A DNA stretch of 39,314 nucleotides from a virus. Shown piece by piece: positions 1 to 39,314 of the stretch. The position numbers and the translations under genes are program-made. A model generated the notes under the pieces. The model worked only from the letters and a program-made list of their open reading frames with translations. It had not been told where the DNA came from and ran no database searches. Position 1 is the stretch's first letter. The number at the start of each line of letters is the position of its first letter. The DNA is taken from IMG/VR virus record IMGVR_UViG_3300042542_001465, positions 1-39,314 of that record; one strand, 5' to 3'.

Positions 1-127
1 ATGAATAGAATAACATCAAGAATAACCGTACTGCCAAAAGGCGAGCCAATCTTCAGCTATCAAGCTACTGAAATTAGCATCGTGGACGAAGCTGCTGGGC
101 CATTTATTGAAATAAAGCAATTCCCTC
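1..127. repeat. Terminal direct repeat, left copy (circular overlap)
   Basis: Bases 1-127 are identical to 39188-39314. The repeat starts exactly at an ATG and covers the 5' half of the first gene, so the contig closes into a circle of 39,187 bp. A length of exactly 127 equals a commonly used maximum de Bruijn k-mer, so this is most simply an assembly overlap and not a packaged terminal repeat. Confidence 0.95.
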
Positions 128-237
128 CAGAGGGGGATGAGCAATCCATTAAGCTCAATGTTGAGGAATGGCCATTCATTGAGAACGCCATTGATAAGAT
201 CATCCAAGAAATCGAGAAGCTGGAGGAGAAGCTATGA
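1..237 (+). CDS. Hypothetical protein, 78 aa
   Basis: Small acidic protein of unknown function. Residues about 1-45 look beta-rich, and the C-terminal third (about 54-78) is a charged amphipathic helix rich in Glu and Lys, probably a coiled coil. The ATG follows an A/C-rich leader (TTTAACAACC at the contig end) with no SD sequence. The stop overlaps the next start (ATGA), so the two are translationally coupled. It is part of the early plus-strand operon that crosses the contig junction. The family was not recognised. Confidence 0.8.
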   Translation: MNRITSRITVLPKGEPIFSYQATEISIVDEAAGPFIEIKQFPPEGDEQSIKLNVEEWPFIENAIDKIIQEIEKLEEKL

Positions 238-602
238 AAACAGAACAAGCAATTAAAGTCCTGCGTGATTACAACCTGTGGCGCAGGGGCAATGAGGACA
301 TGGAGCAACCAGACCCACGGGAAATCGGAGAAGCCATTGACGATGTACTAATGGCCATTGGCGACATGGAGGAGGAAGCCAGACTCCATCGTGGGGCGAT
401 CACAGGCTGGCAAAACAAATGGGAATGCGCGGTTGACATGGCAGCCAAGGCTAAAGATGAGCGCGACGAGGCTCGTGCAGATCTGGGGCATCTTAAAGAA
501 CAATTGGATTACACCAGAAAACAACGCGATAAAATGGTGGATGACTTGGATCAACTTGTTTTAACTGTGAGCGATATTAGGGATGCTCGCGGAATGGTGT
601 AA
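234..602 (+). CDS. Hypothetical coiled-coil protein, 122 aa
   Basis: Starts within the stop of the previous gene (ATGA) behind a GGAGAAG ribosome site. The protein is almost entirely charged helix. Residues about 65-115 carry heptad-like Lys/Glu/Arg/Asp spacing typical of a coiled coil, followed by a short hydrophobic end. Such proteins are common fillers of phage early operons and may be oligomeric adaptors. No enzymatic motif is visible and the function is unknown. Confidence 0.78.
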   Translation: MKTEQAIKVLRDYNLWRRGNEDMEQPDPREIGEAIDDVLMAIGDMEEEARLHRGAITGWQNKWECAVDMAAKAKDERDEARADLGHLKEQLDYTRKQRDKMVDDLDQLVLTVSDIRDARGMV

Positions 603-632
603 GACAATGCTTAAATTTGACTAAACAACAAA

Positions 633-920
633 ATGAGTGAAACACTAGAGATAGAATTGCTTATGGAGGAGCTGGAAGAACAAGCTAGACTTCTCGGTAT
701 GAGTGCTGAGCGTGAGGTTGACCTAATGGCCAAGAACAGAAACCTTGAGAGAGCGTTAGAGAAAGCTGAAGCCGAACGCGACCTGTGGCGAGCAGAGGCC
801 CAACGCTGGCGCGAACAAGCCATAGACCTAGAAGCACAGATCGAGACGGCAATCAAGCGCATCCAATGGCGACAAGACAACCTAGATCGAGGCATCAAAG
901 AGCTAAAGGGTGACTATTGA
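633..920 (+). CDS. Hypothetical coiled-coil protein, 95 aa
   Basis: Highly charged, all-helical protein. Nearly the whole length (about 3-88) can form a coiled coil rich in Glu, Arg, Leu and Ala. The ATG follows an A/C-rich leader (CTAAACAACAAA) with no SD sequence. It may be a distant relative of the preceding coiled-coil gene. The final codons contain the -35 element of the promoter of the next gene. The function is unknown. Confidence 0.75.
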   Translation: MSETLEIELLMEELEEQARLLGMSAEREVDLMAKNRNLERALEKAEAERDLWRAEAQRWREQAIDLEAQIETAIKRIQWRQDNLDRGIKELKGDY

Positions 921-944
921 ATTTCCCGTAGGATCTGATACAAT
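917..944 (+). promoter_or_regulatory. Sigma70-like promoter with predicted leaderless start
   Basis: The -35 element is TTGAAT (917-922), followed by a 16-nt spacer and a -10 element TACAAT (939-944) preceded by TG, giving an extended -10. The ATG at 953 lies 8 nt after the -10, so initiation would fall at or a few bases before the start codon. The -35 sits over the stop region of the upstream gene. Confidence 0.6.
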
Positions 945-952
945 TTATACAT

Positions 953-1195
953 ATGGAAAAGAGATTTGAAAAGAAGGTAAAGAACCCCAAAACGGGTAGA
1001 ACAAAGACGGTTAAGTACGGACAGGCGGGTAAAGCGGCAGATGGCGGCGATAGGATTCGGCCAGGTACGGCCAAAGGCGATGCGTATTGTGCAAGGAGCG
1101 CGAAGATTAAGGGCGACTGGAAGGACGACCCGAACAGCCCGAACAACCTTTCGCGCAAGAAATGGCGTTGCCGTGGCTCAAAATCCATGAAATAA
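953..1195 (+). CDS. DUF6321-like small basic protein, 80 aa
   Basis: Very basic protein with a pattern seen repeatedly in phage genomes: an N-terminal NPKTGR...KTVKYGQ segment, then RIRPGTAKGDAYCARS, then NPNSPNNLS-like spacing and a KWRC end. From memory this matches the family named DUF6321; the role is unknown. The conserved Cys pair (residues 46 and 73 or so) could bind a metal or be structural. It has its own promoter immediately upstream and appears leaderless, unlike its neighbours. Identity of the family is fairly sure; function is not. Confidence 0.8.
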   Translation: MEKRFEKKVKNPKTGRTKTVKYGQAGKAADGGDRIRPGTAKGDAYCARSAKIKGDWKDDPNSPNNLSRKKWRCRGSKSMK

Positions 1196-1200
1196 CCACC

Positions 1201-1371
1201 ATGAGTGCTGGAAAGGGCGACTCACCCAGACGAGTAGATACGAAACGATACAACGAAAACTATGAACGAATCTTTAGAAAAACAACCATCGAACAGGAAG
1301 CTAAACCAGAAGCGGAAATTCAGTTTCGGGTCGGGGCGGAGGAGGAACCAACTCCAAGACAAGAAGATTAA
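1201..1371 (+). CDS. Conserved MSAGKGD-type small phage protein, 56 aa
   Basis: Begins MSAGKGDSPRRVD followed by a Tyr/Asn-rich stretch ending YERIFRK, a signature seen in many unrelated phages. The C-terminal half is Glu-rich and variable. The start at 1201 is chosen because this N-terminus is the conserved part; upstream in-frame codons overlap the previous gene. The leader is TAACCACC with no SD. Its last 110 nt overlap the next gene in another frame. The function is unknown. Confidence 0.75.
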   Translation: MSAGKGDSPRRVDTKRYNENYERIFRKTTIEQEAKPEAEIQFRVGAEEEPTPRQED

Positions 1372-1600
1372 CATCCGAGTCTCCCTCTCGGTGGAGACAT
1401 TTAAGCGGGTGGACAACCTTGCTAAGAGGCTGGATTGCTCGCTCTCAAGTGCGGTCGAGAGGCTAATCCGTACCCAAGAATCGGAGTCTATCGAGCCTAC
1501 ACGGGAGGTGAACTGGGACGAGTACAAGGCCAAGCGGCAGTTCTACCAGCTCACGGATGTTCTGGATGCCTCATTCCGCAGAAGGGGGCGTAAGGCATGA
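1262..1600 (+). CDS. Ribbon-helix-helix (CopG/Arc-like) DNA-binding protein, 112 aa
   Basis: Residues about 36-72 fit a ribbon-helix-helix fold: a short beta strand (INIRVSLSVE), a first helix (TFKRVDNLAKRL), a turn and a second helix (SLSSAVERLIRTQ). The N-terminal 35 residues are basic and low in complexity. The only ATG upstream of the beta strand is at 1262, inside the preceding gene, so a 110-nt out-of-frame overlap must be accepted unless a rare start is used. It probably represses early transcription or acts as an accessory replication protein. The stop overlaps the start of the next gene (ATGA). Confidence 0.72.
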   Translation: MNESLEKQPSNRKLNQKRKFSFGSGRRRNQLQDKKINIRVSLSVETFKRVDNLAKRLDCSLSSAVERLIRTQESESIEPTREVNWDEYKAKRQFYQLTDVLDASFRRRGRKA

Positions 1601-2184
1601 ATACTCTCAAAGGATTTCCAAAACGCTACGAGGATGCCCCAGAAGCCATTGGAGACGATTGGTGGGGTCATTACCGCCTAGCCCTCGCTACAATCGATTC
1701 TGGGGGCATTGTGGTGATGTACGGGACGAATGGCACGGGAAAGACCCGCATGGCCTACGAGCTTGCCAAGAAATGCGTACCAAAGGCCACACATTATTCC
1801 ATCGGCGGCATGGGTTGGAACGCCGGCAAGAAGGAAAGACCCGCCATTTACACCACAGCGGTCAACCTTTTCATGGAGATCAAGGACACATTCCGTCCAG
1901 ACTCGGAGCAATCGGAGCTATCCTTAGTCAAGAAGTACACTGACGCAGGTCTGCTGGTGCTGGATGAGTTCCAGGAGCGGGGGGAAACCCCCTTCGAGGA
2001 TAGGAAGATCACCAGTATTATCGACGCTCGTTATCAGAACGAAAGGCCGACCATCCTCATTTCCAACCACTCGCGGGAGGAGTTTGCCTCCAAGCTATCA
2101 GCGGCTGTGCTGGATAGAATCCGTGAGAACGGGGTTGGATTACACTTCAACTGGACAAGCTACAGGAAACAGGGTAGCATCTAG
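1597..2184 (+). CDS. DnaC-like AAA+ helicase loader, 195 aa
   Basis: AAA+ ATPase of the DnaC/DnaI type, which loads the replicative helicase onto DNA. Walker A is GTNGTGKT (43-50), Walker B is GLLVLDEF (118-125), sensor 1 is Asn157 in ILISNHS, and an arginine-finger region LDRIREN lies near 172-178. At 195 aa it is near the length of the ATPase core and lacks a long N-terminal helicase-binding extension, although residues 1-35 may serve. No phage helicase is encoded, so it probably acts on host DnaB. It is the last gene of the early operon, coupled to the upstream gene by ATGA and followed by a terminator. Confidence 0.88.
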   Translation: MNTLKGFPKRYEDAPEAIGDDWWGHYRLALATIDSGGIVVMYGTNGTGKTRMAYELAKKCVPKATHYSIGGMGWNAGKKERPAIYTTAVNLFMEIKDTFRPDSEQSELSLVKKYTDAGLLVLDEFQERGETPFEDRKITSIIDARYQNERPTILISNHSREEFASKLSAAVLDRIRENGVGLHFNWTSYRKQGSI

Positions 2185-2192
2185 CCAACAAC

Positions 2193-2237
2193 ACCCCCGA
2201 CGCCTCTTGACAAAGCGCACCAACGGGGGTTTCTTTT
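2193..2237 (+). terminator. Rho-independent terminator of the early operon
   Basis: A 7-bp GC-rich stem, ACCCCCG (2193-2199) with CGGGGGT (2224-2230), is followed by TTCTTTT. The 24-nt loop is long. It lies 9 nt after the helicase-loader stop, between two converging operons. A second hairpin, ATGGAC/GTCCAT (2246-2251/2259-2264), lies just downstream and may help in either direction. Nothing else is seen in the gap to 2352. Confidence 0.7.
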
Positions 2238-2352
2238 ATGCAGGAATGGACATATTACGTCCATAATTGCGTACGCTTGCACATAATTCGATGTAATGTA
2301 TGGCATTTCAGCCAATAAGTTGCTAAAATGTGTACTTAATCGTACATATCCG

Positions 2353-2568
2353 TCACTTAATGGAATAGTAATGACCCTTGGAGGTCTTGCGCAGGGCGAA
2401 CTTACCCTCTTTGACTGCGCGGTTCAGCAACCTTCGTGCGCCTTCTACATGCATGTCCGCCTTATCTGCGAACTCATGAGCGGTGAACTCATCGTCACGC
2501 TTCGGCTGCTCGATGGCAGTTAGTTTCAACGCTTGCTCTAATGCGGTCAGTGCTTGTTTCGTTTTCAT
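2353..2568 (-). CDS. Small winged-HTH-like DNA-binding protein, 71 aa
   Basis: Residues about 26-70 read as a helix-turn-helix with a wing: DEFTAHEFADKADMHVEGARR, then LLNRAVKEGKF and a beta hairpin ending in GHYYSIK. This suits a small transcriptional regulator. It is the last gene of the late minus-strand unit and faces the end of the early operon. The ATG at 2568 follows an ACGACAACA leader without SD. The target is unknown. Confidence 0.7.
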   Translation of the reverse strand: MKTKQALTALEQALKLTAIEQPKRDDEFTAHEFADKADMHVEGARRLLNRAVKEGKFALRKTSKGHYYSIK

Positions 2569-2608
2569 TGTTGTCGTTCGGATACATTGGTTTCATGTGG
2601 TCGCTCGG

Positions 2609-3340
2609 CTACAGGAGGCCCATCGGGGAGATCCAGTCGTTGCCTTCCTTGATGACATTCCACGCCTGCCATGCCCCAGTCTTCTCGTTGATGAGTCCAT
2701 ACAGGAAGCCGTTGCGCCATGCTAGTTTAGCAGGAGTGCGGTCGGCATAGGATAGTTGGTCAATGTCGGCAAGGCATCCAACGCTAAACGAGGATTGACC
2801 CTCGATGTGACGAGCTACATAGACATCTGGCTTGTGGACATGGCCGTGGATACAGGCTCCCCAGTTCTCAAAGTGGCTCTTAGCTGGGTACATCGTAGCC
2901 CTAAACCCGTGGATGAACTTTGGCCCACCCTCGGGAAGCGTTAGGTATTTACTGATGTGATACGGAACCCACTTAATCTTGCGCTTACGGAACTCGTCCT
3001 CGGAGGCTTGTGCCAGTTTAGCACAATGTTCACGAAGCATGCCGTCAGCGCACTTGGTTGAGTTCATCCAGATGCGGTCGTCATGGTTCCCAAGGGTGAG
3101 ATAGTCCGGCTTAAACTCATCAAGAAATTCAAGGCCCATTTGATAGTCCTCAGAAATCCCATCTGCTTTCTCCTCTGGGCTACAGCCTCTACGGAGTGGC
3201 GAGAAATCCCATAGATCACCGAGGTGTATCTTGTGGTGTGGCTTCCAACTTTTAGCGAAGTCGAGTATCTTCTTTTTAGCTTCTTCCGAAACTAGGCAAC
3301 CATGGTTATCGGCTGCGACGAGGAACTTTTTGTAGCTCAT
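2609..3340 (-). CDS. Calcineurin-like metallophosphoesterase, 243 aa
   Basis: All five metallophosphoesterase motifs are present: DNH (Asp11, His13), GDLWD (41-45), GNHD (84-87), His144 in FIHGF and GHVH (166-169). These bind two metal ions and hydrolyse phosphoester bonds; the substrate could be nucleic acid, nucleotide or phosphoprotein. The start is set at 3340, not at an upstream GTG-type codon at 3373, because 3340-3337 forms an ATGA junction with the stop of the preceding gene. It sits after the lysis genes, so a role late in infection is possible but not shown. Confidence 0.85.
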   Translation of the reverse strand: MSYKKFLVAADNHGCLVSEEAKKKILDFAKSWKPHHKIHLGDLWDFSPLRRGCSPEEKADGISEDYQMGLEFLDEFKPDYLTLGNHDDRIWMNSTKCADGMLREHCAKLAQASEDEFRKRKIKWVPYHISKYLTLPEGGPKFIHGFRATMYPAKSHFENWGACIHGHVHKPDVYVARHIEGQSSFSVGCLADIDQLSYADRTPAKLAWRNGFLYGLINEKTGAWQAWNVIKEGNDWISPMGLL

Positions 3341-3633
3341 TGTTTTAGTTTTGTTTGTTGGAGTTTTCCCCACGCTGGGAAAAACAGGTGATCAAGGCAA
3401 CGCACAACACCCTCCTCCACTTCCTCGAAAGGTTTGCAATGCGCGATGCCTCCGATGGCGAAGGCGGCGTGCATCATTTCATGGCGTAGGGTGTCTGTCA
3501 TTTCCTTGATGTGACCTTTCCTAAGGCTTATCGTGAGATCGTCAAGCGAAAAACTACCGAAATCTTCAAGATTTTCGACAATCGCAATCTTCACCCGCAA
3601 CCCACCGATATGGATATGCTTGGGAATGTTCAT
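3337..3633 (-). CDS. Putative zinc metallopeptidase (HExxH), 98 aa
   Basis: Contains HEMMHA within a helix (about residues 51-57), the zinc-binding HExxH core of small gluzincin-like peptidases found in many phages, with a conserved downstream Glu-rich helix (EEVEEGVVRCLD). The start at 3633 makes an ATGA overlap with the upstream HNH gene; an alternative ATG at 3648 would add five residues. The substrate is unknown. A protease role in virion maturation or host takeover is inference only. Confidence 0.72.
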   Translation of the reverse strand: MNIPKHIHIGGLRVKIAIVENLEDFGSFSLDDLTISLRKGHIKEMTDTLRHEMMHAAFAIGGIAHCKPFEEVEEGVVRCLDHLFFPAWGKLQQTKLKQ

Positions 3634-4211
3634 CGCGTAGCTTGGCATCGGTTGAGGATTCCAGCGTATTCGCCATGCAATTCGATTGCTTTTTGTCTGC
3701 GTATTTTCACGGCATCCTCAATGTTTTTGTATCGGCCAAGGAACAGCGTGACACCCTTGTGTCCAATTTGAGCCATCCATAGCTGTGTTCTTTTACACCA
3801 TGTTATCCCTGTATGTCCAGACTTGTTGTTGGATTGAAGGCTTTTGTTGCAAGCGTTTTGCCTTCTGCTTGCTATCCTTAGATTGGATGGGTGGTTATTT
3901 GTTCCGTCACCATCAATGTGGTCAACCTCTTTATCCGTTGGATCAAATCCATTAGTCATCGCAAATATGATTCTATGGACTGGATACACAACTTGATTGA
4001 CCTTCACTAAATAAAATTTACATCCATCTGCGTTCGTAGCCAAATGCCCAGCCATTTTCCCAGAATCTCTCGTCTGAGTCATTCGCCATCCCCTGTTTGT
4101 TTTAAAATGACATCTTGGCCTTTTATTCCAGATGACCCCTGATGGAGATTCATTTGATATGGTGAAGCATTCATTTAAGTAATGCACATCCGGCAGCTTG
4201 TTCGCTTTCAT
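3630..4211 (-). CDS. HNH homing endonuclease with AP2-like domain, 193 aa
   Basis: Free-standing HNH endonuclease. The HNH_3-type core contains His79 (VHRIIFAM), Asp97-His98 (EVDHIDG) and Asn110 (SNLRIAS), and residues about 131-165 resemble the AP2 DNA-binding domain common in such genes. It would cut DNA at a target site and spread by recombination. The ATG at 4211 is preferred over a GTG at 4220 because a strong promoter places the transcript start at about 4212. It is inserted between the endolysin and the metallopeptidase genes. Confidence 0.88.
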   Translation of the reverse strand: MKANKLPDVHYLNECFTISNESPSGVIWNKRPRCHFKTNRGWRMTQTRDSGKMAGHLATNADGCKFYLVKVNQVVYPVHRIIFAMTNGFDPTDKEVDHIDGDGTNNHPSNLRIASRRQNACNKSLQSNNKSGHTGITWCKRTQLWMAQIGHKGVTLFLGRYKNIEDAVKIRRQKAIELHGEYAGILNRCQATR

Positions 4212-4218
4212 TGAAAGC

Positions 4219-4246
4219 ACTATAAATCAAGCGCATTTATTGTCAA
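4219..4246 (-). promoter_or_regulatory. Sigma70 promoter of the HNH gene, predicted leaderless
   Basis: On the minus strand there is a perfect -35 TTGACA (plus 4241-4246), a 16-nt spacer and a -10 TATAGT (plus 4219-4224). Seven nt separate the -10 from the ATG at 4211, so transcription should begin right at the start codon. The promoter lies in the short gap after the endolysin stop. CCCACTTGACA around the -35 also occurs upstream of the HNH gene at 18015. Confidence 0.75.
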
Positions 4247-4253
4247 GTGGGTA

Positions 4254-4850
4254 TTATCTCGTGCTTTGGAAATGCATCGCATCCCTCCCAATTGACCAAC
4301 CAAGTCCATTCCAGCCTTCTCTAGCAAAAATCTCCATTATTTCGATGGGCATGTTGGATCTGCTGGGCCAATGCTCGCGGTTGCCGTTCGTGCTGGGGGC
4401 TAGGTCGATAGCTGCCCCTCTAGCGTGCAGGGAGGGCAGGGAACCACCTCTCATTGGTCGGTTGTTATAGACCCCACCATATTCCTTCAGCACCCAAGCG
4501 TGGGGCGTTTTAGCGATGTTCTCCAGAATGCGGCGCAGGCTTGGAGCTACCTTGTGGTGACACCTAATGGACTTAACATTCTTGCCGTCATAGCGGATGT
4601 CGAGGTCATTGACGGCAAGGTTGACCAATTGGGACTCATCTCCCGGTCGTCCGTAGAACTTGGTGAGTGCCGCTTGATCCTGCGTGGGCCAAGGGTGGTC
4701 TTTGGGCATGAGACTGCGGAGGTATTCCTTGCACTTGGCTACGGACTTCTCCCCCCAGAATCCATCTGGAGTGGCTCCTACACGCTTCTGAAGCTCAATG
4801 ATCTGGTGGTATTGCATATGGTTGAATGTTACACCATAGGTCAAGACCAC
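4254..4850 (-). CDS. M15-family peptidoglycan peptidase (endolysin), 198 aa
   Basis: The C-terminal half shows M15 D-Ala-D-Ala carboxypeptidase-like zinc ligands: His142 and Asp149 in SLHARGAAIDL, and His193 in DAMHFQ. Residues about 15-45 (LQKRVGATPDGFWGEKSV) resemble a peptidoglycan-binding repeat. It would cleave the peptide cross-links of the host wall at lysis. The 4850 start is GTG with a weak AGTAGG upstream; an internal ATG at 4817 is the alternative. It follows two tiny membrane proteins, forming a lysis cassette. Confidence 0.87.
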   Translation of the reverse strand: MVLTYGVTFNHMQYHQIIELQKRVGATPDGFWGEKSVAKCKEYLRSLMPKDHPWPTQDQAALTKFYGRPGDESQLVNLAVNDLDIRYDGKNVKSIRCHHKVAPSLRRILENIAKTPHAWVLKEYGGVYNNRPMRGGSLPSLHARGAAIDLAPSTNGNREHWPSRSNMPIEIMEIFAREGWNGLGWSIGRDAMHFQSTR

Positions 4851-4860
4851 CTTAACCTAC

Positions 4861-5037
4861 TCACCGCTTTTTAAGCAGCTGGTAGGCAGAAATCAAGCCA
4901 ACAATGATGCCGATTCCAAGCGAGGTTATTCGCATTCCCCACTCGATTTGCTCTTGCAGGGAGGTGACAAGGCCGAGAACGGGTACTACGCTGCCCACAA
5001 TGCCGTGTGCTGCGTCTCTAGAGGCATCTGCGCTCAT
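4861..5037 (-). CDS. Small membrane protein, holin-like, 58 aa
   Basis: Short gene directly upstream of the endolysin. The N-terminal half is polar, with one hydrophobic stretch near residues 13-22 and a clear transmembrane helix near 37-51 (SLGIGIIVGLISAY), followed by a basic tail LLKKR. Its ATG overlaps the stop of the preceding small membrane gene (ATGA at 5037-5034). Position and topology suggest a holin or a holin partner; sequence alone cannot decide. Confidence 0.72.
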   Translation of the reverse strand: MSADASRDAAHGIVGSVVPVLGLVTSLQEQIEWGMRITSLGIGIIVGLISAYQLLKKR

Positions 5038-5186
5038 TTGTTGTCCCGTGCTTTGATGAGGCCGATGCCAGCCGTTACAGCGGCAAATGCGCCCATGAAG
5101 TCGGGTGCTCCACCTTTGAGGACTTGAACGCCCACATTAGCGAGCGTTGCAACGATAGTTAAAATGCCGAGTGCGGTAGTTTTCAT
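5034..5186 (-). CDS. Small membrane protein, holin-like, 50 aa
   Basis: MKTTALGILTIV start followed by an N-terminal hydrophobic segment (about 5-22), a short loop with GGAPDF, and a second hydrophobic segment (about 31-44) ending GLIKARDNK. Two-helix proteins of this kind are common beside phage endolysins. It is likely one half of the lysis membrane system with the 58-aa gene it overlaps. The leader is AGAATAATACAT with no SD. Confidence 0.72.
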   Translation of the reverse strand: MKTTALGILTIVATLANVGVQVLKGGAPDFMGAFAAVTAGIGLIKARDNK

Positions 5187-5191
5187 ATGTA

Positions 5192-5491
5192 TTATTCTGT
5201 TGGAATTATATCGGACGGAGAAATTGTTACGCGAGCGGACATTCCACCGAGGTCGTCAATGATTTGAGTGAACTCTGGGAAGTCAGCAGGCGTTGAGGGC
5301 GGGTTGCCACGGAGCGGGGTGTCGAGGGTCTGGTCGTCACACGGGACAAACACCAGTCCAGAGTACATTCCAGCAACGATAGGATACTGACCCGGTAGCC
5401 AGAAGACTGGAAGCCCACGGGATGTCTGAGCTAATGCCACGGCATCATTTGCCGCTTTCGCCTGTTCTTGAGTGACTGCGAATCCGATCAT
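5192..5491 (-). CDS. Hypothetical protein, 99 aa
   Basis: Begins MIGFAVTQEQAKAAND with a short Ala/Gln-rich helix, followed by a Pro/Gly-rich, probably beta region. There is no signal peptide and no recognised motif. Coupled by ATGA to the upstream LamG-like structural gene, so it may be its chaperone or a tail accessory protein. The family was not recognised. Confidence 0.72.
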   Translation of the reverse strand: MIGFAVTQEQAKAANDAVALAQTSRGLPVFWLPGQYPIVAGMYSGLVFVPCDDQTLDTPLRGNPPSTPADFPEFTQIIDDLGGMSARVTISPSDIIPTE

Positions 5492-6321
5492 GGTAGCGTT
5501 AGTCCTGTGCAGGTTTCCCAGAGGTTCTTGAGCGCGAGGCTGAATGACTCTGCTTGCGCTGCGGTTAGGCCGAGTCCCATGCCGTAAGCGCCAAATCTGA
5601 CAGTAGATGGCGCGAAAGAACCAAAAGTACCATTTGAATTGGTTGCCATAAAGGTCATTGTCTGAGTCGTAACCAAAACTGGAGAGGTTGCCGTGGCTTC
5701 ATTTACTGTGGTCACGAATCCAGATGATGTCCTTTTGTAAGCAGAATTAGTGGTGCTGGTAGTTCTGGATGCTATCAGGACAGACCGAGCATCGGTTTCT
5801 GAATATGACACAGTAGACTGTGTGAAAACAGCAACATTACGAGTGCCTGTTCCTCCCGATCTAAAGCCAGTTCGACTTGAATTGCTGGAATCTTGAACCG
5901 AACCAAGCACTTGGTTTCCGTTAATTGCAGATGTTGCAGTAACCAAGCAATAAATACTACCAGATGATGTACTTAATCCCAATGTAGATGGGCTAGAATC
6001 AAACAAGAAATAAGCACTCGTTCCATTCCCAGTAACATATCCATTCGCATGAGTTGGAGTGCTAATAAATGACCCGCTCAAAGTTGAGATCATATCGATA
6101 GCGTTCGGAGATGCGCTCGCCCAGATCGGGAAATAAAGACGCTTCAACTGAGAATACCAACCTCCAGCTTTCGCGGTCTTGTAGAAGTTATTGATAGCTG
6201 TGCGCTGTGCCCCGCTGACAGTTGCCCCAGCCGCGACTACGGCATTGATATAAGCTTTTGCGGACGGGTCTAGACCACCAGCCTGTGTACCATTTAGTTG
6301 ATATCCGTAAGCGTATTGCAT
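5488..6321 (-). CDS. Putative tail/receptor-binding protein with LamG-like domain, 277 aa
   Basis: Residues about 17-75 hold a conserved phage segment (LDPSAKAYINAVVAAGATV ... GGWYSQLKRLYFPIW). The rest is Ser/Thr/Gly-rich beta sequence resembling concanavalin/LamG-like jelly rolls seen in appendage proteins. It would bind sugars on the host surface or decorate the virion. Overlaps its neighbours by ATGA (5491-5488) and by one base at 6321, between the connector and the lysis genes. A structural role is likely; receptor binding is inference. Confidence 0.68.
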   Translation of the reverse strand: MQYAYGYQLNGTQAGGLDPSAKAYINAVVAAGATVSGAQRTAINNFYKTAKAGGWYSQLKRLYFPIWASASPNAIDMISTLSGSFISTPTHANGYVTGNGTSAYFLFDSSPSTLGLSTSSGSIYCLVTATSAINGNQVLGSVQDSSNSSRTGFRSGGTGTRNVAVFTQSTVSYSETDARSVLIASRTTSTTNSAYKRTSSGFVTTVNEATATSPVLVTTQTMTFMATNSNGTFGSFAPSTVRFGAYGMGLGLTAAQAESFSLALKNLWETCTGLTLP

Positions 6322-7097
6322 TACCAGCGAAGTTGCATGTTAGCGTTAGTGCGGATGCGATTGCTCACAAACCCGCTTGTGTGATTCTCGTCTAGGCGGA
6401 TTAGCTCTTCCGTAAGAAGTGCTTCAGCCTCTTGGTCGGCAAGTGCTGCCTTCTCCTGCTGTCCTTCAGCACGGAGGTAGTCGGCGTATGTGCCGTGGGC
6501 CAGGTACTGAAACCACTCTGCGGGAACGTTGGATGTCTCACCAGCACCATCACCATAGGTATCTGCAAACTGCGCCTTGTAGGTAAGGAATGCGGTAGAT
6601 GGGTTAAGATCGCCAGCAACCAGAGTCGCGCCTTCAGCGGTCACGGTGAAATCAAACTCCTGCACGGAGGAGGCAATATACGGGGCTTGTTTAAAGAAGC
6701 GCAGGAAGGTGTCCACGCTGCTCTTCCCAGTCTCAGAGTATGGGACATAGCCAAGGGCTGGGCGAGCCGTGCCAGTGCCAGTTCCAGCACCAGTAGCGAC
6801 GAAATACTCGCCAACCGTGTTTGCGCTAGAACCAATGGCGGTGAAGTCGGTGTTACCAACGGTTGCGATAAAGTAGCCACTACCAGAGACGATAGCGGTT
6901 GCGGCAATAGGGTCGCTGGACAGGTAACGCTCTTCGCCAATCTTGAGGAAGCGTGTCCAGTAGTTGCTGGAGCGGTAAGCCCTCTGCGCCCTGCGGTTGA
7001 TTAGTGCCTTAATGCGTCCAGTTTCGATGCTGGCGAACACCACGCCACACAGGGCTTGTATCAGCGCAAATAGGTCAGCGTAGGTTCTGGTCTGCAT
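6321..7097 (-). CDS. Putative head-tail connector (adaptor) protein, 258 aa
   Basis: An N-terminal helical part (ALINRRAQRAYRSSNYWTRFL) and a C-terminal helical part (PAEWFQYLAHGTYADYLRAE ... LLTEELIRLDENH) flank a Gly/Thr-rich beta insert (about 65-110). This helical layout, its position after the capsid genes and its length fit podoviral adaptor proteins that join portal to tail. The one-base TAATG overlap at 7097 couples it to the upstream gene. Confidence 0.65.
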   Translation of the reverse strand: MQTRTYADLFALIQALCGVVFASIETGRIKALINRRAQRAYRSSNYWTRFLKIGEERYLSSDPIAATAIVSGSGYFIATVGNTDFTAIGSSANTVGEYFVATGAGTGTGTARPALGYVPYSETGKSSVDTFLRFFKQAPYIASSVQEFDFTVTAEGATLVAGDLNPSTAFLTYKAQFADTYGDGAGETSNVPAEWFQYLAHGTYADYLRAEGQQEKAALADQEAEALLTEELIRLDENHTSGFVSNRIRTNANMQLRW

Positions 7098-7378
7098 TAG
7101 ACGGCGTTAGGGGAAAGTTCTGGGTGAAACTTCTGGAAGTCGCGGATAAACTCGCGGTCATGCCATGCGTCTTCACCGTATTTATTGCGGATTAAAAAAT
7201 ACTCATGCGTAGGGACAACCGCAACGGCTCGGCCCAACGCGCCAGTTTTTACTCCACGGAGAGTGTCAGCTTCTTGAGCTGCGGAAATCTCGCGGAATTT
7301 TTGTTTTGTTTCCATGAGCTGGCGACCAGAGCAAAGCTCTTTCACCAACGCATCTGTCATTGCCTCCTCAGAGATCAT
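7097..7378 (-). CDS. Conserved phage hypothetical protein, 93 aa
   Basis: Conserved-looking charged protein with a core of KFREISAAQEADTLRGV, GALGRAVAVVP and a C-terminal FHPELSPNAV. Similar small genes sit between capsid and connector genes in other short-tailed phages; the function is unknown. The ATG at 7378 (MISEEAMTDAL) is preferred because it follows an A/C-rich TAAACCAAACG leader typical of this genome. An in-frame GTG at 7420 would add 14 residues. Confidence 0.68.
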   Translation of the reverse strand: MISEEAMTDALVKELCSGRQLMETKQKFREISAAQEADTLRGVKTGALGRAVAVVPTHEYFLIRNKYGEDAWHDREFIRDFQKFHPELSPNAV

Positions 7379-7436
7379 CGTTTGGTTTAGAAGAGAGCGG
7401 AGGATGGGGATAGAACCCACCCCCCGCCATCAAGGA

Positions 7437-7892
7437 TTAGGCAAACTTGGTAAGATCCAAGATGCGGAGGCCAATCATAATCTCACCAGCGGTGATCGAA
7501 GCCACAGCGGCATCGGTCACTTTGATGTAGACTGGGGTAGCAGCCGAAGCAGCACCAACTGGAAGCGATCCACCTTTGATAGTGGTGTTTCCAGCGGTCT
7601 GGACAAACGCGTCACCAGTGTTAAATGTTGGGAGTCCAGTGGTCATTGCATCAACGTCAAGGTTATCAATGAACTCGTCTGGGTCTGCCAATGTGGTTCC
7701 GACGTCAACGATCAAAGAGGTTGATCCTACGACAGCAACGGTTTCCGTGACAGCGCAGAGTTCAACAGCACCGCCAGCGGGGATTGTAGCGATGCGGCGA
7801 GTTCCACCAGTGCCAATGGCAATGAGGTCAGCGGCAGTGATCTTAACAACATCCGTGTAGGGGCTACGCTCGTTATTTACAAGTTGTGGCAT
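7437..7892 (-). CDS. Putative head decoration protein, 151 aa
   Basis: Beta-rich, Thr/Val/Ala/Gly-rich protein with few charges, about 150 aa, encoded directly after the major capsid protein. It ends IGLRILDLTKFA. Size, composition and position fit a head decoration or cement protein. An AGAAAGGAAAA ribosome site lies about 9 nt before the ATG, suggesting strong expression. The exact family was not recognised. Confidence 0.62.
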   Translation of the reverse strand: MPQLVNNERSPYTDVVKITAADLIAIGTGGTRRIATIPAGGAVELCAVTETVAVVGSTSLIVDVGTTLADPDEFIDNLDVDAMTTGLPTFNTGDAFVQTAGNTTIKGGSLPVGAASAATPVYIKVTDAAVASITAGEIMIGLRILDLTKFA

Positions 7893-7928
7893 AATTCAAT
7901 TTTCCTTTCTTTTAGTGTTTAGTTGTGA

Positions 7929-8918
7929 TTAGGAGTAAGCGATCTTACCGTGTGCGCCGGGATGCTTACAAACAAGCGTACCAACCATGTCCACGAAACC
8001 ACGCTCGCCACCACCTTGGTTCTCAAGACGGGTCGAACCCATTGGGATAAGCGAGTTGAAGCCGAGATACTTCGGATTCACCACATAGCCACGGGTAGCG
8101 GCAGGCATACAGGAAGGGTTGCCATTGATGACATTTACGATACCGAAGTCGGACTCATAAACAGTCACCGCGTGGGTCACCTTCTTAGCGGTAGCATCTT
8201 GGCTGACGCGATAGACGGCTTCTGAAGCAGCAGCACCAGACGAACGGGTGAAGTTGCTGATCACCTTGCGGAGAGCAACACCAGCGATAAGGGTGAGGTT
8301 ATTGGCCTCGCCATTGACGGTGTAGATCGACGCGATGATGTTGTTGAAGGTCGTCTCATTAGGAGCTGCCGTGAGGATCGAATCCGAAGGCGTACGATAA
8401 GCAGCAGGAACATCCGAAGGGCCAGCCGAGTCGAGCCAGTCACCAAGGCCACGGAGGGCGTATGGAGTGCCAGCACCGTTCTCAACGCTACGGTCATTGT
8501 CCGAGCAGATAGCAGCCTCGACATCGCGCTTCAGTTCACGCATCGACTTGGCTTCAGCTTGAGCAACATTGGCGGGGCCAACGGAGCTAACAGCTTGTTG
8601 CAGGTTCGACACGATGTAGTCGCGGCGGAAGATTTGGGTGTAGTTGCCAAGACGAGCGCGGCTAGCGAACTTGTCATCAAAGGAAGTAACATCCGTACCT
8701 TCAGAGATACCGGCAGTCGAAGGAGCCGAAAGAACATCGGCAGTCCACTCGCTGAAAGTACCAGTAGCCTTACCCTTAGCGCAAAGGCTAAGGAGCGGGG
8801 TTTCTTCTGGAGCAAGGAGGGTCAACTCGTTAGAGAGATCCTCGCGGTTGGAGATAGCGGAACCCGTGCCAGTCTTGGCTTGGGGCGCATTTGGTTGATA
8901 GGTGTTCGAGATACTCAT
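7929..8918 (-). CDS. Major capsid protein (DUF5309 / SU10-type HK97 fold), 329 aa
   Basis: Matches the DUF5309 major capsid pattern: N-terminal SNREDLSNELTLLAPEETPLLS, then FSEWTADVLSAP, GNYTQIFRRDYIVS, a central AKSMRELKRDVEAAIC helix, and a C-terminal domain with YVVNPKYLGFN. These build the HK97-fold shell. The gene lies directly after scaffold and before the decoration protein, the standard order. The leader is AT-rich with no clear SD. Confidence 0.88.
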   Translation of the reverse strand: MSISNTYQPNAPQAKTGTGSAISNREDLSNELTLLAPEETPLLSLCAKGKATGTFSEWTADVLSAPSTAGISEGTDVTSFDDKFASRARLGNYTQIFRRDYIVSNLQQAVSSVGPANVAQAEAKSMRELKRDVEAAICSDNDRSVENGAGTPYALRGLGDWLDSAGPSDVPAAYRTPSDSILTAAPNETTFNNIIASIYTVNGEANNLTLIAGVALRKVISNFTRSSGAAASEAVYRVSQDATAKKVTHAVTVYESDFGIVNVINGNPSCMPAATRGYVVNPKYLGFNSLIPMGSTRLENQGGGERGFVDMVGTLVCKHPGAHGKIAYS

Positions 8919-8937
8919 AATAGTGATTTAATAAAGG

Positions 8938-9978
8938 TTATTTTAACTTAGCGATTCGTGAGGCAACCCAATCATCGACCGAACCAGTCGTTTCAAACCT
9001 GCTGTATGCGTCTTTGACCTTTGCCTTGGCATTAGAACCAGACTTAACCGAACCAGATCCAACTGGGGAAGCGGGTGGTGACACCTTCAACTTGTTCCCA
9101 GCTCCAGCTTGGATAGCCTTAGCTTTCTTTCCAAAGATAGACCTTGCCGCATGAGCAAGAATGTATTCAATTTGCATCCCAATCTCGGGGATTTCGCGTT
9201 TCACTCTGGAAACTAGGGGGTCTTCGACTAGCACCTTATAGTTCTTTCCGATCTCGGACTCTTCGTCTTGGATCTCTGGAACTTCTTTCCGTGCTGCCTC
9301 GGAATACTGCTTGGACATCTCACCGAACTGAGCAACTTTGATCAACTGCTGCTGTTGGGCTGGGATGTACTTTGTTAGTGCTTCCTTGGCGTTCCTGTTG
9401 GCCTTGCGGATTTGACGCTTGGTGAACTCTTTATCGCCAACGGTGATGATGTCATCGGGGCCGTAGTCTTCGTGTTCATCCAAGATCTCGTCCGTTGACT
9501 CTAGAGTCTTCGTCATTTCGTCGTAGAAGTCTTTGAGGTTCTCGAAGCTCTCCAATTTACGGATAGCCTCTGGAATCTCGTTCTCCTCGACTTGACGAGT
9601 CATCTGCGGTTGAGCCGCGAGCTTCTCCTCTAAGGTTCGCTTTTGGGCGGTGAGTTCACCAATCCGTTGAAGGAGGCGACTCTTACCTTTTTTGGCAAGC
9701 TCTTGGATCTGCTCCGGTGAGAGATTCAACAGGTCTATGTCTGACTGCTCCTCGGCTTCCTCTGGTTCCTCCTCGGATTCTTCCTCGGTTTCCTCCACCT
9801 CTTCCTCGTCATCTTGACTGGCAGGTTCGGTTTCTTCGGTTTCCTCGGCATCCTGGGGTTCCTCTTCGGTTTCCTCTGGTGCAGTTGCTTCCCCAATTCT
9901 CCGAGCGATAAGCTCCTCGAATGAGATATTGTCCACCGATTCTTCAGCCTCGGCGTTAGCTTGATTGGTATTAGTCAT
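8938..9978 (-). CDS. Capsid scaffolding protein, 346 aa
   Basis: The N-terminal 85 residues are extremely rich in Glu and Asp. They are followed by a coiled-coil region (KGKSRLLQRIGELTAQKR onward) and a basic C-terminal segment after residue 290 (NKLKVSPP ... RIAKLK), a layout typical of scaffolds that bind capsid protein through a basic C-terminal helix. Placed immediately upstream of the major capsid gene. It is the first gene after the 0.9-kb non-coding gap, so its promoter should be in 9979-10260, though no clear -10 was found. Confidence 0.82.
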   Translation of the reverse strand: MTNTNQANAEAEESVDNISFEELIARRIGEATAPEETEEEPQDAEETEETEPASQDDEEEVEETEEESEEEPEEAEEQSDIDLLNLSPEQIQELAKKGKSRLLQRIGELTAQKRTLEEKLAAQPQMTRQVEENEIPEAIRKLESFENLKDFYDEMTKTLESTDEILDEHEDYGPDDIITVGDKEFTKRQIRKANRNAKEALTKYIPAQQQQLIKVAQFGEMSKQYSEAARKEVPEIQDEESEIGKNYKVLVEDPLVSRVKREIPEIGMQIEYILAHAARSIFGKKAKAIQAGAGNKLKVSPPASPVGSGSVKSGSNAKAKVKDAYSRFETTGSVDDWVASRIAKLK

Positions 9979-10260
9979 TTTGTACGCTGGTTAACGCCCT
10001 GCGGTGGCGATGAGCGAAGTCAAGCATTTAATCCTTACTAAGTCAAGTAGTTTGGTAAGGTATTAGACTTGACGCATTATGTCAGAAATAATGTGTAGTT
10101 TTTCTGACAAAACCGTGACAAATACTGGGTTAAATTTAGCACGAAACTTGACGCAAAAACATGCGTCTTTTCCCGTCTAGCGCGTGTCTTTCTGGCTAAG
10201 CATGCATCTTTAAGGTTGGTCTAACCCTTGGCCGCAAATTGCGACCTTAAAGATTTCCTA
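9979..10260. promoter_or_regulatory. Non-coding region upstream of scaffold with inverted repeats
   Basis: No gene is seen. Inverted repeats are TGTCAGAAA/TTTCTGACA (10080-10088/10101-10109), GACGC/GCGTC (10150-10154/10163-10167, then TTTT on plus) and ATCTTTAAGGT/ACCTTAAAGAT (10206-10216/10244-10254). Direct repeats include ACTTGACGCA (10067-10076 and 10146-10155) and AAGTCAAG. On the minus strand several TTGACT and TTGTCA hexamers occur, but no well-spaced TATAAT-like -10. It is probably the control region of the capsid genes. Confidence 0.5.
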
Positions 10261-10288
10261 TTGACTGGGGGTAAGAATGTGGTATTTT
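10261..10288 (+). promoter_or_regulatory. Candidate plus-strand promoter of a small RNA
   Basis: TTGACT (10261-10266), a 16-nt spacer, then TATTTT (10283-10288). It would start transcription at about 10295, on the strand opposite to all nearby genes. The hexamers are imperfect (-35 five of six, -10 four of six). Confidence 0.4.
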
Positions 10289-10294
10289 GGCGTT

Positions 10295-10403
10295 GACGAC
10301 GAAGTAGGATTCACGTCACTATTCACCCCTCCGGCGCGTAGAGCAATGGATCTAGGGCTGGCACGAGTTTTCCTACTTCGACTCGTGCTAGCCCTTTGTT
10401 TTT
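10295..10403 (+). ncRNA. Candidate structured small RNA, about 110 nt
   Basis: A promoter-like element and a terminator bracket this segment. A small 5' hairpin (TGACG 10294-10298 with CGTCA 10314-10318) exposes CGAAGTAGGA (10300-10309) in its loop. The 3' terminator hairpin exposes TCCTACTTCG (10371-10380), which is its perfect 10-nt complement, so the two loops could pair as a kissing complex or pseudoknot. It is antisense to the late transcription direction but lies in a gene-free gap. No known RNA family was recognised. A 45-codon ORF (10277-10414) overlaps and is the alternative reading. Confidence 0.4.
10354..10403 (+). terminator. Strong rho-independent terminator, plus strand
   Basis: A 15-bp stem with one G-U pair (10354-10368 with 10381-10395), a 12-nt loop and a TTTGTTTTTC tail. 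No annotated plus-strand gene lies upstream in this gap, which is why a small RNA is proposed. Read on the minus strand, the stem is not followed by a T tract. Confidence 0.75.
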
Positions 10404-10787
10404 CAAGGTGCTAGTTCCTAGTGGAACGAGACAGCCATTAGGACGGGCAAAGGGGTATGAGAATACTTCACTACCATTAGGCTCGCGGCTGGCTCTGATT
10501 CCAACCTATCATCCAGCGTCCGTTATAGGCTTTAATCCGAAGCGGGGGGAAGAGCGCACAACCGAATTGGGTCTCTAGAAATAGGGGTTCCACATGGTAG
10601 ACCACGAATCATAGGGTTTATTAACACAGCCCTAAGAGGTTGGTGTGTCTTTTTCCTCTCGGAGGGAAGTTTGATCGAGCGTAAGCGAGGTGACTGTCTT
10701 AATTAAATGTCACAAGTGTAAGTCAAGTGTAAGTCAACTTAACCGTTGGTGATGCTAAGTACCATGCTTAAGTACCATGTAGCATGG
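10404..10787. other. Unassigned non-coding segment with short repeats
   Basis: No convincing gene. Repeats are CCATTAGG twice (10435-10442, 10474-10481), a perfect 11-bp tandem AAGTGTAAGTC (10714-10724, 10725-10735) and TAAGTACCATG twice (10756-10766, 10769-10779). Local hairpins include GGGGTAT-GAGA-ATACTTC with a GNRA-type loop near 10452-10469. A weak plus-strand ORF at 10396-10578 has a PTYHPA motif but no supporting context. Confidence 0.4.
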
Positions 10788-10824
10788 GACAAAAGAAAAG
10801 GCCACAGATTTTAACCTGTGACCT
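10788..10824 (-). terminator. Rho-independent terminator within the late unit
   Basis: Read on the minus strand, AGGTCACAG (plus 10816-10824) pairs with CTGTGGCCT (plus 10799-10807), a 9-bp stem with one G-U pair and an 8-nt loop, followed by TTTCTTTTG. It lies about 85 nt after the last gene of the tail/packaging half and splits the late region into two transcription units. Confidence 0.8.
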
Positions 10825-10908
10825 TCTCCCAAACTATGAACGATGAAACGAAACAAAACACCTACCGAAGCAGGTTCGAGAAATGCTTAGACTATTCTAG
10901 CGGGTTTG

Positions 10909-11112
10909 TCAAGCTAAGACTGAGAGTAGCTCATCCAGCGTAGAGATGCTTCCTGCGAGCTTCATCACATCATTCGATGATTCTGCTTGGCGGAAATCTC
11001 CAAAGAACTTCTCACGCTCATCGTGGATGAACTGAAGGATAGCGGCATACTCCTCGCGGTCACGGAGGGCTTCTACGGCTACTTGTATGCTTGGTTTCGG
11101 TATCGGTGTCAT
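10909..11112 (-). CDS. Hypothetical helical protein, 67 aa
   Basis: Small, mostly helical protein with EALRDREEYAAILQFIHDER and a C-terminal AESSNDVMKLAGSISTLDEL segment that looks conserved. No catalytic or metal site. The leader TCTAACACCACT lacks SD. It is the last gene before the internal late terminator. The function is unknown; proximity to portal-side small genes suggests a virion assembly accessory. Confidence 0.68.
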   Translation of the reverse strand: MTPIPKPSIQVAVEALRDREEYAAILQFIHDEREKFFGDFRQAESSNDVMKLAGSISTLDELLSVLA

Positions 11113-11157
11113 AGTGGTGTTAGATTAGCGAATACTTTAATAAATCTCTTTTCTGTA

Positions 11158-11790
11158 TCAGTAAGCCCATTTAGCATCTCCAAGGATTTCTGTCGAGTCT
11201 TGCCACCATTCGTCCCATTGCTCGTTTGTAGCAACTTCCCAGTTAGGGATGCGTTCTGCTGCACCTTCTTTAACTAGGCTTATTGGAAGCCATTTTAAGC
11301 GGTTGTTTGGATAGATTGCAATTTGACCATTCGATAGTTTGACCACATTACCCTCCTTGTGTTCCTCTAGAAGTTCCACATCACCAATGTCCAGCGTCCC
11401 AGCGGCTTGATTCTCAGGCAGAAAGTCAATCGTAAACCAGTAATGCCCAGTCATCGGAGCGCAACCTTTATCCATGTTTACTAGCATCGGAACATCGCAA
11501 AGCTGACTCTTCTGCCAGACCTCGATGCTTCCAGACAAGCACTCCCATAGTTGCACCTTGTGGAGTGGTAGGTCAACCTGATCTCCATCTGGTTCGTAGT
11601 GGTAGATGCACTGAGGCGGAATCTTATCAAAGCAAGCAGCGTATTTATCCACCCATACTTGGAAGCAGAATGGACGATTTCGCATAGCACGAACGCTGAC
11701 TAGCCACGCTGGTTCATACTCCGTCTCACTACCGCCAAAGGCATCGCAACGGACATAGACTCTACACTTCGGTAGGTTGGCGTTTCTCAT
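11158..11790 (-). CDS. Conserved hypothetical phage protein, 210 aa
   Basis: Rich in Trp, Tyr and Cys, predicted globular alpha/beta. Segments include RVYVRCDAFGGSETEYEPAW, MTGHYWFTIDFLPENQ and a C-terminal NEQWDEWW. No known catalytic motif was recognised. Coupled to the upstream 76-aa gene by ATGA (11790-11787). It may be a structural or assembly protein because it sits in the portal cluster; the function is unknown. Confidence 0.7.
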   Translation of the reverse strand: MRNANLPKCRVYVRCDAFGGSETEYEPAWLVSVRAMRNRPFCFQVWVDKYAACFDKIPPQCIYHYEPDGDQVDLPLHKVQLWECLSGSIEVWQKSQLCDVPMLVNMDKGCAPMTGHYWFTIDFLPENQAAGTLDIGDVELLEEHKEGNVVKLSNGQIAIYPNNRLKWLPISLVKEGAAERIPNWEVATNEQWDEWWQDSTEILGDAKWAY

Positions 11791-12017
11791 CGGTATGCTG
11801 ATGTTTTACGAGCGATTGATTTAGGTTGCTTTACAAACTGCTTTCCCTGCGCGTTACCCTTTGCCTTGGCTCGGTTAGTAGATGCTTTCTCAGAAGGACT
11901 AAGCGCACTCCAAGCGGCATCTGGCAGGTATCTTTTTTTACCCTTGCTGGGCTTGCTGTCGGAGGTGCGCCACTTCTGATCACCCCAACTCTTTAGTGAT
12001 TGTTGAGAAGGTTTCAT
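11787..12017 (-). CDS. DUF5872-like small basic protein, 76 aa
   Basis: Pattern SLKSWGDQKWRT ... KRYLPDAAWSALSPSEK ... GKQFVKQPKSIARKTSAYR matches, from memory, the small basic DUF5872 family found in many phages and giant viruses. The function is unknown; its strong positive charge suggests nucleic-acid or virion association. Coupled by ATGA both upstream (12017) and downstream (11790). Confidence 0.75.
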   Translation of the reverse strand: MKPSQQSLKSWGDQKWRTSDSKPSKGKKRYLPDAAWSALSPSEKASTNRAKAKGNAQGKQFVKQPKSIARKTSAYR

Positions 12018-12190
12018 CGGTAGCCTCCGCCTTTTTTCTTATATTCAATAGCGAGCAGTTGGGCTTTCCTCGCGCTCCATTCACCAGGATCACCACCTTT
12101 AGTCCCTGCCTTTATGCGACTAAATAACGCCTTCCTCATGGTTGGCTTGGTGTAGTTCCCAGCGGCGTTGACCTTTGATTTGGCTTTCAT
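12014..12190 (-). CDS. Conserved small basic phage protein (MKAKSKVN type), 58 aa
   Basis: Begins MKAKSKVNAAGNYTKPTMRK and continues RIKAGTKGGDPGEWSARKAQLLA with a C-terminal YKKKGGGYR. This pattern recurs in phage genomes next to similar small basic proteins. The role is unknown; nucleic-acid or capsid association is plausible from charge. The stop overlaps the next start (ATGA at 12017-12014), and the start lies 3 nt after the previous stop. Confidence 0.75.
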   Translation of the reverse strand: MKAKSKVNAAGNYTKPTMRKALFSRIKAGTKGGDPGEWSARKAQLLAIEYKKKGGGYR

Positions 12191-12193
12191 GGC

Positions 12194-12325
12194 TTACTTT
12201 CGCTTGGCTGCTTTCTTAGGCGCACGGCTCATCTTGATCTCAATCTCGACATAGCCTTTGCCTTTACCCTTGCCTTTACGCTCCATCTTTTCGTGGCCGC
12301 AGCTACATGATTTACCTTTTTTCAT
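12194..12325 (-). CDS. Small Lys-rich protein with CxCGH motif, 43 aa
   Basis: Forty-three residues with CSCGH near the N-terminus, which might bind a metal, and a strongly basic remainder with alternating Lys-Gly. An AAGGAT ribosome site lies 6 nt before the ATG. It lies directly downstream of the portal gene and ahead of two other basic proteins. The function is unknown. Confidence 0.62.
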   Translation of the reverse strand: MKKGKSCSCGHEKMERKGKGKGKGYVEIEIKMSRAPKKAAKRK

Positions 12326-12328
12326 AAG

Positions 12329-14398
12329 TTATCCTTGTTGCATTCCTTGAGTCATTACTCCTCCCATTTGAGCGGGTGCTGTACCGATACGACCGATTTC
12401 AGCGTTCTGTGCTTGCATCAGCATCATGGAATATTGCTGGCTGTATTTCTCAAGTCGTGCTGCAAACGCCTCATCCTGCTGTGCGCGTTGCATAATGTCT
12501 GGTTGCTGTACATACGCTTGAATCATCTGCATTGCCATCTGTGCGCCATTAGGCTGGGCAGGAACCTCGATGCCGGCGAAGATCTTAGCAAGGTCATCTG
12601 TGACATTCTTAGCAACCTTCTGCTGCGCCTCCTCAGCGGGTTGTAGGACATAGTCAGCAAAGATTGGATTGATACTGGATGCCGTAAACTCAAGCAACTT
12701 ATTCACATCCATGATGCCGTTGCGGTCGAGTTGCACCAATGACACCATGTTCTTGAGCTGTGTCTCGGCAGTCTCTGGGTCGTTGCTCTGTGAGTCGAAG
12801 TTCACCACGATGCTGAAGTTCTCATCAGCCGAACCCTTGGTCATCACCTGTGGGTTGGGGTTGCCGGTGACTTGGAAGAACACCTCGTCTGGCCCCATGC
12901 GTTGATACAGCTTCCACGCCATGTTCAGCACATCGCGGACATGATCCAAGAACTTGGACACCACAAATTGCTGGCGGGAGGCAGAGATTGGGTTGGACAT
13001 ATCCAGACCAACGGCACGATCTGCCTGTGCGGTCATTGATACTTCAACCTCAACAGAACCATTGTCGGCTGGAGGCGGTGGCCCCCATTGGATCTCACCA
13101 AGGCGACGATACGGAACCCTTACGCCTGGCCCCCAATCAGAGGGCGGACGACCAGCCGGGTGCAACAATGGAGGGAGAGTAGCCAGAGAAGCACGATCAA
13201 TACGAGAATCACGCTCGGTCTTGATTTGCATTTGCGCTCCACGGAGGATGTCCGAGAAGGTCTGGGTTTCGTACATGCGCTTCTGGTCGTTCGATAGGCG
13301 CGTAACCACAAAGGGGTAGTCGTCATAGCCGTTAAGGAGTTCGTGTTTGGCGAAACCTTCTGTGGTTGGGTGGAAGACCGTACAGTAGATGCCCTCAGAA
13401 CCGTCCTCCTCGTCGATCAAACGCTGGTAGCCATACACCACCATCACAAGGTCGTTGTCGTCCGTGATAGGCAAGCGGTCGATTGTCTTAAGCTTCTCAC
13501 CGTCAAGGTACATGGAATCCTTCCCACGGAGACGCTCGATAGCGTTTTCAACCCAACCGGCATCCCAGCCCTCGGAGGTTACTTTTTTCTCAAGCTCCTG
13601 AGATGTTAGGAATGTGCGCCAGAACACATACGGAGCGCGTTGAGGATCAGTCACATACGATGGGAAAAGAACCTCGCCATCGGGGGCGCATGAGTAAACT
13701 ACTGGGCAATCTACCGATGTACGAGGGACAGAGACTTCAGCCAGACCCTTCTTACGAAGATCCATAATGGCTTTTTTTGCACGCTTTGACGATAGGTCGG
13801 GGAACGCTGTCTGAAGCATACCGAATACCATCTCGTCATCAGCACCACTAACAATAAGTTCCGCTAGATCGGGGGAGACTTGTGCGATTTCCTCGATGGA
13901 TACCTGTTGCAAATATGTCCTTTTTTCACGCTTCCATCCGACATACGACACCATCAACCCCTTCTCTAGCAGATAATTAGCACCCAATTCCATCTGCTGA
14001 CGGAAGTTTGGGATATAAGACGAGCGCATCCACTTGAGGAATCCGGACACCATTGAGGCCCGTGGCATGGATGCCATAGAAGTCGGGAACGCCTTAATGT
14101 GGGAACGCTGCAGAGCTTGGTCTAGGATGGCCACAAATGCGTCGATACGCTCTCCTACGACATTGACCTCAATATCACTAGCTCCCTGCCAAGGAAAGGC
14201 ATTTGCGGCTTGTTTACGGAGATCGTCTGATTTACCTGGCCAAAGGTTACGGCGGTCATCATACGAGCGCAAGCAAGCCTCAAAGTATTCCTCCAAGTCA
14301 ATAAGGCAATTGTCGTAGGCATCAGCCAACGCCATGACATTTGGGCCGTCCTCGGCGTAGATCATCGACTCTTCCTGCTCTTCTGTTGGTGCGCTCAT
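12329..14398 (-). CDS. Portal protein (P22-like), 689 aa
   Basis: Size and pattern fit the P22-type portal of podoviruses, the dodecamer through which DNA enters and leaves the capsid. Features: an N-terminal region with NAFPWQGASDIEVNVVGERID, a central SNDQKRMYETQTFSDILRGAQ, then RIDRASLATLPPLLHP and ADRAVGLDMSNPISASRQQ, and a long Gln/Met-rich C-terminal barrel-like tail (about 600-689). It follows the terminase gene in transcription order and is coupled to the upstream 96-aa gene by ATGA. Confidence 0.87.
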   Translation of the reverse strand: MSAPTEEQEESMIYAEDGPNVMALADAYDNCLIDLEEYFEACLRSYDDRRNLWPGKSDDLRKQAANAFPWQGASDIEVNVVGERIDAFVAILDQALQRSHIKAFPTSMASMPRASMVSGFLKWMRSSYIPNFRQQMELGANYLLEKGLMVSYVGWKREKRTYLQQVSIEEIAQVSPDLAELIVSGADDEMVFGMLQTAFPDLSSKRAKKAIMDLRKKGLAEVSVPRTSVDCPVVYSCAPDGEVLFPSYVTDPQRAPYVFWRTFLTSQELEKKVTSEGWDAGWVENAIERLRGKDSMYLDGEKLKTIDRLPITDDNDLVMVVYGYQRLIDEEDGSEGIYCTVFHPTTEGFAKHELLNGYDDYPFVVTRLSNDQKRMYETQTFSDILRGAQMQIKTERDSRIDRASLATLPPLLHPAGRPPSDWGPGVRVPYRRLGEIQWGPPPPADNGSVEVEVSMTAQADRAVGLDMSNPISASRQQFVVSKFLDHVRDVLNMAWKLYQRMGPDEVFFQVTGNPNPQVMTKGSADENFSIVVNFDSQSNDPETAETQLKNMVSLVQLDRNGIMDVNKLLEFTASSINPIFADYVLQPAEEAQQKVAKNVTDDLAKIFAGIEVPAQPNGAQMAMQMIQAYVQQPDIMQRAQQDEAFAARLEKYSQQYSMMLMQAQNAEIGRIGTAPAQMGGVMTQGMQQG

Positions 14399-14685
14399 GA
14401 TGGCATGTATTCGTAGAACTGCTCGCCTACTTCGGGGCGTATCATAACAACTTTTATAGGTTTGCCAACTAGTTTGTGCGATACCCTAGGTGGAGCCTTA
14501 ACTGGTACTGCCTCACCATCCATGCGAACCATGACCCAGCTAGGGTTTGGGCATTTGCGGATAACTAGATAGTCGCCCTCATAGGTGGTATCATCTTGAG
14601 GTTCCACGGGGGAATCAAGGGTTTCTTGCTTAGCTTTTGGTGGGCGACCGCGCTTTGCTGTTTTCTTAGTTGGTGATGTTTTCAT
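14395..14685 (-). CDS. Hypothetical protein with AT-hook-like N-terminus, 96 aa
   Basis: The N-terminal basic tail contains KRGRPPK, an AT-hook-like motif that can sit in the DNA minor groove. The rest (about 37-96) is a small beta-rich domain. It lies between terminase and portal genes, overlaps the upstream gene by 20 nt and the portal by 4 nt. A DNA-contacting packaging accessory is possible; this is inference. Confidence 0.68.
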   Translation of the reverse strand: MKTSPTKKTAKRGRPPKAKQETLDSPVEPQDDTTYEGDYLVIRKCPNPSWVMVRMDGEAVPVKAPPRVSHKLVGKPIKVVMIRPEVGEQFYEYMPS

Positions 14686-14854
14686 GGTTTAGTTTAGATT
14701 TCATGTATCGAATCGCATGTTCAAGAGTTTCAATCTCCTCGGTAAGTCTAGGAGTTTTACCATATTCTTCCATTTTTGCCCTCTTGAGATACGCTTCTTT
14801 TAAGCAATCGATGATAAGCTCCTCGGCAACTATCGGTTTGTTTTGAGTCTTCAT
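14666..14854 (-). CDS. Hypothetical helical protein, 62 aa
   Basis: Predicted almost fully helical (EELIIDCLKEAYLKRAKMEEY, then LTEEIETLEHAIRYMKSKL). It lies 6 nt after the TerL stop with a CTAACAAGCT leader lacking SD, and its end overlaps the next gene by 20 nt. No family recognised. Confidence 0.65.
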   Translation of the reverse strand: MKTQNKPIVAEELIIDCLKEAYLKRAKMEEYGKTPRLTEEIETLEHAIRYMKSKLNHENITN

Positions 14855-14860
14855 AGCTTG

Positions 14861-17494
14861 TTAGTAGCCTCCAGCTCCTTGTCTTGTAGCAAGATTTCGG
14901 GTTTCGTCAACATGATCTATTCCTGCAATAGCGGCGTAGCGCAGAACATCAATGCAATTTCCGCACACCATTGGCTTCTTATTTCGGCGGACAACAAGCG
15001 TACCGTTTGATACTGTAACGCAATAAACCATGCCAGAGTATAGGGTCTTCTCAAGCAGCATTCGCTTATCCTTGGTTGTAATTGTGGCTTTTTTGCCGTG
15101 CCTTTCTCCAAGCATGTACAGGGGCATTGTACCAACAACTTTCCGCCCATGAATAATTCCTCCACTATATCCAGCATCTCTGGTGTATATCGAGCTACAT
15201 GGCTTTCCTAGTTTCTGAAGCAGCTCTTGAATGTCGTCCACTAGCCCAAGTGATGCCGTGGCGTACTTGTGGCATTCGCTTCCTTTGTCAATCCACCCAT
15301 CTCCAAGAACCAACGACTCCCACAGCCTTTCAAGGGCCTGTCTAGGCATATTCAACACATTCCTTGGGATTCGTTTTTGACCCGAATTGCCAAGTGGATG
15401 CAGCAACTCCCACAGCTTCTTGCTACTTACAACATAGCTAGTATTCCTGTAGGCCCATACGAATCCTAGAGAATCAAGCAGTTTCTCTATCCTTTCACAT
15501 TTCTGGGGATTTGCTGATTTTGATTGTGAAATGTAAACCGAGTACCCTCGGCCAGGTATTTGGATCTTTCCGCCACGCGACCCCGTAGAACTACCTTCAG
15601 AGACAAACCAACCAATAAACTCGGCCCAGTCGGCTTCGGCTACCCATTTACCATCCCAAAGCTCAATCATCGAGCATTCTTCTTCTCGCAGTCCATTAGT
15701 GCAGATTGGGAATGTGTCCTGCCTGTATAGATCCTTTGCCAGTCTAAATGTTAACTGCGACTTCTGCGGGTAGACCAACATCCTATGGTTCGGGGTCACT
15801 TTGAAATCAATGCTGTGGCTATGCGCCTCATACATAAACCCATCGTAGTAATTCTCAACATACCCGATTGGCTGTTGGAACTCCATATATCCATCTGGAG
15901 ACATTGTCGCTACCTTTAAATCTCTAGGCAGATCTGAAAACTTAATCCATCCATTCTCTGTTAGAACCTCAGTCTCTGGGTCGTAGCAATCTTTCCACGC
16001 CTCCTTTAAACCACCATCACCCGTGTACTCAGACAACGCTTGGATAATGTTCTCACACTCGGAAGAGACATAGAAATGCGGTCGGTTGACCGAATCTGCG
16101 GGTCTAGTGGTATCCCATGACATCTTGCCAATAAGTGCCTGCAACCCATCGTCGATGTCTAACCCTGGAGCTGGAATACAAACCATGCCAGCATCATTCA
16201 AATCCTCGATAATAGAGGATGCCCCATCCGCTGACTGGTACTTGGCAGCTCCAAGACGAGGGTCGATCAGCCTCTCGAAGATCTTTTCGTCACCCTCAAG
16301 CTCGGCAATTAAGTCCATGTAGTCACGGATACCAAAGCCCTGCCCCTTAGCCCCTTGTCCTGGCATCCACTTGCCACCCTTCCACTCAGCCCAGTCACCT
16401 ACATCAACACCCGGCCACTCACGATATACCCAAAATGTACCAGACGCATCCACAGCAATCCAAGCCATAAACCAATTCTTCGCACCCGCTGGGTCAATAA
16501 TCTGATAGCGAGTAACATTCGTAGTTGGGATCTCTGATGGCTGGACAACATTGACTTCTTTATTGAACTTAGGAAACTTGGTGGCGTGGGACTTAACTGG
16601 AACCCCGTACGCGCGAATTAGAATCTCCTCCCGAGGCCTTCCAACTAGGGTCTCCTTGATTCGCTCGTAGCCACCGAAAGGGTTATCCTTGCTATGGAAG
16701 TAGTGGACGCTGGCATTGCGCTTTTTACTCCGTTGGACATAGGGTACAAGCTCGCCGCCTAGAAGCTCGGCTTCTCGGCTTTCTATGCTAGTAGCCCCAT
16801 CTAAGTACTCTTTGATCACCTCAGTCCATCCATCGATAGGAGTAAAGGTTACGAGCATTTTAGAATTTCTCGTAGCTAATCGGAATCTTAGCGTATTAAG
16901 CAATTCGGGGCCGCCTAGATGCTCGTCCAACCAAACTCCTATATTATGCCAGACAGGTGTCCTTGAACCTAATTCAGCACCCTCAAGAATTGTGTCATTA
17001 TTCGCGTAAGCAGCGTATGTTTTAAAGATAATCTGACTACCATTTGGTAAGATAAGCGAGTTATCCGTAAACCCGGTTTTCTTTTTGTATGAGATGTAAG
17101 TTGATGAGGAGGTGTGTTTTTGTTTTAATTCCTTTGGAAGCCAGTGCCAAATTAACGATTGTTGTTGGCGGATTGAAACCTCCGCTGTTTGAGAAAAACA
17201 AAATATCTCAGACCCAGCATTCTCAACTGCAGCACGAACTACACAATAACTAGCAAAGAAACTTTTGCCCGACCTGTTCCCACCACTTACCAAAATTTCA
17301 TTGTGATTCCCTAACTCCTTCTCCGCGAGTTCCCAGTGTGGAAGCCTAAATGCGTAGTTGTAAGGATCTTCCTCCGAGTTTTTAATTGCCTCATGGTAAA
17401 TGTAGTGAAGATTGACCAAGTCGCTTGGTTCCATTACGGCTATCTCCTCGTCAGTGGGAGGCTTCAAGATAGGATGTTTACGCCATTCTAGCAT
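14861..17494 (-). CDS. terL: Terminase large subunit with intein, 877 aa precursor
   Basis: DNA-packaging motor ATPase and nuclease. The ATPase has Walker A SGGNRSGKS (70-78) and Walker B GVWLDEH (186-192). The RNase-H-like nuclease shows Asp334 (IIDPAG) and Asp411 (LIDPRLG), and the last acidic motif CIDVLRY (847-853) follows the intein. Residues 503-846 are an intein, so the spliced protein is 533 aa, a normal length. The start overlaps the stop of the upstream HNH gene by 7 nt. Confidence 0.93.
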   Translation of the reverse strand: MLEWRKHPILKPPTDEEIAVMEPSDLVNLHYIYHEAIKNSEEDPYNYAFRLPHWELAEKELGNHNEILVSGGNRSGKSFFASYCVVRAAVENAGSEIFCFSQTAEVSIRQQQSLIWHWLPKELKQKHTSSSTYISYKKKTGFTDNSLILPNGSQIIFKTYAAYANNDTILEGAELGSRTPVWHNIGVWLDEHLGGPELLNTLRFRLATRNSKMLVTFTPIDGWTEVIKEYLDGATSIESREAELLGGELVPYVQRSKKRNASVHYFHSKDNPFGGYERIKETLVGRPREEILIRAYGVPVKSHATKFPKFNKEVNVVQPSEIPTTNVTRYQIIDPAGAKNWFMAWIAVDASGTFWVYREWPGVDVGDWAEWKGGKWMPGQGAKGQGFGIRDYMDLIAELEGDEKIFERLIDPRLGAAKYQSADGASSIIEDLNDAGMVCIPAPGLDIDDGLQALIGKMSWDTTRPADSVNRPHFYVSSECENIIQALSEYTGDGGLKEAWKDCYDPETEVLTENGWIKFSDLPRDLKVATMSPDGYMEFQQPIGYVENYYDGFMYEAHSHSIDFKVTPNHRMLVYPQKSQLTFRLAKDLYRQDTFPICTNGLREEECSMIELWDGKWVAEADWAEFIGWFVSEGSSTGSRGGKIQIPGRGYSVYISQSKSANPQKCERIEKLLDSLGFVWAYRNTSYVVSSKKLWELLHPLGNSGQKRIPRNVLNMPRQALERLWESLVLGDGWIDKGSECHKYATASLGLVDDIQELLQKLGKPCSSIYTRDAGYSGGIIHGRKVVGTMPLYMLGERHGKKATITTKDKRMLLEKTLYSGMVYCVTVSNGTLVVRRNKKPMVCGNCIDVLRYAAIAGIDHVDETRNLATRQGAGGY
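14957..15988 (-). mobile_element. Intein with LAGLIDADG homing endonuclease in TerL (344 aa)
   Basis: The N-terminal splicing block starts at Cys503 (CYDPETEVLTENGW), and a block-B-like VTPNH lies at 567-571. The C-terminal blocks read YCVTVSNGTLVVRRNKKP and then VCGN, ending at Asn846 with Cys847 as the +1 nucleophile. In the middle, FIGWFVSEG (626-634) and LWESLVLGDGW (724-734) look like the two LAGLIDADG helices, so the endonuclease seems complete. All catalytic splicing residues are present, except that the penultimate residue is Gly where His is more usual. Confidence 0.9.
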
Positions 17495-18015
17495 TTAGCA
17501 AATTCCCCTCTATGCTCTTTGGCTTTATTAAGGTACGCTTCAGAGGCCTCTTCTTTGGTTTTAAATCTTCCGATATTTATTGGTTTTCTGTTGAGCGTCA
17601 TTTGCGCTCTCCACATGCCAGTGCATTTACAAAACGAAACACCCTTAACTCCAGAGGTGTTGTTTTTGTTCTTGCCTCTATTAAACATGTTTTCAGATCT
17701 ACTCGCATGGCGTAGATTGGAAATCCTATTATCCGACTTATTTTCGTTAATGTGATCTATGTCCAATTCTGGCCACTCGCCATGAGACATTGCCCACGCA
17801 ATTCTATGGGCAAAGAATTGCAGTCCATTAATCCAGATTGACCTGTACCCACGGCAATTCACATTTCCTGCTACATCGCCAGCCTTACCGCCTCTTTGCA
17901 TGTCAACCCTCCATGTGAATGCACCCGTTTTGGGTTCGTAATTCAAAAAATCAAATAATTGTTTGACACCAAGAGCATCCTCTGGTTTTACTTTTTCAGC
18001 ACTTTGCATAGTCAT
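17488..18015 (-). CDS. HNH homing endonuclease with AP2-like domain, 175 aa
   Basis: HNH_3-type core with FAHRIAWAMSHGEW, DIDHINENKSDN and NLRHASRSENM, followed by an AP2-like DNA-binding segment (SGVKGVSFCKCTGMWRAQM). Same architecture as the HNH gene at 3630-4211 but well diverged. It ends 7 nt inside the terminase gene, a typical position for a free-standing homing endonuclease that targets its neighbour. It has a long leader with a strong hairpin. Confidence 0.87.
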   Translation of the reverse strand: MTMQSAEKVKPEDALGVKQLFDFLNYEPKTGAFTWRVDMQRGGKAGDVAGNVNCRGYRSIWINGLQFFAHRIAWAMSHGEWPELDIDHINENKSDNRISNLRHASRSENMFNRGKNKNNTSGVKGVSFCKCTGMWRAQMTLNRKPINIGRFKTKEEASEAYLNKAKEHRGEFAKC

Positions 18016-18030
18016 GTATGTATTGTGTTA

Positions 18031-18064
18031 GAGTGCCTCTAGACCGCATATCTAGTTGGCACTC
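18031..18064. promoter_or_regulatory. Hairpin in the leader of the HNH gene
   Basis: Two-part stem: GAGTGCC (18031-18037) with GGCACTC (18058-18064), and inside it TCTAG (18038-18042) with CTAG (18052-18055). On the minus strand it would form near the 5' end of the HNH mRNA, 16 nt before the start codon. On the plus strand it is followed by GTTTTTTAT and resembles a terminator. Confidence 0.55.
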
Positions 18065-18068
18065 GTTT

Positions 18069-18094
18069 TTTATCATTTGTGACGGTTGTGTCAA
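18069..18094 (-). promoter_or_regulatory. Possible promoter of the HNH gene at 18015
   Basis: A perfect -35 TTGACA (plus 18089-18094) inside CCCACTTGACA, an 11-mer shared with the promoter of the HNH gene at 4211. The -10 is poor: GATAAA at a 14-nt spacing is the best candidate. Confidence 0.35.
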
Positions 18095-18102
18095 GTGGGC
18101 AT

Positions 18103-18456
18103 TTACTTAGTTTTGTATGCGTCTGTCTCCATGAGAATGTCAACAATCCTGTAAACGCTCCCGCATTCCTCACATCCAAATGTATCCTCCTCCGCTGGAA
18201 ATGACCCTCTATTCCCGTCAACAAAATGAAGCTCTCGACGCTTCTTACAATGTTTGCATACGCCAATGAAGGGCTTGACGAACTTCTCCAGCACCACATT
18301 CCAAATCTTAGCGTCAAACTTCTCTGCTAGATACGAAGCGTAAACACTGGTGTGGCACTTGTGCTGAACGCCGTCATGCTCGACCATGTAGTGGCGAACG
18401 AGGTTACCACCATCCTTAGCGTAATCAGCGTATCTTGATTCTGGTTCTGGTATCAT
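18103..18456 (-). CDS. Hypothetical zinc-ribbon-like protein, 117 aa
   Basis: Two CxxC pairs, CKHC (about 67-70) and CEEC (about 95-98), probably bind zinc; a further His/Cys (HKC) lies near residue 34. It sits between the small and large terminase genes, and its start overlaps the TerS stop by ATGA (18456-18453). It may be a packaging or DNA-binding accessory; no specific function is known. Confidence 0.7.
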   Translation of the reverse strand: MIPEPESRYADYAKDGGNLVRHYMVEHDGVQHKCHTSVYASYLAEKFDAKIWNVVLEKFVKPFIGVCKHCKKRRELHFVDGNRGSFPAEEDTFGCEECGSVYRIVDILMETDAYKTK

Positions 18457-19004
18457 TCTACGATTTCGGCTTCTACCGCTTGGGCTTTGACTTTATTGGC
18501 AATCCTGGACTTAGCTTCCGCAATCATCTTGGCGGCATCATCAATAGACGGCCCCTTGCGATGCTCAACAATGGTACTCGCCATGCCAGAGAGCTGTCCA
18601 GCCTTATCGGTCATAATGCCAATAGTCAACGCCAATCGGTCTGGGGAGATTGCCTTGAGCTGGTCTGGATCACGGCTCAGTTGCTCTGCTTTCTCGAACA
18701 ACAGGTCTGTGTACTCAGCCGCAGCAATGGCGTAGCGTTTGGAGAACTCTTTACGCTTTGACTCCAGCGTGTCGTTATGCCTCCATTCCAGCGCACGAAC
18801 AGTCTCATGCGTCACCTTGCACTTCTTTGCAATAGCATTGATACGACCACCCTGCGCTAGCATCCAGAGGATCTGTGCCGCCACATTCGGGTTGTAGTTC
18901 TCGATAGTGTTTCGAGGGAATTGCTTAGCCCTTTCCTTGACTTCAAGGAAGAACTCTTTCATCGCCTCTTTGCTATCAATCGCTGATAGGTCTTCGTCGC
19001 TCAT
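18453..19004 (-). CDS. Putative terminase small subunit, 183 aa
   Basis: Contains a helix-turn-helix (about 44-75: AAQILWMLAQGGRINAIAKKC ... THETVRALEWRH) followed by a long charged helical region, the layout of TerS proteins that recognise phage DNA and hand it to TerL. The position upstream of TerL in the same operon fits. It is coupled by ATGA to both neighbours. The assignment rests on fold and context, not on a strong signature. Confidence 0.72.
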   Translation of the reverse strand: MSDEDLSAIDSKEAMKEFFLEVKERAKQFPRNTIENYNPNVAAQILWMLAQGGRINAIAKKCKVTHETVRALEWRHNDTLESKRKEFSKRYAIAAAEYTDLLFEKAEQLSRDPDQLKAISPDRLALTIGIMTDKAGQLSGMASTIVEHRKGPSIDDAAKMIAEAKSRIANKVKAQAVEAEIVE

Positions 19005-19138
19005 TTGGTCTTCTTGCCGTTTTTAACCTTAACGGCCCCAGAGTGCAACTCTTTTTTGAGCTTATTCTGTTGCGTCGAGGAAAGCGGAGAAACCTTACTG
19101 AGCAGATAGCCTACTTGCTTTTTGCTTTTGGTCTTCAT
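19001..19138 (-). CDS. Small conserved basic phage protein, 45 aa
   Basis: MKTKSKKQVGYLLSKVSPLS ... KLKKELHSGAVKV, a short Lys-rich pattern that recurs in phage genomes just before terminase genes. It is coupled by ATGA to both the upstream 1282-aa gene (19138-19135) and TerS (19004-19001). The function is unknown. Confidence 0.72.
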   Translation of the reverse strand: MKTKSKKQVGYLLSKVSPLSSTQQNKLKKELHSGAVKVKNGKKTK

Positions 19139-22100
19139 TTCTTCTGTAGGATTCTGATGTCGCGCACAACTTCCGGCGTGGCAATTCCCTTCTTCATGAA
19201 CATTTTAAGAACCGAGTCTGGCTCTTGGCTTTTTTGCATCTGTTTGAAGATGTACCTAGCCCTAGTTCCATCGTTGGTGCTAAGTGCTTTTACCAGCTTA
19301 TCTTTATCTCCAATGTTAAGCCTGTCATCAATAAGCCGTTGCTTATGGTGGCTTGCCAATGACTTGCCCTTGTTGGGATCTTGCTTGGCAATCTCACGAA
19401 TCCTTGCTTCAATATCTTTCCTTGGAAGAATAGAGATTTCATCATAAGCATCCGTAATTGTATCACGCTTAATCTTCGGCGCATCAAGGATTTCACCATC
19501 AAGAGCAGTGAGCGCAATCTCGCTACCAAACCCATTCTCTCGAAGCATACCTGCAATCCTGCCATCATCAAGACCGATTGTACGCAAGTTACTTACATGG
19601 CGGTTTAATGATTGAAGGTTGTCTCTGTATGACTGGTTGCTTTGATTGTAGACTTCATCAAACTCCTGTTGGCTCATCTTCTCATCTTCAACACGAAACC
19701 TTGCAGAAGATATATTAGAACGAACAGCATTAAGATTTTCTTTTAACGATCTGGCTCTAAAACCAAATCCTTTATCTACATTCGTGTCATTGAAACGAAG
19801 TCCTACTAGCTTCTCTACAGTTTGAAGTAATGGTCTAGTTTGTGATTCTTTAACAAAATTAACAAAACTTGGAGTCAATAAACTTTCGGCAACAAAACCA
19901 GTCCTTTCTGCGAGTTGCGTAGTCTCATCTGGTGACGCGCTAATTGGTCTTCCCGTTTCGAAGTTGTAGTTGTTAACAGCTTGGGAAAGTGAGTTCATTA
20001 CAAATGACCCTTTCCCGCGAATGTCTTCGGCTAATCCACCAACACCGAATTTAACAGCTTCAGTTAACGGCCTGCCATTCATCCCGGCAACAAATGGCCC
20101 AATCAGTTGCTGCTGTGGGAAGATATATGATAGATTCATCCATCCAATATCGCCAGTTTTTGGGTTTTCCTTAATGAAAAGAGGTTTTTTTTCAGCGTAT
20201 TCTGGAAGAACAGTTTCACGATATGCTCTCTCTTTCTCTCTGTCGACACCAAGGAACTCCATTGTTTTAAGAGCTGTTGCCGTTGTCGTCCCATAAACAA
20301 TAAACATTGAGGCTATCCTTTTGTAAGCCTCTTCTTTTATTGCCTTTTCGTTGGGAGTTACACCAAACTTTTTGGATAGTTCTTCTGAATAAGAGCCATC
20401 AAGCATGTTCTTAATTAGCTTCCCTTGATTGTACTGATTTCGCATCAATTCAAATGTGAATACTGCAAACTGATCAGCAGGAATACCATTTTTTGAAAGC
20501 GTCTTCAATCCATTGCTAACAAAATCGTAATTCTGTGATGTATTGTTTGTGAATCTAGCAGCCTCTTTTCTCACTAGATCTGGAGAAGCATTTGGGAATT
20601 GCTTAAATAATTGAGATTCATAGTTTCTTGCAGTTATGTATCTATTCTGAATATCTGCAAAACTATATAGTTTTCCAAATGGATCAATTGCTTTTTGTGC
20701 AAACCTTCCTATTTTTCCAGATTTCAATCCAGACTGAATATCAGCAAATGCAAGTCCCTTTGGGAATACACCAAGTTCCTTCCATGACTTAAACTCATCA
20801 ATATCGACATTGGACATCATCTTGGCAACAGGCTCATATTGAGCTGCTGCAAACTTAGCACCTCTGCTTATATTCTTAAATGGATTCATACCCATCCCAG
20901 CCATATTCATTGGACCATAAATATAGTTTGTAGCATAGGAAACTGGATTAAAAACAGTCTTCATTGCTTTTGATGCCGACAAGAATGTTTGATACGCATC
21001 CTTTAATGTGTTGTCGGCAAAGTCCATTGCAGCATTGTCAGAGTTATTTGCGTACAAATGATTGATTGCCACTTGTAATTCTGGTGGCCCGTAGAGTTCT
21101 TCTTCTCCAATCCTTGCGTTACCTCTGCGCAGCTTAATTGGCTGAAGCCCTTCTACTCCTTCTCCAGCAAACTTAGCGATCCCCATATCCCTAAAGATGT
21201 TAGAGATCTGGTTGTCAGCTTTATCATACGCCACGAGCCTAGACAGCTTTGACATTGTTTCGCTGATCTTTTCACCTGGCGTTGTATACTCACCAAGGTA
21301 CTTTCTTAACGCTGGGGATAAGTCTTTCTTTTCCTTTAGGATTCCAGCGTTCTGAGAGTAGATCCAATTGTGTAGCTCATCTGGATTACTGGCTTTTTTT
21401 GCGTTTAAGTCAGCTATGTACTTTCCCGCATCAGCCCTACTCATTGGAGGAAGATCAATCTCAGATCCGTAATTAGGATTGTCAATTTCAAGTCTATTAC
21501 CTTGAGCGTCAGTTTTACGAATAAATTTACGCTCGTCTATTCCAATGCGGGGTTGAGTCGTTAGGTCGTCAAGCAATTCTTGATACGACTGTTTAGATGG
21601 AGAGTAGTTCGCGTCTCCAAAGAAGGCGTAAGATCTAGTAAGGTAATCACCTTCATTCTTGCTTTCCTCAATGTACTTGGCAAGAAGGTCTGGCATCTTC
21701 CTTTGCCCGTTGTAGTGCATCTCAAGAAGTCCATCTTGATACTCAGCAATGTACTTTCTGGCTTGAGAAAGATCAGCAGCAAAAGACTCAAGCTCCTTGG
21801 GAACCTTGGGGGCTTTACCTGTAATATACTCCAACGAAAGCTGCTGTATTGCGGCTGGATCGGAGGACTTTGCGATAGCGTCATTTACCCTAGATCCAAG
21901 AATGCCTCCTACCTCGCGGCCAGTAGAAGCAATGTTGGCTGCGTCACGCATTGCTTGAGCTGCTTCTTTTCCAACGACTTTAGTCGGAGCAATGTTGGCC
22001 TTTGCGGTTTGTCCAAGAGTTCCTACAAATTGCTTGAGATTATCTGATGAGAATACTTGTTTGTGATCAACACCTTGAGTGACGGCATCAATATAGGATA

Positions 22101-22983
22101 CCGCCCCGCTATCACCGCGACTAACCAAATCATTTAATTCTTTTGGCAGCTTTCCAGCAAACTTTTTTAGAATAGGTATCATTTTCTGCTGTGACAATCC
22201 AAGTCCCGCCCCAAGTGTTGCAGCCAATGTGGTAGGCCCAACGAGTTCACCCGCGCTTGGAAGTTCTCCAGTTTCATAGAGTTGTTCAGCTGCCACTGTT
22301 GTTGGCGCAGAAATAGCTCCAACGGCAGCAGTTGCAGTAACTGGGCGTTTAGCTAATGCCTCAGATGCTTTAATTAATGCTTGTGGCCCTTTTGTAATCT
22401 TACTTCCTGGAATAAGGTTCATCAATGCCGATACGGCAGTCCTCCCCCAGTTGATTGAGTCGCGGCCTTCTATTTTTTGAGCGGAGATAGACCCAGTTGC
22501 GCCACCTCCAGTCGCCCCAAGAAAATAACCAATACCAGCTCCAATTGGAACTGTAATAATTTCTTCTGGCAACAATGCTTGCGGCCCCATTTGGCCTAAT
22601 GCCAAAGCAGTTCCAGCTCCAGCTAGTGTACCAGCAGCCTTGGAACCTTCTGCGATCCCGATCTCTGCTAGAAGTCCAGCACCTATTTGCAGGGGAGATG
22701 GTTCTTTCTCTGGTTTTTTTTCAGCTTCTTTAACCCTAGACTCAAGATCCTTATTTACAGATTCCTGCGTTCGCTCAGCAGTAACCGGTATTGCAACTCC
22801 ATCAATATCAACGGTTGGCTGAATGCCTTGCGCTTCTTTATTAAGATTCTCGGCTACCTGCTCGTTTTGGATAGCCTCTTCTTTTGGCGCGGGCGTAATT
22901 GAAGAAGCGATCTCGTCAATCTCCTCGTCAGTTAAAACCGAATCTGCCTCAATGGTTTTTCCGTTGATAACATATTTGGGCAT
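19135..22983 (-). CDS. Large internal virion / DNA-ejection protein, 1282 aa
   Basis: The largest protein of the genome. Residues about 95-180 are Gly/Ala-rich hydrophobic stretches that could insert into a membrane, followed by long helical regions. A central part has KTVFNPVSYATNYIYGPMNM, resembling large internal proteins of podoviruses ejected with the DNA. No lytic transglycosylase motif was seen. The region is AT-richer than the capsid genes. It is encoded with three other likely internal proteins upstream. The role is inferred from size, composition and position. Confidence 0.65.
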   Translation of the reverse strand: MPKYVINGKTIEADSVLTDEEIDEIASSITPAPKEEAIQNEQVAENLNKEAQGIQPTVDIDGVAIPVTAERTQESVNKDLESRVKEAEKKPEKEPSPLQIGAGLLAEIGIAEGSKAAGTLAGAGTALALGQMGPQALLPEEIITVPIGAGIGYFLGATGGGATGSISAQKIEGRDSINWGRTAVSALMNLIPGSKITKGPQALIKASEALAKRPVTATAAVGAISAPTTVAAEQLYETGELPSAGELVGPTTLAATLGAGLGLSQQKMIPILKKFAGKLPKELNDLVSRGDSGAVSYIDAVTQGVDHKQVFSSDNLKQFVGTLGQTAKANIAPTKVVGKEAAQAMRDAANIASTGREVGGILGSRVNDAIAKSSDPAAIQQLSLEYITGKAPKVPKELESFAADLSQARKYIAEYQDGLLEMHYNGQRKMPDLLAKYIEESKNEGDYLTRSYAFFGDANYSPSKQSYQELLDDLTTQPRIGIDERKFIRKTDAQGNRLEIDNPNYGSEIDLPPMSRADAGKYIADLNAKKASNPDELHNWIYSQNAGILKEKKDLSPALRKYLGEYTTPGEKISETMSKLSRLVAYDKADNQISNIFRDMGIAKFAGEGVEGLQPIKLRRGNARIGEEELYGPPELQVAINHLYANNSDNAAMDFADNTLKDAYQTFLSASKAMKTVFNPVSYATNYIYGPMNMAGMGMNPFKNISRGAKFAAAQYEPVAKMMSNVDIDEFKSWKELGVFPKGLAFADIQSGLKSGKIGRFAQKAIDPFGKLYSFADIQNRYITARNYESQLFKQFPNASPDLVRKEAARFTNNTSQNYDFVSNGLKTLSKNGIPADQFAVFTFELMRNQYNQGKLIKNMLDGSYSEELSKKFGVTPNEKAIKEEAYKRIASMFIVYGTTTATALKTMEFLGVDREKERAYRETVLPEYAEKKPLFIKENPKTGDIGWMNLSYIFPQQQLIGPFVAGMNGRPLTEAVKFGVGGLAEDIRGKGSFVMNSLSQAVNNYNFETGRPISASPDETTQLAERTGFVAESLLTPSFVNFVKESQTRPLLQTVEKLVGLRFNDTNVDKGFGFRARSLKENLNAVRSNISSARFRVEDEKMSQQEFDEVYNQSNQSYRDNLQSLNRHVSNLRTIGLDDGRIAGMLRENGFGSEIALTALDGEILDAPKIKRDTITDAYDEISILPRKDIEARIREIAKQDPNKGKSLASHHKQRLIDDRLNIGDKDKLVKALSTNDGTRARYIFKQMQKSQEPDSVLKMFMKKGIATPEVVRDIRILQKK

Positions 22984-22990
22984 AAGCTAA

Positions 22991-23956
22991 TTATTCGGGG
23001 ATGATTTGATAAGATGTTCCAGATTTGGTTTTATTTTTGTTGTCTTTTGGCTTTGGATTAGATTGTCCTCTCTCACCAAAAACATCTGGTAGATCAGTCT
23101 TGGTAAACACACCCATTAAACCCTTGCCGCCAGCGGCGTTCATTAAGATAACAGCCTCTTCATCATTACCAGCTTTATATGCCTCTGATGCTTTACGCAT
23201 GGTAATTTGTTTTTCCTCCATGCTTGTTGGAGCGGTTTGAACTCCTTGAGTGTAAACCTCTGGTTGAGCCACAACTCCCTCAACTGGCGCGACATCGTAA
23301 GTTTGTCCAAGCGCAACTGGGGCTTGAGAAACAAATGGAACACCCATTGCCTCAGTTTCAGCTTTAGGTTCCTTTTGATACATCGAGTTAAATACATCAG
23401 AGTTGATTGCTCCTTTGCTTACTGGCTGTCCGCCCATATATCTCGTGCCAGACTTAGACCCGATTTCAATCTGTGTTCCGTCAGCAAGAACCTTCGGCTT
23501 CTTTTCCTCTTCGGTTTGGATTGCGAGAGACTTGTCGATAAAAGAAGAAACCTTCGCTAGTTGTTCACTGGCCTTCTTTGTGTCACCTTTTGCAACAAGC
23601 GACGACAGCCTAGAAAGATCGGAGTTGGGAAGATCAATCCCGCGCTCATCAGCAAGAGCAATAGAGTCTTGAATACGCATCGCAAGCTCATCAGAACTGT
23701 ATTCTGGGGGGTTTTCTTTCTCGCTTACCTTCGGTGTAGGAACAGACGCTTTCTTTTGAAAATCGAATAATTGAGAAACATTGCCAGAAAATGCTTTTCC
23801 ATTTTTGTTTACAATTGCGTTTCTAATTTGATTTTCAAATAAGTCCGCTTGATCGTTATACCCATTAGTCCGCATCAATTTGATAGCCGTTTCCGCTTGT
23901 GCAACGGTCGACTTTATATTTGAGTTTGGTGAAAGAAGGCTTTGAAGTGATTCCAT
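22991..23956 (-). CDS. Putative internal virion protein, 321 aa
   Basis: Helical N-terminal half (AETAIKLMRTNGYNDQADLF ... SRLSSLVAKGDTKKASEQLAKV) resembling TPR-like repeats, then a Pro/Gln/Val-rich low-complexity stretch (about 190-240) and a short helical segment (ASEAYKAGNDEEAVILMNAAGG). It lies between other likely internal virion genes. The function is unknown; a structural role is inferred from context. Confidence 0.62.
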   Translation of the reverse strand: MESLQSLLSPNSNIKSTVAQAETAIKLMRTNGYNDQADLFENQIRNAIVNKNGKAFSGNVSQLFDFQKKASVPTPKVSEKENPPEYSSDELAMRIQDSIALADERGIDLPNSDLSRLSSLVAKGDTKKASEQLAKVSSFIDKSLAIQTEEEKKPKVLADGTQIEIGSKSGTRYMGGQPVSKGAINSDVFNSMYQKEPKAETEAMGVPFVSQAPVALGQTYDVAPVEGVVAQPEVYTQGVQTAPTSMEEKQITMRKASEAYKAGNDEEAVILMNAAGGKGLMGVFTKTDLPDVFGERGQSNPKPKDNKNKTKSGTSYQIIPE

Positions 23957-23967
23957 AATTTTAATAA

Positions 23968-24432
23968 TTAAAATACAACTCCGGACGCGCTATCTACATC
24001 ACCACCACCGCCACCACTTTGAGATGCAGCAAACTTCTGTTGGCGAAGCCCCATCATTGCGTTTTGGTTAATAAGTTGTTGGACTTCAAACCCAGTCTTC
24101 ATTGTGCCAAACAAAGATTCTGCGGCAGAGATCCGTTGAGACAATGGTATTTCTTGATCATCAAGGGTGGCTTTCAACTCACTAATTCCTGGGACCAAGT
24201 CTGGTGCTTTAGCTTCAAGCAGTCCGGCAATTCGACTTGCAGTATCAACAGACTTAACCTTTTCTTTTTGCTGCTTGAAGTAGTCGCCTACTTGGGTTAT
24301 AGCCTTCCCGATACCTTCACCCAAATTCTGCATCCCCTGTGCTTGGATCTCCGCAGCCCTTGTGAAGCCAGAGTAATCCTGCACAAACATCCGTGGGTCT
24401 ATGCCCTCGCCAAGTCGTTGTCCTAATTGCAT
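23968..24432 (-). CDS. Putative internal virion protein, 154 aa
   Basis: Starts MQLGQRLGEGIDPRMFVQDYSGFTRA and continues with a helical region that includes QNLGEGIGKAITQVGDYFKQQ, a pattern seen in internal virion proteins of several podoviruses. It ends with a Gly-rich tail. Four nt separate it from the PAPS-reductase-like gene upstream. A structural role is inferred. Confidence 0.62.
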   Translation of the reverse strand: MQLGQRLGEGIDPRMFVQDYSGFTRAAEIQAQGMQNLGEGIGKAITQVGDYFKQQKEKVKSVDTASRIAGLLEAKAPDLVPGISELKATLDDQEIPLSQRISAAESLFGTMKTGFEVQQLINQNAMMGLRQQKFAASQSGGGGGDVDSASGVVF

Positions 24433-24436
24433 GCTG

Positions 24437-25243
24437 TTAGTCTTTCATATAAGTTGGAATACTTTGGTCAAACCAAGTAACTCGTTTTGAAATGTTTTCA
24501 ATTGTGCAGTCCAGCCTTGGGCAATGCACAAATTTAGGGGCCGACTCCCTACGGTCAATACAGGCGGTACAGGCGTGAACATAGTCACAATTATGTGTCC
24601 GGTCAACCTTCTCTGACCACTTGCCATTTACCTTTTCATATCGGCTAGTCTGGATTGGTACATTGTTTTCCTCACAGTATTGGAACACATCATCGTGCGT
24701 CCAATTTTTCATTGGGTAGAAGGCATTGCACTGTCCGGGGTTGATACGCACATCTACGCGCACCCCAGCGTCTCCCCCGTAAATTGGGTCAGAGTCGCAG
24801 AGTTTGTGACCAACCAGCATCCCATCCCATCCTGCGATAATGCCGGGGTTCTTTGGACGGTTGTAAATATCCATAGCGCACACCCACGGCTTACCTTCCT
24901 CCATAGGCGTAATGCCAGTAGGGCAAGTCATGTCGGTGTTGTCAAAGATATACTTGTTCTGTACTTCAAACTCATCACCAGTCTGCTGAAACGCCGAGAA
25001 TGTTGGATGCCATGTGTACACCTCAAGACCCCATTCCTCAATAATGCGATTCTGGAATGCGTATTTGCTTGGTTGCCATTGTTCTCGATAAAATACAATT
25101 GGGACTTTTACGCCCACTTTTTTGAACACAAGGTCAAGAAGTGCCATGCTATCCTTGCCACCGCTCCAAGCAAGGCACGGTTTTTTAGAGACACTTAAAC
25201 ATGTCTCAATATTCTTAATAGCGTTCTGTATTTTTTTGAACAT
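24437..25243 (-). CDS. PAPS-reductase/adenine-nucleotide hydrolase-like enzyme, 268 aa
   Basis: The PP-loop SGGKDS (27-32) marks the adenine-nucleotide alpha-hydrolase superfamily that includes PAPS reductase and DndC. The ECGLH end of assimilatory PAPS reductases is absent; instead a Cys cluster (CDYVHACTACIDRRE ... CPRLDC) near 219-248 could hold an iron-sulfur cluster, more like DndC-type enzymes. It may act in sulfur transfer, nucleic-acid modification or host sulfur metabolism. It is embedded between internal virion genes, with a one-base TAATG overlap upstream. Confidence 0.85.
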   Translation of the reverse strand: MFKKIQNAIKNIETCLSVSKKPCLAWSGGKDSMALLDLVFKKVGVKVPIVFYREQWQPSKYAFQNRIIEEWGLEVYTWHPTFSAFQQTGDEFEVQNKYIFDNTDMTCPTGITPMEEGKPWVCAMDIYNRPKNPGIIAGWDGMLVGHKLCDSDPIYGGDAGVRVDVRINPGQCNAFYPMKNWTHDDVFQYCEENNVPIQTSRYEKVNGKWSEKVDRTHNCDYVHACTACIDRRESAPKFVHCPRLDCTIENISKRVTWFDQSIPTYMKD

Positions 25244-26190
25244 TAGATTGCAGCGATTGCTCCGGGCGCGGCTAGGGCAGTCCCAACTCCTTGGGCAAGA
25301 CCCCCAAGTCCACCAAACAATCCAGATGAGTAAGATGCCTGCGCTTGTGCGTTGGCCGCTTGTGCATTCATAATATTCTGCCTGTTAGCCGCACCAAGGT
25401 TGAGGAACGCATCTGGCGAGAATAGCTGTGGCCCAACTTGTTGAGCGGATACTGGAGTCCCGCCAAGCAACCCAAGTCCGGGGCTATAGAAATTCTGCCC
25501 AAGGTTGTATGCTTGAGTGCCAAGTGAGGACGCTTGACTAAGCAACCCAGACTGACGGGCTAGGCGTTGGTTTTCGATGTCTTGTGATAGCCCCGCAAGA
25601 CCCATAGCACCTTGTTGCGCGATACCACCATATTGTGCGGCCTCGGCTCGGCGTTGAGCAAGGGCTTGCTCCCTGTTCATTACCTCTGCGGAAATTGCTG
25701 CATTGCCACCAATCCGTCCAGATGCTGCGGCGGCTTCTCTGGCTGCCTGCTGTGATGAGCGGAGTTGCTCTGGGGAAAGGCGACCAGACCTTCCATATGC
25801 CTCTTGCGCTGCTTGAGTCTGAAGCGCAGACAAGCCGCCATATTGCTCCATCGCTTTTTGGGCAATCGGTGTAGCAGTATCTTGATACCCAGCCTGCATC
25901 TGACGAGCTTGTTGGGCAAGTCCACCCGCCGCCTCAACCTCACGGGCTTGTTCTGGGGAAAGCGATTGGAGCAGCCCACGAACTGTTCCTACATTGCGAC
26001 CCATTCCAGCCAACTCAAGAGAGCGAGCAAGATCAATCTGCTCTTGATTGAGGCGAGTGAACTGAGGACGATACTGCTGCTCAAACGCAAGAATGCTTGG
26101 TAGCGATTGCTGATAGGCAGTCAATCCAGCACGAATGTCAGCTGCGTAATCAACCTTTGGTGGGGCGACTGCTTTTGGTTTTTTTCCCAT
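25243..26190 (-). CDS. Putative internal virion protein, Ala/Gln/Gly-rich, 315 aa
   Basis: Begins MGKKPKAVAPPKVDYAADIR and continues with a long helical, Ala- and Gln-rich body (AAREAAAASGRIGGNAAISA, NREQALAQRRAEAAQYGG) and a hydrophobic Gly/Ala-rich C-terminus (GLFGGLGGLAQGVGTALAAP). This composition is usual for ejected internal proteins of short-tailed phages. Leader AAATAACACGCAT without SD. Confidence 0.65.
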   Translation of the reverse strand: MGKKPKAVAPPKVDYAADIRAGLTAYQQSLPSILAFEQQYRPQFTRLNQEQIDLARSLELAGMGRNVGTVRGLLQSLSPEQAREVEAAGGLAQQARQMQAGYQDTATPIAQKAMEQYGGLSALQTQAAQEAYGRSGRLSPEQLRSSQQAAREAAAASGRIGGNAAISAEVMNREQALAQRRAEAAQYGGIAQQGAMGLAGLSQDIENQRLARQSGLLSQASSLGTQAYNLGQNFYSPGLGLLGGTPVSAQQVGPQLFSPDAFLNLGAANRQNIMNAQAANAQAQASYSSGLFGGLGGLAQGVGTALAAPGAIAAI

Positions 26191-26197
26191 ATGCGTG

Positions 26198-26527
26198 TTA
26201 TTTAAGTTTGTTGTAAAATTCGTGCATGTCGTAGCACCTTAACCTATGGGAGTTCTTGAAGTCCCGCTGAAATGAAATGTATTGGAAGTCGTCCACAAAC
26301 TTGCGTAGTGCCTTTTCCATGTTTCCCGTGCAGATTGTGACAAACAATGTGTCAGAGTGTTCAAACAAGCAGGGTGTTTCTGGTGACTCAGAATCAGAGA
26401 AGTAGCACATGGAGAAAGAATCGTGATCACAAACAACAATCCCATGACATAAGTGCCATGTGAGAAGTTGTTGGAAATCAATATCATTTTCCTCATAAAG
26501 TGCTATCGTTGATTCCAGTGGGGTCAT
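26198..26527 (-). CDS. Conserved hypothetical phage protein, 109 aa
   Basis: Small alpha/beta protein (MTPLESTIALYEENDIDFQQLLTWHLCHG ... FVTICTGNMEKALRKFVDDF) of a type often found beside tail genes. It has four Cys but no clear zinc motif. ATGA coupling (26527-26524) to the tail-fibre gene upstream. The function is unknown. Confidence 0.68.
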   Translation of the reverse strand: MTPLESTIALYEENDIDFQQLLTWHLCHGIVVCDHDSFSMCYFSDSESPETPCLFEHSDTLFVTICTGNMEKALRKFVDDFQYISFQRDFKNSHRLRCYDMHEFYNKLK

Positions 26528-27306
26528 GCAGAGCGGATAAGGCAGCCAGACATGTATGTAACATCAGTTCCTGTTGTCACACTAACAGTTCCACCACTTT
26601 GTTGGACTGCATACATTTCAATATAATCCGTTGTCCCATTACAGTAAACTAGATCACTGACGTTAGATGCAAATGTTTGAACATTTGTGTGAACTGCCCC
26701 AGAGTGAACTGAACCGTTTTTGTATATTTTAACCTGCAAGTACTGAGGTGCAGCCGAAGAGTAAACGGTGCAATTTATTTGGTAATACCCAGCAACTGTC
26801 GGAGTAAATCTACTTGAGTCAAAATTTGAATTTGTATCAAAATTTTCAGAAAGAAGGTTCACCTTTGCAATTACATTATTGCTTAGAGATGTTACTGTTG
26901 ACGCAAAAGCCCTAAACGCAGGCCCATTCCCAACCACATTCGATGCAAGCTTTACTTGAGTAATGTTAGCATCCGCAATCTTCGCGGTAGTTACATTAGA
27001 ATCAGCGATTTTTGCCGTAGTTACATTAGAATCAGCGATTTTTGCTGTGGTCACATTGGAGTCAGCAATTTTTGCGGTGGTTACATTGGAGTCAAGTATT
27101 TTTGCGGTGACAACCGAATTGGAGGCAAGCTCATTAGAGGTAATGCCACTTGCAGACACGGCAAGTTTGCCCGGAGACACAACCTGCAAGGTAGTTCCTT
27201 GGATCGCATCGCTGGTAAATGTAGTATCATCAATAATGTTATTCAGTTTGGCACTGGTAATCGTATCAGTCCCAGAGAAAGTGTAGGTTGTGTTTACAAC
27301 GCCCAT
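26524..27306 (-). CDS. Tail fibre with repeat shaft and C1q-like head, 260 aa
   Basis: The N-terminal part (1-60) is a likely attachment region. Four perfect or near-perfect 10-residue repeats TTAKIADSNV lie at 76-115, flanked by two degenerate ones, and would form the fibre shaft. Residues about 130-260 (FRAFASTVTSLSNN ... FTPTVAGYYQINCTVYSS) resemble the trimeric C1q/TNF-like head that often binds receptors. It is the best receptor-binding candidate. The leader is CACAAAAATAAC without SD. Confidence 0.8.
   Translation of the reverse strand: MGVVNTTYTFSGTDTITSAKLNNIIDDTTFTSDAIQGTTLQVVSPGKLAVSASGITSNELASNSVVTAKILDSNVTTAKIADSNVTTAKIADSNVTTAKIADSNVTTAKIADANITQVKLASNVVGNGPAFRAFASTVTSLSNNVIAKVNLLSENFDTNSNFDSSRFTPTVAGYYQINCTVYSSAAPQYLQVKIYKNGSVHSGAVHTNVQTFASNVSDLVYCNGTTDYIEMYAVQQSGGTVSVTTGTDVTYMSGCLIRSA
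26932..27111 (-). repeat. 30-bp tandem repeats in the tail-fibre gene
   Basis: About six 30-bp units, four nearly identical, encode the TTAKIADSNV shaft. The units differ at third codon positions. Such arrays can change copy number by slippage or recombination and alter fibre length. Confidence 0.85.
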
Positions 27307-27307
27307 G

Positions 27308-29785
27308 TTATTTTTGTGATAGAATTTGTCTGTTAGTGATGGAACCCGCCACTTGAATAGAGTGGATCTTAGGTGAACCGATAGTCCTTGTCAATGTGAT
27401 AGTCCCAGTATAGCCGCGCTGTCCACCAAGTCTGCATCGGATGCTTGCGGTTTCAGCCTCGCCGGGACTACTAGGTGATAGAATCTGCCCGCCAAGGAAT
27501 GTGGTGGTGGTTCCTATGCTTTCTGCGGAATCTGGGTCTTCAGTAGCAAACGCAATGTCGTACTCGCCAGTTTCTCCAGCCAAGTTCTGCATTTGCACTT
27601 GGGCATCAGTAAACCTCTTGCGCTCAAGGGTCTTGAAGTCGTATCCACGACTAGTCACATACGAGTTAATCGTTGGGGTGACCACATCCGTGTCCTCATT
27701 CGTAACGCTCAAGCGGTCTACAGACGAGTCAGAAGCATCAATCTGGTGCAATCCACCATTTGCACTAACGGCATACAGGTTATTACGCACCCCAGCACTT
27801 GCCGTGATAAAGTTCTTGATCAAAAACCTAGAATCTCCATAGGTATCCAGCGATTCCCATCCCTTGTTCAAGAAGTTGTAGATCAAAACCGCGTTATTTC
27901 CACGGGCATCATTTCCTCCAGCTACAGAATCCAACGGGACTGCGATGTAATAGCGGTTGTTAAAGTAAACCGCCACCGAATCACCAGCAAGATTCTTGTT
28001 GATGCGGTCGATGTACGGCTGGATGTTCTTGGAAAGTGGCTCCTCTGTGCCACGAAGGTTGTAATCGTTAAGGAAGGTAAGCCCGTAAATACCCTCGTCG
28101 GCCAAGAATAGCATGTTGTTAGCCTGCATGACCACCGTCTTGCGAGCCAAACACCCAACCTCACCAGTAAGTTCCTTTACCACGGTGTCAGACAGGCTTC
28201 CTTGGGTCTGTGCCACAAGATGGATGCTATTGCGGTTCAAAACCACCAAAGAATCATCGTAGAACCCGTGCATCGCCACCACATAGTCGGCAGTACCACC
28301 AGTAATACGGAACTGGTTCTCGATTTGGTCAAAGGTTGTAGTGTCCAGCAGGTCAGAAACCGCAATCTCGTCAGAAATCTTCCTGCTAGTGTAGACTGGT
28401 GCGCTAAAAGTGCCAGATTGGGAGTAGTAGAACGGAACGAACAACCTGCGCTGGAAGTAGGTAGCCCAGGGCGCACCCGGTTGGTGCATGAATCCACCGC
28501 CTTCTGTGAACCTGCCGCCAAACTCTACCTGCCCAGTGCTTCCGCTAGCCGATATGTTGGCGACTGGCGCAAGGAACTGAATGTTTGTTGTGCTCGCTGA
28601 TGTTACTTGGAATTGTTTACCAACAATTGTGGTAAACTCTGGGATGGTTGTCTCGTAAATTACAACTACATCACCAGCAAAAATTGTTAAGTTGCCAGTA
28701 ATCGTCAAGGAAACCAAGCCGCTCGATACCGTAATGTTGTTGCCGCTTGTAACAAATGTTTGTGGCTGGGTGTAAGCACCGCCGGGGGACAGGGTGAACC
28801 CATCAGTCATTGTGGCTACCGTGGTTACAAATGTGGTGCTAGTGGAAATCCCAGATGCCACAAAGGTAAATGAGTCTTGGTCGACAATTGTTGCTACCGT
28901 GAATGTCCCATTAGGAGGAGTGCCACTAGTAAGCCCAGCGATAACCACGGATGACCCAGCCGTAAGTCCGTGTTCACGAACTTTCATTGTCACCACGGTA
29001 TTTGGACTGGCGGTCGCGTTGGATGACGCAGAAAGAATAGCCCTTCCATTAGGATACCACTCAAGAGCTTGTTGCCCATCCCGCATAATCATCACCTTGT
29101 CGAAGCACTGCAACATATCGCAGTTACTCCCAACGGTGGCTCCCACGGGATACGGGATAGTCGTTGCCGTGTAGGGTGTCGTGGAAAGGTCGATCTTCTT
29201 CGCCAGAGTTTCTAGCGCAACGATGATGTATTCCTTGTTGGACTCGTTAGGGTCAGAGAACATGCAGGATGCCAACACATCGCTGGCGGCCGCATCGTTA
29301 ATGTCGATCTGTGTAATCCTTGGAGTCGCCCCTAGTGCCACGGCAGTCACGCCAGTAACAGGGAAGGTCAATGTGTCCACGGTAGCCGCAGTCACAGCCT
29401 TGACCCCATTGTTATCCGTGCCAGTAAAGGTAATTCCGCTAACCGTAAGGTTGCCGGCCACCCCAATAGCCAACCCATGCCCAACCACGGTAATCGTTAC
29501 CACATTCGCGGAATACGACACAGCAGTAATAGCCAAGTAGAATGGGCTAGGAAGGATGTGGAACGGAAGGTTCAACGGAGTTCCTCCAGTAGTCAGCACA
29601 GGGCTAACAGAGACTACGCTCTTGCGCGGCCTCCAGAAGCCCTCCATGCGACCATTAAGGCTTTCCCTTACCTCACCTGGTTCCAACTGGTTAAGTTGCA
29701 ATCTCTGGTTCACACCAAAGAATCCACGGTCGTTATCGCTGCCGATAGCGTCATCTAACCCACCAGTGGATCGGAACTGCGACAT
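27308..29785 (-). CDS. Large tail (tail-hub/tubular-like) protein, 825 aa
   Basis: Long beta-rich protein starting SQFRSTGGLDDAIGSDNDRGF with repeated beta modules, for example VVGHGLAIGVAGNLTVSGIT and VREHGLTAGSSVVIAGLT, which look like two copies of an Ig-like insert (about 85-165 and 265-345). The later part (FGGRFTEGGGFMHQPGAPWA ... LADEGIYGLTFLND) resembles podoviral tail nozzle/tubular proteins with a propeller-like fold. Structural assignment is fairly safe; the exact homologue is not. Confidence 0.72.
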   Translation of the reverse strand: MSQFRSTGGLDDAIGSDNDRGFFGVNQRLQLNQLEPGEVRESLNGRMEGFWRPRKSVVSVSPVLTTGGTPLNLPFHILPSPFYLAITAVSYSANVVTITVVGHGLAIGVAGNLTVSGITFTGTDNNGVKAVTAATVDTLTFPVTGVTAVALGATPRITQIDINDAAASDVLASCMFSDPNESNKEYIIVALETLAKKIDLSTTPYTATTIPYPVGATVGSNCDMLQCFDKVMIMRDGQQALEWYPNGRAILSASSNATASPNTVVTMKVREHGLTAGSSVVIAGLTSGTPPNGTFTVATIVDQDSFTFVASGISTSTTFVTTVATMTDGFTLSPGGAYTQPQTFVTSGNNITVSSGLVSLTITGNLTIFAGDVVVIYETTIPEFTTIVGKQFQVTSASTTNIQFLAPVANISASGSTGQVEFGGRFTEGGGFMHQPGAPWATYFQRRLFVPFYYSQSGTFSAPVYTSRKISDEIAVSDLLDTTTFDQIENQFRITGGTADYVVAMHGFYDDSLVVLNRNSIHLVAQTQGSLSDTVVKELTGEVGCLARKTVVMQANNMLFLADEGIYGLTFLNDYNLRGTEEPLSKNIQPYIDRINKNLAGDSVAVYFNNRYYIAVPLDSVAGGNDARGNNAVLIYNFLNKGWESLDTYGDSRFLIKNFITASAGVRNNLYAVSANGGLHQIDASDSSVDRLSVTNEDTDVVTPTINSYVTSRGYDFKTLERKRFTDAQVQMQNLAGETGEYDIAFATEDPDSAESIGTTTTFLGGQILSPSSPGEAETASIRCRLGGQRGYTGTITLTRTIGSPKIHSIQVAGSITNRQILSQK

Positions 29786-30039
29786 TATGCGCGGTAACCA
29801 ATAACAACACCAGATGTCACGGTAAAGCTGTTGATCGTACCACCAAGGCCAAACCCAGCAGGGATCGTAATGGTGATCAACTTGGAACCAGAATCCGTAA
29901 GGTTAGGCGCAGAGATTGCACTCAACACCGTGTCGTTCACAAACTGAACCCAACGGAACGGGCCTACAGCACTGCCACCAGCGTTGTACACTTGTCCACC
30001 ACCTTGACCCTGAAGATCGTATGAATCGCCTCTAGGCAT
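29785..30039 (-). CDS. Small structural protein, 84 aa
   Basis: Gly/Ser-rich N-terminus followed by a beta-rich domain (FRWVQFVNDTVLSAI ... ITITIPAGFGLGGT). It is the first gene of the late minus-strand unit and is coupled to the large tail gene by a TAATG overlap. Possibly a tail or head-fibre accessory; the family was not recognised. Confidence 0.65.
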   Translation of the reverse strand: MPRGDSYDLQGQGGGQVYNAGGSAVGPFRWVQFVNDTVLSAISAPNLTDSGSKLITITIPAGFGLGGTINSFTVTSGVVIGYRA

Positions 30040-30110
30040 AATATAAATAAGTTATCAAGCACAAGTCCATCTCGCGCTCACACAACCAATTACCACAATC
30101 CCACACATAA

Positions 30111-30116
30111 TGTCAA
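30111..30116 (-). promoter_or_regulatory. Possible -35 of the late tail operon
   Basis: A perfect TTGACA on the minus strand about 70 nt before the first late gene. No good -10 is seen at 16-18 nt (GTAATT/TAATTG only), so a phage- or host-encoded activator may be needed. Confidence 0.3.
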
Positions 30117-30467
30117 CCATAAACACAAATGTTACCTATCTAGCACATTTAAGCACAATACACTAGACCTATCCACAAATAACCCCGAACGGGAACTGCC
30201 CCATTAACGCCGAATCACACCAACATGCTCCGATGGTAGGTAACTGCCCCCTTTGGAAAATTTTAAATCTGGCAGGTCATGGATAGGAATTGTTACAAGT
30301 TGTAAAGTCGCGACCCCCTCCCCCCGTCATACCTTAGCGTGGCGCTAATGATTAGCCTGGTGTTCAAGGGAACATGTTCATGTGTGCAATGCTGGCAATT
30401 TAAACGCTTGTTTGAATGTGTCGCTTAAGTCATGCGCTTGGCTTGTGAGTGTGCCATTCCTTGCCCC

Positions 30468-30543
30468 GTGGAACATTCCCGTGGAACATGTACAGCTGTG
30501 CCAATGGCCGTCGACTTGTGTTCCACGATGACCTTGTGGAACA
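30468..30543. repeat. GTGGAACA iterons (parS-like half sites)
   Basis: GTGGAACA at 30468-30475, 30481-30488 and 30536-30543, and its inverse TGTTCCAC at 30519-30526. The first two lie in a 13-bp tandem (CCCGTGGAACATT). The last pair forms an inverted repeat with a 9-nt spacer. TGTTCCAC plus GTGGAACA are the two halves of a known parS-type palindrome, here separated. Confidence 0.65.
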
Positions 30544-30606
30544 TGCTGATTTACTGGGATTCATTGCCAATAGTAATTGTTCACACTTATTCACAGCTTT
30601 CAATCG

Positions 30607-30634
30607 TTGACAAGATTCGCGACATGACTATAAT
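30607..30634 (+). promoter_or_regulatory. Consensus sigma70 promoter
   Basis: Perfect TTGACA (30607-30612), a 16-nt spacer and perfect TATAAT (30629-30634), directly after the DnaA box. It points toward the early operon, with a predicted start near 30641, leaving about 450 nt of untranslated RNA before the first gene. Small hairpins CGTAA/TTACG (about 30645-30659) and GACCT/AGGTC (about 30692-30707) follow. Confidence 0.82.
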
Positions 30635-30970
30635 ACGCTCCAAGCGTAACCCCCTTACGTAAGCCATCACGTCCTAACGGGATGTGCGCACGACCTCAAA
30701 CAAGGTCATCCATTCATCAAGCCTCGATCATGATTCAAGCGCGGTGATTGTTTCTTTCAAGTGATGGAATGGATTCTGTAGCTATTCAATCATTGCTCTT
30801 CCTTCCTTGCTTTGCTTCCTTCCTAACCCCTAACGGGAATTGCTGGCGGCTTGGAAGCTTGGCACCCTAGCGGTTTGCTTGTCTCATGGGCTGAAAGTGT
30901 GGCCATGGGATGAAAGTTTTCTCATGGCATGGAATTGAGGGAAACGCTTGGAAATAAAGGGTTTCGTGGG

Positions 30971-30999
30971 TTGTCAACACTATTCGATAAATTTATTTT
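30971..30999 (+). promoter_or_regulatory. Candidate second early promoter
   Basis: TTGTCA (30971-30976), a 17-nt spacer, then TATTTT (30994-30999). It lies 94 nt before the first early gene and within the AT-rich block. Confidence 0.45.
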
Positions 31000-31092
31000 T
31001 GAGATATTGGCAAATTTTGCTGGCAATCTTTGTCCGTTATGCGATTGTCTCACCAGTTGCGAGCGCAACGCTAAACAATAACACCACGATAA

Positions 31093-31407
31093 ATGACAAC
31101 AAAATCAGATAAGCCAAGCCACGCGTCACTCCACTTCAAAGGCCAGTATCGCCCACTTCACTCCGAGGCTGATTCCGTAAGCGAAGCTGTGAGCGAGCTA
31201 TTAAAGAAGGTCAAATGCGATGAGATTGAGAAAACCTTGCGTGACTTGCTAGCAGACTTTAACCGAAGCCGAAAGGCTGGTATCGGTATTTGCTCCGCAT
31301 CAAGTCAGCACGGATATACTTGTGTAACGATTTCAGACTATCCACGAGACCGCTGGCTTGATGAATTGACGGATCAGATGCCATGCAATCCATCGCTTTC
31401 CTATTAA
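31093..31407 (+). CDS. Hypothetical protein, 104 aa, first early gene
   Basis: Mixed alpha/beta protein with a helical centre (SVSEAVSELLKKVKCDEIEKTLRDLLADF) and a GICSASSQHGYTCVTIS segment. No recognised motif. The first gene after the candidate origin, so probably expressed very early; host-takeover functions are common in this position but nothing specific can be said. The leader AACAATAACACCACGATAA lacks SD. Confidence 0.7.
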   Translation: MTTKSDKPSHASLHFKGQYRPLHSEADSVSEAVSELLKKVKCDEIEKTLRDLLADFNRSRKAGIGICSASSQHGYTCVTISDYPRDRWLDELTDQMPCNPSLSY

Positions 31408-31423
31408 CCAAACCAAACCAACG

Positions 31424-31597
31424 ATGAACCAATACAAAGCAACAACGCGCGTTCCTCACATCTCCGAGCCCTTTGTGGATTGGTATGAGGCGAAGACGGA
31501 AGAACAAGCCCGCACTATGTGGGAGTCTGATCGTCAAGCATATGGCTTGTTAGAAGATGCAAGCGTCAAATTTGAGCTGGAAAGGGGCGCGGCATGA
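31424..31597 (+). CDS. Hypothetical protein, 57 aa
   Basis: Small acidic protein (MNQYKATTRVPHISEPFVDW ... EQARTMWESDRQAYG). The leader is a striking AACCAAACCAAACCAACG with no SD. The stop overlaps the next ATG (ATGA). The function is unknown. Confidence 0.65.
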   Translation: MNQYKATTRVPHISEPFVDWYEAKTEEQARTMWESDRQAYGLLEDASVKFELERGAA

Positions 31598-31737
31598 CCT
31601 TGCGCGACCTGTTCCTTGCCCTTGCCCTTGTGGTATTGCTTGGCTTTGCCGTTGCCGTCACAAGCGGGAAACTCGGCGGGCCTAGTGATATTGAAATGCG
31701 CGTGCGCGCAAGTGAACCCGTAAACCTTAAAAATTGA
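31594..31737 (+). CDS. Small membrane protein, 47 aa
   Basis: One transmembrane helix near residues 6-25 (LFLALALVVLLGFAVAVTSG) and a short polar C-terminus. ATGA coupling to the preceding gene; GGGGCG lies just before the start. Small early membrane proteins in phages often affect the host envelope or superinfection; here the function is unknown. Confidence 0.62.
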   Translation: MTLRDLFLALALVVLLGFAVAVTSGKLGGPSDIEMRVRASEPVNLKN

Positions 31738-31755
31738 GCCATAGGAAACGAAAAC

Positions 31756-31932
31756 ATGACAAACTACCAAAAACGATTCGAGATTGCTTTTGACCAATGG
31801 ATCGAAAGGGGTGCGCCACCTAGTGCGGCCCGCGATCTCGCTCATGAGCAATTGACTTTTGAAGACGAACAATCCGATTTTGAATTGAACGGGTCGAAGG
31901 GCTCAAACGATAGCTTGCCAATCAATCTTTGA
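31756..31932 (+). CDS. Hypothetical protein, 58 aa
   Basis: Short acidic protein with an N-terminal amphipathic helix (YQKRFEIAFDQWIERG) and a Ser/Asn-rich tail. The leader AGGAAACGAAAAC is A/C-rich. The family is unknown. The 113 nt that follow contain only a short hairpin CTTGC/GCAAG near 31950-31966. Confidence 0.6.
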   Translation: MTNYQKRFEIAFDQWIERGAPPSAARDLAHEQLTFEDEQSDFELNGSKGSNDSLPINL

Positions 31933-32045
31933 TTTTCCACAAGAATCCGCTTGCATTGCTAGCAAGTGTCAATATCTTAAACCCCGACGCGGCCAGCGGA
32001 GCATGGCAAACCTGATTCAACCTTAAAAAATAGAAAATAACAACG

Positions 32046-32384
32046 ATGAAAACAAAGAACGAGATTCAAAACGCAATCGAAGCCACAAAACCGCGCGGCG
32101 CGTGGGGAAGGGCAGTGAAATCCTACGCCATCGAGCTTTTAGATGACTTAGATGGTGAATATAGGGCTGCCGCTTTGCTTAATGGCGCGGAGAACTGGCG
32201 CGCTTATTCCCACGGCGGATGCTCGCTTATTTACGATGCGGAAATCGCGGAGCGCGTATGTTCACCCTCAGAGCTTAAACGCAAGCGCGGCGGAGAGCTT
32301 GCTCCGAATCCAAGCGAATCATGGCTTGATTGCCAAGCTCGCGCCCTATCGCAAGCGGCCCGTCTTATTTCCCGCAACGCCTAA
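32046..32384 (+). CDS. Conserved hypothetical protein, 112 aa
   Basis: Resembles a conserved phage/bacterial family with pattern ARxAWxRAVKxYAxELL, ALLNGAENWRAYSHGGCSLIYDAEIAERVCSPSELK and a C-terminal SWLDCQARALSQAARLI. The family function is unknown to me. The leader AAAATAACAACG has no SD. Confidence 0.75.
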   Translation: MKTKNEIQNAIEATKPRGAWGRAVKSYAIELLDDLDGEYRAAALLNGAENWRAYSHGGCSLIYDAEIAERVCSPSELKRKRGGELAPNPSESWLDCQARALSQAARLISRNA

Positions 32385-32402
32385 CCATAACCTGCCGAAA
32401 CA

Positions 32403-32699
32403 ATGGACACACACACACACACGCCTGGCCCTTGGCATATGGGGGCAGGAAACGGAGAAGGAAGCATTTTTGCCGACAACGGGCGGACACGCTTGGAAAT
32501 AGGCGGAACCACGCTCTATTCCATAGCTCAAATCACGCGCGGATGGAATGAAGCGGAGGACGAAGCAAACGCCCGTTTGATCGCTGCCGCGCCTGAAATG
32601 CTCGAAGCATTGCAAAGCCTCACCCATCCTATGGCAAGCGATGAGGATCTGCAAAACGCCCTCGCTGTCATTGCCAAGGTGAAGGGAGGTGAAGCATGA
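32403..32699 (+). CDS. Conserved HTPGPW-type phage protein, 98 aa
   Basis: Starts with a His/Thr repeat then HTPGPWHMG and, later, EDEANARLIAAAPEMLEALQSL, a combination found in very many phage early regions. The function is unknown. The first codons are a CA dinucleotide run (about 32406-32421) that could slip. The next gene starts by ATGA overlap. Confidence 0.8.
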   Translation: MDTHTHTPGPWHMGAGNGEGSIFADNGRTRLEIGGTTLYSIAQITRGWNEAEDEANARLIAAAPEMLEALQSLTHPMASDEDLQNALAVIAKVKGGEA

Positions 32700-33007
32700 A
32701 AACCGCACACACACCAGAAAAGGAAATCCGGCAATTCGTAAAAGAATGGCAAACCGTATTCAAACGGCAAAGCATGGGTCGGGGTTATACCTTATTTATG
32801 TCTCAATCGGCCTGGGTTCAACCTTTCGGCTTGCAATGGGAAAACCGGAAAATGCGGGCGATTTGCTTAAATGAAAAGCATGCAGCCATCACAAAAGATA
32901 GCCTTTCGATGCATGGGCCTTGGAGAGATGGGAATGAGGCCGCGCTTCTTTATGCCGACTTGGGCGACATGATCGACAAAAACGAGATGGAAAGGACGGA
33001 CTCATGA
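32696..33007 (+). CDS. Hypothetical protein, 103 aa
   Basis: Mixed alpha/beta protein (EIRQFVKEWQTVFKRQSMGRG ... FGLQWENRKMRAICLNEKH). It starts by ATGA overlap behind a clear GGGAGGTG ribosome site. No motif recognised. Confidence 0.66.
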   Translation: MKTAHTPEKEIRQFVKEWQTVFKRQSMGRGYTLFMSQSAWVQPFGLQWENRKMRAICLNEKHAAITKDSLSMHGPWRDGNEAALLYADLGDMIDKNEMERTDS

Positions 33008-33207
33008 GCGCGTTTCGCCTTAAACTTGGCCCGATGTATTGGGACAAGGTGCAAGCCATGTTCCGCCCGTCCGATGCCAAATCGCACGAATGGGCGGGCA
33101 TCACGGGGAAAGAGCTATGCCGTGAATCTCATTCAGCCATTGGCAAGTGCCGCAATCTAAACGGGTGGGTACTGGAACTCCAACATAACGGGGAGGGTAA
33201 ACCATGA
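33004..33207 (+). CDS. Hypothetical protein, 67 aa
   Basis: Small basic protein (MSAFRLKLGPMYWDKVQAMF ... GITGKELCRESHSAIGKCRN). Coupled at both ends by ATGA. No motif recognised. Residues 1-16 look amphipathic. Confidence 0.63.
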   Translation: MSAFRLKLGPMYWDKVQAMFRPSDAKSHEWAGITGKELCRESHSAIGKCRNLNGWVLELQHNGEGKP

Positions 33208-33512
33208 GCCGACCACAATGGGAGAACGATGCCCTTTCTATTATCACGGGGGAGGGGGTAGCAAACGGGGACGCGCTCTGGGTGTTGGAGTGCATCCAAA
33301 AAGCGGCTGATGATGTCGCAGAAATGGACGATGCCGACCGATTCCCGCTTTACATGGAATACCACGGAAACGACAAGGCCGCGCTTTGCAACCTTGATGC
33401 GGAAACCTTCGCGGACGTCTTGGCATGCCTTGGAATTGACTTGCACCGCTTGGAGACCCTATGGGAGCGAAAACATATCGACCCGCCGATTGACGATTGG
33501 AGTATGGAATAA
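33204..33512 (+). CDS. Hypothetical acidic protein, 102 aa
   Basis: Acidic, largely helical protein (ALWVLECIQKAADDVAEMDD ... TFADVLACLGIDLHRLETLW). GGGGAGGG lies 8 nt before the coupled ATG. Such acidic early proteins are sometimes DNA mimics or inhibitors, but there is no direct evidence here. Confidence 0.64.
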   Translation: MSRPQWENDALSIITGEGVANGDALWVLECIQKAADDVAEMDDADRFPLYMEYHGNDKAALCNLDAETFADVLACLGIDLHRLETLWERKHIDPPIDDWSME

Positions 33513-33547
33513 ACAACAAACGAAACGAAAACAAAACAAAACAAAAC

Positions 33548-33778
33548 ATGAAAACACTTACAAACATTACATGCATACATTACTGCAAAAACGGGGGAGC
33601 CTATGAGGCAACCTATTCATTCATCCGCCCAAGATCAGCGAAAAAACCGACATTTATCGGGGCCGCGCGGATGGTCGCTCGCTTGTTCAATGATAGTCGG
33701 CGCGATGAATCAGAACCGATCACAAAACCCTGCGATATATCTGTCAGCAGAATCGAGGAGATGGTTTTTGCACGATAA
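33548..33778 (+). CDS. Hypothetical protein, 76 aa
   Basis: The start at 33548 is chosen over upstream in-frame codons because it follows a 35-nt A/C-only-like leader (ACAAACGAAACG then ACAAAACAAAACAAAAC). The protein begins MKTLTNITCIHYCKNGG with CxxxC near 9-13 and has a basic centre. The function is unknown. Confidence 0.62.
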   Translation: MKTLTNITCIHYCKNGGAYEATYSFIRPRSAKKPTFIGAARMVARLFNDSRRDESEPITKPCDISVSRIEEMVFAR

Positions 33779-33796
33779 ACAAACGAAAACGAAACT

Positions 33797-34009
33797 ATGA
33801 AAATAACATCTAAAAAATTAGACAGCAGAAGCCGATCTTACATCATCGAAAGCCCGTTTTACGGGGAGCGCGTCAATATCATAACCGATAAGGGCATTCA
33901 CATGAAACACTGCATTCTTATGATCGGGTGCAATGGCATCCAAATTGAACGCAGGGAATTTGCCAAACTACTTTGGACAAGCCGCAGGTTGGAGAGGGGG
34001 GCGGCATGA
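33797..34009 (+). CDS. Hypothetical protein, 70 aa
   Basis: Small basic beta-rich protein (SRSYIIESPFYGERVNIITD ... CILMIGCNGIQIERREFAKL). The leader ACGAAAACGAAACT lacks SD. The stop overlaps the next gene by ATGA. Confidence 0.62.
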   Translation: MKITSKKLDSRSRSYIIESPFYGERVNIITDKGIHMKHCILMIGCNGIQIERREFAKLLWTSRRLERGAA

Positions 34010-34197
34010 AAAAACAAACGATCCTGGCTTTGGCTATCTTTGGTCACCTGTTCCTTTTCCTGTTCGTGGATTCGCTCTTTGAGGCTCCCACAAAGTGGAA
34101 AATGTGGGCATTCTACGGATCGTCCCTGCTATCCGTTGCAGTCTGGGCGGCGTATGTGATCCACGAGGACGACAACCCGAAAGGGGGCGCGGCATGA
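34006..34197 (+). CDS. Two-helix membrane protein, 63 aa
   Basis: Two predicted transmembrane helices (TILALAIFGHLFLFLFVDSL, and FYGSSLLSVAVWAAYVI), then an acidic tail. The start at 34006 makes the ATGA junction and follows GGAGAGGGGGG. Early location suggests a host-envelope role and not lysis; the function is unknown. Confidence 0.65.
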   Translation: MKKQTILALAIFGHLFLFLFVDSLFEAPTKWKMWAFYGSSLLSVAVWAAYVIHEDDNPKGGAA

Positions 34198-34550
34198 AGG
34201 TTAATTGGAAACTCTACGAGGATACCGAGGCCGACAAGTTCGCGTTTTTGGTTCGCATTGTGGCGGAGGTTTTTTCCGTCAATCCAGAACAAATCCTTTG
34301 CCGCTCACGCTTTGCCCGATGGGTTGAGCCAAGGCAACTTGTGGCGACCATTTGGAGCGAAAACCACTCACTCCAAGAGACAGGCTACAGGCTCGACCGG
34401 CACCATGGCGCGGTCATGCATGCACGGGAGCGCGTTAGGTTCCTTATCGAGCACGACGACCGATTCGCAGACAAGGTGCGCGAGTGCCTCCAACGCCTAA
34501 TAAGCGAAGCCCCTATGGAAGAAGAAACCCCGAAAGAAAAAATAGCGTGA
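34194..34550 (+). CDS. DnaA domain-IV-like DNA-binding protein, 118 aa
   Basis: Residues about 15-85 follow the DnaA C-terminal (domain IV) pattern: FLVRIVAEVFSVNPEQILCRSR, ARWVEPRQLVATIWSENHSL, ETGYRLDRHHGAVMHARERV. In DnaA the DH-T-V helix reads the DnaA box; the equivalent here is DRHHGAV (68-74). The AAA+ domain of DnaA is absent. With the DnaA box near 30587 and the DnaC-like loader at 1597 it suggests origin recognition. The start at 34194 fits the ATGA junction. Confidence 0.75.
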   Translation: MKVNWKLYEDTEADKFAFLVRIVAEVFSVNPEQILCRSRFARWVEPRQLVATIWSENHSLQETGYRLDRHHGAVMHARERVRFLIEHDDRFADKVRECLQRLISEAPMEEETPKEKIA

Positions 34551-34762
34551 TTAAACTATTTAGCTTGCAAGAGATGGCAGATGACTTGAAACTGCCTCCA
34601 GCCGTGGTTGCTCTCTGGGCTACTGATGGCTACATACCTTATGTAATGAGGGAAGGAATGCCCTTATTCGACCCCGTTGCGGTGGGGACGCACATCGCAA
34701 AACAATTAAACGAACTAAACAAAATCGACGATGGAAACACAACAGACACAACCACAAACTGA
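34547..34762 (+). CDS. MerR/Xis-like HTH protein, 71 aa, GTG start
   Basis: LFSLQEMADDLKLPPAVVALWATDGYIPYVMREGMPLFDPVAV is a winged HTH of the MerR/excisionase type (about 5-48). The GTG start at 34547 overlaps the previous TGA (GTGA). The last 32 nt overlap the RecT gene. It probably binds DNA as a regulator or recombination accessory; no integrase is present, so a true excisionase role is unlikely. Confidence 0.66.
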   Translation: MIKLFSLQEMADDLKLPPAVVALWATDGYIPYVMREGMPLFDPVAVGTHIAKQLNELNKIDDGNTTDTTTN

Positions 34763-35501
34763 AGCGATTGCGGCGCACGAACCGCAAAACACGGGCATTC
34801 TGGCGCAAGTCGCGGCTGAAACGCAGGCATTCGAGCTTGTGCAACGGCAAGCGATGATGCTCTCTAAAAGCACCCTAGTCCCCAAGGACTTTGCTGGCAA
34901 TGTAGCCAACTGCGCGATTGCCCTCAATGTGGCAAAGCGGACAAGGCTTGATCCGCTCATGGTCTGCCAAAACCTAGCCATCATCCACGGGCGGCCCTCG
35001 TGGTCTGCTACTGCGCTCATTGGCATGATCAACGCAAGCGGGAAGTTCTCGCCCCTGCGCTTTGTGTTCGATAGCGATGAAGCCCCGACTTGGTGCTACG
35101 CTGTTGCGCGTGATATGGCAACAGGCGAGGAACTCAAAGGCGAGCGCATTACCTTGGAGATGGCCAAGAAAGAAGGCTGGAGCACAAAGAACGGAAGCAA
35201 GTGGCTTACGATGCCTGGTCAAATGCTCCGCTACCGCGCCGCTTCATTCTGGAGCCGTGCTTACGCCTCGGACATGTCGCTGGGCATGTACACGCAGGAC
35301 GAGGTGCGAGACTTTGCAGAACCTCCACGCAATGTGACCCCGAAGGCGAACCCATTCGTGGCTGAACCAGAACCCGAGCCAGAACCCGTTGAGGTTGTCG
35401 AGGCGCAGGTTGTCGAGGATAAACCAAAGGGGAACGCGAAACCCCATGCCGACAAGATTGCAGAAGCGTTCCAGAACATGGTCAAGGAGGTAGAACCATG
35501 A
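34731..35501 (+). CDS. recT: RecT-family single-strand annealing protein, 256 aa
   Basis: Pattern CAIALNVAKRTRLDPLMVCQNLAIIHGRPSWSATALIGMINASGKFSPL and later MPGQMLRYRAASFWSRAY match RecT/Bet-type annealing proteins. They coat single strands and promote pairing during phage recombination and replication. The C-terminal part (about 208-256) is an acidic Pro/Glu linker and a helical tip. The ATG lies inside the previous gene behind an AACAAAATCGACG leader. It is coupled by ATGA to its exonuclease partner. Confidence 0.87.
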   Translation: METQQTQPQTEAIAAHEPQNTGILAQVAAETQAFELVQRQAMMLSKSTLVPKDFAGNVANCAIALNVAKRTRLDPLMVCQNLAIIHGRPSWSATALIGMINASGKFSPLRFVFDSDEAPTWCYAVARDMATGEELKGERITLEMAKKEGWSTKNGSKWLTMPGQMLRYRAASFWSRAYASDMSLGMYTQDEVRDFAEPPRNVTPKANPFVAEPEPEPEPVEVVEAQVVEDKPKGNAKPHADKIAEAFQNMVKEVEP

Positions 35502-36307
35502 GTGAGCTAGTCTACAACCTCGGGCGCAAGTATTACGAGGGGGGCGCAAGCCCCTCCAACTTGGGCGGGTATGTGTCAAAAAGCATGCTATGGGAGTTTG
35601 ACCAAAGCCCTTGGAAATGGTTCCACAGCGGCCCGAAAGAGACAACACCGGCGATGGAGTTTGGTAGCCTTGTGCATTGCTTGGCTCTCACGCCCACCGA
35701 GTACGCCGAAACCTATGCCGTGAGCGAATACGACTCGTTCCGCACCAAAGCGGCGCAGGAATGGCGGGATTCAATGGTGGCACAGGGTAAGGTCTGCATC
35801 ACGCAGGCTCAACTCAATACCGCCAGCGAATGCGCGGAGGCAATCTTGAATGACCAAGACCTTCAGCCTGTCCTCGTTAATGGGTACAAGGCCGAGGTTG
35901 CTGTCTACTCGCAAATCGGGGAAACCAAGGTGCGCGGGATGATCGACATTATCCCGAGCGAAGGTGACTGCCTTATAGACCTCAAGACCACATCAAGCTT
36001 TGGCGATGTTAGCGATCTGGCTGGGTTTGTGGTGCGCGGTGGATACCATTGGCAAGCCGCACTCTACCTCGACCTATTCAATGCCGCCACAGGGCAAAAT
36101 AGGACGAATTTCGTGCTTGCCTTTGTGGATAAATCTGCGCCTTATGAGTCAGCAATCGTCAACCTGTCCGGTGATTTCATCGAACAAGGGCGAATCGGAT
36201 ACATGAACGCCATAGCTAAATACCAGAAATGCGTCTCGGAGAAGATGTTCCCCAAGGCAGTTGAAGGAATACAAGAACTCTCATTCCCAAAGTGGGCAAT
36301 CAAATAA
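35498..36307 (+). CDS. RecE-like PD-(D/E)XK exonuclease (DUF3799-type), 269 aa
   Basis: SKSMLWEFDQSPWKWFHSG and MEFGSLVHCLAL form the start of this RecB-like nuclease family. The catalytic strand pair is VRGMIDIIPSEGDCLIDLKTT, giving the D-x(n)-D-x-K motif, followed by GGYHWQAALYLDLFN with the conserved Gln. It would resect double-strand ends to make substrate for RecT. An AAGGAGGT ribosome site lies 6 nt upstream. The RecT-nuclease pairing supports the call. Confidence 0.86.
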   Translation: MSELVYNLGRKYYEGGASPSNLGGYVSKSMLWEFDQSPWKWFHSGPKETTPAMEFGSLVHCLALTPTEYAETYAVSEYDSFRTKAAQEWRDSMVAQGKVCITQAQLNTASECAEAILNDQDLQPVLVNGYKAEVAVYSQIGETKVRGMIDIIPSEGDCLIDLKTTSSFGDVSDLAGFVVRGGYHWQAALYLDLFNAATGQNRTNFVLAFVDKSAPYESAIVNLSGDFIEQGRIGYMNAIAKYQKCVSEKMFPKAVEGIQELSFPKWAIK

Positions 36308-36316
36308 CAATACACC

Positions 36317-36622
36317 ATGAAACAAACAATAGACATTAGCCTAGACACAACGAAGATCGATAAGACTGCTCTGTATGAGTCGCCAAAGAACGGAAAGAAG
36401 TACCTCTCCGTCACGGTTCTGATTCGTGAAGAGAAGGACAAGTACGGATACGATGGATTCGTCGTCCAGAAGATCAGCAAGGAGCGCAAAGCCGCAGGAG
36501 AGAAAGGCCCGATCCTCGGAAACTGCAAGATCGTTGACTGGGAGGCACAGAAGCCAAGCGTAATTAAGGCAATCCTTCAGCCAGACAAGTGGGATGATGA
36601 TGACTCAGAAATACCTTTTTGA
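36317..36622 (+). CDS. Single-stranded DNA-binding-like protein, 101 aa
   Basis: A small beta-rich domain followed by an acidic, disordered end DDDDSEIPF, like the acidic tip that bacterial SSB uses to recruit partner proteins. It sits directly after the RecT/RecE-like pair. The OB fold itself is not certain from sequence. The leader TAACAATACACC has no SD. Confidence 0.66.
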   Translation: MKQTIDISLDTTKIDKTALYESPKNGKKYLSVTVLIREEKDKYGYDGFVVQKISKERKAAGEKGPILGNCKIVDWEAQKPSVIKAILQPDKWDDDDSEIPF

Positions 36623-36634
36623 GTCCCTTTTTGA

Positions 36635-36662
36635 TTGACATCAAGTCACCAAATGGTACACT
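36635..36662 (+). promoter_or_regulatory. Sigma70-like promoter of the HNH gene, predicted leaderless
   Basis: TTGACA (36635-36640), a 16-nt spacer, TACACT (36657-36662), and the ATG 8 nt further at 36671. Same spacing and geometry as the promoters before 953 and 4211. Confidence 0.6.
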
Positions 36663-36670
36663 TCTTGCGT

Positions 36671-37165
36671 ATGAAAACATGCTTCAGATGCAATAAAGAA
36701 AAGCCATTAGATGAGTTCTATAAACACTCAATGATGGCGGATGGGCATTTAAATAAATGCAAGGAGTGTACCAAGGGCGATTCAAAAAAAACCTACGAAA
36801 AAATACAATCCATTCCAGAGCTTGCGATACGGGAAAGGGAGAGACAAAGGGTAAAAGAGAGCAAGAGAAGACTTGAAGGGAAGACCCAAAAATACAAAAA
36901 GGAGTTGAGGCGAAGCCCCGCAAGCGACATCTTGGCGAAGGCTGTCAGATCAAAGCAAGTTGAGAAAAAACCATGTGAAGTATGCGGTAAGATAAAAGCA
37001 CAGGGCCATCACGAAGACTACTCAAAACCGCTAGATGTAGTTTGGCTTTGCGTGAGACATCATAACGATAGGCACATACATTTGAGGGATTGCAAAACAC
37101 TCGGGAAGGAGCCACTTCCAATTGAAGAATTTATTTCCACTATTCAGAATAACATTTATGATTGA
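36671..37165 (+). CDS. HNH endonuclease with N-terminal zinc finger, 164 aa
   Basis: The N-terminal CFRC ... CKEC (residues 4-7 and about 29-32) looks like the zinc finger common in phage HNH enzymes. The C-terminal core has CEVCGKIKAQGHHEDYSKPLDVVWLCVRHHNDRH with the paired Cys and the His residues. The ATG at 36671 is preferred over an upstream TTG because the conserved finger begins there and the promoter places transcription start at it. Different family from the other two HNH genes. Confidence 0.82.
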   Translation: MKTCFRCNKEKPLDEFYKHSMMADGHLNKCKECTKGDSKKTYEKIQSIPELAIRERERQRVKESKRRLEGKTQKYKKELRRSPASDILAKAVRSKQVEKKPCEVCGKIKAQGHHEDYSKPLDVVWLCVRHHNDRHIHLRDCKTLGKEPLPIEEFISTIQNNIYD

Positions 37166-37364
37166 AATGCTAACACCAATGGAGGCGCAGAAGCTGGGTC
37201 ATGTCCCGCTTACTCGCCCGTACAGAGAAGACTACGAACACGAAATGAGATGGCTTCGCACCGTCCTGCGTGACATGAGGGGATGCAACTTCTCCCTTGT
37301 GGATACTGGCAGAGGGCTTGAAGTCTGGCGCGATAAAAAAGAACTAAACACGATCAAAGAATAA
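37158..37364 (+). CDS. Conserved hypothetical phage protein, 68 aa
   Basis: MIEMLTPMEAQKLGHVPLTR then EDYEHEMRWLRTVLRDMRGCNFSLVDTG and EVWRDKKEL; the core looks conserved among phages. It starts 8 nt before the HNH stop, in another frame. The function is unknown. Confidence 0.68.
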   Translation: MIEMLTPMEAQKLGHVPLTRPYREDYEHEMRWLRTVLRDMRGCNFSLVDTGRGLEVWRDKKELNTIKE

Positions 37365-37368
37365 CACT

Positions 37369-37527
37369 ATGAAACTAAAACAAATCTACGAACCAGTTCG
37401 CGCCATTGGCAGCGACCCGCATTTAACCGTGTCCCTCATGTCTGCCTTGGCATCACCCAAGCATCGCAAGAGCGGACTAATGGAAGCACTCAAACGCCTA
37501 GCCAAGAACTATGGAGTTGCTATTTAA
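37369..37527 (+). CDS. Hypothetical basic protein, 52 aa
   Basis: Small helical basic protein (MKLKQIYEPVRAIGSDPHLT ... KHRKSGLMEALKRLAKNYG). It lies 4 nt after the previous stop with a TAACACT leader. The end overlaps the next gene by 17 nt. The function is unknown. Confidence 0.6.
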   Translation: MKLKQIYEPVRAIGSDPHLTVSLMSALASPKHRKSGLMEALKRLAKNYGVAI

Positions 37528-37723
37528 CGACCTGCCAGAAGAGCTTTCACCTCGCCTCAAGTGGCAGGAGAAGAAGGGAATCAAGACAATGCGCCGCGAC
37601 GATGGGAAATGGGTGGCGTACAAGACCGAAACCCGCTTCAACAACTCCGACGAGACAGAGGTGGATGCTGTGATAGGACTGGCGAAGAAATTAAAATTAA
37701 AGTTATGGAGTGAAGACCCATGA
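37511..37723 (+). CDS. Hypothetical protein, 70 aa
   Basis: Small protein (MELLFNDLPEELSPRLKWQE ... VAYKTETRFNNSDETEVDAV). It overlaps both neighbours (17 nt upstream, ATGA downstream), so it probably belongs to a coupled group with the resolvase. No motif recognised. Confidence 0.62.
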   Translation: MELLFNDLPEELSPRLKWQEKKGIKTMRRDDGKWVAYKTETRFNNSDETEVDAVIGLAKKLKLKLWSEDP

Positions 37724-38169
37724 GTAGAATCACCATAGGAATTGATGTTGGCGCAAGTGGCGCGATCGCATGGATTGACGAGCGAGGGAAGTCTTGCGTT
37801 GAGAAGATGCCAGACACCTTACAGGACTTGTGGGAGCTTGTTTGCGACATCACCAACTTCCCAAGGTCAGCGATTGACGGGCGCAAGTACAAGGCGTACA
37901 TCGAGGCGGTTTCCAGCAGCCCACAGATGGGAGTCGTATCAGCGTTCAGCTTTGGCCGAGGCTACGGCAACCTTGAGATGGCACTTACAGCCGCAGGGAT
38001 ACCCTTCGAGCGGGTGCGCCCACAAGTCTGGCAGAAGGCGATGGGTTGCATGACGAAAGGCAACAAGAACATTTCCAAGGCGAAGGCCCAGGAGCTATTC
38101 CCAGACAAGAAGGTTATTCACGCTACGGCGGACGCATTACTCATAGCACTATATGGAACAAAACAATGA
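37720..38169 (+). CDS. RuvC-like Holliday junction resolvase, 149 aa
   Basis: RNase-H-fold resolvase. Asp9 (GIDVGASGAIA), Glu62 (YIEAV) and the C-terminal His134/Asp138 (HATADALLIALYG) correspond to the acidic metal-binding residues. FSFGRGYG and RPQVWQKAMG are typical of phage RuvC-like proteins. It would resolve branched DNA before packaging, working with RecT and the nuclease. Coupled by ATGA on both sides. Confidence 0.85.
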   Translation: MSRITIGIDVGASGAIAWIDERGKSCVEKMPDTLQDLWELVCDITNFPRSAIDGRKYKAYIEAVSSSPQMGVVSAFSFGRGYGNLEMALTAAGIPFERVRPQVWQKAMGCMTKGNKNISKAKAQELFPDKKVIHATADALLIALYGTKQ

Positions 38170-38399
38170 AAGAGAAATACATACCAGGAGAAGGATGCTT
38201 ATGTCACGCTCACAGCGAAGCAGAATGCGGATGCGATGCTGATTGGACACCAATGGAAGTCTACGAGCTACGCGAGCAACGCGACATGCTGGCGGAGGCT
38301 TTACGGGAGCTGTGTGAAACATTGCTGAATGACAAACCACGCGACATCACCGAATCGCTGTACAAGGCTGGGGATGCCCTCGCCGCATGGAAAGGATGA
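38166..38399 (+). CDS. Hypothetical Cys-rich protein, 77 aa
   Basis: The N-terminal part has CLCHAHSEAECGCDADW, a Cys/His cluster that might bind zinc, then a helical region (VYELREQRDMLAEALRELCETLL). The start at 38166 is set by the ATGA junction. The function is unknown. Confidence 0.63.
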   Translation: MKEKYIPGEGCLCHAHSEAECGCDADWTPMEVYELREQRDMLAEALRELCETLLNDKPRDITESLYKAGDALAAWKG

Positions 38400-38403
38400 A
38401 GCC

Positions 38404-38706
38404 ATGATCATTGACGGAATGACGATGGTTCACAGGAATAAGTATCTAGAAAACATGAAGAAGTATCAAGAGATTGAGAACCTCATCGCAGACATCTGGT
38501 ATCAGAATCCAAGGTGGCCATCGACATTCTCCGTATGCTGCAATGGATGCGGGAATAGTGCGAGAGGCGGCAGAGAGTGCATCTACTGCCTTGAGAAGGA
38601 ACTTTCCAAATTGACATCGCAGGAGGATGCTAGATCCTTCGTGAGTGCAGTCAGACAGGTCTTAACGGCAGAGGAATCCTTGAGAGAGCATTCCAAGCCG
38701 TTCTGA
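38404..38706 (+). CDS. Hypothetical zinc-finger-like protein, 100 aa
   Basis: Central CCNGCGNSARGGRECIYC (about 44-61) has two CxxC pairs suited to a zinc ribbon, between helical arms. The start at 38404 follows the previous stop by 4 nt; an upstream in-frame ATG would overlap that gene by 71 nt. The function is unknown. Confidence 0.63.
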   Translation: MIIDGMTMVHRNKYLENMKKYQEIENLIADIWYQNPRWPSTFSVCCNGCGNSARGGRECIYCLEKELSKLTSQEDARSFVSAVRQVLTAEESLREHSKPF

Positions 38707-38727
38707 AAAACAAACAAACAACAAAAA

Positions 38728-38910
38728 ATGAAACCTAGGGTATATGTAATAATCCGAAACTGCGTAGAGGACGGCATCCGTTATGGACTCCGCCGAGCCT
38801 ACAAGCACACCGACGAACCATCCGAGGACTTGCTGGAAAGCGAGATTCACTCGGCAATTATGAATGAACTCGATGACAAGTTCGAGTTTGAAGTACCAAG
38901 ACTAGACTAA
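38728..38910 (+). CDS. Hypothetical protein, 60 aa
   Basis: Small acidic protein (MKPRVYVIIRNCVEDGIRYG ... EDLLESEIHSAIMNELDDKF). Leader AAAAACAAACAAACAACAAAAA, a very clear example of the SD-less A/C-rich type. No motif recognised. Confidence 0.64.
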   Translation: MKPRVYVIIRNCVEDGIRYGLRRAYKHTDEPSEDLLESEIHSAIMNELDDKFEFEVPRLD

Positions 38911-38914
38911 TACT

Positions 38915-39109
38915 ATGAGCGTATCACACAAACTAGAATCATGGCTCCTCAAGGGGAAGACCATCACCGCCCTGCAAGCCCTTAACAAATGGGGATGCAT
39001 GAGGCTATCGGCACGGATCAACGAGCTTCGCAATGCGGGGTTCCCGATCCTTACGGACAGTGTAAAGCAAAATGGCAAGATCTTTGCTCGCTATCGTCTT
39101 GCCGCTTAA
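38915..39109 (+). CDS. Small winged-HTH protein, 64 aa
   Basis: LESWLLKGKTITALQALNKWGCMRLSARINELRNAGFPI followed by a two-strand wing (TDSVKQNGKIFARYRLA). This is a small helix-turn-helix domain seen in many phages; it may regulate transcription or help replication. The start lies 4 nt after the previous stop. Confidence 0.75.
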   Translation: MSVSHKLESWLLKGKTITALQALNKWGCMRLSARINELRNAGFPILTDSVKQNGKIFARYRLAA

Positions 39110-39187
39110 TACAATCGGGCATGCCGGCAGCCTAGTTCATTGTCGCTGCACCACCCAGCGTCCGGCAAGGTGGAACCTTTAACAACC
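39110..39187 (+). promoter_or_regulatory. Structured 78-nt gap before the first gene
   Basis: Contains nested stems: outer GCCGG/CCGGC (39123-39127/39162-39166), inner CGCTG/CAGCG (39144-39148/39156-39160) and a small AAGGT/ACCTT hairpin just before the ATG at 39188. No T tract follows, so it is more likely an mRNA leader structure or processing site than a terminator. Confidence 0.4.
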
Positions 39188-39314
39188 ATGAATAGAATAA
39201 CATCAAGAATAACCGTACTGCCAAAAGGCGAGCCAATCTTCAGCTATCAAGCTACTGAAATTAGCATCGTGGACGAAGCTGCTGGGCCATTTATTGAAAT
39301 AAAGCAATTCCCTC
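39188..39314. repeat. Terminal direct repeat, right copy
   Basis: Identical to 1-127, including the first 42 codons of the gene at 1-237, which is therefore cut at this end only by the linear presentation of a circle. Confidence 0.95.

Follow-up and report, generated by a model that had tools for sequence, protein, structure and literature searches.

A conserved early/late control region of a DnaC-encoding phage carries half-parS sites and DnaA-type boxes and may contain a replication origin

We analyzed a circular phage genome of 39,187 bp, represented by a virus record of 39,314 nucleotides with a 127-bp terminal overlap (the whole record is hereafter called the window), and found that the 1-kb gap between its divergent gene blocks is a real, conserved control region. 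In the reading that we prefer, and that we hold with somewhat less than even confidence, this gap is the early/late control region of a phage with its own DnaC-like protein, perhaps linked to an origin as in phage lambda, and provided with sites for host DnaA and host ParB. The gap may contain a replication origin, though probably not one that works in the way proposed by an earlier reading made from the letters of the window (the sequence-only reading). Every element that this reading named was found where it placed it, and its interpretation is supported in part.

Anatomy of the Intergenic Region

The gap (30040-31092, no strand assigned) contains no conserved open reading frame, can be aligned in 21 relatives and, as the sequence-only reading had described, lies between a leftward (29785-30039) and a rightward gene (31093-31407). 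The leftward block codes for an 84-aa protein, an 825-aa protein and tail-fibre-like proteins, the large terminase, the major head protein and an endolysin, while the rightward block codes for a protein with a DnaA domain IV, RecT, an exonuclease, and Holliday resolvase-like and DnaC-like proteins. Relatives were obtained from IMG/VR with the DnaA-like and DnaC-like proteins as queries, and together with the window they gave an alignment of 22 gap sequences. This alignment revealed a mosaic, in which a C-tract, tandem GTGTTC repeats, a sigma-70 promoter and a leader block are nearly constant, and variable cassettes, one of them the GTGGAACA array described below, are located between the GTGTTC repeats and the promoter. 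Few elements of the gap are as conserved as the C-tract GACCCCCTCCCCCC (30312-30325, no strand assigned; it reads as a G-tract on the minus strand): CCCTCCCCCC is present exactly in 19 of the 22 sequences, and CCCCC[T/G]CCCCCC is found in distant phages as well. The gap also has two imperfect tandem repeats of ~15 bp, GTGTTCAAGGGAACA and TGTTCATGTGTGCA (30360-30388, plus strand), which, as read from the alignment, most relatives carry in 2-4 copies at the same place, and an imperfect palindrome, TTTAAACGCTTGTTTGAA (30399-30416, no strand assigned), which takes the form AAACGATCGTTT in relatives, distant ones included. Rfam gave no match in the window. Seven relatives have an additional ORF of ~230-290 aa in the gap, to the left of the C-tract, that by eye resembles an HNH homing endonuclease, and in L047 (G003) the contig begins with a second, inverted copy of the gap and the DnaA-like gene (positions 1-5200), a probable assembly chimera.

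DnaA-Type Boxes Abut the Early Promoter

A sigma-70 early promoter (TTGACA-16-TATAAT, a 12/12 match; 30607-30634, plus strand) is conserved in position in the relatives and is followed by a conserved untranslated leader of ~450 nt. Within the leader there is a short predicted hairpin (30664-30686, plus strand), obtained by folding the window and accompanied by paired changes in the aligned relatives, and a block (30738-31030, plus strand) whose conservation is similar to that of coding sequence and flanking genes, with no clear covarying RNA fold; a consensus RNA structure for the leader was discarded as weak, with double changes at 2/16 pairs. Beside the first early gene we found the AT-rich stretch that had been noted earlier (30975-31030, no strand assigned; 71% AT over 56 bp), which may be an unwinding element and is ordinary for this genome, its best 40-mer being only the ninth least stable site. 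The stretch contains, just before the first early gene, the tandem motif TTGGCAAATTTTGCTGGCAAT (31007-31027, plus strand). The tandem TTGGCAA..TGGCAAT pair is unique within the window genome, and ATTGCCA/TGGCAAT is the only 7-mer present in all 25 of the gaps examined, near and distant.

A tandem pair of DnaA-box-like elements, TTGTTCACAC TTATTCACAG, with 10-bp spacing (30577-30596, plus strand; motif search and alignment) ends ~10 bp before the −35 hexamer. Both boxes, TTATTCACA at 30587-30595 and the near-match TTGTTCACA 10 bp upstream at 30577-30585, had been recognized by the sequence-only reading, which missed that the pair abuts a perfect early promoter. The single exact box is not significant, because the 3 copies of TTATNCACA in the window (1.2 expected) were equaled or exceeded in 11/100 shuffles. 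The position of the box, in turn, recurs: in 13/22 gaps the 60 bp that precede the −35 box contain TTRTNCACA, vs. 20/5,170 background windows (0.39%), and this in at least two clearly unlike cassettes, one with a direct pair and the other with a single inverted box before an A-run. A third box form is found in one relative in which the promoter is less well aligned. It is this recurrence in the alignments that argues best for a DnaA-type box that matters, and its place beside the promoter suggests that DnaA may act as a transcription regulator, as at the lambda promoters near ori, rather than through an oriC-like cluster of boxes.

An Array of Half-parS Sites Upstream of the Promoter

The GTGGAACA array comprises four copies within 76 bp, at 30468-30475 (plus), 30481-30488 (plus), 30519-30526 (minus) and 30536-30543 (plus strand), of which the third and fourth form the inverted repeat TGTTCCAC-9-GTGGAACA. 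These are the four repeat elements reported earlier, recovered here by a motif search and a cluster test, and the window has no copies elsewhere. No other non-simple 8-mer reaches 4 copies within 80 bp, and the array can be considered non-random because none of 100 dinucleotide-preserving shuffled genomes had any such cluster. It is located ~65-140 bp upstream of the −35 box. The sequence-only reading had put forward the synteny of the repeats in relatives as a check. The array keeps its spacing of 12-13, 38, and 17 bp across near and distant phages; GTGGAACA was found in only 7/22 gap sequences, most near relatives lacking the array, and the tandem TTGTTCACA/TTATTCACA pair is likewise present in only 7/22. 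The array was found in the more distant phages by a search with its inverted-repeat core.

Rather than being iteron-like, GTGGAACA contains half a parS site. The heptamer GTTCCAC, present four times in the 76 bp, is a half-parS known from Pseudomonas, which may not be the host of this phage; such half-parS sites are bound by P. aeruginosa ParB (PMC10419367), and TGTTCCACGTGGAACA is the parS listed for P. putida (PMC7022226). Five distant loci each have one perfect 16-bp copy of TGTTCCACGTGGAACA upstream of the array, and the window has half-sites only, with no match to a full TGTTCCACGTGGAACA-type parS at up to 2 mismatches. Searches for the ParB_N and HTH_ParB domains (PF02195, PF17762) were negative for 10 phage records, the window among them, and positive for control genomes. 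No phage DNA-binding protein among those examined co-varies with the array, and in a limited survey that included incomplete contigs no gene co-occurred only with it. Because of the identity with half-parS and parS and the lack of a detected ParB in the phage records, we infer that host ParB is the leading candidate for binding the array. An uncultured member of the Opitutales has four direct copies of GTGGAACA (L257 7990-8130, contig 2 of G083), upstream of a 176-aa gene that by eye is putatively of the ORF6N type; they are the only such pairs in that genome, whose assembly has no exact parS, and they lie beside this gene and away from parB, so another regulator could own the motif.

Several candidates were discarded along the way. 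A probable ribbon-helix-helix protein overlapping the loader gene (1262-1600, plus strand; RHH_1 E=0.004, below the cut-off, with a conserved segment) was rejected as the array binder, as its segment is invariant in phages with and without the array, and small ORFs inside the array are broken by 1-nt indels in two relatives, as read from the alignment. A Bacillus match to the array pattern looks like chance. TTGTTCACACTTATTCACAG also matched in L098, L104, L105, and L107, outside the group, and was treated as a coincidence since in L104, whose record has none of the tested window genes, it falls inside a long ORF, putatively a T7-like RNA polymerase, and the other three share the L104 flanks around it.

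Exact TGTTCCACGTGGAACA sites gave at least 120 matches in IMG/VR vs. 10 for a control palindrome of the same composition. They are thus at least 12-fold commoner, and mostly located on contigs without ParB_N (49/50 tested records, many of them short fragments). The 119 loci among the matches listed fall into 97 nucleotide clusters, and the sites are rarer than random positions inside ORFs of at least 150 aa (53/126 vs. 83/119). Given the excess over the control, parS-type sites may extend beyond the phage family of the window.

A Stand-Alone DnaA Domain IV and a DnaC-Like Loader

The 118-aa protein that had been called DnaA-domain-IV-like (34194-34550, plus strand) scores 37.5 bits against PF08299, above the cut-off of 31.5, and the assignment is shared by NCBIfam, below its full-length cut-offs, by PDB sequence comparison, and by Foldseek, whose best matches are DnaA domain IV/DNA complexes (3pvp and 1j1v, probability 1.00). 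When aligned to 1j1v, the positions of E. coli R399, D433, H434, and T435, which we take to be those that contact the DnaA box, read R, H, H, and G, two of the four being kept. Domain IV alone is without the parts of DnaA that open DNA. No relatives of the protein were found in cultured phages (tblastn) or in the bacterial genomes searched. The DnaC-like AAA+ helicase loader claimed earlier is encoded late in the early gene block (1597-2184, plus strand; PHROG 7e-41), DnaA-like and DnaC-like genes co-occur in distant relatives too, and, as had also been stated, neither a DNA polymerase nor a replicative helicase is found among the proteins scanned. A domain search identified in addition a winged-helix protein (HTH_39; 38915-39109, plus strand).

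The sequence-only reading had the small DnaA-like protein recognize both the boxes and the "iterons," and our comparison speaks against this. Nearly all close relatives have exactly the same recognition segment, LCRSRFARWVEPRQLVATIWSENHSLQETGYRLDRHHGA, and two show a few substitutions in it, while the presence of GTGGAACA and TTATTCACA varies, and L036/G008 keeps the exact array together with a DnaA-like homologue that is only 37% identical. Because the protein is constant and the elements are not, it is unlikely to have its main sites in GTGGAACA and TTATTCACA; the ribbon-helix-helix protein is dissociated from the array in the same way. If a constant phage protein has a site in the gap, the TGGCAAT-type motif is a more suitable candidate for it than GTGGAACA.

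Evidence for an Origin

Cumulative GC skew, another check that the sequence-only reading had named, has its minimum at 30834, inside the gap, and its maximum at 11128, near the antipode (11240). Such a profile would fit an origin within the gap or close to it, though gene direction and expression partly confound the skew. The minimum lies in or beside the gap in 4/5 near relatives, the fifth being a probable chimera, and in the window and most of these genomes the maximum is near the antipode rather than at the switch in gene direction; in two distant genomes (G024 and G025) the minimum is ~2.6 kb inside the early block. Fourfold-site skew in same-strand late genes differs between the two replichores (+0.29 vs. 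+0.03, gene-permutation p=0.0012), a test weakened by the expression bias of the capsid genes and by a replichore boundary picked from the data, and on the leftward half the synonymous-site skew of the 26-30 kb stretch is opposite in sign to what an origin here would give. The early genes gave no iteron cluster, and the proteins scanned gave no match to a lambda O-like initiator. The gap has one exact and one near box instead of the conserved cluster of several boxes of an oriC-type origin, and departs from an iteron-type plasmid origin in that the array is of mixed orientation and does not co-vary with phage DNA-binding proteins, and in that no Rep-like protein was found. On balance, the skew makes an origin in or near the gap plausible.

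Discussion

In the reading that we prefer, rightward early transcription would start at the sigma-70 promoter and run through the long leader, host DnaA would most likely tune that promoter from the boxes directly upstream, transcription would probably activate an origin in the region or close by, as in phage lambda, and the phage DnaC-like protein would load host DnaB there. The four GTGGAACA elements would form an array of half-parS sites to which host ParB most likely binds, instead of being iterons of the phage DnaA-like protein, and the latter would probably bind other sites or compete with host DnaA. We regard as quite improbable the original proposal that the gap is an origin where this protein recognizes TTATTCACA and the GTGGAACA iterons and recruits the DnaC-like loader and host DnaB. 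A true domain IV that retains the R399-equivalent arginine, a loader whose gene accompanies it into distant relatives and the skew minimum in the gap are what such a model would predict; a near-invariant recognition segment facing variable boxes and GTGGAACA, an array that persists with a strongly diverged homologue, the H and G at the D433 and T435 equivalents and the missing DNA-opening parts are not.

Rather unlikely, in our judgment, is a gap that is purely transcriptional, made of early promoter, operators and leader, with the origin elsewhere, for example inside the early block. At odds with it are the skew profiles of the window and most near relatives, with a minimum in the gap and a maximum near the antipode, and early genes in which the search found no iteron cluster, even if the perfect promoter, the modular upstream cassettes, the long leader, the unremarkable AT-rich element and the displaced skew minimum of the distant relatives would all be expected. 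Possible, but doubtful, is that the array is an operator for a phage or host repressor and that its match to half-parS is coincidental: its distance from the −35 box would suit an operator, the one look-alike array found in bacteria is followed by a putative ORF6N-type gene, and the window is without a full parS, and against these stand the perfect parS beside the array in five distant loci and the limited survey in which no co-varying phage gene or DNA-binding protein was found. A bolder idea, to which we give a fairly low probability, is that a phage family without ParB uses host ParB, via parS and half-parS arrays beside an early promoter and a possible origin, to position, load or regulate its replicating DNA, and that its stand-alone DnaA domain IV may also work jointly with the separate DnaC-like AAA+ protein in the manner of a split DnaA.

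In lambda, DnaA sites lie near the promoters of ori-lambda and transcription is stimulated by DnaA (PMC3985674, PMC8203912). The gap resembles lambda pR/pO - ori-lambda in its strong early promoter, the DnaA-box-like sites near it, the predicted transcription through the region, and the helicase loader in the early block, but it is non-coding and no O-like protein was found, whereas lambda has an O initiator with iterons inside O. As in the chromosomal parS and half-parS sites of Pseudomonas, GTGGAACA holds GTTCCAC, and distant relatives carry the exact TGTTCCACGTGGAACA; here, however, the sites are on a phage with no detectable ParB, in a fixed array of four half-sites and, in the window, with no full palindrome. 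The pair of DnaA boxes and the AT-rich stretch 400 bp from it recall bacterial oriC, but there are only two boxes, they are not kept in all relatives, and the phage has no complete DnaA. The phage protein shares with DnaA domain IV (PF08299; 1j1v, 3pvp) its fold, a score above the Pfam cut-off and the R399 equivalent, and unlike full DnaA it lacks domains I-III and has H/G as D433/T435 equivalents. Phage C75C1 (OQ984151) has a 54%-identical major capsid protein, a circular 39.5-kb genome and divergent early/late blocks, but an O/DnaD-like initiator and a DnaB helicase instead of the DnaA-domain-IV and DnaC pair. Parts of the region are thus like known systems (lambda-like promoter/origin control, DnaA domain IV, half-parS), and what makes it a new variant in the material searched is the way these are combined and the occurrence of parS-type sites on phages in which no ParB was detected; the literature search covered open-access papers with a few queries and may have missed earlier reports. 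If host ParB binds the arrays, phages would co-opt the chromosome segregation machinery by site DNA alone. The stand-alone DnaA domain IV, which is accompanied by a DnaC-like loader as far as the distant relatives, offers a testable case of phage meddling with DnaA-controlled initiation.

Finally, some features concern the late block. The gap was discarded as a packaging site, as the large terminase gene (14861-17494, minus strand) lies far from it. This gene carries an apparent intein, in which ~500-583 and 813-864 match inteins from other phage proteins and 725-772 is a LAGLIDADG domain, and the large terminase of the distant G024 aligns without the insert. A 30-bp tandem repeat of 4.8 copies (26966-27109) is found in a tail-fibre-like gene, and the late block also codes for PAPS-reductase-like and ferredoxin-annotated proteins (24437-25243 and 11158-11790, both on the minus strand).
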